Below, one piece after another: positions 1-64,000 of a stretch of 64,000 bases of DNA (positions within the stretch are counted from its first letter, which is position 1; the number at the start of each line of letters is the position of its first letter). This DNA comes from a virus. Where the stretch lies: IMG/VR virus record IMGVR_UViG_3300017963_000225, positions 1-64,000 of that record; one strand, written 5' to 3'. Below the pieces are notes generated by a model. It ran no database searches, had not been told where the DNA came from, and saw only the letters and a list, made by a program, of their open reading frames with translations. Both the position numbers and the translations under genes were made by a program.

Positions 1-533
1 AGCTCCTCGTCGTCCAGCTTGTATTTGCCGGCGTCGTCAGCGGGCTCCTCTAGGATGAGGTTGGCCCAAGCGTCGAAGTCGGAAAACTCCTCGGACGACA
101 TGATTTCGGCGGTGAGCGTTTTCAGGTCCTCGTCCGACGTGGCGCCCTTCACCTGATTGCTTTCGAGCATCAAGTATTTCGCCAAATCCTCCGACATTTC
201 GCCGAGGTTGACGACCGGGATCTCGTCGTAGCCTAGCTCGCTCGCTGCTCGCCAACGGTGCTCGCCATCGACAATCATATACGGCGCCGCTTGCGGATCG
301 CTGGCGCGTTCCGGGTTTGGCCGCACTAAAATCGGAATGGTAAACCCTACTTTCGGATCAGCCATATTGGCCTTGAGCGCCGAAAAATAGGCATTGCCCA
401 TCTTGTTTTTATTGTATGGATTGGGGACAACCTCGCGCACCGAAACGAGACGACTCGTGCGGGCGCGAAGTATGTCCATGAGCTTGTTGCGATCGACCTT
501 TGCGAGGTCAACCTTTGCAATTCGTTTGACCAT
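1..533 (-). CDS. ParB-like nuclease-domain protein (3' end cut by window)
   Basis: The open frame runs from an ATG at 533 to the window edge without a stop, giving 177 residues of an incomplete protein. The signature GEHRWRAA lies at residues 90-97, preceded by VPNPYNKNK (36-44) and PILVRP (67-72), the normal order of a ParB/Srx N-terminal domain. An AGGAC box sits three bases before the ATG. Such domains bind or cut DNA, or act as nucleotide-dependent switches; phage copies are also found beside base-modification genes. It is the last visible gene of a minus-strand group with a basic protein, a radical SAM enzyme and a JAMM protein. The C-terminal part, which would decide the function, is outside the window. 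Confidence 0.85.
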   Translation of the reverse strand, partial: MVKRIAKVDLAKVDRNKLMDILRARTSRLVSVREVVPNPYNKNKMGNAYFSALKANMADPKVGFTIPILVRPNPERASDPQAAPYMIVDGEHRWRAASELGYDEIPVVNLGEMSEDLAKYLMLESNQVKGATSDEDLKTLTAEIMSSEEFSDFDAWANLILEEPADDAGKYKLDDEE

Positions 534-572
534 TGTGTCCTAACTCGCTTACTCGCTGACGGTTGATGGCTT

Positions 573-899
573 TTAGAGCTGACGAGTCATTTTGCCTTTG
601 ACGCTGCCAGCCTTCTTGGCGCCAGCCTTCTTGCTGGTAGCCTTCATTTTGCTGGTCGGCTTGCCCTTGGGCTTGCCGCCACGAGCCGCGATCGAGCTGA
701 CGCCGCCGCCCTTCTCAAAGGCGTGCTTGATCTTGTTCTTCTTCAGGTGAGCGGCAAGGTTTTGGGCCTTCTGGCGACCGGCTGCCGTGTCGCCTTTGTG
801 CCCGACCTTGCGAATCCAGGACGCTCCCGCCCTGGTGCGCGCCTTACCGTACTTCTTGTGATGCCCGGCCGTTCCGCCCCATTGAAAAATCAGATCCAT
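573..899 (-). CDS. small Lys/Ala-rich basic protein, unknown function
   Basis: A 108-residue protein that starts at an ATG four bases after the upstream radical SAM gene stops. The C-terminal third is low-complexity KPKGKPTSK / KKAGAKKAG sequence like histone H1 or other nucleic-acid-binding tails. The N-terminal half (GTAGHHKKYGKARTRAG, then GRQKAQNLAAHLKKN) is less simple and may be a folded domain. Binding to DNA or RNA is an inference from charge only. No family is recognised. Confidence 0.7.
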   Translation of the reverse strand: MDLIFQWGGTAGHHKKYGKARTRAGASWIRKVGHKGDTAAGRQKAQNLAAHLKKNKIKHAFEKGGGVSSIAARGGKPKGKPTSKMKATSKKAGAKKAGSVKGKMTRQL

Positions 900-902
900 C
901 TC

Positions 903-2267
903 TCAGTCCTCCTTGCAATAGGCCCAAGGCATGACGCCGTTGCCCGGCTCCGGCGCCGACCACTCGACCATGCCGTTAGGTGCGTTCTCTTCATTGTCCT
1001 CGAAAACATCGCTTTCGACAAAGGGCGCCAAAACGCGCACCACGTCGCCATTGTCATCGACCGCGACTGTTTCCACCTTGTTTTCGTGATCCACATCTTC
1101 GAGCATGAGCTTCACGTCGGCGTAGTTGGCAATGCCGCGTGTGTAGTCCATGTCATTCCACAGGTAGTGCATCACGTTGAGCAGGCTTGTGCGCTTGCCG
1201 AGTGCGTGCTTGGCATGGTGATAGCGGTCGTTGTCACGAGCGATTACTTGCAGGATTTCTTCCGTGCGAAAGACGTGCTTTAGGATGCTGAACTGGCCGT
1301 AAAACTTCTCGACCTCTGGCCAGGTGACAATCACCGGCTTTTGACCGTACTCGTCGAAGCAGTCCACGAGGTTGTCGTGCAGCCAGTGCGCGTCGCCCTC
1401 GAACTGCGGAAGCCGGCCGGTGTTGCCCTTGACGAACTCGTCGCCGAGCTTGCGGCCGTAGGTGAGCTTGAGCCCGTACTTGGCAGCCGCCTGCTCCATC
1501 AGATCCTTGTCGGCGTCGAAGCCCTCGTAGTCGTTGGCTTTGGCGATGTAGGGCTTAAACTTCTCGGCAATCGAGCGCGACTGGAGCTTGGTGAGGTGCA
1601 GGGTCTGCGTGCAGACACCCTTGGCGCCAGCGTCAGCGCACGCCTTGAAGAAGCCTTGAATGTCTGGCACCCAATCGCGCAGGTAGGGGTTGAGGCCCAC
1701 CACGCAATCGACGCCAGCCTTGCTGAGAGATTCGATGCGGCGCAGGCGCTCAGCCGGCGGCGGCGCGTACTTCTCGGTTTCCTTGGCCACCTCGTCAAGC
1801 AGCGTCGTGATGGTGACGTAAACGACGATGTGCTCCTTGCAGGCGACTAGCAGGTCAAACAGCTCGGGCGTATAGACCTCCTTGGTCTGGATAAACACCG
1901 GCTGCTTGACCAGCGCCCACTCGCGCAGAAGCCGCTCGCTCACCTTATGCTTCTGCTCGGCGGCCGGATAGAACGGATCGACGTTGTTGCTGTAGATGGT
2001 GACATACCGATTGCGAATGAATGTCTCGACCATGCTAGTCGGATCGTAGCCCTGGCCGTGCGCCTTCTGGAGCTTGCGAATATAGGCATCGGTCGGGTCA
2101 TCCTGCGATCCAACCGCCGTACCAAGCCCGACCTTGTTGAGATTGGCGAAGCAGTAAAAGCAGCTCTGAAAGCAGTAGCTGAACATCGACAAGTCGAGAA
2201 CATAAGAATCGTTAAAGATGTCTCCAAAAAGTTTCAAAGGTGTGGAAACAAAAGTCACTCTTGCCAC
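903..2267 (-). CDS. radical SAM protein, SplB-like
   Basis: A 454-residue protein with a CxxxCxxC iron-sulfur motif at Cys32, Cys36 and Cys39 (YCFQSCFYC), which ligates the 4Fe-4S cluster of radical SAM enzymes. The spacing of the motif behind a short N-terminal strand and the IYSNNVDPFYP and PVFIQTKE segments resemble spore photoproduct lyase-like radical SAM proteins, a large group of mostly unknown substrates. The C-terminal 150 residues have no recognised domain and end in an acidic stretch. The start is GTG at 2267 with AGGAG eight bases upstream. It lies between a JAMM-domain gene and a ParB-like gene. The substrate is unknown; nucleic-acid modification is possible but inferred from context. 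Confidence 0.88.
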   Translation of the reverse strand: MARVTFVSTPLKLFGDIFNDSYVLDLSMFSYCFQSCFYCFANLNKVGLGTAVGSQDDPTDAYIRKLQKAHGQGYDPTSMVETFIRNRYVTIYSNNVDPFYPAAEQKHKVSERLLREWALVKQPVFIQTKEVYTPELFDLLVACKEHIVVYVTITTLLDEVAKETEKYAPPPAERLRRIESLSKAGVDCVVGLNPYLRDWVPDIQGFFKACADAGAKGVCTQTLHLTKLQSRSIAEKFKPYIAKANDYEGFDADKDLMEQAAAKYGLKLTYGRKLGDEFVKGNTGRLPQFEGDAHWLHDNLVDCFDEYGQKPVIVTWPEVEKFYGQFSILKHVFRTEEILQVIARDNDRYHHAKHALGKRTSLLNVMHYLWNDMDYTRGIANYADVKLMLEDVDHENKVETVAVDDNGDVVRVLAPFVESDVFEDNEENAPNGMVEWSAPEPGNGVMPWAYCKED

Positions 2268-2318
2268 GTCTACTGCTCCTGTCTAACATCGCCGCCATGA
2301 ATGCCGACGCAAGTAAGA

Positions 2319-2672
2319 TCATCCATTGAAAATATACCTTATGCGGTTGCTGCACATGACGGCGCACGCGCCAATCACGTTCATCTTGCGGCACAGTGCC
2401 TCGAAGTGCTCGGCAGCCTCCAGGTCGGCTGGGCTTGCTTGTGGATGGCCTGCGGGGTGATTGTGGATAAGCAAACACTTCGCCGCGTTTCCAATCAGAG
2501 CCTCTAGCTTCTCGGTCGAAACCTTTGTCTTGTTCTCCACGTTCGCGTCGAGCACATGCACATAGGCGCGCCCGTCGTGGTCCTCGGTGACGAGAACGAG
2601 CCCTTCCTCGCCGTGCTCGGCAGCGCCGCGCATCATGAATCGCATAATGTTGATTGCTTGTTTCCACTTCAT
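2319..2672 (-). CDS. RadC/JAMM-like metal-dependent domain protein
   Basis: A 117-residue protein carrying HNHPAGHPQASPAD, that is H70-x-H72-x7-S80-x2-D83, the complete zinc-binding JAMM (MPN+) motif as in RadC. An upstream Glu (E22 or E23) could be the catalytic acid. It is shorter than bacterial RadC (about 220 residues) and lacks the helix-hairpin-helix part, so it is a stand-alone RadC C-terminal-type domain, as often found in phages and mobile elements. Enzymatic role of RadC-type JAMM proteins is unsettled. It is the first gene of the minus-strand group and diverges from the RHH genes at 2736. Confidence 0.85.
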   Translation of the reverse strand: MKWKQAINIMRFMMRGAAEHGEEGLVLVTEDHDGRAYVHVLDANVENKTKVSTEKLEALIGNAAKCLLIHNHPAGHPQASPADLEAAEHFEALCRKMNVIGACAVMCSNRIRYIFNG

Positions 2673-2689
2673 ACCTCAAGAGTCTCCTG

Positions 2690-2713
2690 CAAATGCTTGC
2701 GCCGCTGCATTGG
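2690..2713. promoter_or_regulatory. inverted repeat in the divergent intergenic region, possible operator
   Basis: The 63-bp gap between the divergent genes at 2672 and 2736 holds the arms CAAATGC and GCATTGG, seven bases each with one mismatch, separated by ten bases. Ribbon-helix-helix proteins commonly bind such repeats in front of their own genes, and the first plus-strand gene here is RHH-like. This is a suggestion from symmetry and position only. Confidence 0.25.
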
Positions 2714-2735
2714 ATTGAGTAAAACGAATAGCGAA

Positions 2736-3038
2736 ATGTCTGATGATATAAAAAATGTCGTGCTCAGTGGAAGCGTTCACCCTGGGCTCTTGGAGCTGGC
2801 GCGGCGAGAAGCTTTCTGGCGAGGCATGACGTTCTCCCAGCTCCTAGACGAGCTGCTGCGCGGGCGCTATAGCTCATCCGAGCACCGCTATGCACCTAAG
2901 CCGCTTTTGCCAGGCGAGGAGCCCGATAATGATTGGAGCCAAGCCGAAATCGTCTACCGAAAAGAAGATGCCGCTCAGCATTCGAGTGACGCCGGCTGTG
3001 TACGAAGCTGTCAAGCTCCTAGCGGCTCATCGACATAG
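2736..3038 (+). CDS. ribbon-helix-helix-like small protein 1
   Basis: A 100-residue product from an ATG at 2736. Residues 8-44 (a VVLSGSV strand, then two helices ending in FSQLLDELLRGR) fit a ribbon-helix-helix DNA-binding fold. The C-terminal half is polar and is probably unstructured. It overlaps the next gene by 110 bases in another frame, so the last third is less certain. It is the first of three overlapping RHH-like genes on the plus strand. A regulatory role at the divergent region just upstream is inferred. Confidence 0.6.
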   Translation: MSDDIKNVVLSGSVHPGLLELARREAFWRGMTFSQLLDELLRGRYSSSEHRYAPKPLLPGEEPDNDWSQAEIVYRKEDAAQHSSDAGCVRSCQAPSGSST

Positions 3039-3147
3039 CGCCAGCGAGCTTGTAGACATGGCGCTGCGGCGCCTTTTTACAGAGGATCAAGACTTTGTTG
3101 AAGAACTCGCAGGACTTAGGGAGCGATACAAGGATCGAACTGGATGA
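2929..3147 (+). CDS. ribbon-helix-helix-like small protein 2
   Basis: A 72-residue product from ATG 2929, which has GGCGAGGAG seven bases upstream; an alternative start is ATG 2968 (MPLSIRV). Residues 14-52 read PLSIRVTPAVYEAVKLL, then ASELVDMALRRLF: the short strand followed by two helices typical of the ribbon-helix-helix (CopG/Arc) fold. This is the clearest RHH of the three neighbours. It overlaps both the preceding and the following gene. Confidence 0.7.
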   Translation: MIGAKPKSSTEKKMPLSIRVTPAVYEAVKLLAAHRHSASELVDMALRRLFTEDQDFVEELAGLRERYKDRTG

Positions 3148-3394
3148 CCGTCGGGTCCTCAACCTTGAGCGAGGTTTGTTGCCCGCTGAAGCGCTGACCA
3201 AAAGGGATCGGCCGAAGAAGATGCGAGCCTACTCATTATCGAAGCGCAGCTACGCGATTCTCGCTCGATTGGTTGGGGATGATCGGCGAAAAACAGCGTT
3301 TTCTGACCAGTTGGAAATACTAGTGGCGAAATACGGCCCGATGGAGCTGGCGGCGAGAATTGAAGAGGCTGAGTCAAAAAAAACGGCGCCCTAA
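3095..3394 (+). CDS. ribbon-helix-helix-like small protein 3
   Basis: Up to 99 residues if the TTG at 3095 is used; an ATG at 3221 (GAAGAAG just before it) would give 57 residues starting MRAYSLSKRSYA. The segment from that ATG reads strand, helix, helix (LSKRSYAILARLVG, FSDQLEILVAKYG), again RHH-like, which favours the shorter form or an extended N-terminal arm. The gene ends in the loop of a hairpin that faces the convergent gene at 3437. Confidence 0.55.
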   Translation: MLKNSQDLGSDTRIELDDRRVLNLERGLLPAEALTKRDRPKKMRAYSLSKRSYAILARLVGDDRRKTAFSDQLEILVAKYGPMELAARIEEAESKKTAP

Positions 3395-3424
3395 GCGCCG
3401 CTGCACGACGCCCTTATTCGGGCG
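3376..3424 (-). terminator. intrinsic terminator region between convergent genes
   Basis: CGGCGC (3384-3389) pairs with GCGCCG (3395-3400) across a CCTAA loop; read on the minus strand the hairpin is followed by eight T residues (3376-3383), a good terminator for the gene at 3437. A second stem, CGCCC (3409-3413) with GGGCG (3420-3424), could serve the plus-strand RHH genes but has only a weak T run. Confidence 0.7.
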
Positions 3425-3436
3425 CCGCCGCTATTG

Positions 3437-3781
3437 TTAGCGCTCGGTCAATCCAAGCTTCTCGGCAAGCCCTTGCTCGATGTACGCCGCTCGCGCCTTG
3501 ACGTTGAAAATCCGCGCCGCTGCCTCGTCAGTGATTACCCACGAGCGCCCGGTCAGCACCGTGCGCCCTTCGTCGTCCTTCGTCGCTTCGACCAGTAGCA
3601 CGCCGCCCTGCTTCATTGCGTCAGCGCAATCGTCGCAGGGGCTACGATCAGGCATGTGCCTTGGTGCTTGCTCATCGCTGGGGAGTTTGCCGAGTAGCCC
3701 TACTCCAGTTTCCCTGCCGCACAGCACGCACTGGAGAATGCTCGGATTTAAGCCGTGCTTCGGACTGATTTTGATGTTCAT
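3437..3781 (-). CDS. small zinc-finger-like phage protein
   Basis: A 114-residue protein with two Cys pairs, CVLC (residues 18-21) and CDDC (49-52), suggesting one zinc site. The layout MNIKISPKHGLNPSI...CxxCG...EAP...CxxC...WVIT is shared by many small uncharacterised phage proteins. It overlaps the upstream gene by ATGA (3778-3781), indicating translational coupling. Function unknown. Confidence 0.7.
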   Translation of the reverse strand: MNIKISPKHGLNPSILQCVLCGRETGVGLLGKLPSDEQAPRHMPDRSPCDDCADAMKQGGVLLVEATKDDEGRTVLTGRSWVITDEAAARIFNVKARAAYIEQGLAEKLGLTER

Positions 3782-4158
3782 TTCTGCTCCGCTCGTTTAG
3801 GTCGTTTATTCCATGCAGCCCGCGCCTGCGTTATTTCGTCCATGGGACGGAGGTGATCGGCCCGTGAATCGCCCACCCAGGTTATGATTATGATCGGTCG
3901 CACAATACAATCATCATTCTGGCAGCCGATCCTCAGTACATTGCGGGCATTCGATCGCGTTCCGCCGCGCTCGACGTCGCCATACGCCTTTCCGCCGCAA
4001 AAAGGACACGGTGACAGCTTATCCGCCGCCCGACGCAAATCAGCCGAGGTCATGGCGCAAGGCTGGCATTTACCGCCCTTCATGCTCCGACCGCATTTTT
4101 TGCATGTGTTTTTGTGGAATTTGTCATACAGCCGTTCTCGGTTTTTGATCGCTGACAT
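3778..4158 (-). CDS. Lar-like restriction-alleviation family zinc-ribbon protein
   Basis: A 126-residue protein with an N-terminal CKKCG...CQPC zinc knuckle (residues 19-35) and a Lar-type core: LSPCPFCGGKA near residue 48, RIGCQNDDC near 76, and AWNKRP near the C-terminus. The Lar family is named for Rac prophage Lar, which relieves type I restriction, but most phage members are untested. The start at 4158 has GGAGAGG in front. The extra N-terminal zinc site is not part of the usual short Lar domain. Confidence 0.75.
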   Translation of the reverse strand: MSAIKNRERLYDKFHKNTCKKCGRSMKGGKCQPCAMTSADLRRAADKLSPCPFCGGKAYGDVERGGTRSNARNVLRIGCQNDDCIVRPIIIITWVGDSRADHLRPMDEITQARAAWNKRPKRAEQK

Positions 4159-4271
4159 TTATTCCTCTCCGTTTTTATGATGACTACGCCGGTCAGGTGT
4201 TCGACTAGGTGCGTCATATTGATCGCTAAATACTGCTCAAAATAAGCTTCAAATTTTTCCTCATCACTCAT
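4080..4271 (-). CDS. small hypothetical protein
   Basis: 63 residues from an ATG at 4271 with AGGAG eight bases upstream. The first 36 residues (DEEKFEAYFEQYLA, then a hydrophobic stretch) look protein-like; the remainder overlaps the start of the Lar-like gene by 79 bases in another frame and has poor composition. Either a real short protein with a long overlap or one truncated by a frameshift. No family recognised. Confidence 0.4.
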   Translation of the reverse strand: MSDEEKFEAYFEQYLAINMTHLVEHLTGVVIIKTERNKCQRSKTENGCMTNSTKTHAKNAVGA

Positions 4272-4295
4272 AAGTAAAGGCTCCTGTTAGTGAAA

Positions 4296-4316
4296 GGCGC
4301 GCCCTTCGGGCGCGCC
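4296..4316 (-). terminator. GC-rich hairpin downstream of the pentapeptide gene
   Basis: GGCGCGCCC and GGGCGCGCC form a perfect 9-bp stem with a TTC loop. On the minus strand it is followed by TTTCACT. It lies between the pentapeptide-repeat gene and the gene starting at 4271, so it may end or attenuate the transcript. Confidence 0.65.
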
Positions 4317-4328
4317 GCCTGGCTGGTG

Positions 4329-5114
4329 TTAGGCTCGTTTTGCGAACGCGCCGGGCTCGACAGGTCCTCGTTTCAACGCTGCACGCACGCGCCCTAGCGT
4401 GGCCGCGCCTTTCACGATGGGCCTCCCCGCAGCGACTTGTGCGCGCTGCCAAGCGATGAATTCAGCCCACGTCGTAATAGTGCTTCTTCCTTTCGGTGTG
4501 GCTTTCATTTTCGCCACCGGCCGAGCCACCGGCCGAGCCTTCGGCCGAGCCTTCGGCCGAGCCTTCGGCCGAGCCTTCGGCCGAGCCTTCGGCCGAGCCT
4601 TCGGCCGAGCCTTGGTCGCCTTCGGCCGCAGGCGAATCACTTCGGCGATCGATCCGTCCGGCAATTTCGCTCCACGTATATCCGTGTCAGGCATACCAGC
4701 GCGAGCTAAGCGTGCGATTGAGCCTGTGAGCGCTGCGGTGAGGTCAGCGCCGCGCAGGTCGGCGCAATATAGGCGAGCGCATCGCAAATCCGCCGTGTCG
4801 ATCCGTGCGCCGCGCAAGTCCGCGCCGCTGAAATCGACGCCGGTAAGGTCGGCACCGCGGAAATCGGCACCGCGTAAGTCGGCACCCTTGAAGCTAGCGC
4901 ATGACAAGTAAGCACCCGCAAAATAAGCGCTTTTCAGTGAAGCATAAGAAAAATCAATCCCGCGCATATCCTGTCCGTGCAGCCACCCGTCGTCCAAGTA
5001 ATTGAAATTATTGAATTTTTGACCCCTGAAGCTTGCTTTCGTGCAAGCAAAACCCGACAATTTTGACACGTAACCGCTTGAAAGTACTGACATTTTCGCT
5101 GGTGTGGCGTTCAT
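4329..5114 (-). CDS. pentapeptide-repeat protein with RPKA tail
   Basis: A 261-residue protein if started at ATG 5114, which has GGGGGG five bases upstream; the longer frame back to a GTG at 5222 has no good ribosome site. About residues 35-150 are pentapeptide repeats of the A(D/N)LxG type (ADLRGADFRGADLTG and so on), which fold into a right-handed beta-helix; some members mimic DNA and bind gyrase. The helix is followed by a tail of six RPKA and two RPVA repeats, strongly basic, then a C-terminal helical segment with WAEFIAWQRAQ. A beta-helix joined to a basic tail is an unusual layout; target unknown. Confidence 0.8.
   Translation of the reverse strand: MNATPAKMSVLSSGYVSKLSGFACTKASFRGQKFNNFNYLDDGWLHGQDMRGIDFSYASLKSAYFAGAYLSCASFKGADLRGADFRGADLTGVDFSGADLRGARIDTADLRCARLYCADLRGADLTAALTGSIARLARAGMPDTDIRGAKLPDGSIAEVIRLRPKATKARPKARPKARPKARPKARPKARPKARPVARPVAKMKATPKGRSTITTWAEFIAWQRAQVAAGRPIVKGAATLGRVRAALKRGPVEPGAFAKRA
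4513..4608 (-). repeat. 12-bp tandem repeat, eight units
   Basis: Eight head-to-tail 12-bp units (two gccaccggccga, six gccttcggccga on the plus strand) encode the RPVA/RPKA tail of the pentapeptide protein. The six inner units are identical, implying recent expansion or slippage. Any change by whole units keeps the frame. Confidence 0.95.
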
Positions 5115-5145
5115 AAATCCCCCCGGTTGGTGGTTGTGTGGTCGT

Positions 5146-5174
5146 ATATTCTTATCGGCACGAGCGCAAATCAA
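5146..5174 (-). promoter_or_regulatory. candidate sigma70-type promoter for the pentapeptide gene
   Basis: On the minus strand TTGATT (5174-5169) and GAATAT (5151-5146) are 17 bases apart, placing a start of transcription about 25 bases before ATG 5114. The -35 is good, the -10 weak. It sits in the 240-bp divergent gap before the plus-strand operon; no convincing plus-strand promoter was found there. Confidence 0.3.
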
Positions 5175-5355
5175 CTTGAGCAATATTTTTAGTCCATTGT
5201 AATCATTGGGTTTTTTGGCCACAATTTTTTCTGTTGACGAAACCCTCGCGGTCCTGCACTGTCACGACTCAACAAACCGACCAAGAAAATGACAAAAAAC
5301 TTGACAAGCTAATTCCGCTTTTGCGGCGCTGGCTTCCGAAGATGTGGGTTCAAGG

Positions 5356-5550
5356 ATGGACTTAGCGGTGACGCTTGCCGTAGCGCGGCAAGCTGTGGAC
5401 GAGCACGCGCAGCGCGATGGCGTGACAACGCTGCTCGCGCATTACTGGCAAGCTCGGCACGCCGGCCAGCCTGAGCCCTATCCCAACGCTGACGACGAAG
5501 CGTCTTTTCTAGGTGATCGACTGCGCCACGAATACGAGCCACACGAATAA
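5356..5550 (+). CDS. small hypothetical protein
   Basis: 64 residues from ATG 5356, with a GTG at 5344 as a possible alternative. The protein is mainly helical by composition (AVARQAVDEHAQRDGV, then LLAHYWQARHAG) with an acidic C-terminus. It is the first gene of the plus-strand operon that ends at 10133. No family recognised. Confidence 0.55.
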   Translation: MDLAVTLAVARQAVDEHAQRDGVTTLLAHYWQARHAGQPEPYPNADDEASFLGDRLRHEYEPHE

Positions 5551-5563
5551 TAAGGAGCAGAAA

Positions 5564-5836
5564 GTGACACGATTCTACGCAAGCATAGATAGTGACATCG
5601 GAAAGACAACGCCAACACGGCGCGGAAAAGCAAGCATCTCCGCCCATGTGCGAGGCTGGGACATTGGCGGACGGGTGACTGTCTACGCTGATAAGGGTGG
5701 ACGCGATCGAGTGGTGCTTACGCTCACGCACGGCAGCAACGGCGGCGGCAGTGAAATTTTTGTGGACGAGTTCATCCTGACACCAACCGGCATTGAGCGC
5801 GCCGCTGATATGCAGGACCAGCCAAGGTTGCCATGA
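5564..5836 (+). CDS. small conserved phage protein, unknown function
   Basis: 90 residues from a GTG at 5564 with AAGGAG seven bases upstream. The pattern FYASIDSD...KGKASISAHVRGWDIGG...VYADKGGRDRVVLTLTHGSNG is shared with many short uncharacterised phage proteins and predicts a beta-rich fold. Its role is unknown. Confidence 0.65.
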   Translation: MTRFYASIDSDIGKTTPTRRGKASISAHVRGWDIGGRVTVYADKGGRDRVVLTLTHGSNGGGSEIFVDEFILTPTGIERAADMQDQPRLP

Positions 5837-5849
5837 TTGGAGGAGTGAA

Positions 5850-6011
5850 ATGTTTGCGATCATTGGATTTTATTGTGGCGAAAGCGAAGTAATCGATTTT
5901 GCCGACGACATGCCGACAGCTCGATATCTGGCTGCGGAATATCGAGTGGCGTTCGGCACCGGCTGGACTATTCGCATTCGTCGCAAGCGACCAGGTGACG
6001 ACCTAATATGA
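5850..6011 (+). CDS. small hypothetical protein
   Basis: 53 residues from ATG 5850, preceded by GGAGG. The sequence has an N-terminal hydrophobic strand (FAIIGFYCG) and a basic end. Its stop overlaps the next start (ATGA at 6008). No family recognised. Confidence 0.6.
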   Translation: MFAIIGFYCGESEVIDFADDMPTARYLAAEYRVAFGTGWTIRIRRKRPGDDLI

Positions 6012-6331
6012 AAATGAGTTTGCGCGCTCCATGCACTAATTGCCCCTTTCGCTCCGATAGGCCCGGATATTTGACGAAAGCTCGCATTCGCAAGCTACGA
6101 AGAGAGCTTGTCGATCTACAGCTATCGTTCTCGTGTCACAAAACCGACCGGGGTAAAGGGGCTGACCCCCAGCATTGCGCTGGAGCATTGATTCTGCTCG
6201 AAAAGCTCAACCGACCGAATCAATGGATGAGGATAGCCGAGCGGATCGGCATATACGACAGAACGAAAATAAACATGAACGCGCCGATTTTTGATTCGTT
6301 CGACGAAATGATCGAAGCGCAGATGAGGTGA
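6008..6331 (+). CDS. DUF6283-like zinc-binding protein
   Basis: 107 residues with CTNCPFRSDRPGYL at 9-22, FSCHKT near 42-47 and CAGALILLEK near 58-67. The CxxCPFR ... CH ... CAG arrangement matches the DUF6283 family, small presumed zinc proteins common in phages and actinobacteria. Function unknown. Translationally coupled to the preceding gene. Confidence 0.75.
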   Translation: MKMSLRAPCTNCPFRSDRPGYLTKARIRKLRRELVDLQLSFSCHKTDRGKGADPQHCAGALILLEKLNRPNQWMRIAERIGIYDRTKINMNAPIFDSFDEMIEAQMR

Positions 6332-6333
6332 TT

Positions 6334-6540
6334 ATGTCCGTTTATGAAGGTATCCCACTCAAGGGTCGCGCTTACCTGCTGTGGAAAGAGCTGTCGAAAG
6401 AAAAAACCTTTCCCGACTTGAGAGAGGCTTATAAGCACGCAATATTTCTCGCATCGAAGTGCCTTGAATACGGCAATTTCAAGGTGGATGAGTACGGCAA
6501 TGTTATTGATGAGGAGCAGAAAAATGAAAGTCAAGGTTGA
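6334..6540 (+). CDS. small hypothetical protein
   Basis: 68 residues from ATG 6334, which has GAGGTG at proper distance; a GTG at 6328 overlapping the previous stop is also possible. The sequence is helical and charged (YLLWKELSKEK, YKHAIFLASKCLEYG). It overlaps the next gene by 17 bases. No family recognised. Confidence 0.6.
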   Translation: MSVYEGIPLKGRAYLLWKELSKEKTFPDLREAYKHAIFLASKCLEYGNFKVDEYGNVIDEEQKNESQG

Positions 6541-7879
6541 TAAGAGCTGCTTGGCAAAATTGTCAGCGCTGGCTAAATCCGGAGCTGCAAAGGGGCTGGA
6601 TTTTCTGTGGTTTGATGGACAGTGGCTTGTCGCAAGCAACGGCTACGCTTTATATGCGACGCGCAAGCATACGCTCGGCAGTGTGCTTGAGTCACCATCG
6701 GTGCTTGTCGCGTCGGCGCTCAAGGAAGGCAAGGTCGCGCTCGCTGTCGTCGAGAAAAACCTGCTAAAAAAATGGCGCGGGCTAGTGCCGTCGCTCGACG
6801 TGCGTGCTCGCGTAGCGATCCCGAGCTTCTTTGCTAAACGGGAGTATCAGCATTCGCCCGTCGCGATGGAGCTGGGCGACCGACGGCTTGTCTGGGAGCA
6901 CGCAAGCAATCTGGCCCACGTAGCAGGCGAGACACTGACCCTTGGGCTCGACCTCGTAAACGATGGGGCTTTGATCGTCGCGGCCGACGAAGCCGACGAC
7001 CCCTCTATCCTCGCATTGATTCAGGGTGGCTTGTGGGGCGAAGGGAATGTGGTAATGAGCTTTAAGGCTCAGGAAGCCAGCGGGCGGATCTGCCCCTTGG
7101 GCGAAGCGCCAGCGCAGCCAGTGACCAAGCCAGCTCCTCCCGAAAAACCTAGGCTAGTGGCGCCGACGCCCGAGCCTAAACCCAAGGCCGAGCCTAAACC
7201 CAAGCCCGAGCCTAAACCCAAGGCTGAGCCTAAACAGCTTGACGAAACACAGCCGAAGTTGAGCCCAAGAGAGGCCAAGGAAGCTCGTAGCTTGAAAGCT
7301 AAGGAGCGTGTCGCCAAGGCCAAGCGCAGCCAAGTGATTAATTTGCATCAATACCGCGCCAAGCGCCTCAGAGATGGCATTGACCGATCGACCTGCTGTG
7401 AGTGTGAACACAAGGTAAAGTGGCAGGAATGGATCGTAGCAGTGGACGTGCCATACCACCCTAAATGGCCGATGGGCTCGTGCGTGAGCGGATATCACAT
7501 TTGTCCGAAGTGCGACGCCTTCCAAGAGCACACGATGTTCGATGGATTTATATACGTCGAGAACGGTGTTCTGAAATGCGAGCTGTCGATCGAAATGATG
7601 CGGCAAATGCTCGACAACATGAACGTACCGCCTGGTGGAACATTCAAGCTCGGGAACGCGATATTCAACGCTGTTCGCAATGAGATTGTCGCTGCGCTCG
7701 ATGATTTTGCCGAGTGCCTGATTCCCGAAGACGTGTTCACGCTAGAACAACAGCGCCAAATTATGCGTGATGAGTTGCGCGAAGTGCAGGCCATGCTTGA
7801 CGAGGATAAGAAGAATCAGCAGAAAATGCGGGCCGTCGCTGTAGGGGCTACCGTCAAAAAAATGATTGGAGAACAATAA
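6524..7879 (+). CDS. unknown protein with P/K/E linker and zinc ribbon
   Basis: 451 residues from ATG 6524 with GAGGAG upstream. Three parts are seen. Residues 1-200 form a globular region (LDFLWFDGQWLVASNGYALYAT) that faintly recalls sliding-clamp-like folds, but I do not claim it. Residues about 203-245 are a linker of EPKPKA / EPKPKP repeats encoded by an 18-bp imperfect repeat. The C-terminal part has CCECEHK and CPKC, likely one zinc ribbon, and a final coiled coil (LEQQRQIMRDELREVQAMLDE). It sits directly before the recombination pair, so a replication or recombination role is inferred from place only. Confidence 0.7.
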   Translation: MKVKVDKSCLAKLSALAKSGAAKGLDFLWFDGQWLVASNGYALYATRKHTLGSVLESPSVLVASALKEGKVALAVVEKNLLKKWRGLVPSLDVRARVAIPSFFAKREYQHSPVAMELGDRRLVWEHASNLAHVAGETLTLGLDLVNDGALIVAADEADDPSILALIQGGLWGEGNVVMSFKAQEASGRICPLGEAPAQPVTKPAPPEKPRLVAPTPEPKPKAEPKPKPEPKPKAEPKQLDETQPKLSPREAKEARSLKAKERVAKAKRSQVINLHQYRAKRLRDGIDRSTCCECEHKVKWQEWIVAVDVPYHPKWPMGSCVSGYHICPKCDAFQEHTMFDGFIYVENGVLKCELSIEMMRQMLDNMNVPPGGTFKLGNAIFNAVRNEIVAALDDFAECLIPEDVFTLEQQRQIMRDELREVQAMLDEDKKNQQKMRAVAVGATVKKMIGEQ

Positions 7880-7881
7880 AA

Positions 7882-8787
7882 ATGAACAAAGAAATCGACC
7901 TGGCCAAGCTAGAGAGCCTTGTGGGCGGTTACGCAACCAAACCCGTCAACACCCTAATCGACGGAGTGCCTGACGTGATTTACCACGGCGGACCCGGAAT
8001 ATCGAATAGTGGCCTAAACGTGTTGGCACGTTCGCCGGCCCACTATCAGGAAGCACTGAGGCGCCAGCGCGAGCAGGCCGAGAAGAAGGCCAGCCGAGCG
8101 CTCGACCTCGGCACCGTCATGCACCTTGGCATCCTCCAACCCGAGCTTATGGACACCATGGTCGCCAAGCGCAAGAAAGTGGACGGCCGGACTAAGGAGG
8201 GAAAGGAGTACAACGCTGAATGGGAAGCCGAGCACGCAGGCAAAATAGGAATAACCAAGGATGAGCACGACAACATGATGTTTTGCGTCGATGCCGTGCG
8301 CTCACATCCGGTTGCAGGACCGCTTCTGCAAGATGGCTGGGCCGAGCAGTCAGCTTATTGGACTTGGAACGTGGACGTTGGTGAGGAGATTCCCGTGCTT
8401 GCGCGCGGGCGGCTCGACTGGCTGAGAAAGGACGGAACGATTGTAGACGTAAAAACCACCATTGATGCCGATCCTTCCGAATGGTCCAAGTCGGCTGCGA
8501 AGTTTGGATATCATCGCCAAAATGCCTGGTACAAGGGCGGGCTCAGCCAGATCCTCGGAGCCCCGGTGCCTGGATTCTTCTTTGTTTGCATCGAGAACAA
8601 GGAGCGACCGTTCGGTATTCGCGTCCTCCAGCTCGACGAACAAGCACTCATGACAGGACAGCAAGAACTTATGAGCTATTTAAGCGCATATGCACGTTGC
8701 GTCAAAAACAACGAGTGGCCAAATTATCCATCCGAGCCAAAGAGAATCAGCCTTCCACACTGGTATAAAGCCAAGATCACGTTCTAA
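7882..8787 (+). CDS. RecE-like PD-(D/E)XK exonuclease
   Basis: A 301-residue nuclease of the RecE C-terminal type (DUF3799-like). The active-site residues are seen in order: H81 in GTVMHLGIL, D179 in GRLDWL, then D189 and K191 in IVDVKTT, and a trailing YHRQNAWY helix with conserved Q/Y. The length matches stand-alone phage exonucleases. It would resect double-strand ends 5' to 3' to load the annealing protein encoded 12 bases downstream. GGAGAACAATAAAA precedes the ATG. Confidence 0.9.
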   Translation: MNKEIDLAKLESLVGGYATKPVNTLIDGVPDVIYHGGPGISNSGLNVLARSPAHYQEALRRQREQAEKKASRALDLGTVMHLGILQPELMDTMVAKRKKVDGRTKEGKEYNAEWEAEHAGKIGITKDEHDNMMFCVDAVRSHPVAGPLLQDGWAEQSAYWTWNVDVGEEIPVLARGRLDWLRKDGTIVDVKTTIDADPSEWSKSAAKFGYHRQNAWYKGGLSQILGAPVPGFFFVCIENKERPFGIRVLQLDEQALMTGQQELMSYLSAYARCVKNNEWPNYPSEPKRISLPHWYKAKITF

Positions 8788-8799
8788 AGGAGAGTGCAA

Positions 8800-9744
8800 A
8801 TGAACAACTGGAACAATGCCCCGCAAGGTCAGAACGCACCAAGGCAACAGCCGCCGCCACCGCAAGCACCATTTGCCGGCGCTCAGCCAGCACCGCAGCC
8901 GACACGCTCGCTGGTCGGCTCGCTGACGGAGCAGCACCTTGCCAACATCCTTATCAAGGATGCCAAGATCGCCTTCGAGCTGAATTTTTTGAAGCTCCTG
9001 GCGAGAAAGCACGCCAACGTCGAGACGGCATTCTTTGTGGACTTTCTCTACAAGGCGCAGCTTTACGGCGCCGATCCGCGCCGCGACCAAATTTACCTTG
9101 TCACCTATAAGAAGAAGGAGAGGGGACCAGACGGCAGATGGGGCGAGCGTGAAGTCGCCAACGTCGTGTTCAGCTATCACTTCTATATGGCTAAAGCGGC
9201 TGCCAGCGGCTACCTGGCATCGACTCCGACCGTTCACACCGAAGTGATTGACTACTTCGACGTGAAGTCAGGGAGCTTTATTAAAACCATTGCGGCTTGC
9301 GCTCGCGTGAAGCGCCATGGCGCGACAAACGAGGCCGTCTATTGGGCACGCTTTCCAGAGTTTGCTAAAACCCGCCATGGCGAGAATGGACCTATCCTTG
9401 TCGGCCAATGGGCGGAAAAACCATACCTCATGCTTGAGAAGTGCGCGCTCGCCTGCGTGATGCGCCTGGCCTTCCCTGACGTGCTTGCCGGCATGTATGT
9501 GCAGGAGGAAATTACCGGCGAGGAGAGCCGCGACGGCGACGAGGGCATCGAGCTGGAGGCTAAGGAAGAACTCAGCATCGATGCGCCTCCGACCGGCCGT
9601 CAGCTTGCGCTCGATTCGGCGCCGGAATCGATCGACGTAATTGTCCAAGAGCCACGGTACGAGCCGGTTCGCCAAATCAGGAATGCCGCCGACATTCGGC
9701 AAGCCTTTAACGACATTCCGCCACCTGACAGCGGAGGGCGTTAA
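8800..9744 (+). CDS. Bet/RecT-family single-strand annealing protein
   Basis: 314 residues from ATG 8800 (AAGGAGAG six bases upstream). After a 35-residue Pro/Gln-rich N-terminus, residues 40-235 follow the Red-beta/RecT core: FVDFLYKAQLYGADPRRDQIYL, a YHFYMAKAAASGY segment, EAVYWARFPEF, and near the end MLEKCALACVMRLAFPDVLAGMY followed by QEE, the hallmark of Bet proteins. The acidic C-terminal tail of about 70 residues may contact host single-strand binding protein. It pairs with the exonuclease just upstream in phage recombination. Confidence 0.9.
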   Translation: MNNWNNAPQGQNAPRQQPPPPQAPFAGAQPAPQPTRSLVGSLTEQHLANILIKDAKIAFELNFLKLLARKHANVETAFFVDFLYKAQLYGADPRRDQIYLVTYKKKERGPDGRWGEREVANVVFSYHFYMAKAAASGYLASTPTVHTEVIDYFDVKSGSFIKTIAACARVKRHGATNEAVYWARFPEFAKTRHGENGPILVGQWAEKPYLMLEKCALACVMRLAFPDVLAGMYVQEEITGEESRDGDEGIELEAKEELSIDAPPTGRQLALDSAPESIDVIVQEPRYEPVRQIRNAADIRQAFNDIPPPDSGGR

Positions 9745-10133
9745 TGGGCAAGTGCATACGATGCGGCAGGCACTTAAAAAATCCAGACAGATTGGTCGGG
9801 AGACTGTGCGGTATGGTGCTGGGCTTATCGGTCAAGAATCAGTTTCGATCAGAAAAAACTGACGTTCCGGAGCACTGGAAGGTTATGACCAACCTCGCCA
9901 TGCGAGACATGCTCATGAAAGGCGAGGCGATCGACGTAAGCCAGTTCGATCGTACTCGACCCGAAGGCTTCTACGTGCTGCCGGACTTCAACGGCGACAA
10001 GGACTACTGCGACGCGCAGCGCGAGCTGTGGATCATGTCGATTGGACAGCACAAGAAAACTCGCCAGATCCTAGCCTCACCGACGACTGTCTTATTCCGA
10101 CACCCTGACTACGAGTGTTTGTTTCTCCGCTAA
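9744..10133 (+). CDS. small zinc-finger protein (DUF6011-like)
   Basis: 129 residues; ATG overlaps the previous stop (TAATG). The N-terminus CIRCGRHLKNPDRLVGRLCG (residues 4-23) is a short treble-clef-like zinc motif found at the start of many phage proteins that follow recombination genes. The rest, with FYVLPDFNGDKDYCDAQ, is not recognised. It is the last gene of the plus-strand operon. Confidence 0.65.
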   Translation: MGKCIRCGRHLKNPDRLVGRLCGMVLGLSVKNQFRSEKTDVPEHWKVMTNLAMRDMLMKGEAIDVSQFDRTRPEGFYVLPDFNGDKDYCDAQRELWIMSIGQHKKTRQILASPTTVLFRHPDYECLFLR

Positions 10134-10160
10134 ACATTCCCGCCACACTTCCCACCGCCG

Positions 10161-10190
10161 AGGGCGTCCAGAAATGGGCGCCCTTTCTGT
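10161..10190 (+). terminator. intrinsic terminator of the plus-strand operon
   Basis: AGGGCG (10161-10166) pairs with CGCCCT (10179-10184) over a 12-base loop and is followed by TTCTGT. It lies 28 bases after the last plus-strand stop and just before the convergent late operon ends at 10197. Confidence 0.6.
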
Positions 10191-10196
10191 CAACTG

Positions 10197-10460
10197 TCAC
10201 TGCTGACACCTGACGCACTCGTCAACTGACGGCTTGCCGCTATCGCTGCGATAGCGCCACCACTGCACCGATTCGATGCAGATCAAGACGAGCCAGTTTG
10301 CCATGAGTGGCCACAATGAGTAATGCCATGTGTAAACCAGCTTAACCACGCATCCGATCAGCCCAAGCAAATGCAGAAGCCCCCTATCCTTCACGAGAAA
10401 ACTCGTGATGAAGATAGAGGTCCCCAGCCACCCCAAGGTTGTCCACATGGCCTCGGTCAT
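10197..10460 (-). CDS. small membrane protein, YgjV-like
   Basis: 87 residues from ATG 10460, overlapping the upstream stop (ATGA). Three hydrophobic stretches are seen: LGWLGTSIFITSFLV, LLGLIGCVVKLVYTWHY and LWPLMANWLVLICIE, a pattern like one half of the YgjV-type inner-membrane family. It is the last gene of the late operon, two genes after a lipoprotein and four after the endolysin. A lysis-related (holin-like) or a superinfection-exclusion role is possible; neither is shown. Confidence 0.65.
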   Translation of the reverse strand: MTEAMWTTLGWLGTSIFITSFLVKDRGLLHLLGLIGCVVKLVYTWHYSLWPLMANWLVLICIESVQWWRYRSDSGKPSVDECVRCQQ

Positions 10461-11020
10461 TTTGAAAACACCACAACCCAATAGTTGTTTACGACCGCAG
10501 CGCCCATCGACCGATTTTGTGCGTCTAGCATGGCTGCGCGATGCCCTGGACTAGCAAGCCATCCGTTTACGGCTTCCCGAGGGTTTCTGTGACCACACGC
10601 AATGATTTCGCTGCCGCTCACCATCTGAAAGCCGCATGCCTCGACGCGATCGACGAAGCTGGAGCTGTCGCCGCCAGCATGGGAACACATCCTTCGAGGG
10701 CCTATGTCATCGGCATGTCTTTGAGACGCGCACGAGAGAGCTTCCTCGGTCGAAAGAATGGGGAGGCTTCTGGACGCTCGCTCGCCATTAATGAGGAGGT
10801 AAAGCTTTGCTATTTCCTCCGTTGGGATCGGTGGAAAGTCAGGAATGTCTGGCGGGATCTCAGGCGGCAGGTCTGGCTCCTGAGGCAGTTCTGGTGGAAC
10901 GGGCCACACTGGCGGTGACTCGTCGGGAGTAGTTGGCTGCGGCGGCTGCGGCTCGTCCGAGTCGTCAGATGCACATCCGACTGTGGCCAATAGCAGTGAA
11001 AACAAGATTTTTTTCACCAT
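10457..11020 (-). CDS. CAP/SCP-domain lipoprotein
   Basis: 187 residues. A lipoprotein signal (KKILFSLLLATVGC, Cys16) is followed by a Pro-rich spacer of about 45 residues (PPELPQEPDLPPEIPPD) and a CAP domain (about 70-187): LYLLINGERASRSLPIL, ALSCASQRHADDI, CSHAGGDSSSF, NGWLASPGHRAAML and a final WVVVFSK, matching the bacterial YkwD-like CAP group. Such proteins are secreted and can bind lipids or act as proteases, mostly untested. The protein would sit on the host envelope, not in the virion. It overlaps VRR-NUC upstream by seven bases. Confidence 0.88.
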   Translation of the reverse strand: MVKKILFSLLLATVGCASDDSDEPQPPQPTTPDESPPVWPVPPELPQEPDLPPEIPPDIPDFPPIPTEEIAKLYLLINGERASRSLPILSTEEALSCASQRHADDIGPRRMCSHAGGDSSSFVDRVEACGFQMVSGSEIIACGHRNPREAVNGWLASPGHRAAMLDAQNRSMGAAVVNNYWVVVFSK

Positions 11021-11391
11021 GACTGTTCAAACTCCCTTAGCTTAGAGACAAACTCGTCGAGCGAATACACCACGGCCACCTTGCATCCAGCCGAAATCAA
11101 TCGCTTATGCCAGTCCTTTTGATGCTTCTCGACACGGCCAGCAGGCAGGCTTTTGAACATGGTTTTTTGAGCGGGCGCCTTCAGCTCAAAGCCGTAGAGA
11201 GTTCCGGGACGGCTCCTCGAAATCACTACGATGTCGGGAAATCCGCGCATTGGATTGGCTGAAAACGACACCTTGGTTTTTCCACCACCCCTAACGATCG
11301 GCGACAGCGGCACGCGCCAATGCTCGAAACCGCTGTGCTCAAGCCAACCGAGCACTGCTTCGAGAACATAACCTTCACGAGTTTTTGCCAT
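11014..11391 (-). CDS. VRR-NUC domain nuclease
   Basis: 125 residues with the PD-(D/E)XK-type VRR-NUC motifs: E at residue 6-11 in the first helix, GFPDIVVI near 49, FELKAP near 68, QKDWHKRL and a closing VVYSLDEF. Stand-alone VRR-NUC proteins of this length are common in phages, where they are thought to act as structure-specific nucleases or DNA ends trimming enzymes. It lies, unusually, among lysis and envelope genes. Confidence 0.85.
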   Translation of the reverse strand: MAKTREGYVLEAVLGWLEHSGFEHWRVPLSPIVRGGGKTKVSFSANPMRGFPDIVVISRSRPGTLYGFELKAPAQKTMFKSLPAGRVEKHQKDWHKRLISAGCKVAVVYSLDEFVSKLREFEQSW

Positions 11392-11605
11392 CTGCTTTCT
11401 CGTCTAGCCAAAGGACGACCGTTCGGCCGCCGTGCTCGTGAATGGCGATCAGGGTTTCAATGTCATCGTAGACGGCAACGCTGGTAAACCGCGTCAGCCA
11501 GTTGAGGGCGCATTTGCCGTTGGCGAATTGAACACCCTCGGCCACGATGCCAGTCCCGCTGACGCCGCTCACGTCCTCTTTGCGAGCCAGGTGAAACAAC
11601 CTCAC
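11375..11605 (-). CDS. small conserved phage protein
   Basis: 76 residues from a GTG at 11605 that overlaps the stop of the 48-residue gene upstream. The layout LFHLARKEDVSGVSGTGIVAEGVQF...WLT...IEAIHEHGG is common among short phage proteins found near lysis or DNA genes. Predicted beta-rich; function unknown. Overlaps the VRR-NUC gene by 17 bases. Confidence 0.65.
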   Translation of the reverse strand: MRLFHLARKEDVSGVSGTGIVAEGVQFANGKCALNWLTRFTSVAVYDDIETLIAIHEHGGRTVVLWLDEKADGKNS

Positions 11606-11748
11606 GTTGTCTCCTCCGCCTTACGGTTAGGACACTCAGGCTTCTCGCACGGCGGCTTGCCGGCGCAGCGGTTGCGTTTCCCGAGTTTCCCGACAACCCA
11701 AGGAAGGACAAAACCAACAATACGAATTATGTCCCAAAATTTGCCCAT
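11602..11748 (-). CDS. tiny membrane-anchored basic protein next to endolysin
   Basis: 48 residues: MGKFWDIIRIVGFVLPWVVG is a hydrophobic helix, followed by a basic Cys-containing tail (KLGKRNRCAGKPPCEKPECPN). The ATG at 11748 overlaps the endolysin stop as TAATG and its stop overlaps the next GTG, so it is part of a tightly coupled chain. One membrane span plus a positive tail next to an amidase is compatible with a small holin or antiholin, but a role is not shown. The three Cys may bind metal. Confidence 0.6.
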   Translation of the reverse strand: MGKFWDIIRIVGFVLPWVVGKLGKRNRCAGKPPCEKPECPNRKAEETT

Positions 11749-12398
11749 TAGAGGCTCCCGAACATCGCTGATTTTTCTTCAAGTTTCTTACGAAACTCTC
11801 GCATGCTTGTTGGCAGAACGCCACCCGGATCGTACTTTCGACCGAGTGGAAGCGCTGCCTCGTCGTGACCAGCGATATTCTGCGGATCAATCCCGAGGGC
11901 GATAAACCACAAGCAGACATGCTCAAGCATGGTCACTTGTTTATCGGTCGCTTTGTCCCACCACCACATCTTCCCGTCGATGTTGTCTTTACGATATTCG
12001 GCATCCAATGAATCGACAGGCTCGCCTGACCACGACGACAACGACCCGTCTTCTTTTGATTCGGTCAGCCACCCCCAGCTAACCAACGCGATAGCCACAT
12101 GCCGTCGGTTTGGCGACACGCCGAGCCATGAAGCATTGCCGGCATGAGAAACTGCATTGTTTAGGTAAGCCGTCTGCGTGACCATCCCATCTCTGTCGAT
12201 AATGAGGTGATACCGCAAGTTGTTTTTTTTCAACTCGCGGAACACCCTGGAAATGTCTCGGTCGGCTGTATAATGAATCGTGATGCCTTGCGGACCACTG
12301 CTACCGAAAGAGTTCTTGAGGCCGAGGCCCGGCTCCTCGATTCGACCAACGAATGGGTAAATTGGTGGGATCAATCCATTTTTGGTTTTCGCAGTCAA
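11748..12398 (-). CDS. endolysin, N-acetylmuramoyl-L-alanine amidase (Amidase_2)
   Basis: 216 residues. The amidase_2 zinc ligands and fold signatures are visible: TIHYTAD (H42) after the first strand, YHLIIDRDG, NAVSHAGNASWLG, and GHDEAALPLGRKYDPG near the C-terminus with the second His and the catalytic Lys region. There is no signal peptide, as expected for a holin-dependent endolysin. No cell-wall binding domain is seen. It would cut the amide between muramic acid and the stem peptide. It overlaps the cytochrome-like gene by ATGA. Confidence 0.92.
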   Translation of the reverse strand: MTAKTKNGLIPPIYPFVGRIEEPGLGLKNSFGSSGPQGITIHYTADRDISRVFRELKKNNLRYHLIIDRDGMVTQTAYLNNAVSHAGNASWLGVSPNRRHVAIALVSWGWLTESKEDGSLSSWSGEPVDSLDAEYRKDNIDGKMWWWDKATDKQVTMLEHVCLWFIALGIDPQNIAGHDEAALPLGRKYDPGGVLPTSMREFRKKLEEKSAMFGSL

Positions 12399-12703
12399 CT
12401 TCCCTCCAAATACGCCAAGAGCTTCGTTTTGTATTCAACCGGCAGTGTTGCAGGCGACGGTGGCATGCGTCCACTTTCGATAGCCGCCTTCACCTTCGGC
12501 GTCTTAAACGACGATTTTTTTGATAGGTCGAGCGGTTGTTTGACTCCGTTGTGACATTTAACACACGATTCTTTGACAATTGGCTTGATCGCGTCCCATT
12601 CTGGATCGCCCATCTGTTGGGGGGACGGCTCGCTCGATTCGTCATGGCCGCAACCAGTCGCCAAAAACAAAGCCATAAATAACCAGCCAACAAGCCTGAA
12701 CAT
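12395..12703 (-). CDS. monoheme c-type cytochrome-like lipoprotein
   Basis: 102 residues from ATG 12703. A lipobox (FLATGC, Cys18) ends the signal peptide. Heme attachment motif CVKCH at 47-51 and a distal GRMPPSP near residue 85 give the His-Met ligation pattern of small class I cytochrome c domains ('cytochrome c-like, MPP' type). It should be an outer- or inner-membrane-anchored periplasmic electron carrier, if the host matures it. It overlaps the endolysin gene, so it is firmly in the phage late operon. A c-type cytochrome is very unusual in a phage. Confidence 0.85.
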   Translation of the reverse strand: MFRLVGWLFMALFLATGCGHDESSEPSPQQMGDPEWDAIKPIVKESCVKCHNGVKQPLDLSKKSSFKTPKVKAAIESGRMPPSPATLPVEYKTKLLAYLEGS

Positions 12704-12722
12704 CGTTTTTTTTCTCCTGTAT

Positions 12723-14609
12723 TCATCGTGGATCTTCAAACAGTCTTAGGTCGGCGATCACCGCCTGCAACGCCGTTGCGAACGTCTCGAATGGAATTGT
12801 CCCACCTGCAAAAAGCTGACCCCATTGGCTTCTCGCTGTCTGACTCTGATTGAGAATGATCTGGCACTCGCTCTTTCGTAGCCACAAGGTCCCGCATACC
12901 TTCGCCATATCCCATGGCAGAAGGTGTGAATCAGAAGCTGCCGTCACGGGCTCGGTTTGCGCCGACGTGTCAAGAGTCGTAAACCCGAGTCCTTTGAGCG
13001 ATTCAAAATAGTTGTCGTTCTCCAGTTTGATAAGCTCATTCACAACCGGCTGACTGTCGTACACGGCAAGAATCAGGTCGCGGTCATCCTTAAACTCCGA
13101 GCCATTCGCTGTGACGATAGCTCGTATTTGATCGGTGACTGGAAGGATGCCGGAAGCGTGACAACGGAAGCATGAGATGCCGGCCTGGATCTCTGACGAC
13201 ACAGGACTAACGAAATCACGCACGACGTTGACAGGAGCAACGTTCTGGAGCTGGTCGAGGTCGCTCCTGACAAAAACACCGTTGTTCACTGTCTGGCGAG
13301 CGTTGAACAAAGTGTAGCCTTGCAGTCCGTTCGGCAGCGTGTGGATGCACTCTCCCGCGATAAACTGCGCGTTGAGTTTGCCTCCAACGTCACCCAGTAA
13401 TGGAAAGTTGGAAAATGTTTTTTCTGGCGTGTCTATCGGGCCGGTGTCGTAAGTACACCACAGGCTTCCGTCTCGTGAGTCGTGAACGCTCAACATGCGG
13501 TTGTGAGGCGACAGCGGTGAGCCGACAAAAGCAGCGAGCGTAGCCTCGCGCTGCTGAAGGTCCTTAGCGTAGTCCACGCCGATCTGCTGAATGAACTGAT
13601 CGAAGTTGGCGGCCGTTTCCGTCAGGTTGTAGTAGACGGCAGCATTCCGAAACCCAGCGTCGATTAGTGAGCCGACGTGAAGCCACGGCTTCCGCGTGCC
13701 GGTGAGCAGCTTCAAAAGGTCGCCTTTTGAGGTCCTGCTCTCGATGTTCACCACGTCCGCGTTCTCGACCGCCTGCCATTCGCCGGCGTCGATCGCCACG
13801 TCGTCAAGGTCGAAGCGCCAAATGCCAGGGGCCACCTCGACCAGCTCGGCAAGCTCACGCTCAGTGCTCAGGCTATTGATGGCCTTCAGCGCCGCCTTCT
13901 CGTACAGCTCTAGCTGCTCGTCGGTGCCGCCGCTGTTGATAACGTCAGTCGCGACGAGGTATCGAGTCGTCACCCGGTTTTCAATACTTACCTTTGTCGT
14001 GTCCGTGATGTCCGCGATAATGGCCGCTTCCGACTCCTCGAAGGACTGAAAATCGAAGTCCCCCTCTCCATCACCCGGCTCAGCAGGCGACGGGCAAAGG
14101 CCGTCGATAATCCAATTCTCAAATGCCGAAATCTCATCGTCGGTGAGAGACGAATTTTTCGGCATGTGCTGCGGATCAGAAGGCGCGAGCCTGAAGCGCC
14201 TCAGGTACTCATCTGAGGAATTTTTGGCCTTCTCGAAGCTGTCGTAACCTCGATGGCACGAGCCAGTACAACTGCGCGTCAAAATCGGCTGCACGGTCGC
14301 AAAGGTCGTGTCGCCCGGAGCGCAATCTGGCGGTGGTTGTGTCTCGCAAGAATTCACCGCTTCTTTGTAGCCATCTGCCGTGCATACCAAAACAATGGTG
14401 CCGTCCTCACCCTCGCCGCAATCAAGCTCCTTGGTGCTGCCGATAGGATCGCTGTCGCACGACAACAAAGGCGCGGCGACCTGTACTTGCTCTTTCTCCG
14501 TCGAGCAGCCGGTCAACCTGTCGAGAAACACGGTCAATATCGAGGCGGTGATGAGAATTGTGGACAGTTTAAGCAAACGCCGAGCATCGCGAAGCTGTTG
14601 CTCTGTCAT
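12723..14609 (-). CDS. large exported protein with two c-type heme motifs
   Basis: 628 residues. The N-terminus has a membrane segment (about 14-29) followed by LTGC (Cys35), possibly a lipobox although charged residues precede it. Residues 45-90 hold paired Cys. Heme site 1 is CTGSCH (114-119, a CxxxCH variant) with HMPKN near 148-151 as likely distal ligand; heme site 2 is CFRCH (480-484). The middle part (200-470) is not recognised. Layout resembles large exported cytochrome-domain proteins of myxobacteria, planctomycetes and Bdellovibrio rather than any phage protein. It lies directly upstream of the monoheme lipoprotein. Confidence 0.8.
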   Translation of the reverse strand: MTEQQLRDARRLLKLSTILITASILTVFLDRLTGCSTEKEQVQVAAPLLSCDSDPIGSTKELDCGEGEDGTIVLVCTADGYKEAVNSCETQPPPDCAPGDTTFATVQPILTRSCTGSCHRGYDSFEKAKNSSDEYLRRFRLAPSDPQHMPKNSSLTDDEISAFENWIIDGLCPSPAEPGDGEGDFDFQSFEESEAAIIADITDTTKVSIENRVTTRYLVATDVINSGGTDEQLELYEKAALKAINSLSTERELAELVEVAPGIWRFDLDDVAIDAGEWQAVENADVVNIESRTSKGDLLKLLTGTRKPWLHVGSLIDAGFRNAAVYYNLTETAANFDQFIQQIGVDYAKDLQQREATLAAFVGSPLSPHNRMLSVHDSRDGSLWCTYDTGPIDTPEKTFSNFPLLGDVGGKLNAQFIAGECIHTLPNGLQGYTLFNARQTVNNGVFVRSDLDQLQNVAPVNVVRDFVSPVSSEIQAGISCFRCHASGILPVTDQIRAIVTANGSEFKDDRDLILAVYDSQPVVNELIKLENDNYFESLKGLGFTTLDTSAQTEPVTAASDSHLLPWDMAKVCGTLWLRKSECQIILNQSQTARSQWGQLFAGGTIPFETFATALQAVIADLRLFEDPR

Positions 14610-14650
14610 GGGGCACCTATTGTGTTGTTTATGAGAGAATTATACTGCAC

Positions 14651-15688
14651 TTACAGGAAATAGTGAAACATCAGCGCGCCGCTGTTGGACGCTTCACCTT
14701 GCGAAAAGCTTCGCTTAGCTTGAGCGAGAAGCTCAAAGTGAGGGCGGGGAAACCATGAAGAAAATATTCCGAAACCGTAAAGATCGCCGTTCCTGTCCAA
14801 TGTTGGGCCGAAGTGAACGCCTCGATAATACTCCCAACCTAACTTAGCAACCGCGAGGTCTGTCGCCTCTCCGAATTCAAAATTTCGATCGTACTCAGCC
14901 AAAAAATAAAGGCTTTCGTCGGCGGCGGTAATCACATGCGCTCCGAGCGCCGTCTGCTCCCCGAGCTTGAGAAGGCTGAAACCGACCTGTGTCCTGTCTC
15001 CGAGGTAAAACGCCGACCGCACGGTGCCGCCGCTGCGCTCGCCGGACACAACCACAAATCCGTCGCCATCCGTCCCGACAACCGAGGCTCTCTTCCCGTA
15101 AACGCCGGAAACGAGCACCTCACCCCATTTGGTGACGAGGGCCGCTTCTGCGTTGTATGTCTCGCTGCCCTGCCCGAGCCCTAGCCCAAAGCGCGTTGGC
15201 AGCGTGTGGTCGGGAAAGTTGACGCCATACGCCGGAATGAAACGACCAAACCTAAAGTAAACATTTTCAATCGGTTGCACTTTTAGGTAAGTACGGCGAA
15301 ACTCCGAGTGACTGTCCCGCCCATAGAGGCCGACGGATCCAACCAGGGTAATCCCTTCAAATGGCATCACGGCGGCTTCGAGGTCCTTGTGCATCCAGAA
15401 CGGCCGCCCTTCGTCAGGGACGATCCAGCGGCTGTCGCCGCCGACCTCTACCCACCCGGGCAAGCTGGCGCCGTGGATGACGTTCTCCTCGCCCTTGCGC
15501 GACCAAGTGGTCATGGTCCGGCTCGCGCCGCGTCCATAGGTCGTCAGGACGTTGCCGCCGACCGCGCCAGACACATGGCAGGAAATGCACGACGGATATC
15601 CGTGGCGCACGAACTCTGGAAACGCCACGGATATCGTCGAAAACATCGCGCCGCAAATCAGCGCCGCTATTTGAAGCAAAATCCTCAC
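14651..15688 (-). CDS. outer-membrane barrel with N-terminal heme motif
   Basis: 345 residues. A signal peptide (about 1-22) is followed by HGYPSCISCHVSG (CxxCH at 34-38) and then a region rich in alternating aromatic/polar strands (TYLKVQPIENVYFRFGRFIPAYG, LALVTKWGEVLVSGVYG type) ending MFHYFL, as expected for a porin-like beta barrel. Proteins with a YPxCxxCHxS start and a barrel are frequent in Bdellovibrio and related deltaproteobacteria and are thought of as cytochrome-porin fusions. It shares an ATGA overlap with the YceI-like gene. A single heme in front of a barrel suggests electron transfer across the outer membrane, which is inference. Confidence 0.8.
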   Translation of the reverse strand: MRILLQIAALICGAMFSTISVAFPEFVRHGYPSCISCHVSGAVGGNVLTTYGRGASRTMTTWSRKGEENVIHGASLPGWVEVGGDSRWIVPDEGRPFWMHKDLEAAVMPFEGITLVGSVGLYGRDSHSEFRRTYLKVQPIENVYFRFGRFIPAYGVNFPDHTLPTRFGLGLGQGSETYNAEAALVTKWGEVLVSGVYGKRASVVGTDGDGFVVVSGERSGGTVRSAFYLGDRTQVGFSLLKLGEQTALGAHVITAADESLYFLAEYDRNFEFGEATDLAVAKLGWEYYRGVHFGPTLDRNGDLYGFGIFSSWFPRPHFELLAQAKRSFSQGEASNSGALMFHYFL

Positions 15689-16209
15689 TTTGAGATGATC
15701 CCTCTGACGATCACCGTAACATCCTTGGCGACAGTGATTTTCCCGTATTGGGGGATGCCAATCGCCGGATAATCAGTCAACGACACGACAAACTCAGCCC
15801 ACAGCTTGTTTCCCGACAAGCTCGCCAGTCCGCTGATTGGCTTCGTTTGTCCTTTCAGCGTCAGCTTCCCGGTCCAGGCAAATTTGTCTTTTGACACCTT
15901 CACCGGATCAAGAGCCAAGACCGCCTTCGGGTGAGCGGTCGTGTCAAGGTACTTGACCTTCATGTGGTCGTTTCGCAGCTCGTTTCCGGTGTCGAAGTCA
16001 GACAAATCGCACTCGAATGTTCCGCTGACCATTCCCTTCTCGTCAATTTTCCCGACCCCGGTCGCCTTGCCTCCTTTGCCGAATATTTTCACGACGCCAA
16101 GAGTGCTCTCGGCGCGCCATTCAACCTCGGCCCCTAGCTTCGCATCCGTTGCCGTCGCGAAGCTGGCTGAAAACCACGAGCACAGAATGAGAAGAATAAA
16201 ACGAGACAT
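15685..16209 (-). CDS. YceI-like periplasmic lipid-binding protein
   Basis: 174 residues from ATG 16209 (GAGGGG upstream). A signal peptide (RFILLILCSWFSASFA) precedes a YceI fold: a beta-rich lipocalin-like barrel with FECDLSDFDTGNELRNDHMKVKYLD, the characteristic 'D(F)xTGxxxRdxHMkxxyLD' of the family, and KLTLKGQTKPI. YceI proteins bind polyprenoid lipids such as quinones and are often encoded beside cytochromes. It overlaps the barrel gene by ATGA, so export of a lipid carrier together with cytochromes appears to be one unit. Confidence 0.9.
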   Translation of the reverse strand: MSRFILLILCSWFSASFATATDAKLGAEVEWRAESTLGVVKIFGKGGKATGVGKIDEKGMVSGTFECDLSDFDTGNELRNDHMKVKYLDTTAHPKAVLALDPVKVSKDKFAWTGKLTLKGQTKPISGLASLSGNKLWAEFVVSLTDYPAIGIPQYGKITVAKDVTVIVRGIISK

Positions 16210-16217
16210 TCGTCCCC

Positions 16218-16475
16218 TCACTTTTCGATGATTGCGCTGACAAGGGCCAGCACCGATTGCAAGGAACGCTCAGCCACTGCCGTCATCTCTTCGGGAGCGG
16301 CCGACCTAAACTCATCGTCGATTTTATCGCTTCCTTCAATCGCTAGACGAGCCGAAGCAATCAATGGAGCAAACTTCGGAATGTCCATCCAATTAATCAC
16401 GCCGTCGGCCTTGGCAGCCTTGATGGACTTCGCCAGCTCATCCACGAGCGCCAGCATTTCCAGTGTCTCTTTCAT
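16218..16475 (-). CDS. small helical phage protein, unknown function
   Basis: 85 residues, AAGGAGG upstream. The sequence (DELAKSIKAAKADGVINWMDIPKFAPLIASARLAIEG) is a pattern found in many late phage operons near lysis genes, with no known function. No membrane segment. It separates the YceI-like gene from a lipoprotein. Confidence 0.65.
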   Translation of the reverse strand: MKETLEMLALVDELAKSIKAAKADGVINWMDIPKFAPLIASARLAIEGSDKIDDEFRSAAPEEMTAVAERSLQSVLALVSAIIEK

Positions 16476-16487
16476 CGCATACCCTCC

Positions 16488-17465
16488 TTAGAAAATTTGA
16501 TGAGTAGCCAGACCTCTCAGAAGCAAATAATCAAGCGCCGGCCCGATCCTTGGGCGTTCATCGCTCTCCCATTTGCAACGCTGATGCCGATAAGAATATC
16601 CAGACGATTCAGGGGAATATTCAGCCAGCCACCTCTGCGCTGGCTCTCTTTCGCACCAGTATTCTATCATAGGAACGCCCGTTCCTCGTGTCGCCTGACA
16701 CCAAGACAACCGCGAAAAACTTGAGACGGGCGAGTTGATGGCGTAGGCTGTAATCATCTGTAGCATGTTCAAATGCAGTGGATAGCACGGCTGTTTCGCA
16801 GCGACCGTTCCGCTTGCCGTTGCAATCATGTCTGTTTCAAACCTGTCTTTGGAAACTCGCGGCGCATCGCCAGTGATTCCGAAGAAATTGGCCACGCGAT
16901 CCCAAAGCCACCACAGGCCGCCGTTGATCTGTTTGTCCTCGCCAGCTCCCGGATAAAGACGGCCATTGCCCAATCCAGTCACATAGTCGCGATGCAGGGA
17001 CCACAACGCTGCAATCGCTTCCCTGTCCTCGGGGCATCGCCGCCAGCGCATCACCAGGCCGAAGGCGGTCCCAATCATGGCGTCACGGCTCGTGTCTACT
17101 CGATCAAGAGCTGGGTGGCGGTGAATCCGCCCGTCGTGGCTCGTGATGTTGTCGGCGACCGCTCGGAAAATACTGGCGCCGTCCTCGCACGACAGAACGC
17201 CAATTGCCAGGCCGCTGAATAGTGCGCTGTCGCCGCGCTCGTCTATTTCGTCGCCGTTCCTGGAGATGGGCATGCCTTCGTCGAGAAAGTCGCTGAGCAG
17301 CCTGGACACGAGGGCTTCATACTGATCGGGGACTGGAGCGTTCTCGGACGGCGGCAGGTCCGCTAGTGGGCTTGAAGGGGCGTCCTCATTTTTTCCTTGG
17401 CATCCAGCCAGAAGTAGAGCCGTTAGGAGCGCGCTTCCGATTCTTTTGTTCGCCGCCATAGCCAT
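16488..17465 (-). CDS. lipoprotein of unknown function
   Basis: 325 residues from ATG 17465 (GGGGAGAAG upstream). The lipobox LLLAGC (Cys22) marks a lipoprotein, followed by a Pro/Ser-rich spacer (SSPLADLPPSENAPVPD). The rest is helical with Trp-rich segments (GLVMRWRRCPEDREAIAALWSLHRDYV, GGLWWLWDRVANFFG) and eight or so Cys, suggesting disulfides. No family recognised. The first 80 bases overlap the 3' end of the upstream gene. Confidence 0.75.
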   Translation of the reverse strand: MAMAANKRIGSALLTALLLAGCQGKNEDAPSSPLADLPPSENAPVPDQYEALVSRLLSDFLDEGMPISRNGDEIDERGDSALFSGLAIGVLSCEDGASIFRAVADNITSHDGRIHRHPALDRVDTSRDAMIGTAFGLVMRWRRCPEDREAIAALWSLHRDYVTGLGNGRLYPGAGEDKQINGGLWWLWDRVANFFGITGDAPRVSKDRFETDMIATASGTVAAKQPCYPLHLNMLQMITAYAINSPVSSFSRLSWCQATRGTGVPMIEYWCEREPAQRWLAEYSPESSGYSYRHQRCKWESDERPRIGPALDYLLLRGLATHQIF

Positions 17466-17688
17466 AAAGGCTTCTCCCCTCGATGATTTGAAGTCGATGG
17501 TCGTGTTCGTCGATTTCGTCCCGATTGGTCTGAAGCTGAGACACAACCTCAACCATTTTCAAATTCAAATCGTGAAGGCTGGCGCTCATGTCAGACAAGA
17601 ATTTGACGCCGAAACTGCAAAGTCCGATTATGGCCGCGAGAAACAACTGGTAAACGTACTGCGACACGTCTTGAGGAGATGAAGACAA
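17386..17688 (-). CDS. membrane-anchored coiled-coil protein
   Basis: 100 residues if started at TTG 17688, which has GGAGGG seven bases upstream; TTG 17694 is the alternative. One membrane segment (YVYQLFLAAIIGLCSFGVKFL) is followed by a coiled coil (LHDLNLKMVEVVSQLQTNRDEIDEHDHRLQIIEG). This is the layout of an inner-membrane spanin or an XhlA-like protein. Its partner could be the small lipoprotein just upstream. The start codon is unusual, and the 3' end runs into the next lipoprotein gene by 80 bases. Confidence 0.55.
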   Translation of the reverse strand: MSSSPQDVSQYVYQLFLAAIIGLCSFGVKFLSDMSASLHDLNLKMVEVVSQLQTNRDEIDEHDHRLQIIEGRSLYGYGGEQKNRKRAPNGSTSGWMPRKK

Positions 17689-17701
17689 TGGCAAACCCTC
17701 C

Positions 17702-18046
17702 TCATAAGTCCCTTCTTCTCTTTTCAAATCCCGATTTGAAAGGGACCGCCTCGTCGTAAAAAACCGGCTCAGGATCTTGGCTAGGAACGTCAATAATAAG
17801 CGGCTCAAGGTAATCGCCTTGCCCAAGGTAAACCGCCTCACTCAAGCATGAGTATTCAACGCTTTTGTCGTCGCCGCACTCTTTCAAGGAAAGACCGCAA
17901 TCCTCTTGGAGGTATTTGTCGCAAATGATTACGTCACCTCCAATGGACCATATTTCCCTTTGCTTTACCGGCTTCCCAGAAGCCGAGCATGCGCCGATCC
18001 ATGACGCGGCGCATACGACTAGGAAGTAAATGAGTGTATGGTGCAT
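17702..18046 (-). CDS. small lipoprotein
   Basis: 114 residues from ATG 18046, AGGAG seven bases upstream. Signal peptide with lipobox (ASWIGAC, Cys20). The mature part has four Cys (VIICDKYLQEDCGLSLKECG, SCLSEAVYL) and an acidic Pro-containing C-terminus. No family recognised. It could be an outer-membrane spanin partner for the coiled-coil protein at 17386, though it is larger and less Pro-rich than most. Confidence 0.65.
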   Translation of the reverse strand: MHHTLIYFLVVCAASWIGACSASGKPVKQREIWSIGGDVIICDKYLQEDCGLSLKECGDDKSVEYSCLSEAVYLGQGDYLEPLIIDVPSQDPEPVFYDEAVPFKSGFEKRRRDL

Positions 18047-18059
18047 CGTCACACTCCTA

Positions 18060-19253
18060 TTAGAACCGTCCCATCAAAATCCAACGGCTAAGCGTGCCGT
18101 TGTAGATAGCCATGACTGACCCGCGAATTCCGAACGCAATAGAGTTATTTTGTGTGCAGGCACTGCCGGCAGTTGTTGACCATTCGATCCTTGAAGACGA
18201 GCTGCCCTCGGATGACGAATTGCATACAATGCTCATCGTTTGCCCCGAGGCATTGTTGATGACCATCATGTGCCCATCCGACACGAAAGTGCCGATTCCG
18301 TGGACCGCGAATGGAGATGTCGCTGTTATGAAATTTATGTAACCAGTCGTCGGGTTTAAGTTGTTATGGTCCCAGTTTCCGGTTGAGGCTACGTTAACGT
18401 TGTAATTTTCTAGCCTCGTAGTTCCCAGACTTAGATAGGCTGTCCCCCTAATGACATGCTGAACTCCTCCGCCAGATGGCCCTAAAGTCCAAGCACCGGC
18501 CGGACTTGTTTCCCCGATATTTACGCCGTTTCCAGAGAAGGCGATCTGGTCAGCGCCAGGGCTGAAAATGCCTGTATTCAAGTCTCCTAGGATCGAGAAA
18601 GCCGGAGCTGATACCGAACCTCCAGCTGCTGCTACTTGCCCGTTGCCGTAGATGATGAACTTGTCAGTAGATGTGTTCGTCCTTACCTTCAACACCTCTT
18701 GAGAGACGCTGTTGGAGGCACTTGTTACTTGAAGACCGAAGCCTGTAGCTGAGGTGTTGAAGATCCGAGCGATCCAGTTGCCTGGTACGGACGAGCTTGC
18801 CTCTAACAAATAGGTTGGCGAGGTTGTCCCGATTCCGACATTCCCGCCACTGTCTATTCGCATGCGCTCAGTGTCGTTCGACCGAAGAACAAATGGGTGA
18901 TTTGTTGTCGTTCCGACATACATCGTGGTGTCGGTGCCGTTGTAGCCAAACACCCCTTGAACGGTCGCATCTCCGCGTCTGACAATCAGGTTGTCATTGT
19001 CGCCGGCTGCTCCTGTCCCGGTAACGACCATCGTCGTTGTGGTGGACTGTCCCGTAATGTCAAGTCCAAGCAAGGCGTTGAGAGAGCCGGTCGCTCCATC
19101 AATCGACATCGCCTTCGTCGGCGTGCCGCTCGGTGACACGTAGAAATCCATATCCTGATCGGTCTTGGTTTCCTTGATCGTCCAAGCGCCGGCAAGCGAA
19201 GCAAGTCCAACCAAAAAACATGAAGCCACGATGGCGCGGCTTAACCTCTTCAT
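18060..19253 (-). CDS. exported phage-fibre-like protein 1
   Basis: 397 residues with GGAGGTG five bases before the ATG. An N-terminal signal peptide (AIVASCFLVGLASLAGA) is followed by a segment KETKTDQDMDFYVSPSGTPTKAMSIDGATGSL comparable to the N-termini of the two next fibres. The middle has repeats RMRIDSGGNVGIGTTSPT and FSILGDLNTGIFSPGADQIAFSGNG, typical of trimeric tail-fibre shafts just before chaperone domains, though no S74 peptidase is seen at the C-terminus. Normal phage fibres lack signal peptides. It could be a surface fibre displayed by the host. Confidence 0.8.
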   Translation of the reverse strand: MKRLSRAIVASCFLVGLASLAGAWTIKETKTDQDMDFYVSPSGTPTKAMSIDGATGSLNALLGLDITGQSTTTTMVVTGTGAAGDNDNLIVRRGDATVQGVFGYNGTDTTMYVGTTTNHPFVLRSNDTERMRIDSGGNVGIGTTSPTYLLEASSSVPGNWIARIFNTSATGFGLQVTSASNSVSQEVLKVRTNTSTDKFIIYGNGQVAAAGGSVSAPAFSILGDLNTGIFSPGADQIAFSGNGVNIGETSPAGAWTLGPSGGGVQHVIRGTAYLSLGTTRLENYNVNVASTGNWDHNNLNPTTGYINFITATSPFAVHGIGTFVSDGHMMVINNASGQTMSIVCNSSSEGSSSSRIEWSTTAGSACTQNNSIAFGIRGSVMAIYNGTLSRWILMGRF

Positions 19254-19277
19254 AAAAACACCTCCATTCGCTTCGGA

Positions 19278-19499
19278 TTATTCTTTGTCGCAGTCGATAA
19301 TCATGTTGCTGTGATTGGCTCGATCGCCGTCTACGTCCCACAATACGACAACGCACTTGTGTCCAAGATAGTTTGTTCCGTACACCTGACTGGAAAAATT
19401 ATTCCCATCGATTTTTCCAAGATGCTCTACGCCGCTTGGCTGCATTGTTGCACAACCGGAAGCGAGCATAATGCCAATGCTGAATACAACAAGTTTCAT
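19278..19499 (-). CDS. tiny lipoprotein
   Basis: 73 residues with lipobox MLASGC (Cys16) and a short mature part. It lies between two exported fibre genes, directly after a fragment of a lost tail-collar gene (19510-19578). No family recognised; a small exported partner of the fibres is possible. Confidence 0.6.
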   Translation of the reverse strand: MKLVVFSIGIMLASGCATMQPSGVEHLGKIDGNNFSSQVYGTNYLGHKCVVVLWDVDGDRANHSNMIIDCDKE

Positions 19500-19509
19500 A
19501 GCGCCCTCG

Positions 19510-19578
19510 TCACGTTTTGATGATGTAGTTCACGGTCAGGAACGGGTACGGCCGTTCACGCTCGCTTGCACTGGTCAT
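19510..19578 (-). pseudogene. remnant of a tail-collar fibre C-terminus
   Basis: The 22 codons from ATG 19578 end in ERERPYPFLTVNYIIKT, the usual C-terminal end of phage tail-collar proteins, and closely match VNYIVKY at the end of the intact collar gene at 19586. The residual coding piece has no ribosome site of its own. It indicates that a second collar domain stood here and was lost by recombination. Confidence 0.7.
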
Positions 19579-19585
19579 GCCGACC

Positions 19586-20509
19586 TCAATACTTGACGAT
19601 ATAGTTCACGACGACGGCTGGACCGACGTTGCTGAATGCAGTGCCACTTCCGGTTGTCCCGGTAACGCCTGTGTAATTTGGTAGGTCAACGCTATGCAGA
19701 TGCGACGAACCTGGCCCGGAAGTCCCGCTGAAATTTGGCGGATCGATGCTGTGGCTGTGCGATCCGTCTGCTTCGGTCTGCTCGGTTGAGTCAGCGCCGA
19801 CGCCAGTCACGCCTCGGATCAGAGATTGACTGCCGCCAGTTGAACGGCTTGTCGTAATGATGTGAGCATGAGGACCGTCGTTAGCTGATGAGAATGCTCC
19901 GTGGTCGTGACTAATGCTATGATTATGCCCACTCTCGGACGAAGAGTTCTGCGCAGCATGGTTGTGATCGTTCGTATGGTTGTGCGACGGCAAATTAGCT
20001 GTAGCGAGAGACGATGATTGCGATCCGCCTGACGCCCCGAGAGTCACACCGTCGACTCCAGATCCACCAGATGTGAGGCGATTCGCCGCAACGCCTCCCA
20101 TATTGTCCTTTCCGAATGCAGCGCGCCCGCGCATATCGGGGATATTAAACGTAGTCGTTCCGTTCCCGGCACCGTAGGATGTCCCGATGGCAGCGAACAG
20201 AGCCGCGTAGGTCGTGCGTGACACGGCCGTGCCATCGGCCAGAAGCCATCCAGTCGGAGCAGACGAGCCCGCAAAGGGCATCAAGGCCCCAGGAGGGACG
20301 CCGCCTGATGACGCTGGAAGCGGCTCGGTCAACGAAACGACGCCGCTCGCGCCAGAGATGCTCATCACATCCTTGACGGTGCCGCCGCTGTTGACCCGGA
20401 TGACGACGTTTCCGTTGTTGTCTGGATTGTAGATAACCCTGTCGCCTGCGAAGGCGGGTAGTGAGGAAACTCCAAGTCCGAAAAGTAGAGAAATGAGAAA
20501 ACTTTTCAT
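19586..20509 (-). CDS. exported tail-collar-domain fibre protein 2
   Basis: 307 residues. Signal peptide (MKSFLISLLFGLGVSSLPAFA) then RVIYNPDNNGNVVIRVNS, nearly the same as in the next fibre. Residues 70-160 form a phage tail-collar domain (PPGALMPFAGSSAPTGWLLADG, TTFNIPDMRGRAAFG), and a His-rich region (HNHTNDHNH, GHNHSISHDHG) of the kind that binds iron or zinc in collar trimers follows, ending VNYIVKY. The collar fold is normally in virion fibres; the signal peptide is not. GAGGC lies six bases upstream of the ATG. Confidence 0.88.
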   Translation of the reverse strand: MKSFLISLLFGLGVSSLPAFAGDRVIYNPDNNGNVVIRVNSGGTVKDVMSISGASGVVSLTEPLPASSGGVPPGALMPFAGSSAPTGWLLADGTAVSRTTYAALFAAIGTSYGAGNGTTTFNIPDMRGRAAFGKDNMGGVAANRLTSGGSGVDGVTLGASGGSQSSSLATANLPSHNHTNDHNHAAQNSSSESGHNHSISHDHGAFSSANDGPHAHIITTSRSTGGSQSLIRGVTGVGADSTEQTEADGSHSHSIDPPNFSGTSGPGSSHLHSVDLPNYTGVTGTTGSGTAFSNVGPAVVVNYIVKY

Positions 20510-20525
20510 TACTTGCCTCTATGTA

Positions 20526-21413
20526 TTACTGATAATTTGCACAAAGACACGCCCTGGTTCCAGAAGTCGTGGCGCAGCTCACACTGGTTGATGTGATTCT
20601 GACGGCGGCTATACAGATTACGCCGCTGCCAGAGTTCAAACATGCAGTGTCACAGGTGTCCCCTCCATTCGAGGCAGTAACTGCGAACATACTGACGGCT
20701 CCGATGGCCACTCCTGTCGTCACTCCGTAAGCGGGCACATAAAACTTTCCAGTCGTTCTGACCTCTTGTGAGCCAAAATCAGGAGATATTTTTGTACCGG
20801 CGATTGCTGCCGAAGCACTGACGTGAGTATTACTCACCGCGCTTGATGCCAATTCAGACGAGGTAATGGCGTTCGCGCCAATCTGTGTAGACGTCAAAGT
20901 GTCGTTAACGAGCTTGCCGCCAGTAATCGTGGTGTTGGCGATCTTGCCACCTGTGATCGTGGTGTTAGCGATATCACCGTCAGCGATCGTGCCGTCCAAA
21001 ATGTTCGTACTGTTTATGATGCCCGTACCACCGATGGCGGACGAGAATGTCTTCGCTCCGCTGATCGTCTGCGTTCCCTGCTTCATTACGAAGTCTTGAT
21101 CGGCTGTCGCCGAGCTTGGGAAGTTGACTGTGGTGCTTATTCCGGTGCCGCCGAGCGTCTTGGACAGAGGAGTCGTGAGGCCGGTGACTGTCGTGGTGCT
21201 CAGTCCATACGGTGCGGATATTGCGCCAGTCGATCCAGTGACCGTCAAGGCGTCCGTCTTTACTCCGTTGTCGTTGACGCGCAGAACTAGATCGCCGTCT
21301 ACTGCCGGATTTTCGATAACCCGGCGTGTTCCAGTGTTGCTATCCGCGAGCGCGATGCTCGTCAAAAAAAACGCCAAAAAACAGACAAAATAAACTAGGC
21401 AAAACTTACGCAT
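20526..21413 (-). CDS. exported fibre protein 3
   Basis: 295 residues from ATG 21413 (ATGA overlap with the upstream gene, GGGGAGG before it). Signal peptide (LVYFVCFLAFFLTSIALA) then RVIENPAVDGDLVLRVND, followed by a shaft of repeats (ITGGKIANTTITGGKLVNDTLTSTQIGANAITSSELASSAVSNTHV) as in trimeric fibres, and a C-terminal Cys-rich cap (GGDTCDTACLNSGSGVICIAA, SCATTSGTRACLC). The conserved N-terminal part after the signal peptide is shared with the fibre at 19586 and, more weakly, with the one at 18060. No tail-attachment domain is evident. Confidence 0.82.
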   Translation of the reverse strand: MRKFCLVYFVCFLAFFLTSIALADSNTGTRRVIENPAVDGDLVLRVNDNGVKTDALTVTGSTGAISAPYGLSTTTVTGLTTPLSKTLGGTGISTTVNFPSSATADQDFVMKQGTQTISGAKTFSSAIGGTGIINSTNILDGTIADGDIANTTITGGKIANTTITGGKLVNDTLTSTQIGANAITSSELASSAVSNTHVSASAAIAGTKISPDFGSQEVRTTGKFYVPAYGVTTGVAIGAVSMFAVTASNGGDTCDTACLNSGSGVICIAAVRITSTSVSCATTSGTRACLCANYQ

Positions 21414-23575
21414 CAAATCGTACCTCCCCATACTTCGACGCTCCCCGCGACACCATCGTTGTCCACCAGATCGATATTCGTAATCGCCGCTGATCCGTTG
21501 GTTTTGTGAACATTCACCCTCACAAAAGCACGGTTGGCCGCAGCATCCACATAAACTGGGTCTGTGAACGTCTGCGCTGCATTCAGCTCAAGCAAGCACT
21601 GCTCAACCACACAGTTGACAGCCTCGACGCTGAGCCCGCGAGCCTGCGTGCCTGACGGTGTGAGCTGGAAGCGTGAGCGACCGAGCACCGCCACCCGCGC
21701 AGCCGTCAACCGCACGCCATTGGTGAGTGCTCCCGATAGCCGCACCTGCGCGTCCCTGGCAAAGACGATCTGGAGGCCGGCGACATTGATGTCGAGGTCC
21801 CCAGCCGGCTCATCGGTGTCCCGCTGTACGAGGATTTGGTCATTGATGCCGCTGGCCGCGATTGCATCCGTCAGCGTAGTGTAGGTTCCTGGACCTCTGC
21901 CGACCACCCGCGTCATGCCGCCCTGGTCGTATGGCACCGCCTGAAGCAGCGGACGGCCGCCGACGCAAATGCGATATGCTAGGGCATCACCCGAGCCCGC
22001 CTCGACGAATGGCACGCCCACCCAATCGAAATTGAAGTTGGTGTCGTCGAAGCTCTCGACGATCGCGCTGCGGTCGATGTTGCGAATGGCGCCCGTGACG
22101 AGGTTTTTCTCCTGCACCTCGTAGGAACGCACCAGCTCGTAGTCGGCAACCCCGTGAGCGACCGAAGCAGGGCCAGCAGCCGTGTACCAGCCGAATGGCC
22201 CGGTGTCTGTCGCGGGCGAGGCCACCGTCTTTAGATCCGGGTAGTAGTAGGCGACGACATACAGTGTGCGCCCACCGCCATATCCAGGTGAAGGCACGCT
22301 GTCAGGATTGATTTTGACCTGCGTCAAGCTTTTGGCGACGACGAAGTTGAGCCAGTCCTGTGGCTTGTTCTCCGTGCCGTCATACCAGTACGCTTCAAAC
22401 CACTGCGGCTGCCCTGAGAGGTTGTGGCCAAGCGTCTGCTCGCCACCGGCTGCCGTGAAGCTGAACACCTTGCGCTCGACATAAGGGAAGAAGGACGCCA
22501 CGGTGTCGTGAACGCGGCCAGGCTTTTGATAAACCTCGCTTCCAGTCCAGTCCACCCCGCCGACCGCCGTCTTGATCTGGTCAATATAGACGTAGCGGCG
22601 AGGATCAAGGTTTTCCGGGTCGTGCGTGGTGTGCGGGAAAAGGCGCAGGTTAGCCTCTCCCCACTGAAGGATTTTGCGCTTGGTGTCCGTCATGCGGACG
22701 GGATCGCTCAAGGTCGCGAGGTCGATCGCCAGCGTATAAAGCGTGTCAGCCGCAAAAACCAATCCGCTATTGGTAAGAATAGTCGCTGCGCTCACCGAGA
22801 GGTTGACGCCGGTTAGCGTCTTGGTGAGGCCCGCCGTGCCACTGGCAAGCACCCGGCTGTCGTCGAGCGGATAGAAGCCGCCTTTGATGGCCAGTGTGGT
22901 GCCGGCCGCGTTCGTCACCTTGTAGGTGCGGTCACTGCCGCCACCGCCGCCGCCGCCAGCGCCGAAGCGGTAGATGCGGATATCGCTTCCGACCTTGTTC
23001 TGGATCACCGACGAAGCCGAGCCCGCTGTCTTGAAGGCATTTGCAGCCGTCGCTTCAAGGTCGATCCATCCAAGCGGCAAGCCCTCCAACGCGCTGAAAA
23101 GGGCGCCTGGGTTTGCCGTCGTGTCAGCGTTGAGCGTGGTCATGTCGGCAAACGCCGAGCTAAATTTTGCAGCGAGGCTGCCGTCGCTCTGGAGCGCAAA
23201 GCAGCAGCGCCGCACCTGGCCGACGGTGGTCGTCGGCAAGGCAAAGGCTACGCCGTCCACCGTGACGACAACACCACCAGACACGACGCCGGTTTGAAAA
23301 TTGATGGTGAAGCCGACCGGCGTGAATGGAACGATGTCGTCAACCGGAGGAACGGCCTTCCCGCTGCCGTCGCCAGCTTCGATGAGGGCCGAGGCGAAGT
23401 TGAGCAGGGCATCTGGAGTCGCACTCGCGAACATCCTGAGGGGTGACTCAAAATGTTTGTCAAGTCGCGGCAAAAACCCAGTTTCCAGGTTTTCGCCGGC
23501 TACAGCCCCTATCACCGACCTCGCCGCAAGCAGTTTAAGCTCGTCGGTGAAGCCTTTCTGAAGGTTGATTGTCAT
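21413..23575 (-). CDS. tail fibre/baseplate protein with C-terminal beta-helix
   Basis: 720 residues, no signal peptide, AAGGAG before the ATG. The N-terminal half is unknown with a Gly-rich hinge (GAGGGGGGG near 225). The C-terminal region (about 575-720) shows short beta repeats such as ILVQRDTDEPAGDLDINVAGLQIVFA and VRLTAARVAVLGRSRFQLT, the rungs of a parallel beta-helix as in phage tailspikes. It lies directly before the exported fibres and after the other tail fibres, and is probably the distal virion fibre. Confidence 0.75.
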   Translation of the reverse strand: MTINLQKGFTDELKLLAARSVIGAVAGENLETGFLPRLDKHFESPLRMFASATPDALLNFASALIEAGDGSGKAVPPVDDIVPFTPVGFTINFQTGVVSGGVVVTVDGVAFALPTTTVGQVRRCCFALQSDGSLAAKFSSAFADMTTLNADTTANPGALFSALEGLPLGWIDLEATAANAFKTAGSASSVIQNKVGSDIRIYRFGAGGGGGGGSDRTYKVTNAAGTTLAIKGGFYPLDDSRVLASGTAGLTKTLTGVNLSVSAATILTNSGLVFAADTLYTLAIDLATLSDPVRMTDTKRKILQWGEANLRLFPHTTHDPENLDPRRYVYIDQIKTAVGGVDWTGSEVYQKPGRVHDTVASFFPYVERKVFSFTAAGGEQTLGHNLSGQPQWFEAYWYDGTENKPQDWLNFVVAKSLTQVKINPDSVPSPGYGGGRTLYVVAYYYPDLKTVASPATDTGPFGWYTAAGPASVAHGVADYELVRSYEVQEKNLVTGAIRNIDRSAIVESFDDTNFNFDWVGVPFVEAGSGDALAYRICVGGRPLLQAVPYDQGGMTRVVGRGPGTYTTLTDAIAASGINDQILVQRDTDEPAGDLDINVAGLQIVFARDAQVRLSGALTNGVRLTAARVAVLGRSRFQLTPSGTQARGLSVEAVNCVVEQCLLELNAAQTFTDPVYVDAAANRAFVRVNVHKTNGSAAITNIDLVDNDGVAGSVEVWGGTI

Positions 23576-23606
23576 GAACTAACTCCTTGAGAAATCTTAT
23601 GATACC

Positions 23607-25274
23607 TCAGACGTTCACCACGAGCACTTCGATACGAGAGGTGTTGTTCGGGACACTCGTAAAATCAACGCGAGCCGGTGACAAATTGCGGTTCCAAGCA
23701 ACCGTTTCTGGTTGTTTGCGACCGTCCACCCACACCATCACCTTTGTGGTCGCGGTGATAGGCTGAGCCAGGGCAAACTGCGATGCAACGCCATCTGCGA
23801 CAAAGGACTCCTCAGACAGCGGCACAAATCGGCGCCGATAAGCTGGCGCAAGGGCCAGGCTGTCCGTTGGGACGATTCGCCCGACAATAATCACCGGCTC
23901 ATTGGTAAGGAAGCCCGCAAGGCTCTGAGTCACCCCACCAGGAGACGATCGGCTTAGGTAAGCATCTTCGCCGGTCGTGAGCGAAGAAAAACCAGGGACG
24001 ATGGCACCGCGCCTGAACGTGACCCGCCCAGGATCGCCGTCGGCAATCGACTCCGCGGTTACTCCTAGTTCCTTCTTCTCGATGTCGGCTATTTGGGCGT
24101 GCGCCAGCTTGAAACTGCCATCGGTATGAATGTAGACAATCTTGCCGGCAGGCACCGTCTCACCTTCACTATTGATGAGCACAAGGTCGTCGTCACGTTG
24201 CACCTGGGTGCCGCCACCGCCCTTGATGCCACCGCCAGTGAGAAAAGTCGCCGTCGCGATCTTCTGCTCGGTAACGGCATTGTTTGCAAGCTTGCCGTTG
24301 TCAACGGCACCTGCTTGGATCGTCGCGGTGCCGCCAATAGCGATGAAAACGTCGCCGCTGATTGTGATTGCAACGGCATCGCCGCTACCGTTGCCCTGAA
24401 TGAACTGACCAGCCGGAACGAAGGCGAGCGTAATATCGTTCAGAGTGCGTGTCAGAAAACCCGATGCGGTCACGTTCTCGAAGTTTTTCTTCGTCCATGT
24501 CGCGCCGCCGAAGAAATAAAATCCATCACTTTCGTCATCGGCGCTGACATACGTTCCGACGCGATTTGGCGTCCCAGGAAAGTCAGTGAATACCCACTGT
24601 GCGCCATCCCATTCGGCGATATCTCCGTCGTGACCGGCCCAATCGCCAACGGCGACAGCCGCGCCAGTGTCGAGGCCAATCAAGTAGCGGTCGCCGGTAG
24701 CTGGCGCGAGCGGTGATGGATCGGTCAGCCCCGTGTCGATCACGGAATCTTGCCACTCCGACGCATCGCCGGCCGCCGCCACGAGGTTGACGACAAAATC
24801 GCGCGTTGCGGCGTGATGCCCGAGAGTTGGTGCCCCGAGATTCGATATGACATAGCCGCCCATCGACAGGGCGCCTTCCATGGGCTCGGAGCCGTCCCTG
24901 GCAAGCCGCGTGTCGGCGTTCGCTTGCGCCGTGTTCGCTTGCGTCATGGCTTCGGCGAGCGCCGTCTCGACGTTCGCGCCGGCAAACAACGCGCCACTGT
25001 CGTCGATGAAAATTTGAACAGCGCGATGCTTTTCTAGGATATCGTTGGCAAGATGCAAGTCGAGGGAGTCGCCGTCGCCATCAGGATCACGACCATTGAT
25101 GGTCGTGACGTTGACGAATGCTGACCCTAGAAAATCGAAGTCGCTTCCGGTTTCCTTGATGCGAAGACCGGTCCCGATGCCGATTTCAAGAAACCTTGGC
25201 TGAGTTTGGTCGGATCGCCTCTGGACGACTTGTACGCCTTCCAGGAGTGCTAAAATTACGTTTGCCGCTGCCAT
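23607..25274 (-). CDS. tail fibre protein with DUF2793-like region
   Basis: 555 residues. After an N-terminal attachment part with AQANADTRLARDGSEPM, residues 168-260 follow the DUF2793 pattern (PATGDRYLIG, HDGDIAEWDGAQWVF). A VPAGKIVYIHTDGSF...GVTAESIADGDPGRVTFRRG module follows, then EESFVADGVASQFAL...VDGRKQPE at the C-terminus. Both of the last two modules recur in the protein at 25285 but in the opposite order. No signal peptide. Structural fibre of the virion by place and content. Confidence 0.78.
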   Translation of the reverse strand: MAAANVILALLEGVQVVQRRSDQTQPRFLEIGIGTGLRIKETGSDFDFLGSAFVNVTTINGRDPDGDGDSLDLHLANDILEKHRAVQIFIDDSGALFAGANVETALAEAMTQANTAQANADTRLARDGSEPMEGALSMGGYVISNLGAPTLGHHAATRDFVVNLVAAAGDASEWQDSVIDTGLTDPSPLAPATGDRYLIGLDTGAAVAVGDWAGHDGDIAEWDGAQWVFTDFPGTPNRVGTYVSADDESDGFYFFGGATWTKKNFENVTASGFLTRTLNDITLAFVPAGQFIQGNGSGDAVAITISGDVFIAIGGTATIQAGAVDNGKLANNAVTEQKIATATFLTGGGIKGGGGTQVQRDDDLVLINSEGETVPAGKIVYIHTDGSFKLAHAQIADIEKKELGVTAESIADGDPGRVTFRRGAIVPGFSSLTTGEDAYLSRSSPGGVTQSLAGFLTNEPVIIVGRIVPTDSLALAPAYRRRFVPLSEESFVADGVASQFALAQPITATTKVMVWVDGRKQPETVAWNRNLSPARVDFTSVPNNTSRIEVLVVNV

Positions 25275-25284
25275 TAGTGCCTCC

Positions 25285-27330
25285 TTACGGCGCTGCCAAG
25301 ATGATCTGATGCTTCATGATGAGGTCGGTCACTATCGTGCTCGCGATCCCCTCCGTGCAATCAGCCCAGCCAACGAAAACTATCTCGTCGTCGCCACCAG
25401 TAAATCCGGCAGAGTTGTTGACGTAGTTTCCGTTTTCGTCGATGTAAACCTTGTCTCCTGGAGCAAAACCGCTGCCAACAAGTACTCCTGGTATGTTCCG
25501 GCCGAACATCATGACTCGGCCACTTCCCGCTGATGCGATAGCTTCGAGCGCGATGCCAAACATGTTCTTGCCAGTCGAAGCGTCCGAATCGGCCGGGAAG
25601 ATGCCGCCAGTGAGCTTGTCGATAGAAACGACCTTGCCAGCCGGAATCACGGCAACGTGGCCGTTAACCTTGATCTTGATATCGCTCAGGTTAGCCAGCG
25701 TTTCCCTGTAGACGAGTTTTCCAACCGTGAGCGTGTCGATGTGACCTTCGTTGAATCGATTCAGGGACGATCCGAGATTAAATCCAAGATCAGGTGGCAG
25801 GATGTTGCTGTCCACGGGATCGGACCACAAATTTCCAGCGCTCGGAGCAGCCGGTCCACCATAGGTGGTCCCTTCTTTGCGGATTTTTACAACGCTGCCA
25901 ATACCTGGCGGACTAAAAAAATCGACCGTCGAAATGCTGATTTTTCGATAGTGCCGATCAGCAGCGAGCGCGCCTGTTTCTGATTGATTTTGACCACGCC
26001 CATCTACACTGACAATGTTGTCTTTCTTTGTGTTATCCGTGCTGAACGTGAAGCTGGACACCGTAAACTGCGTCGTCACGCCGTCGCCAGAAAAATATTC
26101 TTCTTTTGGCTCGTTGTTTTGTAGGGCGCCGACCTCGTTGTCGAGCTTGCTTATGGCTTCAGGGTACGTGTCCGCCGAGTCAATCACAGCGGTTGACGTG
26201 TATGCCTGATAGCTGTTTTCGCCGGTGATGCCGAGACGTGTCCGCAGAGCGCTTGGCAGGTCCTGGCCGATAACCGCTGTCTCACCGCTGTCCAGCTCGG
26301 GAATATCCATCGCACCGGCAATGCGGGTGCCCTTGCGGTAGAAGAGGACGACAATACGAGGCGAGTGGCCAACATCAGTTGGATTGACGGGAACGCTCGT
26401 CAACGGCGACACGACCGGCGCTAGCGGGCCAGGACCAGTCTCGGGGATATCGACGTAGACGCACTCGCCATCGAGCAGCGTCAGGCTGTCGGCCGGCACG
26501 AGGTAGTTCTGCGCTCGGCCTGCCATGGCGATTTCAATGTCAGAGGTCCACTCTAACGTGTCCGCTCCAGCCGTCCCTTCCCACTGCACAGGCGATCCTG
26601 GCAGGAACATCAGGTTTTGATATTCCCGAAGCAGCTTCAAGCTCGACCAGGGCATGCTTTCGATAGCCTGCCCCGTCCCCTTCACCTCGCCGACGATCGC
26701 GCCGAGAAAGTCGATAAAGAGCCGCAGGTCCTTTAGGTCGTCGAAAATATCGACCCGTGAGCTGGCGGCAGGCAGGGCGATTGCACGATTCTTCCACAGA
26801 AGGTCATCAGCAGGCGTGACGCTATCGATTGATCCGGCCGACGTGACGACAATAAACAGAGGGACAGCGCCTGGCGTAAACCCGGAGGTGTTCGATTGAA
26901 CTGCGTCATCGAGACGACGACGAACATTGATGTCGTCGAAGTATTCTTCGCCGGTCAGTCCAATGTCAGTGTCCCAAAAAGCCCTTGTCTGTAAATCATC
27001 GGTAAATGAATCAACACGCACTTCGACGTAGTTGGTTGTGTTGTCGGCGAGCGTGGTGTCAAGCGTCGATCCCGGAGAATCGGGCGACTTGATGATCCAC
27101 TCTTGGTTGCTGTCGTGGAATGCGCGATTTTCGTCCTTCTTTAGCTTGAAGACGAGGCCGGCATGTGTCCCCTGCTGGTAGCGTTTGACTACTCGGCGGG
27201 CGCCATTGTCGATGTATGTTTTGACAAGAAAACGAAAATCATCGAAAGCACGGTCGAGCATCGCCCGAAAATCAGGAATATCGACGCGAATATTGCCTTC
27301 AAAATTTCCCCGCTGCCGGTCAACAGTCAT
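25285..27330 (-). CDS. baseplate-proximal tail fibre protein
   Basis: 681 residues with an N-terminal part (FRAMLDRAFDDFRFLVKTYIDNGARRVV) like that of baseplate-proximal fibres. The C-terminal half contains EEYFSGDGVTTQFTV...VDGRGQNQSE followed by a PAGKVVSIDKLTGG...GIALEAIASAGSGRVMMFG module; both are shared with 23607. It follows the P2 I-like wedge protein and is probably the fibre that is attached to it. Confidence 0.72.
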   Translation of the reverse strand: MTVDRQRGNFEGNIRVDIPDFRAMLDRAFDDFRFLVKTYIDNGARRVVKRYQQGTHAGLVFKLKKDENRAFHDSNQEWIIKSPDSPGSTLDTTLADNTTNYVEVRVDSFTDDLQTRAFWDTDIGLTGEEYFDDINVRRRLDDAVQSNTSGFTPGAVPLFIVVTSAGSIDSVTPADDLLWKNRAIALPAASSRVDIFDDLKDLRLFIDFLGAIVGEVKGTGQAIESMPWSSLKLLREYQNLMFLPGSPVQWEGTAGADTLEWTSDIEIAMAGRAQNYLVPADSLTLLDGECVYVDIPETGPGPLAPVVSPLTSVPVNPTDVGHSPRIVVLFYRKGTRIAGAMDIPELDSGETAVIGQDLPSALRTRLGITGENSYQAYTSTAVIDSADTYPEAISKLDNEVGALQNNEPKEEYFSGDGVTTQFTVSSFTFSTDNTKKDNIVSVDGRGQNQSETGALAADRHYRKISISTVDFFSPPGIGSVVKIRKEGTTYGGPAAPSAGNLWSDPVDSNILPPDLGFNLGSSLNRFNEGHIDTLTVGKLVYRETLANLSDIKIKVNGHVAVIPAGKVVSIDKLTGGIFPADSDASTGKNMFGIALEAIASAGSGRVMMFGRNIPGVLVGSGFAPGDKVYIDENGNYVNNSAGFTGGDDEIVFVGWADCTEGIASTIVTDLIMKHQIILAAP

Positions 27331-27345
27331 GTTCTACCTCTTGCC

Positions 27346-28707
27346 CTAAATGATGCTAAAGGTGATTCTTACGCCAGTGACCTTGACGCGCCGCAGCAGG
27401 TTGAAGAATTGATTTCTGAGCGAATCTGTATCGTTCAGAAAAAAGGCCCAATCCGTGCCATCAACATTTGGAGTTGTCTTGCGCGCCATAAGCTGAACTT
27501 TCTCGCCAACGGCGTGGTCTTCTTTGAAAACGTAATCAGGATCAATGACAATCTTAGTGTTGTCACCAAATTTACGCGAGCGAAACGGTATATCCTCGGC
27601 GTTGCCGAACGACACGTTGAGCTTAGCGGCGGCTTGATAGTCAAGCGGAAAATCAGCCGAGTTTGCCACAGTTAGCTCGGCAAACGAGCCGCCAGCGGCG
27701 ATGTTCTGCCCGAGAGTAGTCATGGTCTTTCGAGTCATATTAGGAATCGACACCGACTCCCCTGACGAATGCGGATAGACGGTCACACCTTCCAGCGTGA
27801 CGGTCGATCCAACGCGAGAAAACCCCTTCGTCTCGAAGGTCGCCCCTTCTGGATCGCCGATATACATGATTCCAATCTCTGGCACGTTCTCGTATGTCGA
27901 GCCCAAATCAAAAGACGACACCCCTGCCGCGTAGCTCCCCAGGATTTCCGATTTTTTCTGCGGGTAATACAAATATCCTGAAGGATAGTCGTCTGGATCT
28001 TGTGGACCCTCGACGGCCGCTCCAGCGGCATAGTCGTTTTTTGTTGGGCTAAAGAACGTGAGAATCGATCCGACCCTAGAAAACCCCTTAATCTCCGTCG
28101 GAGACAAAGTGATAAGCCCGCTTATTGGGACGTTCGTCGTGTCCGACAACGCGACCGACAGCGACCCCGCTAAAGCCGGTGCTGCCAGTGTGGTTGACCA
28201 CGTTAGCGCGCCGAAGCCATCGAAGTGGCCAGTGTTCTCTTGGTGAAGGTAGGTTGTCCCGTAAAGCGAGCGGGACGAAGCGATAATCAATGCGTTCGAT
28301 TTTATCTCAAGGACGATTTCATTTTTGCGGTACGAGTAAATATCGACCAGGCCAGAATCGAAAGCAGAGTCGCCAAAGAACAACTTGATGAGACGCTCGA
28401 AAATGTACTCGATGTTCTTTTGCGTGTTTGTGACGATTTTTATGAGTTCGCGATATTTCGCGTCACTCATGTTGTATCCACGCAGCCGGAATAAATCGAC
28501 GTTTACTCCGTGGACCTGGAGGTATTTCCCGGCTGCCGTGGCGAGCAGGAACTGCTTCCGGTACTCCTTTACGTCGTCAGAGGCTTGATTCATTTCGTCG
28601 CCCGTTGTCTCCAACAGGATCGAAATGCCCTGGCCGCTTTTCAGTTGATAGAAAGGTCGCGGGAAATACCGCTCTAACGCTTTCTTCTTGTCGATAAAGT
28701 CAACCAC
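27346..28707 (-). CDS. baseplate wedge / tail protein I-like
   Basis: 453 residues. The N-terminus (KKKALERYFPRPFYQLKSGQGISILLETTGDEMNQASDDVKEYRKQFLLATAAGKYLQVHG) has the pattern of gpI-type tail proteins that lie downstream of baseplate J proteins. The rest is beta-rich with repeated GFSRVGSxxTxxxP segments at about 208-325. Start ATG 28707 lies nine bases after the J-like gene, so the two are co-translated. Confidence 0.7.
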   Translation of the reverse strand: MVDFIDKKKALERYFPRPFYQLKSGQGISILLETTGDEMNQASDDVKEYRKQFLLATAAGKYLQVHGVNVDLFRLRGYNMSDAKYRELIKIVTNTQKNIEYIFERLIKLFFGDSAFDSGLVDIYSYRKNEIVLEIKSNALIIASSRSLYGTTYLHQENTGHFDGFGALTWSTTLAAPALAGSLSVALSDTTNVPISGLITLSPTEIKGFSRVGSILTFFSPTKNDYAAGAAVEGPQDPDDYPSGYLYYPQKKSEILGSYAAGVSSFDLGSTYENVPEIGIMYIGDPEGATFETKGFSRVGSTVTLEGVTVYPHSSGESVSIPNMTRKTMTTLGQNIAAGGSFAELTVANSADFPLDYQAAAKLNVSFGNAEDIPFRSRKFGDNTKIVIDPDYVFKEDHAVGEKVQLMARKTTPNVDGTDWAFFLNDTDSLRNQFFNLLRRVKVTGVRITFSII

Positions 28708-28716
28708 GGATCACCT

Positions 28717-30351
28717 TCAGCTCAGGGTGATGTTAGCCAGCGAGGTCTTCGGAAGTATGCCGTCTGGAATAACAATGTCAGCCGCTGGCGTTGTCAATTG
28801 GAAGTCCTTGACGCCCCTTACGAACCCTAGAGCTACGATGCGGTTTTTGATGATAGAAACGCCAATGCCGAGGTTGTTAATGTAGTCGAGAATAGCCTGT
28901 TTGACTTCCGTCACAATTTCAGACAACGGCCTTGTGGTGTCGAGAATGAAGTTTCCAGCCACAGACACGTTCTGAATGGGCGGAACGCGAAGCTGCACCC
29001 AACTACCAAGCCCAACTACTCCACGGTATGTTTCGCGATCGAATCGGTCCCCGTAGAGATTATTGTTGGCTTCATGGATTAATCCAGTGTAGTAGGTCGC
29101 CTGCTCCAAAGTTATGGTGTCGCCTGCGGTCAGTGGCGAATTGAATTTTACAAGACCGTTGTCTGGCTGAACTCGGCATTGGGACAATCCGGTGCCTTGC
29201 GACATTACAACTGCGTTTTTCCGTATTTCGACGTTCGCATACACCATCGCGACATTTTCACCTGGCGACACAACGATTGGCAGGTATTGGAGAGGTATCC
29301 TCGCCTTTACTTCCCCGCCGTTGGCCGAAGCGATGAGCGTTACTGGTGCCGCCAGCGATTCTTGAGTCGGAGTGAAGCCCGATCCATCGTCAACGTAGAG
29401 GATTGACGGCAACGTAGGGTCATTGTCCTCGAAAAGCTGGACGAAGCGGATTCTTTGCCCTTCAAAACTTGTTCCGAGCAGTGACCGCACGATGGCGTCA
29501 ATGTTTGCCGAGCTTAACGACTGGCGCTCGCGACGAATTCTTGCGCGATAGTCGGCGTCCGATTCCCTGTCGATGCCGTTGGAAATCTTGACGTTGTTGA
29601 GAACCTCGGCGTCGAGGAATGGCTTCGAGCCAATAAATTTGACGATCGATGCCGAGGCGGTGTTTCCGATCGACCCCAAGGCATCAGCCTTGATATCGAC
29701 GATGCCGCTCTCTTCTCCGTCATAAATGACAATCGGCGACGTTGTTTGATATGTCTTAGCCGACTCAGTAGCGGTGGCCTGCGTGCTGACGGTGAATGGA
29801 CCAGGAAACGATCGGTCGCCAACCGTCGAGAGAACGACATCCTCGCCAGCTCCGTGGTCGAACAAGATGTTGTCCGTCAGGCTTTGGAGCTGGTTTCCGA
29901 CCTTGCTCGTGTAATCGAATGTCTCGAATACCGAACTGCCACGCAAGCCAACCAGGACCGATCCGGCGCTGGGAAAGCTGGTCGCATCGACCAAATTAAG
30001 AAAGTTGTCTCCGTTGTTAGATCCACCACCGGCAACGAAGTCCGCCACCTTAGTGATATTGGGATCGGTTACGGTGACGTTTCCAGTAGCTCGCTCAGCC
30101 GCGAAGCGTCCTTCTAGATCAGGAAATTCTGATCCCGCTTCGTCAAGGTCAGCTCCAATGGTCGTGTCAAGGCTCAACAGACCGAGAGCATTTTCCATCT
30201 CGACGTACAGCTCAAAAATTTGATCGGAAACCGCAAACAAGAAATTGTCTACGACTTCTCCGAGTGACGAGCTGGTCACAGGAGCCAATGCGAGGACATT
30301 CGCCGACATTTCGGCGTAAATTTGGCTTCTTTGCCTCGGATTGAAAACCAT
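28717..30351 (-). CDS. baseplate J-like protein
   Basis: 544 residues with the hallmark of baseplate J proteins: NVTVTDPN start of the beta sandwich, ESGIVDIKADALGSIGNTASASIVKF (the 'ax-a-xxGxxGNv' pattern), and NNVKISNGIDRESDADYRARIRRERQ followed by IDAIVRSLLG. This protein forms the baseplate wedge ring of contractile tails. The C-terminal helical part AILDYINNLGIGVSI is also normal for the family. Confident. Confidence 0.9.
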   Translation of the reverse strand: MVFNPRQRSQIYAEMSANVLALAPVTSSSLGEVVDNFLFAVSDQIFELYVEMENALGLLSLDTTIGADLDEAGSEFPDLEGRFAAERATGNVTVTDPNITKVADFVAGGGSNNGDNFLNLVDATSFPSAGSVLVGLRGSSVFETFDYTSKVGNQLQSLTDNILFDHGAGEDVVLSTVGDRSFPGPFTVSTQATATESAKTYQTTSPIVIYDGEESGIVDIKADALGSIGNTASASIVKFIGSKPFLDAEVLNNVKISNGIDRESDADYRARIRRERQSLSSANIDAIVRSLLGTSFEGQRIRFVQLFEDNDPTLPSILYVDDGSGFTPTQESLAAPVTLIASANGGEVKARIPLQYLPIVVSPGENVAMVYANVEIRKNAVVMSQGTGLSQCRVQPDNGLVKFNSPLTAGDTITLEQATYYTGLIHEANNNLYGDRFDRETYRGVVGLGSWVQLRVPPIQNVSVAGNFILDTTRPLSEIVTEVKQAILDYINNLGIGVSIIKNRIVALGFVRGVKDFQLTTPAADIVIPDGILPKTSLANITLS

Positions 30352-30356
30352 GGCGT

Positions 30357-32441
30357 TTAACCTACCTTTTGTGTCTGGATGATCGGATCTTGGAGATTTT
30401 TCACAAAAACAGCCATAGTCACAAGGAGTGCTCCCTCGGATTGTTGGGCCGAAATCACCTGGCTTGCAACAATGCGACCGTCTCCAATAAACAACCCGCG
30501 TCCTTCCGCTTTTATGACCGCCTCTGTCACACCATCAGAAAGACCAATGTAATTTGAAAACCCAATACGCCTTGACCTACGATAGGTCCCCTTCTTAGAA
30601 ACCATCCGAAACCGAATGAACTGGCCGAGATTGAGTATCGAGTAGACGAGACGAATGTCGTCAGAAGTCCATTCGATATCGCCAGTTTGTTCGTTGATTA
30701 AGATGTCGTTGCCGAGCGAACGTTCAAATGGAGTCAGCGAAACAGACACGCCTGTCTCATTTCTGAAACGACGCTGCCCATCCTCGCCTGGAGGAGTGTC
30801 CTTCGGCACCGGATAGACAATCGGCTTGCCGTAAGCAATAACCGTGTCTTTTAACTCCGGGTGCGCGTCAATGTACGCCTGGTCAGCGACATACGGATAT
30901 CGCAAGTTGTTAAGCAGCACCAGCTCGACCCAGCGACCAGGATCTCCGAGAAGCTTGGCTGCGATCGTTTGGATATCATCGTTCAAACCGACGACAGCCG
31001 TCCTGAAGTCGCTGTTAGCAGGATCGATATTTGCGAGCGTGATGCCTGCGCTGACCTCCCAATTGAACTGGCTAAGTGCCGTCGAAAACTCGGGCGCAAT
31101 CAAGACAGCCGGATCAAAACTGCTCGACGGCGTAATGGCCACGGACGAGTTTGGATTTTCCTCGATGCTCGTTGCAGAGCCAACGCTGGTGTCAGACGTT
31201 TCCTGTGCTTTTGGCTTGTCGTCAGCAGCGGCGGCTTCCGAAGGCTTCGTGGTCGTGAGGCCGCCAGCGGCCTGTGCTTCGGTTGGATCGACCGGCCTGC
31301 CATCAGGCAAGCTCCACGCACTTTGTTGCCTTCGCCTTTTTTTGCGGATTTTCTTGGCGTAGTCGGAAGGCTGAATGTTGTAGAGCTTGTCCAGCTTCAG
31401 CGTAAAGACAACCGCCCGCTCAGCCTTTATGATTGCATTGACGAGGGCGCTTCCTGCTCCTGCTGCTTCCAGTGCAGCAGCAGTCGAACGCAGGTTGGCG
31501 ATGATTGACTTAGTACTATCACGCTTGAAGTTGACAAGGTTCGGCAGGCGCCTGGCTTTAAGGTCAGCGTAGGATTGTGCCAACGAGTTAAGAGGTGCCA
31601 GTGTGTTATTGGCAAATCCATCGATAACGGCACTAATTTGACCAGCGACAAGGTTGACCCTATCCACTGTTTCCGAAAGTCGTTGAGTCACCGTGTCGAA
31701 AAGTTCAAATCCAGGAATTGACCCCATGATTTGTTCAACAAGGCTCTTTGAATCACTTCCATCGTATGGGTAGAGCGTTTCAAGAACAATTGTGTAAGAA
31801 AAACTGTTGTTGTGCTCGATAGCGTCTTCTCGCACAAACTGCTTGGGCTCGACCACCCAAGCATCCTCGGTGCGACGATTGACATACACAAGAGAAAGAC
31901 CCTTCGACAAATTTCCGAATCGCTTCAGAAATTTGTATCGACGGAACAGCGTTTCGAGAAACTTGATGCTTTCTAATCCAGATCCGATGCCGCTGTCCGG
32001 CAGCCTTTCGCGCTTATTGTTTGGATAAAGCCCGCACTGTCCTTGAATCACGATGTCGTTCATGACACCGCCTTCCGAGTTAACGAGCTTGCCGCCACCC
32101 TGCGTCACATTAGTTGTGCTCGCATGAGGCTCCGTCACCGTCTCCCTCTGCGGGTTTATGTTGAACGGTATTTGCACAACGGTGTCGTTGTATTTCAGAA
32201 GGAAGAAGTAGTCGCGAGTGGACTTGTCGCGAGTGCCTTTCCACAAGCGCCGATCGGTCGGCGTCTCGCCATACTGCTTAAAGGTACTTTCCGTCTGCTT
32301 AAAGAGCTGGCTGAAGCGGTCCTGACCGAAAAGGCCGAGCACAGCGTCGGCCGTCTCGGGACTAAGGATGGCGCCGGCAGCTCCAACCGCCGTAGCGACG
32401 CCAGCCAATGCTTGAGTCGGTGTTCCTACTCCAATTGCCAT
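30357..32441 (-). CDS. baseplate protein with LysM-like region
   Basis: 694 residues. Residues 1-230 have a phage structural part (STRDYFFLLKYNDTVVQIPFNINPQ). A basic and Ala/Thr-rich linker (KKIRKKRRRQQ and after) is at about 365-430. Around 470-530, LNDDIQTIAAKLLGDPGRWVELVLLNNLRYPYV is a LysM-like peptidoglycan/tail-adaptor motif as in T4 gp53 or P2 gpX. The C-terminal 130 residues resemble gp25/W-like baseplate parts (FRMVSKKGTYR). Unusually several baseplate functions seem fused in one chain. Confidence 0.7.
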   Translation of the reverse strand: MAIGVGTPTQALAGVATAVGAAGAILSPETADAVLGLFGQDRFSQLFKQTESTFKQYGETPTDRRLWKGTRDKSTRDYFFLLKYNDTVVQIPFNINPQRETVTEPHASTTNVTQGGGKLVNSEGGVMNDIVIQGQCGLYPNNKRERLPDSGIGSGLESIKFLETLFRRYKFLKRFGNLSKGLSLVYVNRRTEDAWVVEPKQFVREDAIEHNNSFSYTIVLETLYPYDGSDSKSLVEQIMGSIPGFELFDTVTQRLSETVDRVNLVAGQISAVIDGFANNTLAPLNSLAQSYADLKARRLPNLVNFKRDSTKSIIANLRSTAAALEAAGAGSALVNAIIKAERAVVFTLKLDKLYNIQPSDYAKKIRKKRRRQQSAWSLPDGRPVDPTEAQAAGGLTTTKPSEAAAADDKPKAQETSDTSVGSATSIEENPNSSVAITPSSSFDPAVLIAPEFSTALSQFNWEVSAGITLANIDPANSDFRTAVVGLNDDIQTIAAKLLGDPGRWVELVLLNNLRYPYVADQAYIDAHPELKDTVIAYGKPIVYPVPKDTPPGEDGQRRFRNETGVSVSLTPFERSLGNDILINEQTGDIEWTSDDIRLVYSILNLGQFIRFRMVSKKGTYRRSRRIGFSNYIGLSDGVTEAVIKAEGRGLFIGDGRIVASQVISAQQSEGALLVTMAVFVKNLQDPIIQTQKVG

Positions 32442-32492
32442 TTCGCCATCTCCTCACACTGATTCTATATCAAGCTGTCACATTAACGAGCA

Positions 32493-32909
32493 TCATTCGA
32501 TGCTTGTTTCGATCACAATTTCTGGAAGCGGTAATCCTGGTATTTCCGGCAGCGTTGGCAGCGCGACTGAAGGCAAAGACGGGAGACTTGGAATCTCGAT
32601 GCCGAGTGGAGGAGGAAAACCAATCGACGGCAACGCCAGGGTCGGAAGCGTCACGCCAGGTATGCTTGGAAGTGACGGCAGTGATGGCAGTTGAATGCCA
32701 ATCGGAGGAGGAAATCCTATGCTCGGAAGCGCCAAGGTCGGCAACGTCACTCCGGGAATACTCGGCAAGCTTGGAAGAGATGGCAATTCGATGCCGAGCG
32801 GTGGCGGAAATGCGATGCCAGGAAGCGTCGGAATAGGTATGCGCTGCTCTAGCGAAAAGACAACGCGAGTAGCGTATTTGCCGGTAACTTTTGTGACGAG
32901 AACGCTCAT
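32493..32909 (-). CDS. Pro/Leu-rich repeat protein in the baseplate operon
   Basis: 138 residues. After a 30-residue N-terminus, it consists of two perfect-length 32-residue repeats (residues 39-70 and 71-102) and part of a third, built from PSLPSLPSIPG, VTLPTLALPSIG and FPPP segments. The composition is close to half Pro and Leu. Start overlaps the previous gene (ATGA). A rigid extended rod or a coat on a spike is imaginable; nothing similar is recognised. Confidence 0.75.
   Translation of the reverse strand: MSVLVTKVTGKYATRVVFSLEQRIPIPTLPGIAFPPPLGIELPSLPSLPSIPGVTLPTLALPSIGFPPPIGIQLPSLPSLPSIPGVTLPTLALPSIGFPPPLGIEIPSLPSLPSVALPTLPEIPGLPLPEIVIETSIE
32604..32795 (-). repeat. 96-bp tandem repeat coding for 32 residues
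   Basis: Two adjacent 96-bp units encode residues 39-102 of the Pro/Leu-rich protein with only three amino-acid differences between them (E/Q and I/L type changes). A partial third unit follows at lower coordinates. Confidence 0.85.
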
Positions 32910-33547
32910 TGAACGTCCGTTGTAAACATGAGCGGCGCTGGTGTTGGCGCAGAAGAATCGACGCCATCCAAATCAAACTTTAGCGCCAGGAATGCCTCGT
33001 ACAGAAGGATTGGCATTTGCGGTGGGACGCGCACAATCGGTGGAACTGCTGTCGCGAATGGATCAGGCACTGGAGGCGTCAAAATATCGCCGTATGAGCT
33101 ATTGGCAAGCGGAGCACTAAGCAATCCACTGAGAAGGTCCGCGTAAGCCGAATCAAGAGCGGCAGGATTGACGACCACTGCCGGCGGCGCCGAATAAAGG
33201 CTCGTCGGTGGGCTCGGCGGCGTCGTGATTGACGTGCCGGCAGGAATAACGAGGGTCCCGGCAAGGATGCCGGCCTTCCAGGCATCGGCCAGCTTAGTCC
33301 GGCCAGGCACTGGATCGCTCGATGCAGGAAAACCCGAGGATAGCACTGCTAGAGCTGCGGCCGTGCCAAACGTGAATATGGCCGTCCCTGGACCCGGCAA
33401 AAGGATTGGTGGCTGCTTGGGCTCAAGCTTGCCGGTCGAGTGGTCGCCCATGAAGTTGGCAATCGCCGCGCCGGCCGCCGTGCCGGTCGGATCAAGCGGC
33501 AGGTCGTCCCAATCAAGCTGGAAGGTGTCTTGAGGATCTAAGCTCAT
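32906..33547 (-). CDS. baseplate-operon structural protein, unknown
   Basis: 213 residues. The sequence has a Gly/Ala-rich core (TGTAAGAAIANFMGDHSTGKLEPKQPPILLPGPGTAIFTFG) and Pro-rich loops (TTPPSPPTSLYSAPPAVVVNPAAL). It overlaps both neighbours by four bases and lies between the spike and the Pro/Leu-rich protein, so it is probably part of the spike or the baseplate. No family recognised. Confidence 0.65.
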   Translation of the reverse strand: MSLDPQDTFQLDWDDLPLDPTGTAAGAAIANFMGDHSTGKLEPKQPPILLPGPGTAIFTFGTAAALAVLSSGFPASSDPVPGRTKLADAWKAGILAGTLVIPAGTSITTPPSPPTSLYSAPPAVVVNPAALDSAYADLLSGLLSAPLANSSYGDILTPPVPDPFATAVPPIVRVPPQMPILLYEAFLALKFDLDGVDSSAPTPAPLMFTTDVQ

Positions 33548-34674
33548 ACGTTAGCCCTTAACAGCACGTACTCGGCCTTGACGGACGTTGCCGGCGATGC
33601 CTCGGCAAGCGCCAGCGTGCTAGGCGGCAGCGGCGGTCCGCTCGGTCCAACACCCGTAGCATGCGTGTGGCCGTCGAATACCGTCTTCAGATTCTCGTAA
33701 ACTGTCGCATGAAAAACTGCTGCCGTGCCGAGGTTGACGGTGCCGCATTCGAGCGTGCAGCTCGGTGCTGAGACGATCACATTTTTACCGGCTGTGAGCT
33801 GAAGCGTGTCGTCCTTCAGGTTGATGATGTTGGCGCCAGTCTTATCGACCAGAACGATGTCGTCTTTGAGCGTGATGAGCGATCCCTGGCTTGACGCCAC
33901 CGAAGCGGTTTTGTTGGCCGCGTCGAGGTAAACCGTGTCGCCTTCGCTGTCGGCAATCAGCACGTTGCCGTCCTTGTCCATCTTGACAAGCGACCCTTTA
34001 AGGTGAGTTATCGTCACTTCCTCGGCGCCATCGGTCATGTCAAAGACGAACAGGTGCCCGGCTTCGTCCTTATTGGTGAAGTTGAGCGCAAATTTCTTCG
34101 ACCGCTTGACCTCGGATTTGTCCTGGCCGATCACGTCGGTCGTGTCAAAGATGACATTGCCGTCTTTGTCGATTGTGAGGTTGGTGCCGTTAATTCTGAG
34201 CTTGAATTGTTTTTTATCGTCCTTCTTAGGACGCGGTGATGGACACACCCCGGCGACACCGGCCTGAAAATGAGGATAAATCGCCGTGATGATGGGACGC
34301 GCAACGTCGCCCATAAGAAACTGCACCACTGCCGTGTCGCCGTTTGTGAGCTTCCGATCCTGAATCAACTCATCGAACTCTGAATCATCGACGTTTTTAG
34401 TGCCGTCGTGTATGGGGAAATGGATGTAGTTGTCGGCGCCGCCACACGCGACCATTACCGGCACGCGCTGAAGCGTGATTCCCATTTCCTCGACAAGTAG
34501 GTCACATAAAACACGCGACCCTTCGCGATTCTCCTCATCGTCGGTGTCGTAGACTTTTACTACTTGCGCCAGTACCGGATAATGAATGCGATAGGCGCCT
34601 TCACCAGAAGTGTCACGCGGCCTGAAAACCAGCCCATCTTGTCGGATTGTTCCATCGTTAAGAATATCATTCAT
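33544..34674 (-). CDS. baseplate central spike protein (gpV-like)
   Basis: 376 residues. An OB-fold region (VLAQVVKVYDTDDEE ... GDTAVVQFLMGDVARPIITAIYPH) is followed by repeated strands (LVKMDKDGNVLIADSEGDTVYLD and alike), a triangular beta-helix, and VFDGHTHATG near residue 336, the HxH that holds an iron ion at the tip in P2 gpV-type spikes. The 40 residues after the HxH, Pro/Ala-rich, extend beyond the normal tip. It is the membrane-piercing end of the tail tube. Confidence 0.9.
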   Translation of the reverse strand: MNDILNDGTIRQDGLVFRPRDTSGEGAYRIHYPVLAQVVKVYDTDDEENREGSRVLCDLLVEEMGITLQRVPVMVACGGADNYIHFPIHDGTKNVDDSEFDELIQDRKLTNGDTAVVQFLMGDVARPIITAIYPHFQAGVAGVCPSPRPKKDDKKQFKLRINGTNLTIDKDGNVIFDTTDVIGQDKSEVKRSKKFALNFTNKDEAGHLFVFDMTDGAEEVTITHLKGSLVKMDKDGNVLIADSEGDTVYLDAANKTASVASSQGSLITLKDDIVLVDKTGANIINLKDDTLQLTAGKNVIVSAPSCTLECGTVNLGTAAVFHATVYENLKTVFDGHTHATGVGPSGPPLPPSTLALAEASPATSVKAEYVLLRANV

Positions 34675-36656
34675 GCGATTGTTCCAAATTGAGCGGAAAT
34701 ATCAGCAGCCGATTGCGCACTCGTGATTTCTTCCTCGTTAGACACCCCGGTGAGTTTGTACCTAATGCCGCGTACTACAGTCAGAGTAGTTCTGATCGGT
34801 TGTCCAATCGACCAATCATCGGCAACACCCTGCACGTAAAACAGCTCCAATTTTGGGTAAGGATTTTCTGGAGTGATGCGGGTTTCAAGGTACTTGCAGA
34901 CTATTCCGAGCCGCGCCTCTTTCAAAAAGCGACAAACCAAGCGTCCGTTTAGAAACGCCGGATTCATGAAATACCAGTTGGCCAATGTCTTCCCGAACTC
35001 AACCGCGAAACGATCGGCACTTTCCGGTTGTTCTTTGTTAGGTGAAGGCTCGACGTAATTTGTAGACAGCTCGACCATGCGGAAACCGTAGGTTTTGGCG
35101 CTATCAACGTCGATATGGAAACCACCGAGAGAGGTTACAAGTAGTCGCCTGTCGTCGTTGGCGTCGTACTTTCCAATGACCATCCAGCCGTTCTGACGGT
35201 CAGCATTAGAAAGACCGACCTCATAATCAAGCAGCATCGGAGTGGCTTCGGTTTCGATGTACTTGTCGATATCAGATCCCGTGTCTGACTCAAACGTAGG
35301 AAAGGCCATGGGGCCGTACACCATAATGTCGTTGCCATCATCCATCAGCTCGAAATAGTCGGCGCCGAATTCTTCCTGCATTTCAGCCGATCCAGAAAAA
35401 TCCGACAGTTTCGCGGCGTATGGCTTCACGTAGTCAGCGACGTTGAACATCATCTCTGAGGTGATGTCGAGTGGACGCTGGCGCATACAGAAACTCGGCG
35501 CTGGCAATCCGTCTCTTCCGTTTCTTCCGCCTTCAACATCGCCATTAGGGCAAAGGTCGAAGAAGAACTCGTTAAAGCCTGGATTTTGCAAGTTTCGGAT
35601 CATATCGAACAGGCCGGATGTGGAGCTGTTCAGGAAATTTTTGAAAAAGTTTCCGCCGTATGTTTGGTAGAGGCTTCTTAAGGAAATGACTGACAACGGC
35701 GATTGATCGCTAATGCTGCCTGACTCCGCAGCCAATGCTTGAAGTTTTGAAAACGCACTGCCAGAAGGTGGCGTTTTGTTTCCGCGAGAACTGGCGATTT
35801 TCTTGTTAAACTCATCAAGCCTCTCTTGAGCCAGCTCAGTATTTTCTTGAAGCACTCCATCAAGGTCGAGGTCGTCGATGAGTTTTTGCGGCAGCTTCCA
35901 TTGCGGGAATGGCACCGAGGTCAAGCAAATTACCAAAATTTGCTTCACGAGGTCGGTGGCTGATCCGATGAGTTTAAGGTCCGTGCCGGCGAAGATGCTG
36001 ATTGCGTTCATGCCGTCAATGTATGGGTTATAGTAAAGCGAAATGTCTTGAATGATGGCTCCGAGGGAACGCCCGCTAACCTGGAAGCTGGCTGTATAGC
36101 CCTGGTCCTTGTTGCCGGGGGACTTCGTTCGAGAAATGCGATCGACCTTGCCGATGAAACGCTCCTGCATGACAAGGACGTTCATCTTGCGCCCCTGTCC
36201 AGGAATGGTGACGTTCCCACTCACTAACGGACCAAGGTTTGGCAACGGCACGAAGACTTTCCCGACATCGCCAGCGGGCTCTGTTGCGGCGATATCGCCA
36301 CTTTCATTGGCCGATTGTTTCAGCGAACTGGTGGCGAAGTTGTATGCAAGCTCGCCGTCAGCGGACAACGTGGCGATTTGATCTCCCATGAATATCCGAA
36401 CGAAGTCGTCCGGCTGTATTAGCTCGTCCCACGGCTCGCTGGCATTGAGGGTGAAGTTGAAGCTGCCGCCGACCTCGGTGATAGTGCGATCAGTCGTGCA
36501 TGCGGTGACTTCCCAAAAGAGGTCGCGCACCTCGCGGCCGTCATTGCCGTTTGGGTAAAGGCGAATACCAACGCCAGCCTGCTGCTGGTAAACGTGTTTT
36601 GCGTGCGTGTTAGTTGGTTTTCCTGAAACACTAAACAGGCTACTGATGCCAGCCAT
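34671..36656 (-). CDS. baseplate hub protein (gp27/gpD-like)
   Basis: 661 residues between the tape measure and the spike, where the hub belongs. VTACTTDRTITEVGGSFNFTLNASEPWDELIQPDDFVRIFMGD and GKVDRISRTKS ... YTASFQVSGRSLGAIIQD are the first tube-like domains of gp27/gpD-type hubs. The C-terminal GVADDWSIGQPIRTTLTVVRGIRY is a second one. An additional segment (about 240-400) rich in Cys and helices is inserted. It overlaps both neighbours by one to four bases. Confidence 0.8.
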   Translation of the reverse strand: MAGISSLFSVSGKPTNTHAKHVYQQQAGVGIRLYPNGNDGREVRDLFWEVTACTTDRTITEVGGSFNFTLNASEPWDELIQPDDFVRIFMGDQIATLSADGELAYNFATSSLKQSANESGDIAATEPAGDVGKVFVPLPNLGPLVSGNVTIPGQGRKMNVLVMQERFIGKVDRISRTKSPGNKDQGYTASFQVSGRSLGAIIQDISLYYNPYIDGMNAISIFAGTDLKLIGSATDLVKQILVICLTSVPFPQWKLPQKLIDDLDLDGVLQENTELAQERLDEFNKKIASSRGNKTPPSGSAFSKLQALAAESGSISDQSPLSVISLRSLYQTYGGNFFKNFLNSSTSGLFDMIRNLQNPGFNEFFFDLCPNGDVEGGRNGRDGLPAPSFCMRQRPLDITSEMMFNVADYVKPYAAKLSDFSGSAEMQEEFGADYFELMDDGNDIMVYGPMAFPTFESDTGSDIDKYIETEATPMLLDYEVGLSNADRQNGWMVIGKYDANDDRRLLVTSLGGFHIDVDSAKTYGFRMVELSTNYVEPSPNKEQPESADRFAVEFGKTLANWYFMNPAFLNGRLVCRFLKEARLGIVCKYLETRITPENPYPKLELFYVQGVADDWSIGQPIRTTLTVVRGIRYKLTGVSNEEEITSAQSAADISAQFGTIA

Positions 36657-39448
36657 TATCGAAGACTCCCTCCAGCATTCCCGCCGCGAGCAACCCTATT
36701 GCCGAGTGCTCCAGTGTTCCGATCGGTCGCCTCAGTGTTCACACGGATCGCTTCTGCCAAAGCCTTTAGAGCTTCTTCCGACATAAACGGACTTTCGCTA
36801 GCCTTCTTGTCCGCAGCGTCACCTTTTGACGCTGATTCTAGCGGTGCAATGCCGAGTTTTTTCATCGACGGAATTTGACCCGTCTCCTGGTATGCCTTTA
36901 GATATTTCTCGGCATCACTTCCGCGTCCTGATTCGTACAATTTGTCGGCAACATCACTAACGCGGGATTGTTCCATCGCTTTAGTCTTGCGAGCCCGTTT
37001 TTCTTCCTCGCTCCCGCCAACATCGAACGCTTGACCGACCATGGAGCCTAGTCCACCGCCCATCGCTTCGATCGCTTCTCCTGGGTGGGCCGCCCACTCT
37101 GCCCAACCCCTGTCGCCTGTCTTCTCAGACAAGCGCTCGAAGAACGCGGTCGGGTCCTTCTGCATCTCGGCCATATCCATGCCGGCGCCGGCTACAGCGC
37201 TTGCCAGGTAAGCGGCCGGTATGCGCCCGGCCATGCCGCCGCCAGCAGCCGCCGCGCCACCGCCAGCGCCAGCGGCACCAGCGGCGCCTGCCGCGCCGCG
37301 ACCAAGCACCATCTTGAGAACGCCGGCTGCTCCGAGGCCAGCAGCGCCGATGCCGGCAGCGCCTGCCGCGATACCGCCCCAATCAGCATCGGTTTCCTTT
37401 GCGACACTCCCCTTGCCGAGGCCGAAAGTTTCAAGAGCCTTGGAAAGGGCAATAGCGGCACCTTTGGTGGCTTCTAGCATGGCGTTGTCGATGCCGGTGA
37501 TAGCCTTGATGCCGTCTTTTGCTAGGCCAGCTAAAATCGCATTCGTTTGCCCCTGGATTTCGACAAGCTGCATCAAGGGATCTTTGTTTTCCTTGAGGAT
37601 GTCTTTGATTTCCTTTTGGGCTCGCGTCTGGTCAACATCGCCTGATTGCATGCGGCGCATGATTTCAATCAGGTCCTTTGATTGCCCAGGACCAATGCCG
37701 GCCTCCTGGTAAAGGCGCATTTGCACTTCTTGCTTCGAGCGATCGAACTGCGCCTGCTCCTCTTCGGTTAGCTTGCCTTTCTTCTCAAACAGCCCTCGCG
37801 TGCCACCCGACTCCTGGAAAAGCTGACCGAGAATTTTTTGAATGTTCTCGACGCCGCCTTCTTTGCCGCCAAAGATGCCGCCTTCAGTTTTCTCCAGAAA
37901 CTTGAGGTATCCGCCGATTCCTTCCTGCTCACCTTCGTTGCCGCCAAAAGCTCGGAACATGGTGCCGAGCATCGGACCTTGCAGCTTGCCGGCGCCTTTC
38001 ATCATGCGGTCGAGCCCGCCGACGGCCTGCATCGCTGGCCCTCGGAAAAACTCCTCGCCGCGTCCGCTGGCACGCATGAGCTGGGAGAGGGCCTTGCTGA
38101 TCGCTTGCGCGTTGTTCTCGCCGGTGGCCTGAAGAAGTTGACCCTGAATGTCAACCACGCGCGAAGTAAACTCAGTGATGCGGGCGCGGTCCATACCGCC
38201 CTTGACGCCTTCCATCATGATTTCTTCGAGCTTCTTACCGGCCTGCTCGGGCGCGGCTCCTCCAGCATGCTTCAGTGCGCCGGCCTGTGCTGCCACCTCT
38301 TCGCGGCCGAGCCCGAAGCGGAAGCTCGTGCGCGTCACGTCACGTAGGTTGTCGATGCCTGCCTTGCCGCCCACCTGCCGATTGAGCTGGCTAAGGAACT
38401 CCAGGTTTTCAGCGCCGCCGTAGCCGTACATATTGGCGGTCGCTGATCCGGCACGACCGACCGCGCCGCCCATCTGGCCAGAGAGCGTACGCGCCGTGGG
38501 AGCCATCCTGTGGGCCGTGTCGTAGGCGTCCTTTCCGACGCTGGCAGTGTAGCCGAGCCCGAGTGCTCCGACCCCGAGGGCTGCGCCGCCAAGCAATCCA
38601 GCGCCCCGTAAGAGTCCGCCACCGAGCCCGCCGAGTACGCCACCCGCTGCACCACCGCCACCGCCACCGCCCGACGGCATTAGGTCGCTCGTCATGCTGG
38701 CGTACTGCGCGACTCGCGACATTTGCGAGACGCCTGGAATATTCATGTCCGACAGCATCATGAGGCCGAGGTTGCCGCGACCCCCAAATCGACGGCCGCC
38801 GCGCTCGCCATCGGCAGCATCTTCTTCTGGAAACGCCCCTTTAACGCCCTTGCGTGACTGTTGCAGCGTCTTGAGGTTGGCTTGCGCCTCTTCCCGCTGT
38901 TTCCGAGTCGTTTTAAGGATTTCCTGACGAAGCCTTAGCTCCTTCTCAAGCTCGGGCAACGCGGCCTTGCCTAGCTGACGCAGCTCCTTGGCTGTCTTGA
39001 GCGGCTGATCCTTGAAACCAAGGGCCGATTGCATTTGTTCGCGAGCGCCGCGTTTTCTGAGCCCTGGTCCTTGTGGATCAAGGGCTTGCTCGATGGCCGA
39101 CTTCTTCTTCGTCATCTCGCGAACTTCGCCGCGCTGCTGCTCCTCACGCGCCATCAATTCACCGGCGACATTCTCGCTGGCTTTTTCAAGACGGCTCGGC
39201 ACCGACATGCCGCGCATGCTGTCCTTCACGTCAGCGGTGCGCTCAAAGGCACGAGCTGCCTGCTCGGCTTCAATACGCATCTGCTGAATAGCCAGCTTCT
39301 CGTCCTGGGTGAGGTCGCGCCCCTTTTGCAGAAGCTCATTGATGCTGCCAACGGCGTCCTTGGCGCGACTAAGCTCGCCCACAACGCGGGCGATTTCGTT
39401 GGCATCCATCACCGACAGCTTCTGAGCTAGGTCTTCTTCTTTAGCCAT
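36656..39448 (-). CDS. tail tape measure protein
   Basis: 930 residues with an N-terminal coiled coil (about 1-220), a Gly/Ala-rich hydrophobic region (GGGGGGGAAGGVLGGLGGGLLRGAGLLGGAALGVG at about 260-295), more helices, and a second Ala/Gly hydrophobic block near 720-770. The position between the chaperones and the hub and the length fit a tape measure. A rule of 0.15 nm per residue would give a tail of about 140 nm. Confidence 0.9.
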   Translation of the reverse strand: MAKEEDLAQKLSVMDANEIARVVGELSRAKDAVGSINELLQKGRDLTQDEKLAIQQMRIEAEQAARAFERTADVKDSMRGMSVPSRLEKASENVAGELMAREEQQRGEVREMTKKKSAIEQALDPQGPGLRKRGAREQMQSALGFKDQPLKTAKELRQLGKAALPELEKELRLRQEILKTTRKQREEAQANLKTLQQSRKGVKGAFPEEDAADGERGGRRFGGRGNLGLMMLSDMNIPGVSQMSRVAQYASMTSDLMPSGGGGGGGAAGGVLGGLGGGLLRGAGLLGGAALGVGALGLGYTASVGKDAYDTAHRMAPTARTLSGQMGGAVGRAGSATANMYGYGGAENLEFLSQLNRQVGGKAGIDNLRDVTRTSFRFGLGREEVAAQAGALKHAGGAAPEQAGKKLEEIMMEGVKGGMDRARITEFTSRVVDIQGQLLQATGENNAQAISKALSQLMRASGRGEEFFRGPAMQAVGGLDRMMKGAGKLQGPMLGTMFRAFGGNEGEQEGIGGYLKFLEKTEGGIFGGKEGGVENIQKILGQLFQESGGTRGLFEKKGKLTEEEQAQFDRSKQEVQMRLYQEAGIGPGQSKDLIEIMRRMQSGDVDQTRAQKEIKDILKENKDPLMQLVEIQGQTNAILAGLAKDGIKAITGIDNAMLEATKGAAIALSKALETFGLGKGSVAKETDADWGGIAAGAAGIGAAGLGAAGVLKMVLGRGAAGAAGAAGAGGGAAAAGGGMAGRIPAAYLASAVAGAGMDMAEMQKDPTAFFERLSEKTGDRGWAEWAAHPGEAIEAMGGGLGSMVGQAFDVGGSEEEKRARKTKAMEQSRVSDVADKLYESGRGSDAEKYLKAYQETGQIPSMKKLGIAPLESASKGDAADKKASESPFMSEEALKALAEAIRVNTEATDRNTGALGNRVARGGNAGGSLR

Positions 39449-40109
39449 CTTGAGTCAGCCCCTGCTTGGTCGCAAACTTCTTCAGAAACTCGTCTTCCTC
39501 GAAGTTCTTGAGCCAGTCGTCGGAAGTAAAATCGGTGCCGTGGATTTTGCCGCCAGTCACCGGATTTATTTTCTCGCCTTTCTCATTCTCTTTCACCCCC
39601 TGAAAACCAACAACCGGCGCGACAGTGCTTCCCTCAGGCGCTGCAATGTTTTTCTTGTCATGCACAAAGACAGGGCGGCGCCAAATATCCGCTCCGTCCG
39701 GGCAAGCAAGAACGTCCATGTCTGGAAACTCACCTCTGCCAAAGGCTTCTTCGAGCTGGTCAAGCTCGGGATCGCCGGTGCGGTAGTATGTGAGGCCAGT
39801 TTTAGGATTTTTGCGCTTGAAAATGCCCGCAAGCTCGACGCTTTTGGGGTTTTCAAAATAGAACTGCTCCCAAAGTTCAAGAGCGGCCTCTTCTGGCGTG
39901 TAGTCGTCAAAACGATCGTAGCGTGGCTTCTTCCACCTGTGTTGCCACGCTACGCGAACGCTCGAATAGCCCCCTTGGACGTTTTCTCGCGCCTGTCTTT
40001 TGATTGACTCAAGCCATGCCGCTCCATCTTCTTCGCTGGTATCTGGCTTCGAGAATGGAAGCCGAGCACACTCAGGCGGAAGCGGCACCCTGGGCTTGAG
40101 GCTGAGCAT
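39441..40109 (-). CDS. tail assembly protein, second frame of the chaperone pair
   Basis: 222 residues from ATG 40109, overlapping the chaperone gene by 38 bases and the tape measure by eight. Residues 40-120 (RENVQGGYSSVRVAWQHRWKKPRYDRFDDYTPEEAALELWEQFYF) resemble the helical tail-chaperone extension seen before tape measures; the C-terminus is unknown. The ATG has GAGGA 12 bases upstream, so independent start is possible; frameshifting from the gene before is an alternative. Confidence 0.65.
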   Translation of the reverse strand: MLSLKPRVPLPPECARLPFSKPDTSEEDGAAWLESIKRQARENVQGGYSSVRVAWQHRWKKPRYDRFDDYTPEEAALELWEQFYFENPKSVELAGIFKRKNPKTGLTYYRTGDPELDQLEEAFGRGEFPDMDVLACPDGADIWRRPVFVHDKKNIAAPEGSTVAPVVGFQGVKENEKGEKINPVTGGKIHGTDFTSDDWLKNFEEDEFLKKFATKQGLTQDG

Positions 40110-40449
40110 CGGGGTTTAGCGTCCTCTTGAAGCTGTTTTGGTATGCAATCCAGCGGTTGTAGACGGCAAAGACCGCCTCCCGGCACTGGAGCACGTTTTC
40201 GATCCAGTTAGGATCGGTCAGCCCGACCGGCTCAACGGCGTTAGCCAGTGTGGCGACAGCTTCAAACCAAAGGTCGTCTTTGTCGCTGGCTGCTTTGAAG
40301 CCGGCAAGTAGCTGCGCCTTTGATTGCGCGATCATTGTCTCGATGTTGGGTGTTCTTCGTTTCACGGTGAGGCTCAATCGGATGGTCCCGATGTCCTCTG
40401 TGCCGGTATCAAACTCGAAGGGAATGACTTTCTCACGTTCCATTTTCAT
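40072..40449 (-). CDS. tail assembly chaperone
   Basis: 125 residues directly after the tube gene and before the tape measure, the standard place for gpG/gp14-like chaperones. The sequence has a beta start (VIPFEFDTGTEDIGTIRLSLTVKRRTPN) then helices; such 'T-G-T-E' starts are common in this group. Its 3' end overlaps the next frame by 38 bases with no canonical X-XXY-YYZ slip, but with AAC CCC GAT. Confidence 0.75.
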   Translation of the reverse strand: MKMEREKVIPFEFDTGTEDIGTIRLSLTVKRRTPNIETMIAQSKAQLLAGFKAASDKDDLWFEAVATLANAVEPVGLTDPNWIENVLQCREAVFAVYNRWIAYQNSFKRTLNPDAQPQAQGAASA

Positions 40450-40472
40450 TCTCTCTAACTCCCTTACAAAAC

Positions 40473-40492
40473 AGCCGGGAAAATTCCCGGCT
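40473..40492 (-). terminator. terminator after tail tube and tRNA
   Basis: AGCCGGGAA and TTCCCGGCT form a nearly perfect hairpin with flanking A and T runs on either side. On the minus strand it lies after the sheath, tube and tRNA, before the chaperone gene, so it would reduce chaperone relative to tube. Confidence 0.75.
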
Positions 40493-40498
40493 TTTGAG

Positions 40499-40572
40499 TG
40501 GTCCAGGCCGGGCGCAAACCGGCATACTATCGCTTAGTAGGCGACTGCTCTATGCAATTGAGCTACTAGACC
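40499..40572 (-). tRNA. degenerate tRNA with ACT anticodon
   Basis: Read on the minus strand: acceptor GGTCTAG pairs with CTGGACC (one G-U), TA, D stem GCTC/GAGC, anticodon stem GTCGC/GCGAT (one G-U), loop CTACTAA with anticodon ACT, variable AGTAT, T stem GCCGG/CCGGC, discriminator A; no CCA encoded. 74 nt. T8, A14, A21, T33 are in place, but G18G19 are lacking in the D loop and the T loop TTTGCGC lacks C56 and A58. ACT would read AGU (Ser), yet serine tRNAs have a long variable arm and this one has five bases. It begins eight bases after the tail tube stop. Confidence 0.75.
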
Positions 40573-40580
40573 GTGGAAAA

Positions 40581-41090
40581 TCATGCAGCATCTGCGATGA
40601 CGCCGGTATTCTCACCTTCCTCGGCCATAATACGAGCGACGAAGTTGCAGTTTTCCGACACCATTGCTCCAGCGGCGATTTCCCACGCCTTCTGAGCGCA
40701 CTTGACGCCAGAAATCGTGTAAAGGCTGCCTTTGGTGATTCGATCCTGAATCACCGCTGTTAATTCGCCAGACTGAAGGATTGGCGAACCGTCGTCAGCG
40801 AATGCCGGCATGATTTGCGCGCTCTCCGTGCCGCCTTCGATGTTCGCCGAAAGTGACGGGAAGGTGGCGGCCGTGTTGAGACGGGAAGCCGTCGCGACAC
40901 GAGCCAACGATGCCGTAAACTCGACCGTGTAAGCCACCGGGACGTGCTCGACCACTTCCAGATGACCCAGCACGTTCAACGGCTGGTAGTTAATTCCGGT
41001 CGTGCCGGAACAGTTGATTGCGTAGCCGACTGGCTTGTTGCCGACCTTGAGGACGGCACGCGCACCAGTGAACACCGAAGAAGCTGACAT
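40581..41090 (-). CDS. tail tube protein
   Basis: 169 residues directly after the sheath gene, strong AAGGGGG ribosome site. The sequence (GARAVLKVGNKPVGYAINCSGTTGINYQPLNVLGHLEVVEHVPVAYTVEFTASLARV) matches the beta-sandwich tube proteins of myophages with a 'G...VGY..N.S...Y....LG..E..EHVPVAYTVE' signature. It polymerises into the inner tube. Confidence 0.9.
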   Translation of the reverse strand: MSASSVFTGARAVLKVGNKPVGYAINCSGTTGINYQPLNVLGHLEVVEHVPVAYTVEFTASLARVATASRLNTAATFPSLSANIEGGTESAQIMPAFADDGSPILQSGELTAVIQDRITKGSLYTISGVKCAQKAWEIAAGAMVSENCNFVARIMAEEGENTGVIADAA

Positions 41091-41125
41091 GATCTACCCC
41101 CTTTATATCGTCAATGGTGCGTTAA

Positions 41126-42886
41126 TTACGCTGCCTGACCTTCGCGAATGCCTACGACGATCGGCAGAATGAAACGAATACCTTCCCAGCCGATCACGGC
41201 GACCTCGTAGCGCAGCTCGCCGGCAGAGGTCTGGATCAGCTTAGTGAGCTTCTTGTCGAAGCCCTTGATCGACTTGATGGTGTCCTTCTCGGCTTGGACC
41301 GACTCGTCGATGGCGTCGAGAACGTCCTGTGGCGTAAAGACGCTGCGTCCCTGGAAGCGCGACTTCATGAAGGCGCGGTGGTTGAAGGCAAAGACGGCGA
41401 ACGACTCCACCATCTCAATGTAAATGTTGGCATTGTTGGTGTCTGCCAACCAGCAGGTGTAGCCGCCTTTGATGCGGATCACGTTGTTCTCATCGGGTTG
41501 CGAGAACAAGGCACCGCCTTTGAGCATTTCTGCGGCGTCGGCCACGCTGTCCCAGCTCACGTCGGTTTCCGAGCCGCTCGACTGGATCTGGCGGTACTCA
41601 AGCGGCGTGCCGATCGGCGAGCCGGCCTGTGTCTGCGCGCAAACGACCGCAAAACCCCACTCGTCGTAAGTGATGTTTTCGCCGGCAATGTCCAGGTCGG
41701 TGATGCGCTCGCTCGTCACTGACAGCCAGCGCGACGAAAGGCGCGAGCACTCGTCGAGAAAAGCCTGCTTGTTGCCCTTGATCGAAACGAAGCCCTGACA
41801 CTCACTTCGTCCGAGCAGAGAGCTGCGGTTTTCCAGGTGGTCTTTCACCTGGCTGTTGATCGAAGCGATCGAGACGGTCGAGCCATCCTGGTTGTCGGAG
41901 CTGAACAGCGGCACGAGGATGTTTGCACGCACCTTGAGCAGCGCATTGAGCGCCGCCTGGTGGTCCGAGTTAGAAGTGGTCCCGCGAGTGCCGCCCGTAA
42001 AGAGTGCGGTCGCGACAGAAGCCGGCAGCGCATCGCCAGCATTACCAGCGGCACGGGCGAAGGTGACGAGCCGGCTGGTCGATTCAGCCCACGAGGTAAG
42101 CTCATAAAGGCCGGCTCTGAAAGCCTTCGGACCGGCCGCCACAAGCTCAACCGAGCCGGCAGTCAAAATCAGGTCGAGATCCTTGGCCTTGACGCCGCCC
42201 TTGTTGTTTTTGATGGAAGCAGTGTAGCCGGTGCTTGCTGCGACGAGCTGCACGAGCTGGGCGATCGTCAACTCGCCAACGGTGATGTCGAGGCTTGCCG
42301 ATCCGTCGGTCTGACCGACAAGGGCAACCTTCAGCTTGAGCACGCCAGTGTCGTACTCAAACGTCAAGGTCGCTGTCGCCGCGTCTCCCGTGTAGTCCAT
42401 CTCGAAATAATCCGTCGATCCGAGGTTGGGGGACTTCTCGGCGATTCCAAGCTCGTCAGTGACGGTGACGACTTGCGAGCCAAGCACAGTGGCCAAGGCG
42501 CCGGTGTACTGCGCCGTGAATGCGCCGTATTGCTTGGTGGTCAGCGTGCCCTTGGTGGACAGCGGCAACGTCGATTGGGTGCTGTTGTTGGTCTTGTAGA
42601 AGAGGACGGTGCTAGCGCCGGCCTGCACGAGGTTGTCGCTGCCCGAGCGCAAGGCTAGGCGGCAAGCGTTTGCTCCGGGACCTGCCTTCAAGGATTGCTT
42701 GACGACTTCCGGCGACGTGCCGCCAGCAAAGAGGTGCAAGCCAGGCTTCCCGCCGTCCGCTTCGCCGGTCAAGGCGACAATGCCGATGCCTTGCGACGTT
42801 GGGGTGAGGAGACGATAAAGGTCGAGGTAGCTGTACGCATCGGGCGTAATGATTTCGACGCCCGCAAAGATGGTGCTACGTCCCAT
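41126..42886 (-). CDS. contractile tail sheath protein
   Basis: 586 residues. The N-terminus (GRSTIFAGVEIITPDAYSYLDLYRLLTPTSQGIGIVALTGEADGGKPG) and C-terminal domain (ILVPLFSSDNQDGSTVSIASINSQVKDHLENRSSLLGRSECQGFVSIKGNK; ...VRAQKDTIKSIKGFDKKLTKLIQ) are those of phage sheath subunits. Contraction of this protein drives the tube into the host. GGAG lies nine bases before the ATG. Confidence 0.93.
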   Translation of the reverse strand: MGRSTIFAGVEIITPDAYSYLDLYRLLTPTSQGIGIVALTGEADGGKPGLHLFAGGTSPEVVKQSLKAGPGANACRLALRSGSDNLVQAGASTVLFYKTNNSTQSTLPLSTKGTLTTKQYGAFTAQYTGALATVLGSQVVTVTDELGIAEKSPNLGSTDYFEMDYTGDAATATLTFEYDTGVLKLKVALVGQTDGSASLDITVGELTIAQLVQLVAASTGYTASIKNNKGGVKAKDLDLILTAGSVELVAAGPKAFRAGLYELTSWAESTSRLVTFARAAGNAGDALPASVATALFTGGTRGTTSNSDHQAALNALLKVRANILVPLFSSDNQDGSTVSIASINSQVKDHLENRSSLLGRSECQGFVSIKGNKQAFLDECSRLSSRWLSVTSERITDLDIAGENITYDEWGFAVVCAQTQAGSPIGTPLEYRQIQSSGSETDVSWDSVADAAEMLKGGALFSQPDENNVIRIKGGYTCWLADTNNANIYIEMVESFAVFAFNHRAFMKSRFQGRSVFTPQDVLDAIDESVQAEKDTIKSIKGFDKKLTKLIQTSAGELRYEVAVIGWEGIRFILPIVVGIREGQAA

Positions 42887-42939
42887 GGTTCAAAACTCCT
42901 TCTTTGGGGCCTCGTTTCCAAGACCTTAGTGTTTGAATA

Positions 42940-43173
42940 TCAATAGCTTTTGAAAAGCTCTTGAAACTGTTTGTCGGTTGCAAACTCAAGCCCCTTCGCT
43001 TTTGCGAAGGCGCGCTTGCCGCCGCGTTCCCACAAAGGACACCCTGTCGAGTGCAGAAACAGCTCGACATGGATTTTCGACGGATCAGGAGAAACGGGAA
43101 TCTGTTTCGGCGCTTCCAGTTTGGTTTCTGGAATTTTGACAACCTTGATTTCTTCTTTTTTCGGATCAACCAT
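42940..43173 (-). CDS. small acidic/basic protein upstream of sheath
   Basis: 77 residues from ATG 43173 (GGGAG seven bases upstream). The first half is Lys/Pro-rich, the second half contains HSTGCPLWERGGKRAFAKAKGLEFATDKQFQELFKSY. No family recognised. Overlaps the upstream gene by eight bases. A stretch AGCTTTTGAAAAGCT near the 3' end is a small inverted repeat. Confidence 0.6.
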   Translation of the reverse strand: MVDPKKEEIKVVKIPETKLEAPKQIPVSPDPSKIHVELFLHSTGCPLWERGGKRAFAKAKGLEFATDKQFQELFKSY

Positions 43174-43582
43174 TTGCGTGCTCCCTTGCAAGCGTGTCTG
43201 TGGCGAGATACATTCCAATCAACTCTTTAGCACCAGTCTGAACAAGCCCCGCCGCAAACTTCTTCATGTCGTCATTCCCAAACCTTTGAACAAATGTTCG
43301 CATGTGTGGGTTGTCGGCCGACACAAAGCGCTTGGTCACTCGGTCGAATGTGATTTTACCGCGATCTTGCGCCGAGACGCCATATTTGCGACACAGCTCA
43401 TCAACAAATGTGTTCCGATATTCTATGAACTGCTCCTGAAGCAGGGTTAGCTGCTCAGCCAAAGCATTGTGGGCCGTTTCTATGGCATAAAGTTTATCCC
43501 AAGCTCTGACCTCACCAGGAGTCAGCTCGAAATCATAAATTTTCTCGCTCCACTTCTCGTCAGACTGAGAATCGAGCTTCAT
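43166..43582 (-). CDS. neck/tail completion operon protein, unknown
   Basis: 138 residues from ATG 43582, which overlaps the previous TGA. Helical with a coiled-coil part (TAHNALAEQLTLLQEQFIEYRNTFVDELCRKYG). No family recognised. Located between the tail terminator-like gene and the sheath. Confidence 0.6.
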   Translation of the reverse strand: MKLDSQSDEKWSEKIYDFELTPGEVRAWDKLYAIETAHNALAEQLTLLQEQFIEYRNTFVDELCRKYGVSAQDRGKITFDRVTKRFVSADNPHMRTFVQRFGNDDMKKFAAGLVQTGAKELIGMYLATDTLAREHANG

Positions 43583-44361
43583 CACAGCACCTCGTCGGGA
43601 TCGACGACAGCCGCACCGTCCGCGACCGATCCGGGCAGCCCAACGATGCCGCCCATGACGAGGGTATCGAATCCACTTTCCTCAATCGGTACAGATTCCT
43701 GCTTGGTGCAGTCGATAATGCACACGCGGGTGTACGCAAAAATGCCTGCCTGAATCAAGGCTTCGTCCGGCTCAACGTCCATCCACGACACCTTTTGCTC
43801 AGCTATTCCGTAGCCCTCAAGATGAGGTCGATAGCGCAGCATGGCGTACTTGACTATGTAGTGCCAAAGGACCGTTTCGTCGAGGTTAGTGGTCACTATT
43901 GCGATGCGATATTGTGCTTGATTTTCAGTCCCAAGGTGAATGTACGACTTGCCTGTTTCTGTGTTTATAGTGCGATCTTTTATGTCGCCGAGGTATTGCC
44001 GCTCCGATTCACCGCCAAGCGTGATCGAAATGCAGGGCAAGTCCTGAGAGCTGCGCGGAAATCCATGCACAATGTGCATGTTGGCCGACTCCATTAGGCG
44101 CTGAATGTCCTCAATGGTTGGCACGGTGAGGCGAAAAATGCTGGTGTTTCCGGCCTCAGATTCTCGCCTTGGAATAGCATTCAGCCTGTCTTGAAACTCC
44201 TCAAAAACAAGCCGTTCGGTTGGTCCGCCGAGGTCACGACCGAGCCCGAGTCCTGGGTCGATGTTAAAAACCCTCGACAGAAGCTCGGGGTCCTTCTGGA
44301 GGTCGTCAAATCCTATGCGAATCGCAAACTCTAGCAATCTTTCCGCGTAGATGAAGCTCAT
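43582..44361 (-). CDS. tail terminator-like / tail completion protein
   Basis: 259 residues. Position between the HK97 gp10-like gene and the sheath is that of the tail terminator in contractile phages. The sequence IAIVTTNLDETVLWHYIVKYAMLRYRPHLEGYGIAEQKVSWMDVEPDEALIQAG and CISITLGGESERQYLGD fit a compact alpha-beta fold of such proteins, though longer than typical. The assignment is by place and general pattern. Confidence 0.55.
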   Translation of the reverse strand: MSFIYAERLLEFAIRIGFDDLQKDPELLSRVFNIDPGLGLGRDLGGPTERLVFEEFQDRLNAIPRRESEAGNTSIFRLTVPTIEDIQRLMESANMHIVHGFPRSSQDLPCISITLGGESERQYLGDIKDRTINTETGKSYIHLGTENQAQYRIAIVTTNLDETVLWHYIVKYAMLRYRPHLEGYGIAEQKVSWMDVEPDEALIQAGIFAYTRVCIIDCTKQESVPIEESGFDTLVMGGIVGLPGSVADGAAVVDPDEVL

Positions 44362-44367
44362 TGCGTT

Positions 44368-45081
44368 CTACCTTGATAACGTGGTGCGTTTTTTTACCCC
44401 GACCGAGGACTTGCGCTGGTTCTCGGCCTTTGTCGCCTCGGCAATCGCCGCCTTGATGATGGGACCGGCCTCTTTCTGGATGCGCTTGGCCAAATACCGG
44501 CCAGGCACGGAAGGCGACATCCAGCGGCTCGGGTCCTCTCGGATGGACTTCTCGGAAATGACGAAAAACCCGCGCATAGCCTGGGCGCTGATGCGCCCCG
44601 GTCGAGCTGGGCGACTGAGGCGTCGATGGGCCTCATACTTCTTCATGCCGCCGTAGCGGGCGAGCGCCGACTTCACCATGCGCGGAACGCCCTTCTCGAA
44701 GGCTCTGGTGACGCTGGCGCCGACGCTCGGAGGTCGGAAGGTCGCCTTGGCCTTGGGCTCGACGTGGATCACCTTGTACTTGAAGCCGGCCTTGGAGCGC
44801 TTCACCTTGGCGCCCGACAGGATGGCCAGCCCGAGGTTGAAGGCGCGGTGGCCGTTTTCGACGTACTCGGCGTGCTTGGCGTAGTTGACGATCTTGATCT
44901 TGCCGCCCTGTACGCGCACGCTGCCGGCGGCGTAAAGCCCCCGCACGTAGGCGCCGCTGCCGGTTGGTGCGCGAGCTACCCACAGGTCACGGACGAAGAG
45001 GGCCAGATTCCACAGCATGCGTCGCGTGTTGTGGTTTCTGGCCAGCTCGGGGGCAAAATCAAACTCGACCGAAACCGGCAT
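44368..45081 (-). CDS. HK97 gp10-like neck protein
   Basis: 237 residues from ATG 45081 (AGGAG seven bases upstream). The YAKHAEYVENGHRAFN segment near residue 70 is the hallmark of HK97 gp10-like head-tail joining proteins, together with the N-terminal VRDLWVARAPTGSGAYVRGLYAAGS. The basic C-terminus (about 130 residues) is longer than in the family. It overlaps the upstream gene by 23 bases. Confidence 0.75.
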   Translation of the reverse strand: MPVSVEFDFAPELARNHNTRRMLWNLALFVRDLWVARAPTGSGAYVRGLYAAGSVRVQGGKIKIVNYAKHAEYVENGHRAFNLGLAILSGAKVKRSKAGFKYKVIHVEPKAKATFRPPSVGASVTRAFEKGVPRMVKSALARYGGMKKYEAHRRLSRPARPGRISAQAMRGFFVISEKSIREDPSRWMSPSVPGRYLAKRIQKEAGPIIKAAIAEATKAENQRKSSVGVKKRTTLSR

Positions 45082-45289
45082 CACGCCGCTCCTGGAATGC
45101 CGCCTCGGCCAGGGCGACAGCCTTTTGCAGCGTGGTGCCCTTCTGGTTGGTCGGCTCCAGGCCGAACTTCATCTTGGGGTAGGTCTTCTTGAGCGCGACA
45201 AGGTGCTCCCTGGCGTCCGACGGATCGTCGTACACCTGATAGCGGATTTTCTTGCCGTGCGCGTCGATGCCGACGACCGTTACCGCCAT
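45059..45289 (-). CDS. small hypothetical protein
   Basis: 76 residues, GAGGTG before the ATG. The sequence (VVGIDAHGKKIRYQVYDDPSDAREHLVALKKTYPKMKFGLE) suggests a small alpha-beta domain. No family recognised. Part of the neck-operon chain. Confidence 0.6.
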   Translation of the reverse strand: MAVTVVGIDAHGKKIRYQVYDDPSDAREHLVALKKTYPKMKFGLEPTNQKGTTLQKAVALAEAAFQERRDAGFGRV

Positions 45290-45292
45290 GGA

Positions 45293-45784
45293 TCACCTCT
45301 TGTTCTTCGCGAGCCACGCCTGCGTCTTCTTGAGCGCAGAAGAAGTGTCGGCTCGGCCGTCGTCGAGCGACTTCTTCATGTCCGGCCCGTCGTCGTCGGC
45401 GTAGCCCTCTTTGAAGGACTTGTCAGCCTTGTGGCCGGCAAAACCCTTCTTCTCCTTGTGGTGCTTCACCTTCGGATTGCCGTCGGTCGCCGCATCGCCA
45501 GCGTAGCTGATTTCGTCGTCGGCCTCGGAGCGGTAGTGGTCGATGTTGCGGCGCATCTTGTCGGCCATCGAGCCGTAGCGGCTTTTGTTCTTGCGGGCAT
45601 GCTCCAAGGCATGGCGCAAAAACATAAACTCGTGCTGGCGCTCGGCCTTCTGATCGCCGGCCACCCGCGCCGCCTTAGCATGACATGCGTGGTGGTACAT
45701 AGCATCTTGACACGACTTGATGAGCGGATCGGCATCGCCGAGCAGGTCGCCCACCCGTCCCATTGCTTTTGCAAGCCTGCTCAT
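45293..45784 (-). CDS. His/Lys-rich protein in the head-neck operon
   Basis: 163 residues with many His and charged residues (AMYHHACHAKAARVAGDQKAERQHEFMFLRHALEHARKNK) and a KHHKEKKGFAGHKADKSFKEGY middle. Similar in taste to the His-rich protein at 46715, which also contains HADAAxxHH segments. No family recognised. Confidence 0.6.
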   Translation of the reverse strand: MSRLAKAMGRVGDLLGDADPLIKSCQDAMYHHACHAKAARVAGDQKAERQHEFMFLRHALEHARKNKSRYGSMADKMRRNIDHYRSEADDEISYAGDAATDGNPKVKHHKEKKGFAGHKADKSFKEGYADDDGPDMKKSLDDGRADTSSALKKTQAWLAKNKR

Positions 45785-45794
45785 AGCATTCCTT

Positions 45795-46085
45795 TCAGGT
45801 AAAACGATTGCGGACGGTTTCGACGCGCTGGATGCGGACTAGGGTATTTCCGCCTCCGGTCGTTTCCTCAATGCCAGTTGTCTGATAGACGCCTGGCTCA
45901 AACTCCGCTGCCTCATCGAACACCTGAACGAAGCCGGCATCGACGCCTTGCTTGTGGTAGTCCTGGTAAGGCATCTTCATGAACTTCTCGGTGTTGACGA
46001 CGGTGTGATTCACGCCGCGTCCTTCAAGAATGATGTTCTTCTCGCTGGGAAACGGCGACAGAATACGAATAAATGGCGTAGACAT
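45795..46085 (-). CDS. small hypothetical structural protein
   Basis: 96 residues, strong AAGGAGG site. Predicted beta-rich (IRILSPFPSEKNIILEGRGVNHTVVNTEKFMKMPYQDYHKQGVDAGFVQVFDEAAEFE). No family recognised. Likely minor structural by place. Confidence 0.6.
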   Translation of the reverse strand: MSTPFIRILSPFPSEKNIILEGRGVNHTVVNTEKFMKMPYQDYHKQGVDAGFVQVFDEAAEFEPGVYQTTGIEETTGGGNTLVRIQRVETVRNRFT

Positions 46086-46096
46086 AGTAAACCTCC

Positions 46097-46303
46097 TTAC
46101 GGGTTTGTCTCATTTTGACGAATATTCGAGAGAAGCTCGACGATGAGGAGTAGAAGCGCAATCACCGTTCGCTGTGGCGTGGTGGTCGATCCGTCAGCTT
46201 CGATGTCAGTAGCGCCGGAATGCTCGCCGGACTTCAATTGCACATACGGCCGCGCAATCCGCCTGGCTTCAGCAACGATCTCTGTCTTGGTCCTGGCTGC
46301 CAT
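46097..46303 (-). CDS. small hypothetical protein
   Basis: 68 residues, AGGAG before the ATG. Hydrophobic C-terminal helix (VIALLLLIVELLSNIRQ) could be a membrane span, the N-terminus is polar. No family recognised. Confidence 0.55.
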   Translation of the reverse strand: MAARTKTEIVAEARRIARPYVQLKSGEHSGATDIEADGSTTTPQRTVIALLLLIVELLSNIRQNETNP

Positions 46304-46315
46304 GGATAGCTCCTA

Positions 46316-46711
46316 TCAGTCGCCCACAACAACAATCTTGCCCTTGGCGACCGTCGAAACGCTAGGGTTAGTGACTAACAGACCCGTAAATTCCATGTGC
46401 ATGATCGACGGACGACCGCCGAGAAACTTCAGGGCCTGAGACGTGCCAGCATCATTGACTACTTTTAGCTCGATGTCTTGGTCCATATCGACGACAAGCA
46501 TCTTGCCAAGAGCGACGGTCCCCATGGAGACGGCTACGTCAGCCGCTGCGGCTGCCAAGTTGATTCGGCCAGCCTCGTTCTCATTCATGGCGGTGTTTTC
46601 GTACTGGACGTTGAGCTTCTCGTAGTCCTTCTCGACGATCGCAGCGCCGGTGACGGTCGGGTTTTTTGCGACCGTGACGGAAGTGATTTGCTTGATAATC
46701 ACGTCACCCAT
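46316..46711 (-). CDS. small beta-rich structural protein
   Basis: 131 residues (VIIKQITSVTVAKNPTVTGAAIVEKDYEKLNVQYENTAMNENEAG ... MLVVDMDQDIELKVVND). Predicted all-beta, probably a head decoration or tail minor protein by place. GAGGTGAGAT precedes the ATG. No family recognised. Confidence 0.6.
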   Translation of the reverse strand: MGDVIIKQITSVTVAKNPTVTGAAIVEKDYEKLNVQYENTAMNENEAGRINLAAAAADVAVSMGTVALGKMLVVDMDQDIELKVVNDAGTSQALKFLGGRPSIMHMEFTGLLVTNPSVSTVAKGKIVVVGD

Positions 46712-46714
46712 ATC

Positions 46715-47572
46715 TCACCTCTTGGCATGATGTTTTGTGTGGTGGAAGTGAGCAGCATCGGCATGATCGGCCGCCAGCTTGGCGAACGCCCCAACGTGCT
46801 TACCCTTGCGCGACAAATGCTCCATCAAACTCAACACAGCACTTGCCCGTTTGTGGTGAGCGTGCATGGCGTCAGCATGATCCTCGCGGCTAAAGCCCTT
46901 GTGGTGCTCGGCGTGCTTGTGGCTGTGGCGGTGGATTTTCTTGCCGCTCTTTGTCTTGCCGACGTGTTCACGCGCCTTCTTCAGCTTAGCGCCAACGGCC
47001 AGGCCGAAGTGGTGATTCATTGCCTCGCGATGATGCGCGATGACATTTGGGTGCGTCTCGGAGCCAAGCTTGGAGATATGAGCAGCATGGGCGCGGTATG
47101 CGTCCATGTGGTCGTGGGTTGAAAAACCCACGTGAGCCGAGCTGGATGGGTGCGACATGATTCGCTTGCCCGAGCGTGTCTGCCCGAGCGCGTGCTCGCC
47201 CTGGCTTTTGCGAGGCCGCATGACGCTGGTGCCGAGAGCTTTTTTGAAGTGGTCGCCAGACATGATGTGAAACTGACGCTTGGCTTCTCTGTCTTGCGAG
47301 CTTTTGCTTGGCGACGACCCCAGCTTTATCCCATGCTCGTTGATGTGAGCCTTTATGCCGTTATTATGCGATTCAATCCCGCCAAGATCGGCGTGACTCC
47401 TTGCATGCGGCATGTTCTTGCCGTGAAGCAAATGCAAGCCAGCGGCATCAGCATGATCTTCTTTTGAAAACCCGGAGTATTCCCCCGGAGATTTTGCGCT
47501 GTAAACGTCCTTGCCGCTCCTGGTTGTCCCAAGTTTTTTTCCTAGACTTGATTTGCGAAGGAAAAATTTCAC
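46715..47572 (-). CDS. His-rich triple-repeat protein
   Basis: 285 residues from a GTG at 47572 (GTGA overlap). It has three units: LGTTRSGKDVYS...GFSKEDHADAAGLHLLHGK, LGQTRSGKRIMS...GFSTHDHMDAYRAHAAHI, and VGKTKSGKKIHR...GFSREDHADAMHAHHKR. The pattern (G)xTxSGKxI then GFSxxDHxDAxxxH is known in small form at the end of phage head and portal-related proteins. Here it is the whole protein with about one His in seven residues. Metal binding is plausible. Confidence 0.7.
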   Translation of the reverse strand: MKFFLRKSSLGKKLGTTRSGKDVYSAKSPGEYSGFSKEDHADAAGLHLLHGKNMPHARSHADLGGIESHNNGIKAHINEHGIKLGSSPSKSSQDREAKRQFHIMSGDHFKKALGTSVMRPRKSQGEHALGQTRSGKRIMSHPSSSAHVGFSTHDHMDAYRAHAAHISKLGSETHPNVIAHHREAMNHHFGLAVGAKLKKAREHVGKTKSGKKIHRHSHKHAEHHKGFSREDHADAMHAHHKRASAVLSLMEHLSRKGKHVGAFAKLAADHADAAHFHHTKHHAKR

Positions 47573-48411
47573 CGAAAAGGCCCTCGTCCCTGTGGGGAGT
47601 TGAACGTGGATTGCGTCGTGTGATCGACCGCGCCGCGCTGGCGCTGGACAATCGCCCGGTCAAGCCGCGTGGCAATCACATTGTAGGGAAACACAAGGTC
47701 AAGTCCAGTGCGCTGCGGATCTGGCAGATTGTCGTCATGACCAGTGCGATGCAATGGCTTTGCGGTTTCTCCGACAATCACGTACTCGGGACGGGCAAGG
47801 TAACGAACGCTGTACTTGGTGCCCTTTTGTAGCTTGGTTTCAATACGCCGAGCCGCCGCATTGAAGCTCCAGTCGTCGCTTCCAAGCTTCAGGATGGCTT
47901 GTGTCGTGGCGTCTTGGTAGAGTACCGTCTCAACGCAGCTTACATCGCGAAATCGCAGTGTTTCAGCGGTTGACCCGTCGGTCAACGTCGCTCCAGCCGT
48001 GTGATATTCGTTGTTAACGACTTCCACGTCAGCGCACATTTGAACGATATCACCGTCGGCCGGTATTACGCCCGGAAAGAGCGTCACCGACACCGATCCA
48101 GTGATTGCGCGCCCACCATCCTTGCGCTCGCTCCTGCCGCTGCGGCTATGGACCATGGCTCGCGCATACATGGGGTCGGTTTCTGCTTCGAGGTGAAACC
48201 AACCAAGGCCACGGCACTGGTGGCAAGAAATGCTCGGCTGACCAGACAAAGCATTGGTGCATGGGCATGAAACGGCCTTCCAATACTTGATCGCAACGGA
48301 GTAGTCAGAGATGAACTCCTTGACGCCGCTTAGGTCAAGTTGAGGGAATCGCGTAGCCCCCGGAGCGGGAGCTACGCCAATAGCCGCTGGCCTTAAAGAG
48401 AAGCCACCCAT
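47569..48411 (-). CDS. head/neck structural protein with four-Cys zinc motif
   Basis: 280 residues. Residues 46-72 contain SCPCTNALSG ... SCHQCRGLGW, a CxC...CxxC motif that resembles a zinc knuckle found in neck proteins of large phages. The remainder is beta-rich (VSVTLFPGVIPADGDIVQMCADVEV, ARPEYVIVGETAKPLHRTGHDDNLPDP). No exact family recognised. Starts close after the head-fibre-like gene. Confidence 0.65.
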   Translation of the reverse strand: MGGFSLRPAAIGVAPAPGATRFPQLDLSGVKEFISDYSVAIKYWKAVSCPCTNALSGQPSISCHQCRGLGWFHLEAETDPMYARAMVHSRSGRSERKDGGRAITGSVSVTLFPGVIPADGDIVQMCADVEVVNNEYHTAGATLTDGSTAETLRFRDVSCVETVLYQDATTQAILKLGSDDWSFNAAARRIETKLQKGTKYSVRYLARPEYVIVGETAKPLHRTGHDDNLPDPQRTGLDLVFPYNVIATRLDRAIVQRQRGAVDHTTQSTFNSPQGRGPFR

Positions 48412-48423
48412 GAGGTCCCTTCT

Positions 48424-48807
48424 TTACACGCTCGCCTGAATGCCGGCCGTCTTCAATGCGGCAATTTCAGCATCGATCTTCGCTTGGAGATCGAGCAGAC
48501 GGGCATCAACGTCAGTGGCGAGCGCCGCATCGCCGGCGCCGCCCGATCCATCGGTCGTGCCGACGGCCGCAAGCGCTCCGAGCGCGGCGACGTTAGCCGC
48601 TTGCGAGGCGGTCAATTTGGCGGCGAGCGCAGAAACAAGGCCCGACACCTTGCTTTGAGCGATCGAGGAGTCAGGCAGTCGCTGAGCTGCGAGAGCCTGA
48701 TCGAGTGCTTTTGCCAGCTCGTCGTTCCCGGTGATGCTTCCTTGAGCGATTCGGAGAACTCGAACTTCGTCGTCCGTCAGAACGCTGTATCCCTTAGCTG
48801 CCGACAT
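48424..48807 (-). CDS. head-fibre-like trimer protein
   Basis: 127 residues. SGLVSALAAKLTASQAANVAALGALAAVGTTDG near residue 55-85 is a phi29-like head-fibre repeat motif, followed by a C-terminal coiled coil (VDARLLDLQAKIDAEIAALKTAGI). Likely trimeric, attached to the capsid. Lies in the head operon. Confidence 0.65.
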   Translation of the reverse strand: MSAAKGYSVLTDDEVRVLRIAQGSITGNDELAKALDQALAAQRLPDSSIAQSKVSGLVSALAAKLTASQAANVAALGALAAVGTTDGSGGAGDAALATDVDARLLDLQAKIDAEIAALKTAGIQASV

Positions 48808-48866
48808 CTCTTTTCCTCCTTGGACTTGCGATATTTATTATCGCTCGTTCATTGCAAAAAAACCAC

Positions 48867-50027
48867 TTAGGCAATCCAGGTCGGAAGTCCTCGATAGTTT
48901 GCCCGCATCGACGCGATGTTGTCTGGATCGAGGTCAACTTCGTAGCGCCGCGCCAAGGCTCCAAACTGAGTCATCTCCGCTGTCGCCAGCAGGTTAACCG
49001 AGCTGGATAGCCCGTCAACCCCGAACGAACGTGAGGCGATCCCGCGAGAAATCGCGATGCCAATTTCGTCAAGCAACACAACTGCGGCTTTTTTCATTAC
49101 GATGTCGCAAACCTCTTTGGCGATTGCTCCATCCTCGGGGCCATAATCGTAATCGATCGCCCAAAAGCCTGGGACCATGTGATTGCCGACCGCTTCTAGC
49201 AGCGTCACGTCAAGAAACTGGCCGTTATTGTCGATGATAATATTGATTGCGCCGGCCGTTGTGGGACGAATATAAACCCATCCCATTTTCATTTCGTTGC
49301 CGACAACCCATTCGTTTGGAATGCGATAAACCGTCTTGCCGGCGTAAACCCCGCGCACATTTCTGACGCGAACAATGTTTGAGTGCGGCAAGCGAATAGC
49401 CGACCACATGAAGCTCTGTTGTTGCTGCCACGGCAACAAATGCCCGTCTTCGTCGTAGTCAACGCCTTTGACTGGCGGCGGTGCCTGGGTGTCAGCATAC
49501 GGTTTGGTTAGAACGCGACGGCCGCGTAATGGCGTCCCAATCTGCCGCTCCATCCAAGTGATCGCTACATCAACATGATGCTGTATGGTGTTGTCTGGAA
49601 GGTAATACCCGTTCGCGAGAGCCTGCCATACAGGCCACAAGTAAAACTTTTTCAGCGTGCATGCTGTAAGGTCGCCGATCGTACAAGTGAGCAGCTCGTT
49701 GTAATTCGGAACACCGCCAGTGAGCATCGTCACGACATTGATGTCGAAGACGAGGTTGCGCTGCGAAGCGCCATTCAGCGGAATGATCTGCCACTGATCG
49801 TGATAAGTGCCACGCGCAGGGAAAAGCGATCCAGGCACCGTCACTTGATAGGTGCCAGTGCCAACATGCTCAACGCTTCCGCCAGGAATAACGGCGATTT
49901 GTTGGTACTGCTCATTCAGAATGATGACGTTCACAATCTGATAAGCATCCATCAGAATGCCATTGTAAACATGGCGCAAACCAAGCGTCACATCCTGCCC
50001 GACGAGCGTTTCTGCGCGTGTCCCCAT
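48867..50027 (-). CDS. head-tail connector / neck protein
   Basis: 386 residues. An N-terminal beta region (about 1-100, Ig-like) is followed by a helical part (LLTCTIGDLTACTLKKFYLWPVWQALANGYYLPDNTIQHHVDVAITWMERQIG) and by a C-terminal part with EDGAIAKEVCDIVMKKAAVVLLDEIGIAISRGIASRS. It lies between the head genes and neck operon, as expected for a connector. Start overlaps the previous stop. Assignment by place and general type. Confidence 0.6.
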   Translation of the reverse strand: MGTRAETLVGQDVTLGLRHVYNGILMDAYQIVNVIILNEQYQQIAVIPGGSVEHVGTGTYQVTVPGSLFPARGTYHDQWQIIPLNGASQRNLVFDINVVTMLTGGVPNYNELLTCTIGDLTACTLKKFYLWPVWQALANGYYLPDNTIQHHVDVAITWMERQIGTPLRGRRVLTKPYADTQAPPPVKGVDYDEDGHLLPWQQQQSFMWSAIRLPHSNIVRVRNVRGVYAGKTVYRIPNEWVVGNEMKMGWVYIRPTTAGAINIIIDNNGQFLDVTLLEAVGNHMVPGFWAIDYDYGPEDGAIAKEVCDIVMKKAAVVLLDEIGIAISRGIASRSFGVDGLSSSVNLLATAEMTQFGALARRYEVDLDPDNIASMRANYRGLPTWIA

Positions 50028-53000
50028 CAGAACGGCTCCCCGCTGCTAAGCAGCGCAGCAGTGTCGGCCTTGATGGTCGCACGCTCCGCTTTTGCTGTGT
50101 CGTTGGCTGGCTTGAGGGCATCGGCTGTGTCCGTGAAGCCCACGCCCTTGATCTGATCCAGCGCAGCCAGGATTGGCGTCAGGTCGAGGTCGGCAGCGTC
50201 GATGGCGTCTTTGATCGCCTTCAAGCTGTCGGCCACCGACGTGAATCCCGAGCCCTTAATATCAGTCAGCGAGGCTTCCGTGGCGCGGCTGGAAATCGTC
50301 GCGTCCAGGTTGTTCAACCGCACGTCCGTCGCAAGCAGCGTATTGAGCGGGATCGCCGCAACCGCCGACGCCAAGCTGGAGAGGCCGGCCGCCGTAGCCA
50401 GCGTACCGACGACCGCCTGAACGGCAAGCAGCGTCGTTTGCTGAGCGCCACCAGAGATCGGGATCGCAGCGGCGAGGTCGGCAATGGCCTTGAGGCTGTG
50501 AAGGCTCGGGTTGTAGCCCACGCCGAACACATCAGCCAGCACCGCAGCCGCTGCTCGGCTTGAGACGCTGGCGTCGAGATAGGCCAGACGCGGGTCGCTC
50601 GCGAGCGCCGGATTGGTTGGAATGGCATTGACGCTTGTCTGAAGTGTGTTGACGCTCGCCTGGCTCGCACGGCTAGCGGCCGTGGCAGCGGCCGTAGCCG
50701 CCGAAGATGCCGCTGCATCAGCGCTTGTCTTGGCGGCATCCACCTTCGGCCTGAGGGCCGCGAGGCTGTCGGTGCCCGTGGCGAAGCCGGCGCCCTTGAT
50801 GTCGGAGAGCTGCGCGAGCACCGGCGACAGGTCGGTGGGCGCTACGCTGTCTCGGATGGCCTCCAAGCTGTCGGTGACGGCATTGAAGCCGGCGCCTTTG
50901 ATCGTCGTCAAGGTGGCTTCCTGAGCCCGACTCGACACCGTTGCGTCGAGGTTGGTCAGACGAGGATCTGTCGTGAGCACCGGGTTGGTCGGGACGGCGG
51001 ATACCTGAGCCGAAAGGGACGTGACGCTCGCCTGGCTTGCCTTGGTGCCGATCGACGCCAGGATCGTCGCCTGATTGGCTGCCGTCGCATCGCCGGCCGA
51101 GGTTGGCAACGTGTTGATCTTGTCTCGGATGGCCTCCAGCGTGTCAGTGGCACCGCTGAAACCGCCGCCTTTGATGCTGTCGAGGCTTGCCTGAGTGGCG
51201 CGCTCGCTCACCTTGGCATCGAGCACCTCACCGAAGCTGCCCACGGCGACGTGACCCGCACGAGCCTCGTCCCACACCGCATCGGCAATCTGACCGGCTG
51301 TAGGCGCCGATGTCACGCCGTCGCTGATAGCCTTGCCGACCGTGCCAGCCGCCAGGTGGGCGGCGATCGGCTCGTCAAGCACGGCGTTTTTGATCTGAGC
51401 GGCGGTTGGCAGGGCCGCTATCGAGGCGGCCGATGCACGCGAGCTGATAGAAGCGTCAAGCAGGTCGAGCGCCGCTAGACGCGCTGGCGTCAATCCTGAT
51501 TCTAGGTAGTTGGTGTCGGACAGAATATCGCCCGCCTGAGTCGAGCTGGCGCGGGTGCTGACCACCACGTCAAGTCGCGAAAGGTTGTCGATCAATGCCG
51601 CCCGGGCAGTCGAGATGACCCCCTGATTGGACTCGCCAAAGGTTCCGGCCGTGTTCTGGCCGGCACGAGCGGCGCCCCATATTGCATTTTGAAGGCTGCT
51701 TGGCGCTGTTTGAGCCACCGCCAACGAGGCGTCGGCCTCTGCCATGTCAACTTTTATCTCAACCACGGAAAGTTGAGCGGTCGTTGCAAGCGTGCTCAAC
51801 GGCGTGTCAATGGCTTCACCAAAAGTGCCGACAACTACGTGCAAAGCTCTTGGCTCGTCCCACACGGCCGCAGCGATTGCTTCCGGCGACGAACCAGCAC
51901 TCGCATCATTCAGGCGTTTTCCGGTCGTTCCGACGGTCAAGTGACCCGCGATAGGCTCGTTCCACACCTTGTCTGTGATGGCGTCCTCTTGAGAGGAAGC
52001 GATTACAGAATCGACACGACCGCCCGTAAAGACAAGCTGATCGGTTTTCACCTTGATTGCGGTTGTCTGAACAGCGATTCCATCGACAACGGTGTCAACC
52101 GTGTCAACGCTTGTCTGGCTAGCGCGGCTTGCCACCGTTGTCTGGAGAGCTTCGCCGAAAGACCCGCCCAATGCGCTCGCCGCTCGTGTGCGGTCCCAAA
52201 CAGCCACAGCGACCTCGACAGCAGCGTCGTTGGCTAAAGCAGCCGCGTCGATTGCGTTGGCGGCAAATTTCGATGACGTGATTGCCGCAGTGTCAATTTT
52301 TGCGGCTGTTATGGTGTTCGACTGGACTTTTGCGGCACTAATTGCGCCGTCGGCAAGCTTGGCATTTGTGATCGCCGCATCGACGATCTTTGCTGCGCTG
52401 ATAGCACTATCAGCCAGGCCAGTGTTGGTCACGCGCACCGTTTCGCCAAAGCTTCCGGCGACAACGTGCCCAGCTCGAAGCTCGTCCCACACCTTGTCTG
52501 CGATTGTGTCTTCGTTACCAGATGTGATGCTGTACCCGGTTTTGTCGCTGACGACTTGAGCGTTAGCGTTGACATTTCCTGCCGTAAAGGCGAGCTGGTC
52601 GGTCTTGGCCTTGATAGCGGAGCTGTCGGATTTTACCGAAGCGATATCGGCCGACACGCTCACGCCGGCTGGCGTTCCGAGCTTGGTGTCAATAGCCGTC
52701 ACGCTTGCCTGCGTGGCTCGGCTCGCCACGGTGGCGTCGAGGTTGTCAAGATTGGCAGCACGGCCATTGGTCCACTGTACCGTGGACAGCGCCGTGGAAG
52801 CCGGCGCCCTGGAAGAAACCGTCGCGTCGAGGTTGTCGAGATTGGCCGCGCGCCCGTTCGTCCACACGGCCGTCGAAAGGGCCGTTGCCGATGGAGCGCG
52901 ACTAGACACCGTTGCGTCAAGGTTGTCGAGGTTTCCTGCGCGCAGCGTTGTGTAATCCGTCCGCAATCCACTCGTGTCGGACTTGACTGATGCAACGTCG

Positions 53001-53521
53001 GCAGAAAGTGAGGCGCCGGTTGGCGTGCCGATCTTTGCTTGAATGTCATCAGTATCGGCGTTGACGAGCGCGATTGCCGCCTGTGTGGCGTCATGCTCGG
53101 CCTGGTTGGTAGCAGCACGGCTAGCGGCCGAAGCCTCCGATTGCCGACTTGACACCGTCGCGTCAAGGTTGTCGAGATTGGCGGCGCGAGTGTTCGTCAA
53201 ACGAGTAAGCAACGTCGCCAAATCCTGATCGAGAGAACGAACCTCGATAATTTCGGCGTCTCGTTCGTACCTATTGTCTACTGAGGCAAATGTCCCATCA
53301 GTGTAAATCTCATAGCTAACGCTATACTGCCCTTCGACAGTCGGATTCCATCCCGTTCCAGAATAGTGTCCGCCTGTTCTGTGCGTCAGCGTAAATGGCG
53401 ACCCTGAAACCTCCGCTCCAGCGCTGTTGAACACGCGAGCACGCACTCCGCGAGTAGCGTTTCCATCCCACAATGTAATCGACAGAAGGACGTTTCCGTT
53501 TACCTCTGTAGTGCGGCTCAT
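50027..53521 (-). CDS. giant repeat fibre protein, probably head fibre
   Basis: 1164 residues. The first 100 are an Ig-like domain (ITLWDGNATRGVRARVFNSAG ... GQYSVSYEIYTDG). The rest is built of two repeat types: at least eight copies of NLDATVSSRA-like segments and seven copies of VWDExxAxHxxxGSFGE, plus LxxIKGxGFxxxTDSLxAI segments. Such arrays occur in phage head fibres and whiskers and are predicted to be coiled-coil trimers. At full length it would be a very long rod. It is encoded between head and neck genes, not with the tail fibres. Confidence 0.8.
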   Translation of the reverse strand: MSRTTEVNGNVLLSITLWDGNATRGVRARVFNSAGAEVSGSPFTLTHRTGGHYSGTGWNPTVEGQYSVSYEIYTDGTFASVDNRYERDAEIIEVRSLDQDLATLLTRLTNTRAANLDNLDATVSSRQSEASAASRAATNQAEHDATQAAIALVNADTDDIQAKIGTPTGASLSADVASVKSDTSGLRTDYTTLRAGNLDNLDATVSSRAPSATALSTAVWTNGRAANLDNLDATVSSRAPASTALSTVQWTNGRAANLDNLDATVASRATQASVTAIDTKLGTPAGVSVSADIASVKSDSSAIKAKTDQLAFTAGNVNANAQVVSDKTGYSITSGNEDTIADKVWDELRAGHVVAGSFGETVRVTNTGLADSAISAAKIVDAAITNAKLADGAISAAKVQSNTITAAKIDTAAITSSKFAANAIDAAALANDAAVEVAVAVWDRTRAASALGGSFGEALQTTVASRASQTSVDTVDTVVDGIAVQTTAIKVKTDQLVFTGGRVDSVIASSQEDAITDKVWNEPIAGHLTVGTTGKRLNDASAGSSPEAIAAAVWDEPRALHVVVGTFGEAIDTPLSTLATTAQLSVVEIKVDMAEADASLAVAQTAPSSLQNAIWGAARAGQNTAGTFGESNQGVISTARAALIDNLSRLDVVVSTRASSTQAGDILSDTNYLESGLTPARLAALDLLDASISSRASAASIAALPTAAQIKNAVLDEPIAAHLAAGTVGKAISDGVTSAPTAGQIADAVWDEARAGHVAVGSFGEVLDAKVSERATQASLDSIKGGGFSGATDTLEAIRDKINTLPTSAGDATAANQATILASIGTKASQASVTSLSAQVSAVPTNPVLTTDPRLTNLDATVSSRAQEATLTTIKGAGFNAVTDSLEAIRDSVAPTDLSPVLAQLSDIKGAGFATGTDSLAALRPKVDAAKTSADAAASSAATAAATAASRASQASVNTLQTSVNAIPTNPALASDPRLAYLDASVSSRAAAAVLADVFGVGYNPSLHSLKAIADLAAAIPISGGAQQTTLLAVQAVVGTLATAAGLSSLASAVAAIPLNTLLATDVRLNNLDATISSRATEASLTDIKGSGFTSVADSLKAIKDAIDAADLDLTPILAALDQIKGVGFTDTADALKPANDTAKAERATIKADTAALLSSGEPF

Positions 53522-53525
53522 GGTC

Positions 53526-53993
53526 TTACCTCAACCGAATTAGTTCAACTAACAGGATCGTCATGTCTGGAACAAACGATACAGTAGAGCCTTCAAGTGG
53601 AGATGCTTGAAGCTCAAAATAATCATTCGCGTTCATGTTCATGATAAACAATGCGTGCAGGTTGTTGTTTTCAGCATCGTTAGCGCGGTTTGATCCATCC
53701 TGTGAATGACTTCTTCCAACGTCGCCAGATCCGTTCAGTAGAATTCTCGTGGAAACTCCGCTGTTGTTCGCGGAGGGATCGATGCGACAACGGTAATAAA
53801 CCCTGACCGAGCAATCCACTAAAGCACGAAATTGACTACTAGTTGGCTTGTCGAGATATCCGTTGTAAAAACTGTCCACATCAGAAGAAAAATCAACAGT
53901 CGTCCAAACCCCTGGTGTGTTCCCCAAATTCAATGGGGCCGTCATCTCGTGCTGTACCCATGCTACCGGATGTGGATTGCTTGCTTTTGGCAT
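53526..53993 (-). CDS. head decoration / fibre-associated beta protein
   Basis: 155 residues, AAAGGAGG upstream. A beta-rich jelly-roll-like sequence (VDCSVRVYYRCRIDPSANNSGVSTRILLNGSGDVGRS ... HALFIMNMNANDYFELQASPLEGSTVSF) of the type seen in head-fibre tips. Function inferred by place just upstream of the giant fibre gene. Confidence 0.6.
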   Translation of the reverse strand: MPKASNPHPVAWVQHEMTAPLNLGNTPGVWTTVDFSSDVDSFYNGYLDKPTSSQFRALVDCSVRVYYRCRIDPSANNSGVSTRILLNGSGDVGRSHSQDGSNRANDAENNNLHALFIMNMNANDYFELQASPLEGSTVSFVPDMTILLVELIRLR

Positions 53994-54016
53994 CGACCCC
54001 TCCTTTCAGAAACTCT

Positions 54017-54346
54017 TTACAGCATAGCTGAAAGCGCGGCGAAACCTTCGTCCAGAGACAATTCCTCGCCGTTAATGAGCATCAGCGTCGAATCGGCTCC
54101 ATTGTTGACTGGAGCAGCAAAAATGATGCCTTTCTTGTTGACAAGAACGGGAGCATCGTCGGCCGTTAATTCGATGAATGGCTCTGCCGCCAGCGCCAGC
54201 TTAACATCCTCGTAAGACTCATCTGCCTGATAGCTGTTTCCGTCAATCATGGTGACGACTGAATCGTTGTCTTGAGCGGCGACTTTCAAAATCAAATCGC
54301 TGTTAAATTTGAGGGAATCGCCCTGAACGAAAAGACTGAAAAACAT
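54017..54346 (-). CDS. small hypothetical structural protein
   Basis: 109 residues, AAAGGAG before the ATG. Beta-rich start (FFSLFVQGDSLKFNSDLILKVAAQ) and an acidic helical end. No family recognised. Head operon. Confidence 0.6.
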   Translation of the reverse strand: MFFSLFVQGDSLKFNSDLILKVAAQDNDSVVTMIDGNSYQADESYEDVKLALAAEPFIELTADDAPVLVNKKGIIFAAPVNNGADSTLMLINGEELSLDEGFAALSAML

Positions 54347-54362
54347 TTTTCACTCCTTTGAT

Positions 54363-54812
54363 TTATTTCGAGCCGAGAATCGCACTTACTAGCTTGTCTT
54401 TTGGTTGATCGACGTTTGCGATGCCCAGGCTGGCAGCCAGCTTCTTCAACTCTTCCGGCTTCGCCGCGTCGAGCTGCTCCTTCGTAAATTTCTCACTAGT
54501 AGCCACCTGCTTGCCTTGGGCTGTCGATTGAGGTTGAGCTTGCTGAGTGACAACCGGAGCGACCGGCGCCTTGACAATTGGCGGCTGTCCAACTTCTGCT
54601 CGCCGCATTTGTAGCGATGGCGCATCAGGCGGAAGGGATGAGAGGTTCGGACCACCGGACGACGTATTTGAAAAAGCATCCTGGACTTCCGAAGGAGGAA
54701 GCTCCTCCCCAGCGAAACGCCACAAATGTCCCTTGAGGGCATGCGTGGCGGTCGTCTTATCACCACGAAGCAAATCTTCTGACTTCAGTCCGAGGGCTGG
54801 GAACGCAAACAT
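54363..54812 (-). CDS. protein with SAP/Rho-N-like C-terminus
   Basis: 149 residues. The N-terminal part is unknown, the middle is Pro/Gln-rich (PPIVKAPVAPVVTQQAQPQ). Residues 112-147 (LDAAKPEELKKLAASLGIANVDQPKDKLVSAIL) match the helix-turn-helix SAP/Rho-N fold that binds nucleic acids, commonly appended to small phage head proteins. It follows the major capsid protein. Confidence 0.65.
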   Translation of the reverse strand: MFAFPALGLKSEDLLRGDKTTATHALKGHLWRFAGEELPPSEVQDAFSNTSSGGPNLSSLPPDAPSLQMRRAEVGQPPIVKAPVAPVVTQQAQPQSTAQGKQVATSEKFTKEQLDAAKPEELKKLAASLGIANVDQPKDKLVSAILGSK

Positions 54813-54832
54813 GGGTGCTCTCCTAAGATGAA

Positions 54833-54860
54833 AGGCCGGGGGATCGTAGTCCCCCGGCCT
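54833..54860 (-). terminator. strong terminator after the major capsid gene
   Basis: AGGCCGGGGGA (54833-54843) and TCCCCCGGCCT (54850-54860) form a perfect 11-bp stem over a six-base loop, followed on the minus strand by TTCATCTT. It lies 30 bases after the capsid stop, before the next gene. Confidence 0.85.
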
Positions 54861-54890
54861 GGTCTACCTAAATTACGACGTTAGGCCAGG

Positions 54891-56489
54891 TCAGGCTGGT
54901 CGATCAAGAAGAGGCTTCTTGATTTCGGTGCCGCCGACGTTGAGCCAAACCACGTTCACCCACGGACGCGGCACTTGCGGTGCCAGAACATGAGCGAACA
55001 GCTTGTTGGTATGCAGCCAACCAAGCTTGGCAAGGTCGAACTCGAAGAGGCCGGTGAGCTGGGCGAGCGCGACCGACGAGCGACCAACGGTGTACTCGTT
55101 GGTTGCCGAGGTCGGGACGCCGCCATCATCAATCGCTTGCGCGTTCGGCGAGTGGACATCAGATCCCCAAGCCCACGTCGTTCCCGGAATGTAGTCATCG
55201 CGATCGATGACGACGACCGGAGTCGTGTTGCCTGGAGCAATGCCGTTCGGGACCTCAAAAATGAAGACGGGATCGCGCAGGACCGGCTCCATAAAGGTGT
55301 CCGGCTGTGCAGGATCAGCAACGTATCCGCGATAGATGCGGAACGACTGCTCATCACCACGCGGGGTGATCGTGAACTCGATCGTCTTCCCTGCCTGCGC
55401 GTTGACGGCAGCGGACAGGTTGGAGGCGACCGATTCGCCGACTTCATTGACGGCGGTCATGTAATAGACCATGCCGGTCAAGCGCTCGCCAGAAGAGGCG
55501 AACTTGCCGGTGCCGGCGACGTTGACGGCCGGTTGAGTGACCGAGCCGGCGCCAGCGCCGCCAAAGGTGAATGCCGACGGTGCGCCCGGAATGGCGACCG
55601 TGTTCGGACCGCCCGTCCGCACGAGAGACGACAGAGCGTTCTCACGGCGGAAATAGACGATGTTTCCGTTGACCTTCACGCCATCGACCGATTGGCCGAT
55701 GATGAGGCCCTTGGTATTCGCCGCCGCAATGTTGCCCATCAGCGTGAAGCGCGCTGCGGGATCGAGGTTGGCCTCGATGTTCTCGGTCACTTCAGGAGCG
55801 CAATAGATGCGCTTCAGAACGCCGTGGCGCTTGTTGAAGGCGGTCGCCTGCGAGCGAATGCCCTTGGTGCCGTCCATCAGAAGCGGCTTGCCGCGCATGT
55901 CGATGAAAATGTCCGTGTTCGCAAATGGCACGGTGGCCAGCGGCGAGCGCGTCAATTCGTCGATGAGCTGCCAAACGCCTTTGAAGATGTTCGGGTCGGT
56001 CGAGAAGCGAGTGTCCGACTGGAAAAGCTCGACGTTGAGCTGGTACATCATGAGCAGGCGAACGACGAGATCGTTCGATGCCGCGATGTCCGGCTGTCCG
56101 AGCAGCTTCACCGTGTTTTGCAGCACGGTGAGGCCCTGGACGGCCGTCGTCTTGCCGTAGAGCTTGAGCTGGACTTGCTTCTTGGTTCCCTCGATGTTCG
56201 CCGAAGGCGGCAGCGAGTTTGGCGCGAACGCCAGCTTCGTCTTGTGGTTGCCGTAGCGATCAACCTGAGTGAACTCGTGGTTGACCTGCTGCGCTTGCTG
56301 CTTCGGAAGATCCTTGAGCAGCGTCATTTCTTGCCGGTCAGTCTCGGAATAAAGCTGGAGGTACGCTTCGTCCTCCAGGTCTTCCTTCATGAACGGCTGG
56401 ATGCTGGTGCCGGTCGCCGAATCGACCGACAGTGCTTTACGCACGAGGTCGAGAATCTGCGCGTCGGCCATGTTTGAAGAATTCAACAT
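54891..56489 (-). CDS. major capsid protein (HK97-like)
   Basis: 532 residues from ATG 56489, which has a near-perfect AAGGAGG. The N-terminal helix with LDLVRKALS, DRQEMTLLKDLPKQQAQQVNHEFTQVDRYGNH and the long E-loop and spine region are HK97-like. A domain at about 335-430 (GERLTGMVYYMTAVNEVGESVASNLSAAVNAQAG) is a fibronectin-type III or Ig-like insertion as seen in many larger phage capsids. It is flanked by scaffold and terminator. Probably the most abundant virion protein. Confidence 0.9.
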   Translation of the reverse strand: MLNSSNMADAQILDLVRKALSVDSATGTSIQPFMKEDLEDEAYLQLYSETDRQEMTLLKDLPKQQAQQVNHEFTQVDRYGNHKTKLAFAPNSLPPSANIEGTKKQVQLKLYGKTTAVQGLTVLQNTVKLLGQPDIAASNDLVVRLLMMYQLNVELFQSDTRFSTDPNIFKGVWQLIDELTRSPLATVPFANTDIFIDMRGKPLLMDGTKGIRSQATAFNKRHGVLKRIYCAPEVTENIEANLDPAARFTLMGNIAAANTKGLIIGQSVDGVKVNGNIVYFRRENALSSLVRTGGPNTVAIPGAPSAFTFGGAGAGSVTQPAVNVAGTGKFASSGERLTGMVYYMTAVNEVGESVASNLSAAVNAQAGKTIEFTITPRGDEQSFRIYRGYVADPAQPDTFMEPVLRDPVFIFEVPNGIAPGNTTPVVVIDRDDYIPGTTWAWGSDVHSPNAQAIDDGGVPTSATNEYTVGRSSVALAQLTGLFEFDLAKLGWLHTNKLFAHVLAPQVPRPWVNVVWLNVGGTEIKKPLLDRPA

Positions 56490-56503
56490 CGTAACCTTCC
56501 TCC

Positions 56504-57445
56504 TTACGCCATGGCTTTCGCGAGGACCGTTGCGTCGCCAGCACGGCCACGCTTCCACTCCTCGTGAGTGATTTTTCCTTCTGCCTTCGCCTTCATGAGT
56601 GCATTGCGCTGATCGCCAGTCACAATGCGCCCGAGTGCATCAGGCTGAGCAGAAACCTGGACTTGATCTTGCGACACCGCAGCGATTGCGGGCGCCATGC
56701 CGGCAACCTTCGGCATGCCAGGAAGTTGAGAAATCGACTTCATCAGAGAGGTGTGCTCTCCGAGCGACTTCTCAAGGCGGTTTTGCTTCTCGATGACCGC
56801 CGTCAGCCCCTTTTGCAGGGAAATCAGCAGACGATCGCGACGAGGATCGGCCAGCTCCGCGAGCAGCTCGCCGAAGGTGGCAACGCCAGAACGAAGCTCT
56901 CTGACGGACTTGCCGAGGTATTCCACGGCATCGCCCATGCCTTCGAGGAATTCGGTGGCATCGACGCCACCTTCGTCCGCATCGTCGTCATCGACGACCT
57001 GCTCGCTTTTCTTCATCTTCTTCTTGCCCTTGGACTTGCCACGGCTGAAGAAGGCCGGCATGCCATCATCATCATCATCGTCGTCGTCGTCATCGGCGTC
57101 ATCGTCGCCCTTATTGACGATTTTCGAGGAGTCCTGATAGCCCTGTCCCGACTTCTTCGGGCTCTTGGCCGGGTCGTCCTCGGTGGCAATCACCTGGGAG
57201 CCGCTTCGTCCTTTGGCATCCAAGGTGTTGTCACTGCGCGGAGCGCCGTTGGCCTTGAAAAGAGCGCCGAGGCCCTCTTTCACGCCATCAACGATCGACT
57301 TGCGGATCAGGTCGGGAGTGACTTGCGCTCCAGCCTGATTTGCGTCCTGGCCGCCTTCGCCGCCAGTGTCACCTGCGGACTGATCCGCCGCAACTGCGGC
57401 GTCCATGTCCCGAATGGCTTTTTCAAGCAGATCCTCGTGGTCCAT
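56504..57445 (-). CDS. capsid scaffold-like protein with poly-Asp
   Basis: 313 residues, AAGGAGG upstream, encoded between the prohead protease and the capsid. Two low-complexity acidic blocks (DDDADDDDDDDDDDG near 115-127 and VDDDDADEGG near 150) are joined by a KGKKKMKK block. Then comes a coiled coil (GKSVRELRSGVATFGELLAELADPRRDRLLISLQKGLTAVIEKQNRLEKSLGEH). The C-terminal basic segment resembles the capsid-binding end of scaffolds. Assignment by place and composition. Confidence 0.75.
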   Translation of the reverse strand: MDHEDLLEKAIRDMDAAVAADQSAGDTGGEGGQDANQAGAQVTPDLIRKSIVDGVKEGLGALFKANGAPRSDNTLDAKGRSGSQVIATEDDPAKSPKKSGQGYQDSSKIVNKGDDDADDDDDDDDDDGMPAFFSRGKSKGKKKMKKSEQVVDDDDADEGGVDATEFLEGMGDAVEYLGKSVRELRSGVATFGELLAELADPRRDRLLISLQKGLTAVIEKQNRLEKSLGEHTSLMKSISQLPGMPKVAGMAPAIAAVSQDQVQVSAQPDALGRIVTGDQRNALMKAKAEGKITHEEWKRGRAGDATVLAKAMA

Positions 57446-57478
57446 TTCTATAACCTCCTTGGGATATGGACGCTTATA

Positions 57479-58207
57479 TCAGCCAAACTTGGAAGCGAGG
57501 TAATTTTGTACCCGCAACCGAGCTTGGTCATGATTGTCTCCGTACTTACTCATCGCGTGCTCGACAAGCCCGTCCTCAAGGCTTGTCGATGTCACCGAAG
57601 CGAGTGGCGAGAAGGCTTTCTCGTAAAACTCATCGCGACAAAGAACTGGCATCTGTTTCATGAGGGATTTGGCGAGAACTGACACGGTGCAATTTGGATT
57701 TACGGGCCGGAAGGTAAGAGCGATGTTGTAAACGACGGCCTTTTGAACGTAGCGCCCGCATGGACTACGCTCCATGACCTTTCCCTCGATGGACTGACAC
57801 AATCCGCGATTCGTCCCTGCTTTTCTGAGCTGGGTGTGCTGCTGAATCACCATGTCTGTCGAGTAGCCTTCCCAGATCGGGAGGCCCTTGATGATTCGGC
57901 CTTCACTAAACCACTTGCCATCCTGAAACCAAGCCTTCTTTCCCCACGGAACACCAACGGTGGCGTGTGGAATATGGTTCCAGTTGAAATCGCCGTGCTC
58001 CATAAACGGCGAGAAGTCCAACCCCTTCTGGAGTATGACCTCTTTGTCCCGGTCTTTGTCTGGCGTCGAAGCAATACCCGTAAACGGATAGTATTTCGTG
58101 TCGCCTTGCTTTTGTTCGGACTTCAACATGAGCCCGTCGGGACAGAACGCAATGAAGGTCCCGTCACTCCTAACGTAAAGCCCATTGTCTTCGCCAACGT
58201 CGAACAT
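57479..58207 (-). CDS. prohead maturation protease
   Basis: 242 residues. TGIASTPDKDRDKEVILQKGLDF is the beta-hairpin start of a prohead protease of the HK97 gp4 / U35-S78 class. Catalytic His candidates are H71 or H78 (FMEHGDFNWNH), and S139 in CQSIEGKV is the expected nucleophile; a His near R150-Y160 is not clear. It lies directly before scaffold and capsid. It would cut scaffold and N-terminal arms of capsid and internal proteins. Confidence 0.82.
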   Translation of the reverse strand: MFDVGEDNGLYVRSDGTFIAFCPDGLMLKSEQKQGDTKYYPFTGIASTPDKDRDKEVILQKGLDFSPFMEHGDFNWNHIPHATVGVPWGKKAWFQDGKWFSEGRIIKGLPIWEGYSTDMVIQQHTQLRKAGTNRGLCQSIEGKVMERSPCGRYVQKAVVYNIALTFRPVNPNCTVSVLAKSLMKQMPVLCRDEFYEKAFSPLASVTSTSLEDGLVEHAMSKYGDNHDQARLRVQNYLASKFG

Positions 58208-58280
58208 TCAGTACCTACCTCTTGACCGGGACGAGCGATGCTTGATTCTAGCATCGAAATGCTCAAATAAATCCAAGCAT

Positions 58281-58317
58281 AAAAAAAGAAATGCCCCCGA
58301 ATTCATAATTCGAGGGC
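58281..58317 (-). terminator. intrinsic terminator before the protease gene
   Basis: GCCCCCGAATT and AATTCGAGGGC form an 11-bp stem with one G-T pair around CAT; on the minus strand it is followed by TTTCTTTTTTT (58281-58292). It separates the polyvalent gene block from the protease-capsid operon. Together with 54833 it bounds the head genes. No promoter was recognised in the 75 bases that follow. Confidence 0.8.
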
Positions 58318-58384
58318 ACTGGAGCAGAAAACTTATCCGCTTTCTTTAGAGCAATTTAGCCTTACCAAACCATCGGCGGCGTTG

Positions 58385-58603
58385 TCAAGCCCCGTGATAT
58401 CGCGCAAGCATCTCGAAGTTTTTTTTGATTTGCTTTAATCGACTGTTTTGAAGCCACGAGGGCTGGTTAAGCGTCCCGCCTTCAGAGAAATACTGGTTCC
58501 AACTCTCCAGAGTGATGTCGGCCACGCTCATCGGCCCCCGGTAGCCGACACTGATGGATTTGAGCAGTGAGCTTGGTGTGGGAAACTTGATCTTGAAGCG
58601 CAT
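58385..58603 (-). CDS. small hypothetical protein with MRF start
   Basis: 72 residues from ATG 58603, which has GAGGAGGG eight bases upstream; ATG 58621 is possible but less likely. The N-terminus MRFKIKFPTP recalls the MRF(L/F)xKA starts of the neighbouring genes. C-terminus: WNQYFSEGGTLNQPSWLQNSRLKQIKKNFEMLARYHG. No family recognised. It is the last gene before the terminator at 58281. Confidence 0.6.
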   Translation of the reverse strand: MRFKIKFPTPSSLLKSISVGYRGPMSVADITLESWNQYFSEGGTLNQPSWLQNSRLKQIKKNFEMLARYHGA

Positions 58604-58617
58604 AGACAAGGCCCTCC

Positions 58618-59433
58618 TCATTCGTCGTAGTCGATGGACGGTGGCTTTTTGTGAACGCGCATAGCATTTCGCATGTAGGACTCGACGCCAGCCATGTTGA
58701 CCTCGCCATCGTTTTTAAGCGCCATGCGCCGCACGCAATAGTCAAACCACTTGGGGTGGTCACGGAAAAACGGCCGCGTGTGAGCCATCGATAGAGCTTT
58801 CCTGAGCGGCACCGTTGCGCCCTGCTTCTGCTCCATCATGGTGCGGAATGCCTGATTGAAGCGGTCTAGCGCCTCATGCTCCATGCCGGACGGGCCGTGC
58901 TCATAAGCCTTCTCAATGATCGCTCGGCAAAGGCCCTTAAAGCCAGTGCGCGGCACTTCATGCAACCTCTCGACATTGCCGAGGATTTTGCGACAAGCGT
59001 AAAGCAGGTGAGCGATGGGTTTTTTGGCGCGGCGAAACTGCTCGCCCACCCAAGCATCGCGATCGGTTTGCGACAGCCCCTTCGTCTCATTCCTGAGACG
59101 AGCCGCCCAAACCTCTCCAGCCTCGTGTTCCTTCTTGACCTTCTCCCACTTGCCCTTGCCGCGCTTGATATAAGTGCCGTCGGCGCGCTTTCTGACCGTG
59201 CCGACCGGCAGCGCCCTGGCCTTCTCGATCAGGTCGAGCTTCGAGTAGTAGTCAGGGTCCTCGGCAAGATGGTCCATGGCGATTTCGCGCGCCAACGCCC
59301 GATCCTTCGTGTGCTCCAGCTCGTGCTTGGTCCCTCGCGCAAGCTGGCCAGCGTCAAAGTCGCTCGGCTTACGCTTGTCGGCCTTGCCGCCTGGCAGGCG
59401 ATCTTTATAGCCGGCCTTGAGTAAAAACCGCAT
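58618..59433 (-). CDS. DUF5661-like protein with polyvalent-type module
   Basis: 271 residues. GGAGGACTGA precedes the ATG, and the ATG overlaps the stop of the giant gene. The N-terminus reads MRFLLKAGYKD. Residues 25-65 (DFDAGQLARGTKHELEHTKDRALAREIAMDHLAEDPDYYSKL) match DUF5661, a short domain spread in phage and plasmid polyvalent proteins. It is followed by LPVGTVRKRADGTYIKRGKGKWEKV, the same module as in the giant ORF. A C-terminal helical part (about 120-271) is not recognised. Confidence 0.7.
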   Translation of the reverse strand: MRFLLKAGYKDRLPGGKADKRKPSDFDAGQLARGTKHELEHTKDRALAREIAMDHLAEDPDYYSKLDLIEKARALPVGTVRKRADGTYIKRGKGKWEKVKKEHEAGEVWAARLRNETKGLSQTDRDAWVGEQFRRAKKPIAHLLYACRKILGNVERLHEVPRTGFKGLCRAIIEKAYEHGPSGMEHEALDRFNQAFRTMMEQKQGATVPLRKALSMAHTRPFFRDHPKWFDYCVRRMALKNDGEVNMAGVESYMRNAMRVHKKPPSIDYDE

Positions 59434-62400
59434 TCAGTCCTCCTCGTCCAGGCCGAGCGCCTTCTTGAGTTTTTTTCCGCCAACCGCTGTCTCAATAAAG
59501 ACAAGCTCGTCCATTGCGCGAGTGTAGGCGACGTACATAAGATTCTTCTCTTGCACTATCTCCCACGGCTTCTTTGCCATGCTAGACGGCATCAGGTGGT
59601 GGTTGAGGATAAACACACGCGGCGCCTCAAGCCCCTTGGCCTTATGCACCGAGGACAGGCGCAAAATGCTATCGCGTTTCTTGCCTTCGTCATCCTTGAA
59701 CATCGATTCGATTTCACGCACGAGCCCGTCAACGTCCTTGGCCTGACTTTCCGCCATGAACACCGAAAGGGTTTCAAACTTGTCCTCAATCGCCGTTGTG
59801 TCGGCGTCGGGATCTTTGAGTTTGAGCTTGTTGATTTCCCGCTTACTCCACTCGACCAGCTTACCTCCGAGGTCGTCGAGGCTCTTTGGCTTGAGCTTCT
59901 TAATGAGTGAGGTCATGCCCAAACCGATGTCACGCCCCATCACCTTGCACGGCACGCGCTCGCGCAGCAGCTTGTAGGCCATGCTGACCAGCGGCGCGTT
60001 GTTGCGGCAGACAATCATATCGGTCTGCTTGAAGTCCTCGATCTTGAACTTGGTGCCGAGGTCTTTGATCTCGCCTGGCTGAGCATCGGGACGCGGCTTG
60101 ATGCCTGGAACGATTGTCTGAGCCAGCTCGATGATTTTCTTGCCGCAGCGGTAGGAAATCGGCAGCTCGAACACCTTAGCGTTGAACTGCTTGCGGATCA
60201 GGTCGAGGCTCTCGGGGTTGGCACCACGGAAGCCGTAAATGGCCTGATGCGGGTCGCCGACCGCCACGACGCGCGTTTTGGTGTCGGTCGAACGCCGGAT
60301 CGCCTCGCGCTGAATGTCGGACACGTCCTGCGCCTCGTCAACGAACAGAAAGTCGTACTTGGCCCAAGGCGTGTTGTAGATGATCGGCATATAGAACTGG
60401 TCGTCGAAGTCGATCACGTCCTTTTGCATAATGGACTTCTCAAGCGCCAGGCGCGACAGGCGGATAGCATGCTCGACCGTCTGCGGGTAGTCGATTTCAA
60501 TCGAGAAGTGCTCGATGAGATTTTCCCACTGCTCCCTGGTGTCGGGCACGAGCCCCTTGATGCCGTGTGCGGCAAGCGAGGCTGGCGCCAGGCCCATCTG
60601 CTTGGCCTTGGATACCATGCTTTTCACCGTCCCGAAGTATGTCTTGTCCTCGGGACCTTGCAGCATGTCGCGTAGGATAGCGCTGGTCTTGGTGCCCTTC
60701 TCGACCTTGACCCGGTTGTAGCCGCCCATGAAACGCGCCCATGAGGCAAAGCCAAGCGCGTTGAGTGTCCGCACCGCCTTCTGATCGACAGCCCACTGCG
60801 GGACACGGCCGAGCAGCTCGTCGCGAGCCGAGGTGTTGAAGGCCAGGAAGATGATCGACTTGTCGCGTGGGATAACGTCGAGCGCCCGCACGATCGTGGC
60901 CGTCTTACCAGATCCGGCCTTAGCATCAATCATCGCGTTGCCGCTGCCCTTCTCGATCCAATCGAAAATCGCCTGCTGATATGGCGACGGCTTGAACGGT
61001 TTTTTTGGCTCATGTCCCGGAGCGTCTTTGGGCTCAGGATCGACCGGAACCTTGGGCTCGGGTTCTTGAGATGGCGGCGGCAAAACAACGGCGGGTTGCA
61101 TGGTGGGAGCCTCCTGCTTAGGCGGCTCCTTCTTCGGAGCCGGTGGTTTTTCTGCGGGTTGTTTTACCGTGCCGGCCTCCTGTTGTCTACGCTTGGCCTT
61201 GGCCTTCAAAGCTTGCGTAACGAGGTCGTCAGGTTGTTTCTTCTTATCAAGCCTCTTGTCATCCCAAGCGACAGCTTCCTCGAACGTGACCTCGCGGCCG
61301 GCTTGTTTCATAAGCTTGGCCAGGTGACGCTTGGCCATCGCGATATTTTGCTGCTCCTCGCGCGGCGACGCCTCGCCGTCTCGTGACGTGCGCTCGGGCT
61401 CCAGCTCCAGGTGAGCGTGCCAAATTTTCTCCATCAGCTCATCGCTGATCTCTTCCTTCTTTGACTTAGCCTTTTTTGGCTCAGCCTTCTTCTTCGGCTC
61501 GGGCTTGGCGGTGGCCTCGACGCGCTTCTTACCCTGCTCGTGCAGCAGGTCGTGGTAGCGCATCACCGTTTCATGGATCTTGCCGGCGGTCTTTTCCCAG
61601 CCGCTGTTCTTCCAGTCGTCGTCGCCGAACATTTCCGAAAAATACTCATGGTGATCGTCGGGGGAGGTCGAGTGCGGGTGAATGTCTTTCTTGTGAAGGT
61701 GATTGGCCCAATGCTTGACACCGGCTGTGAACTCTTTCTTGATCGCAGCGTAGTCCTTGCGTTTCTTGTAGCCACCGGCCTCAAGCGTCTTCTCGGCAAG
61801 GCGCGGCAGGTGCTCTTTCTGCCACTTGTGGTCGTCCACCTTGACGTAGGTGCCGTCTGCCCACTTGCGGCGGGTGCCGACCGGCGCCTTCCTGGCCTTG
61901 AAGAAAAACCGCACGAGCCCGCCTCGCGGCTCGATAGCTGGCGGATCGACAAGCTTGATGCCGATCCGTGCGACGACAGCCTTCCTGATCTTGTCGTGCT
62001 TCAAAATGTACTCCATCAGCTCCGCGATGCGTTCTTTGTACTTCCAATCGGGAGCGTCCGCGTGTTTGGGGTCGTCCTTGGTGTAATAAAGCGCATGCGG
62101 CACGAAGTTGTCGATGTAGCTCTTGTCGATCTTGCCAGCGGCAATCAACTCCTCGGCCTTCACCAAGCCATACACCTCAAAGGCTCGCGCAAATACCTCG
62201 GTCGGCTTGTTCAAGTAAGCACTGAACGACTGTCCCATCATTTTGCCTTTGTGCGACCACTGGTAGTAGGGCGTCGAGCGCACTAGCTCCAGCATCTCTT
62301 TGTACTTGGCCTTCAGCTCAGGATCGCTGGCAATGGCGGCCGAGCGCGGCGTGCTGTCAGTTCCCTCGTGCATGGCATAGTCGATGGCGTGTCCAAGCTC

Positions 62401-64000
62401 ATGGATCATCGACTTGGAGTCGCTCGTGAAGTCGTGGATCTCCACCGACAGCTTGCCATGCCAGTAGGTGGCAGCCGCACGGGAGGCGCGCTTGCCCAGC
62501 CGGGCGTTCACCCGGAAGTGCAGCGGCCGGATGAAACGCACCCCCATGTGATCCATGATGATGTTGGTCTGCTTAATCATTTGCAGGATGCGGAAGCGCT
62601 GATCCTTGTTCGTCTTGGCCAGATCAACGCTACGGATCATGTTGGTGCGCGCCTGCACGGCGTCGTTGACCTCGGGCGGTATTTCGCCCGACAGCAGCGG
62701 GTAGTCCTTCTTGGTGCCCTCTCCCAGCTCGTAGCCGGCCTGGTGCGCGGAGTAGGCCAGCGCTTGGTGGCGCAGCGCGTACTCCTTCTTGAGCCGCAAC
62801 ATCGCCTTGCGGCGGCGCTCATGCTCCTGCAAGGATGCGCCGCTTTCCGCCTGATCGCGCTCGAAGTGATCTCCGGCGCTCCTGGGCTGATCGTCGAGCC
62901 CGAAGGCGGCACGCACGTACCACTGATCCTTCTCGATGTGACGGATGACCGCCAGCATCTCGTCCACCCATTTTTTCTTGGGCATCAGGTGGGCGTTTAC
63001 TTCGAGCTGGTTGTGCTTCAGCCACCACTTCTTGGCTTCCTTCGCCTCGGCCTCACTGCCGAACGAGCCGACCGTGTTTTTGCGGTCCCTGCCGATCGAA
63101 ACCAAGTCGAAAATGCCAGGACGATCCTCGCCGCCGAGGCCGACGCCGCTATGGATTTCATACGTGCGCTCGCGCTCGGCCATGCCACCTCGCTTGAGGC
63201 CCTTGGCCCTCTTGTGGCCCTCGTGCTTCAAAAACCCGTAATAGTTTTTGACGATGGTATGCACGGTGTCGGCGGTCTTCTGCCAGCCGCTCTTATGCCA
63301 CTCGGGGTCGTCGAACACCTCGGCCCAATGCTCATGGTGCTCATTTGGCTTGGTGTGCTCTGGGTGCTGGTCGTTGGCGTGCAGGTAGTCGGCCCAATCG
63401 GATGCTGCCCGCACAACTTCCTTTTGGATCTCTTTGAAATCCTCGCGCTTGGCGTGACCGTGGTCCTTGAGCGCCTTCACCGCTAGTTTCTTTACCGTCT
63501 CGCGATGCCAGTTGTGGTCATCGACCTTGACGTAAACCCCATCAGCCCAGGTGTGGCGCGTGCCGACCGGAACTTTCTTTGCTTTGAAGAGGAAGCGCAC
63601 CGAGGCTTCTCCTTTCTTGAGGCTGCCTCGATGCTCCAGCTCGGCCTTGAGCGAAGCAAGCATAGCCTCGTGTGACTTAATGGCAAATTCGCTTTGCATG
63701 CCCTCGATCTTGGTGATCCGCTCCTTAATCGCCTGCTCGTCGAGGTGAGCATACTTGCGGCCGACGCCGCGCACGTCGAACAGCGTGCCGATCTCGATCT
63801 CAAAGTCTTCCTGGGCGTGCTTCTTGCCGTTGAGCGACTTGTCGTTGTATTTGCGGAAGCCGCCCATGTCGAGCAGCTTGAGGTTTCCATCGCCGTCGCG
63901 GGCAAATTGCAGCTTGTCCCACGGGTAATAGCCCTCCTTGCGGAAGATGCGCCACAGCTCGTCGCGCACCGCCTCGGGCTCGCCGCGCTTGAGGTCGCTC
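59434..64000 (-). CDS. giant polyvalent protein: two modules, zincin, SF1 helicase (5' end cut)
   Basis: The frame is open to the window edge; 1511 residues are counted from a GTG at 63969, and the true start is beyond the window. Residues 124-255 and 686-815 are paralogous (VRF(L/F)FKA..., PVGTRxxWADGxYVKVDDHxW, then HHExxxExFxDxxWxxSGWxKTA). Between them HELGHAIDYAMH (523-534) is a zincin metallopeptidase, with a likely third ligand in TEVFARAFEVYG (590-601). A Pro/Lys/Glu-rich linker (822-990) leads to a UvrD-like SF1 helicase: AKAGSGKT (1016-1023), DEAQD (1211-1215), VGDPHQAIYGFRG (1237-1249), SYRCG (1272-1276), VHKAKGLE (1441-1448), YVAYTRAM (1479-1486). Such fusions are 'polyvalent proteins' of phages and conjugative elements, thought to be delivered with DNA. 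It is encoded just before the capsid genes. Confidence 0.85.
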   Translation of the reverse strand, partial: SDLKRGEPEAVRDELWRIFRKEGYYPWDKLQFARDGDGNLKLLDMGGFRKYNDKSLNGKKHAQEDFEIEIGTLFDVRGVGRKYAHLDEQAIKERITKIEGMQSEFAIKSHEAMLASLKAELEHRGSLKKGEASVRFLFKAKKVPVGTRHTWADGVYVKVDDHNWHRETVKKLAVKALKDHGHAKREDFKEIQKEVVRAASDWADYLHANDQHPEHTKPNEHHEHWAEVFDDPEWHKSGWQKTADTVHTIVKNYYGFLKHEGHKRAKGLKRGGMAERERTYEIHSGVGLGGEDRPGIFDLVSIGRDRKNTVGSFGSEAEAKEAKKWWLKHNQLEVNAHLMPKKKWVDEMLAVIRHIEKDQWYVRAAFGLDDQPRSAGDHFERDQAESGASLQEHERRRKAMLRLKKEYALRHQALAYSAHQAGYELGEGTKKDYPLLSGEIPPEVNDAVQARTNMIRSVDLAKTNKDQRFRILQMIKQTNIIMDHMGVRFIRPLHFRVNARLGKRASRAAATYWHGKLSVEIHDFTSDSKSMIHELGHAIDYAMHEGTDSTPRSAAIASDPELKAKYKEMLELVRSTPYYQWSHKGKMMGQSFSAYLNKPTEVFARAFEVYGLVKAEELIAAGKIDKSYIDNFVPHALYYTKDDPKHADAPDWKYKERIAELMEYILKHDKIRKAVVARIGIKLVDPPAIEPRGGLVRFFFKARKAPVGTRRKWADGTYVKVDDHKWQKEHLPRLAEKTLEAGGYKKRKDYAAIKKEFTAGVKHWANHLHKKDIHPHSTSPDDHHEYFSEMFGDDDWKNSGWEKTAGKIHETVMRYHDLLHEQGKKRVEATAKPEPKKKAEPKKAKSKKEEISDELMEKIWHAHLELEPERTSRDGEASPREEQQNIAMAKRHLAKLMKQAGREVTFEEAVAWDDKRLDKKKQPDDLVTQALKAKAKRRQQEAGTVKQPAEKPPAPKKEPPKQEAPTMQPAVVLPPPSQEPEPKVPVDPEPKDAPGHEPKKPFKPSPYQQAIFDWIEKGSGNAMIDAKAGSGKTATIVRALDVIPRDKSIIFLAFNTSARDELLGRVPQWAVDQKAVRTLNALGFASWARFMGGYNRVKVEKGTKTSAILRDMLQGPEDKTYFGTVKSMVSKAKQMGLAPASLAAHGIKGLVPDTREQWENLIEHFSIEIDYPQTVEHAIRLSRLALEKSIMQKDVIDFDDQFYMPIIYNTPWAKYDFLFVDEAQDVSDIQREAIRRSTDTKTRVVAVGDPHQAIYGFRGANPESLDLIRKQFNAKVFELPISYRCGKKIIELAQTIVPGIKPRPDAQPGEIKDLGTKFKIEDFKQTDMIVCRNNAPLVSMAYKLLRERVPCKVMGRDIGLGMTSLIKKLKPKSLDDLGGKLVEWSKREINKLKLKDPDADTTAIEDKFETLSVFMAESQAKDVDGLVREIESMFKDDEGKKRDSILRLSSVHKAKGLEAPRVFILNHHLMPSSMAKKPWEIVQEKNLMYVAYTRAMDELVFIETAVGGKKLKKALGLDEED

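Follow-up and report, generated by a model that had tools for sequence, protein, structure and literature searches.

The window is a 64,000-nucleotide stretch of a virus genome (positions 1 to 64,000 of IMG/VR record IMGVR_UViG_3300017963_000225). The phage is a myovirus of 91.6 kb whose genome is complete, as judged from an exact 123-bp direct terminal repeat. Positions 10,197 to 21,413 hold a block of 18 genes, and all open reading frames named there by an earlier note on this DNA exist, on the minus strand (Table 1; genes are referred to by their lower coordinate). Neighboring genes mostly overlap or lie a few bases apart, the larger gaps being 41 nt before 12723 and 86 nt before 19278, and corrected likely starts are 12703 for the mono-haem lipoprotein, 16209 for the YceI protein, 17465 for lipoprotein 16488 and 21413 for fibre 20526. 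Transcription of the block would be late, as gene order alone suggests. The block is two things: a redox cassette, comprising the YceI lipocalin, a haem-porin, a large c-type cytochrome and a mono-haem lipoprotein followed by the endolysin and a VRR-NUC-like gene, and a private set made up of a CAP lipoprotein, small lipoproteins and three exported fibres.

Table 1. Genes of the redox cassette and the private set, with the basis for each assignment.
Feature	Position	Strand	Basis
CAP-domain lipoprotein	10457..11020	-	PF00188 2.2e-15; lipobox TVGC
VRR-NUC-like nuclease	11014..11391	-	PF08774 0.0025, below cut-off
48-aa membrane protein, possible holin/spanin-like	11602..11748	-	single hydrophobic segment; overlaps endolysin end
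Endolysin, N-acetylmuramoyl-L-alanine amidase, no signal peptide	11748..12398	-	PF01510 1.4e-14; lysis PHROGs
Mono-haem c-type cytochrome lipoprotein	12395..12703	-	Cytochrome_CBB3 4.7e-5, below Pfam cut-off; homologues in phages and cells
Large c-type cytochrome ('bigheme'), CTGSCH and CFRCH motifs	12723..14609	-	homologues in phages, cells, Neorhizobium
Haem-porin: N-terminal CISCH c-haem and predicted 16-strand-type outer-membrane barrel, Cyc2-like architecture	14651..15688	-	sequence, structure model
Periplasmic YceI-family lipocalin (quinone/isoprenoid-binding family)	15685..16209	-	PF04264 1.6e-16
Lipoprotein, unknown family	16488..17465	-	lipobox LAGC
Lipoprotein	17702..18046	-	lipobox IGAC; no family found
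Exported fibre 3, part resembling Bdellovibrio MAT fibre Bd2133	18060..19253	-	PDB 8ond; tail-fibre PHROG 4e-6
Small lipoprotein	19278..19499	-	LASGC lipobox; no Pfam match
Exported fibre 2, phage tail-collar domain and signal peptide	19586..20509	-	PF07484, 1e-23
Exported fibre 1, signal peptide, shared N-terminal ~50-aa domain	20526..21413	-	weak tail-fibre PHROG matches

The block is dense in exported proteins, as the earlier note had proposed. By our own simple rules and cut-offs (not SignalP), applied uniformly to all genes, 12 of its 18 genes, including the 48-aa holin-like 11602, encode a signal, a lipobox or a signal-like segment, compared with 4 of 88 genes elsewhere in the phage (or 9 of 88 under a looser count that admits segments lacking a positive N-terminus; Fisher p = 1e-8 and 1e-6, respectively). 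The same test found no lipobox among the 88 genes outside the block, and shuffled block proteins gave a mean of 0.6 signal positives and a maximum of 4.

A host insertion flanked by repeats, which would have undone the idea of a phage-borne set, was rejected; flanking repeats were looked for around the block and none were found, and its codon usage is phage-like, that of 12723, 14651 and 15685 being the same as that of the structural genes. The broader reading, that host DNA was misassembled into or lately inserted in the phage genome, draws on the host-like character of the mono-haem/YceI/barrel trio and on GC3 and codon scores that are slightly lower in the fibre and lipoprotein half. It is extremely improbable and already contradicted by the complete genome with its terminal repeat, the overlap of block genes with the endolysin, the lack of flanking repeats, the phage-like codon usage of the redox genes and the recurrence of this core in nine further virus contigs.

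The 345-aa product of 14651 is predicted to be a haem-plus-porin outer-membrane protein resembling Cyc2, the fused cytochrome-porin of iron oxidisers. Like Cyc2, it carries a signal peptide and a single CXXCH near the N-terminus (MRILLQIAALICGAMF...CISCH), fused to a predicted porin-type barrel; the AF2 model has about 16 strands at low confidence (pLDDT 51), and the top Foldseek matches of this low-confidence model are all outer-membrane porins (E 3e-5). Both proteins also share a proline- and aromatic-rich motif ending in arginine five residues before the haem site. In Cyc2, this motif is AXPXFAR[Q/K][T/Y] (PMC8406198). In 14651, AFPEFVR is followed by HGYPS before CISCH. The four fixed residues A, P, F and R are conserved with the spacing of the Cyc2 motif, but three positions deviate from it (V for A, H for Q/K and G for T/Y), and the strict motif is absent. 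Unlike Cyc2, 14651 has no PXL motif four residues past CXXCH (the haem site is followed by CISCHVSGAVGGNVLTTYGR), falls below the 365-aa minimum of the FeGenie length rule, is phage-encoded, and in phages always has a YceI neighbor.

The YceI protein 15685 scores 61.5 bits against PF04264 (gathering cut-off 23.7) and is 41% identical over 147 aa to the copy in siphovirus-like contigs; its neighbors are the haem-porin, 16218 and c-type cytochromes. The mono-haem lipoprotein has a CVKCH motif and a lipobox, and its PF13442 match reaches 24.1 bits against a cut-off of 27. The large cytochrome, described in the earlier note as an exported two-heme protein, has a single canonical haem motif (CFRCH), an atypical CTGSCH and a weak signal interrupted by D-R. 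Its homologues occur in siphovirus-like contigs (28-29% identity), in cells and as a c-type cytochrome of Neorhizobium. The VRR-NUC-like protein reaches 18.3 bits against PF08774 (cut-off 23.8) and matches the siphovirus-like copy, which itself scores 20.1 bits, with a pairwise E of 3.5e-4; in the siphovirus-like contigs, this gene stands behind the barrel.

Conserved gene order in other phages, by which the block might be recognized as a functional unit, was found for the redox subset. In a siphovirus-like group, eight IMG/VR contigs contain genes for the large cytochrome, the mono-haem lipoprotein, the endolysin, YceI, the haem-barrel and VRR-NUC, and their order is constant where the six are complete. 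A third, contractile phage has an overlapping YceI-barrel pair. Beyond the myovirus, the core occurs in two structurally unrelated virus types. A haem-protein gene adjoins YceI in every phage contig covering the site. The block is not one ten-gene unit, because neither the CAP protein nor the other lipoproteins nor the exported fibres turned up in these phages. A search run independently with the large cytochrome recovered no contigs beyond those known from the barrel; single-protein IMG/VR scans with 12723, 14651 and TerL, which detect near relatives only, gave nothing, and tblastn of the barrel against phage and plasmid collections had no hits. Phage large cytochromes form one clade in their tree. 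A first tree pointed to separate acquisitions of the barrel by different phages, an idea that was abandoned because a single phage clade could not be rejected (p-AU 0.58) once an intermediate phage was included and one long branch taken out. The best explanation is a module that became a phage lineage and has been exchanged between unrelated phages.

The mono-haem/YceI/haem-porin trio is also a common, apparently undescribed chromosomal locus in Bdellovibrionota-type bacteria. The barrel family is present in 59 of 97 and 19 of 58 genomes of two sets, and at inspected loci the barrel has YceI as a neighbor in 18 of 19 cases in one phylum and 9 of 23 in the other (10 of 19 and 13 of 23, respectively, for the mono-haem gene). 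A first genome scan with the large-cytochrome pair (A1) found no relative. One close cellular barrel relative (34%, BLASTP) lies directly behind the cbb3 oxidase genes ccoNO-ccoP-ccoG, in one genome only, an oxidase linkage like that of Cyc2. Judged from homology, the probable hosts of these phages are Bdellovibrionota (Oligoflexia or relatives).

Recurrence of the core in unrelated kinds of virus suggests that control of electron flow in the outer envelope of the host is useful to them. YceI, a single-haem porin and large and mono-haem cytochromes occur together in the lysis region of unrelated phages, and we tentatively favor, at somewhat below even confidence, a phage-borne envelope electron-transfer module of host origin that keeps the infected envelope respiring or redox-protected. 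Late in infection, the cassette proteins would be exported and their haems attached by the cytochrome c maturation system of the host, placing the haem-porin in the outer membrane and the mono-haem lipoprotein and large cytochrome facing the periplasm. With YceI, a member of a family that binds ubiquinone-8 (PMC9113575), carrying quinone or another isoprenoid, electrons could then move between the outer membrane or the outside and the host cytochrome c/cbb3 chain, which would sustain the proton-motive force and the redox balance of the envelope up to the point at which the co-expressed endolysin terminates the infection. Lysis-region genes may, however, be expressed too late to aid respiration. 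The earlier proposal that the set rebuilds the surface or periplasm of the infected cell survives only in the form of such a module, and nothing supports a role in marking progeny or host.

A possible but distinctly less probable function is antioxidant. A BcnA-like YceI, its quinone recycled by haem proteins or peroxides removed by them, would keep membranes intact until programmed lysis or act against oxidative stress or defence. The YceI lipocalin BcnA protects Burkholderia envelopes against lipid peroxyl radicals; experiments support its working with cytochrome b561 (LcoA) in lipid-peroxyl detoxification, and ubiquinone-8 is a ligand of YceI proteins (PMC9113575). The BcnA-LcoA pair resembles the cassette in the genetic linkage of a YceI lipocalin to a haem electron-transfer protein, and the constant haem-protein neighbor of YceI in phages fits this function. 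However, the partners here are phage-carried c-type cytochromes and an outer-membrane haem-porin, which has no place in the BcnA system; cytochrome b561 was not seen among YceI neighbors, neither it nor aldehyde reductase was noticed in the inspected loci, and the cbb3 oxidase linkage in one genome points to respiration.

Photosynthesis and metabolism genes are well known from phages, but the literature searched yielded no account of a phage with an outer-membrane porin-cytochrome module. Viral respiration and haem auxiliary metabolic genes such as viral AlaS likewise may sustain host respiration, but act in the cytoplasm or inner membrane, whereas the cassette is an envelope and outer-membrane module. 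Borgs, the giant archaeal extrachromosomal elements of Methanoperedens, also carry envelope or extracellular electron-transfer proteins of their host; theirs are multihaem cytochromes, while the tailed phages here have, in their lysis region, genes for mono- and di-haem proteins together with an outer-membrane barrel. If the favored electron-transfer reading holds, viruses would be manipulating respiration or redox chemistry at the outer face of the envelope of their host. It is doubtful that a complete electron conduit from outer membrane to periplasm is carried and exchanged by tailed phages of Bdellovibrionota, which would draw electrons from outside or discharge them while the host is consumed; a virus would then take over electron flow across the host outer membrane. 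Such a conduit would comprise the haem-porin, quinone-carrying YceI and c-type cytochromes, sited in the lysis region.

The private half (CAP lipoprotein, lipoproteins and exported fibres) probably alters the surface of the infected cell. Small lipoproteins encoded in phage operons, such as T5 Llp, are a classic exclusion design. Extending this to the whole block, with porin, lipoproteins and fibres altering receptors so that superinfection is blocked or progeny are kept from sticking to debris, and the haems a matter of incidental ancestry, would suit the small lipoprotein and a private part with four lipoproteins (CAP included) and three exported fibres. This is improbable, as the haem motif is invariant across all aligned phage and cellular barrels and the recurring genes are those for haem proteins and the quinone carrier, not the fibres.

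The claim that three fibres are exported is borne out by signal peptides in 18060, 19586 and 20526, the last two of which share their N-terminal domain; the adjoining tail fibres 21413, 23607 and 25285 have no signal peptides. Like Bdellovibrio MAT fibres, the three exported fibres are phage-tail-fibre-like proteins predicted to be Sec-exported, and residues 123-174 of 18060 match Bd2133 (PDB 8ond; phmmer E 6.6e-6). The top PDB hits of 18060 were to designed repeat proteins and were set aside as repeat-counting artefacts. Fibre 18060 combines a signal peptide with similarity to a MAT structure, a weak criterion because the matching motif also occurs in fibres of marine phages. Unlike MAT fibres, the fibres here are shorter and phage-encoded and show no S74 domain. 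MAT fibres have a conserved ~130-aa beta-rich domain past the signal peptide; the N-terminal domain of the three fibres, of about 50 aa, appears to be a different one and had no match in 56 Oligoflexales-phylum genomes. MAT fibres act in prey entry (PMC10769870), and together with the frequency of the module in Bdellovibrionota-type genomes, this similarity could suggest that a phage of a predatory bacterium supplies host-type adhesins and respiration with which the infected predator could still enter prey, where phage replication could proceed. We consider this highly improbable given the marine phage motif, the unmatched N-terminal domain, a gene position that suggests late expression and a host that may not be a predator. 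Among the private lipoproteins, 16488 has a 35% identical homologue (E 4e-34) in one Oligoflexales-phylum genome (G031).

The genome G000 (91,634 bp; the window is part of it) was read to the end of its record and carries an exact 123-bp direct terminal repeat, so the phage genome is complete. G000 is a contractile-tail phage encoding baseplate J, a gpA-type large terminase, RecT and a DUF3799 exonuclease, and it bears a distant likeness to Bordetella phage PHB04 in sheath and genome plan (26% identity). Its adjacent glycosyltransferase and pyruvyl transferase genes possibly serve phage-directed modification of surface glycans.

The earlier note described the block at 10197-21413 as dense in exported envelope proteins. 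Applied uniformly, a single rule for signal peptides and lipoboxes bears this out: it scores 12 of the block's 18 genes as positive and 4 of the 88 others in the phage, and all lipobox-positive proteins of the phage lie inside the block. The twelve include the 48-aa holin-like 11602; the signal of the large cytochrome (12723) is weak, and the lipobox of fibre 18060, an automatic call, is probably a mis-call for an ordinary signal peptide. The gene overlaps proposed to include the endolysin are present in a tightly packed block, among them mono-haem lipoprotein (12395) with endolysin and YceI (15685) with haem-barrel (14651), and the three exported fibres share an N-terminal domain. A repeat-flanked host insertion with deviant codon usage is contradicted by the redox genes, whose codon usage equals that of the structural genes, and by the flanks, where no repeats were found; the fibre/lipoprotein half is slightly lower in codon usage.

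The CAP lipoprotein, YceI, the amidase and one tail-collar fibre are clear Pfam members, and the mono-haem and VRR-NUC matches fall below curated Pfam cut-offs. Neither 12723 nor 14651 has a meaningful match in Pfam, PHROG or NCBIfam; a pairwise comparison shows 12723 to be a homologue of a Neorhizobium c-type cytochrome (E 4e-16). The barrel combines a signal peptide and a single c-haem with a predicted porin fold; its model is poor, and essentially all of the 50 structural matches listed are porin-type. This predicted plan is that of Cyc2, an outer-membrane iron oxidase, but the barrel lacks three defining Cyc2 features and is thus Cyc2-like in architecture and not a Cyc2 member. Ligands of YceI proteins include ubiquinone-8 and other isoprenoids (PMC9113575). 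Together, the barrel, YceI and two periplasm-facing c-type cytochromes would allow electrons to pass between the outer membrane and the periplasm; that this path ends in the respiratory chain is suggested by one relative in a cbb3 operon. The benefit might be either energy or, following the BcnA precedent, protection from lipid peroxidation. Because the cassette genes travel with endolysins, their arrangement suggests late action. Searches of openly accessible papers on phage-encoded cytochromes or phage extracellular electron transfer turned up no such module, which does not prove that none has been described; the nearest precedent is the multihaem cytochromes of Borg elements (PMC9605863).

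Conserved order in other phages, which would support a functional unit, holds for part of the block. A haem-motif DNA pattern search found the barrel in two other virus contigs, and alignment searches raised the siphovirus-like total to eight, two of which (L021 and L022) are alike across the part compared. Terminase_3 and a tape-measure protein are present in the best-studied contig, where no sheath was noticed. In contigs covering the complete region, the genes run large cytochrome, mono-haem lipoprotein, small hydrophobic/coiled-coil protein, M15 endolysin, YceI, haem-barrel and VRR-NUC-like gene, followed in the one siphovirus-like contig tested by RecT and DUF3799; the VRR-NUC-like gene was not found in contig G001, and contig G002 ends next to the barrel. 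When the large cytochrome was the only query, seven contigs came back, every one already found with the barrel. A scan with cell-type barrels added a third phage, whose sheath is of another type (phrog_23) and whose tail tube is T4-type; in it YceI and barrel overlap by 41 nt and lipoproteins adjoin; the large cytochrome is absent from its 40-kb fragment. The exported fibres, CAP protein and small lipoproteins were not found in these other phages. Our guess is that they may change the infected cell's surface. A short segment of fibre 18060 is similar to a Bdellovibrio MAT fibre, and the MAT/fibre-type motif of 18060 recurs in a 15,097-codon open frame in L090 (G018, C18), a putative giant surface protein.

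Locations of features in the phage and in cellular genomes
Feature	Location	Detail
Direct terminal repeat	G000 1-123 (window 1-123) and 91512-91634	
Pentapeptide-repeat protein	window 4329-5222, minus strand	PF00805 4.6e-23; ahead of recombination genes
tRNA-Ser	window 40498-40572	anticodon ACT, unusual for bacteria; amid tail genes
Sheath	window 41126-42886	PHROG match
1511-aa protein	window 59434-63969	C-terminal UvrD helicase; N-terminal ~1000 residues of unknown kind
Glycosyltransferase, polysaccharide pyruvyl transferase	G000 75193-77435 (L002:15193-17435)	adjacent genes
Haem-porin gene	G045, L099:1681-7496	directly behind ccoNO, ccoP, ccoG (cbb3 oxidase)
~600-aa neighbour of mono-haem/YceI/barrel locus	L102:7561-9363; L024:3814-5748; L098:9282-11207	HTH and TPR-type matches in L102 copy
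Second, diverged barrel relative	G024, L098:4476-5687	two haem motifs (E 3.5e-8); adjoins normal trio

In the phages the large cytochromes group as a single clade (100/100), a result to be read with caution given the long branches. A first barrel tree separated the G000 barrel from the siphovirus-like clade; with the third phage added and one long branch removed, a single phage clade was not rejected (p-AU 0.58). Every phage barrel is placed close to the same set of four cellular sequences, all from the Oligoflexales phylum. The simplest reading is that an Oligoflexia-like host was the source of one capture or a few, with later exchange between unrelated phages; repeated capture is possible.

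Two cellular relatives are named, one Oligoflexales MAG and one labelled 'Deltaproteobacteria'. The name of the second carries a Myxococcota taxonomy, but the genomes of its phylum (1.2-4.5 Mb) look like those of Bdellovibrionota. Barrels occur in 19 of 58 genomes of the first MAG's phylum and 59 of 97 of the second's. YceI adjoins the barrel in 18/19 and 9/23 inspected loci, and the mono-haem gene in 10/19 and 13/23. The large cytochrome is rarer than the barrel (3/97 and 10/56 genomes), and in one cellular genome it lies directly behind a mono-haem gene. The G045 barrel is 34% identical to 14651 (BLASTP), and within the Oligoflexales phylum a genome of 7.4 Mb encodes a homologue of lipoprotein 16488 (E 4e-34). 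The ~600-aa protein beside the locus in three cellular genomes is possibly a regulator or partner.
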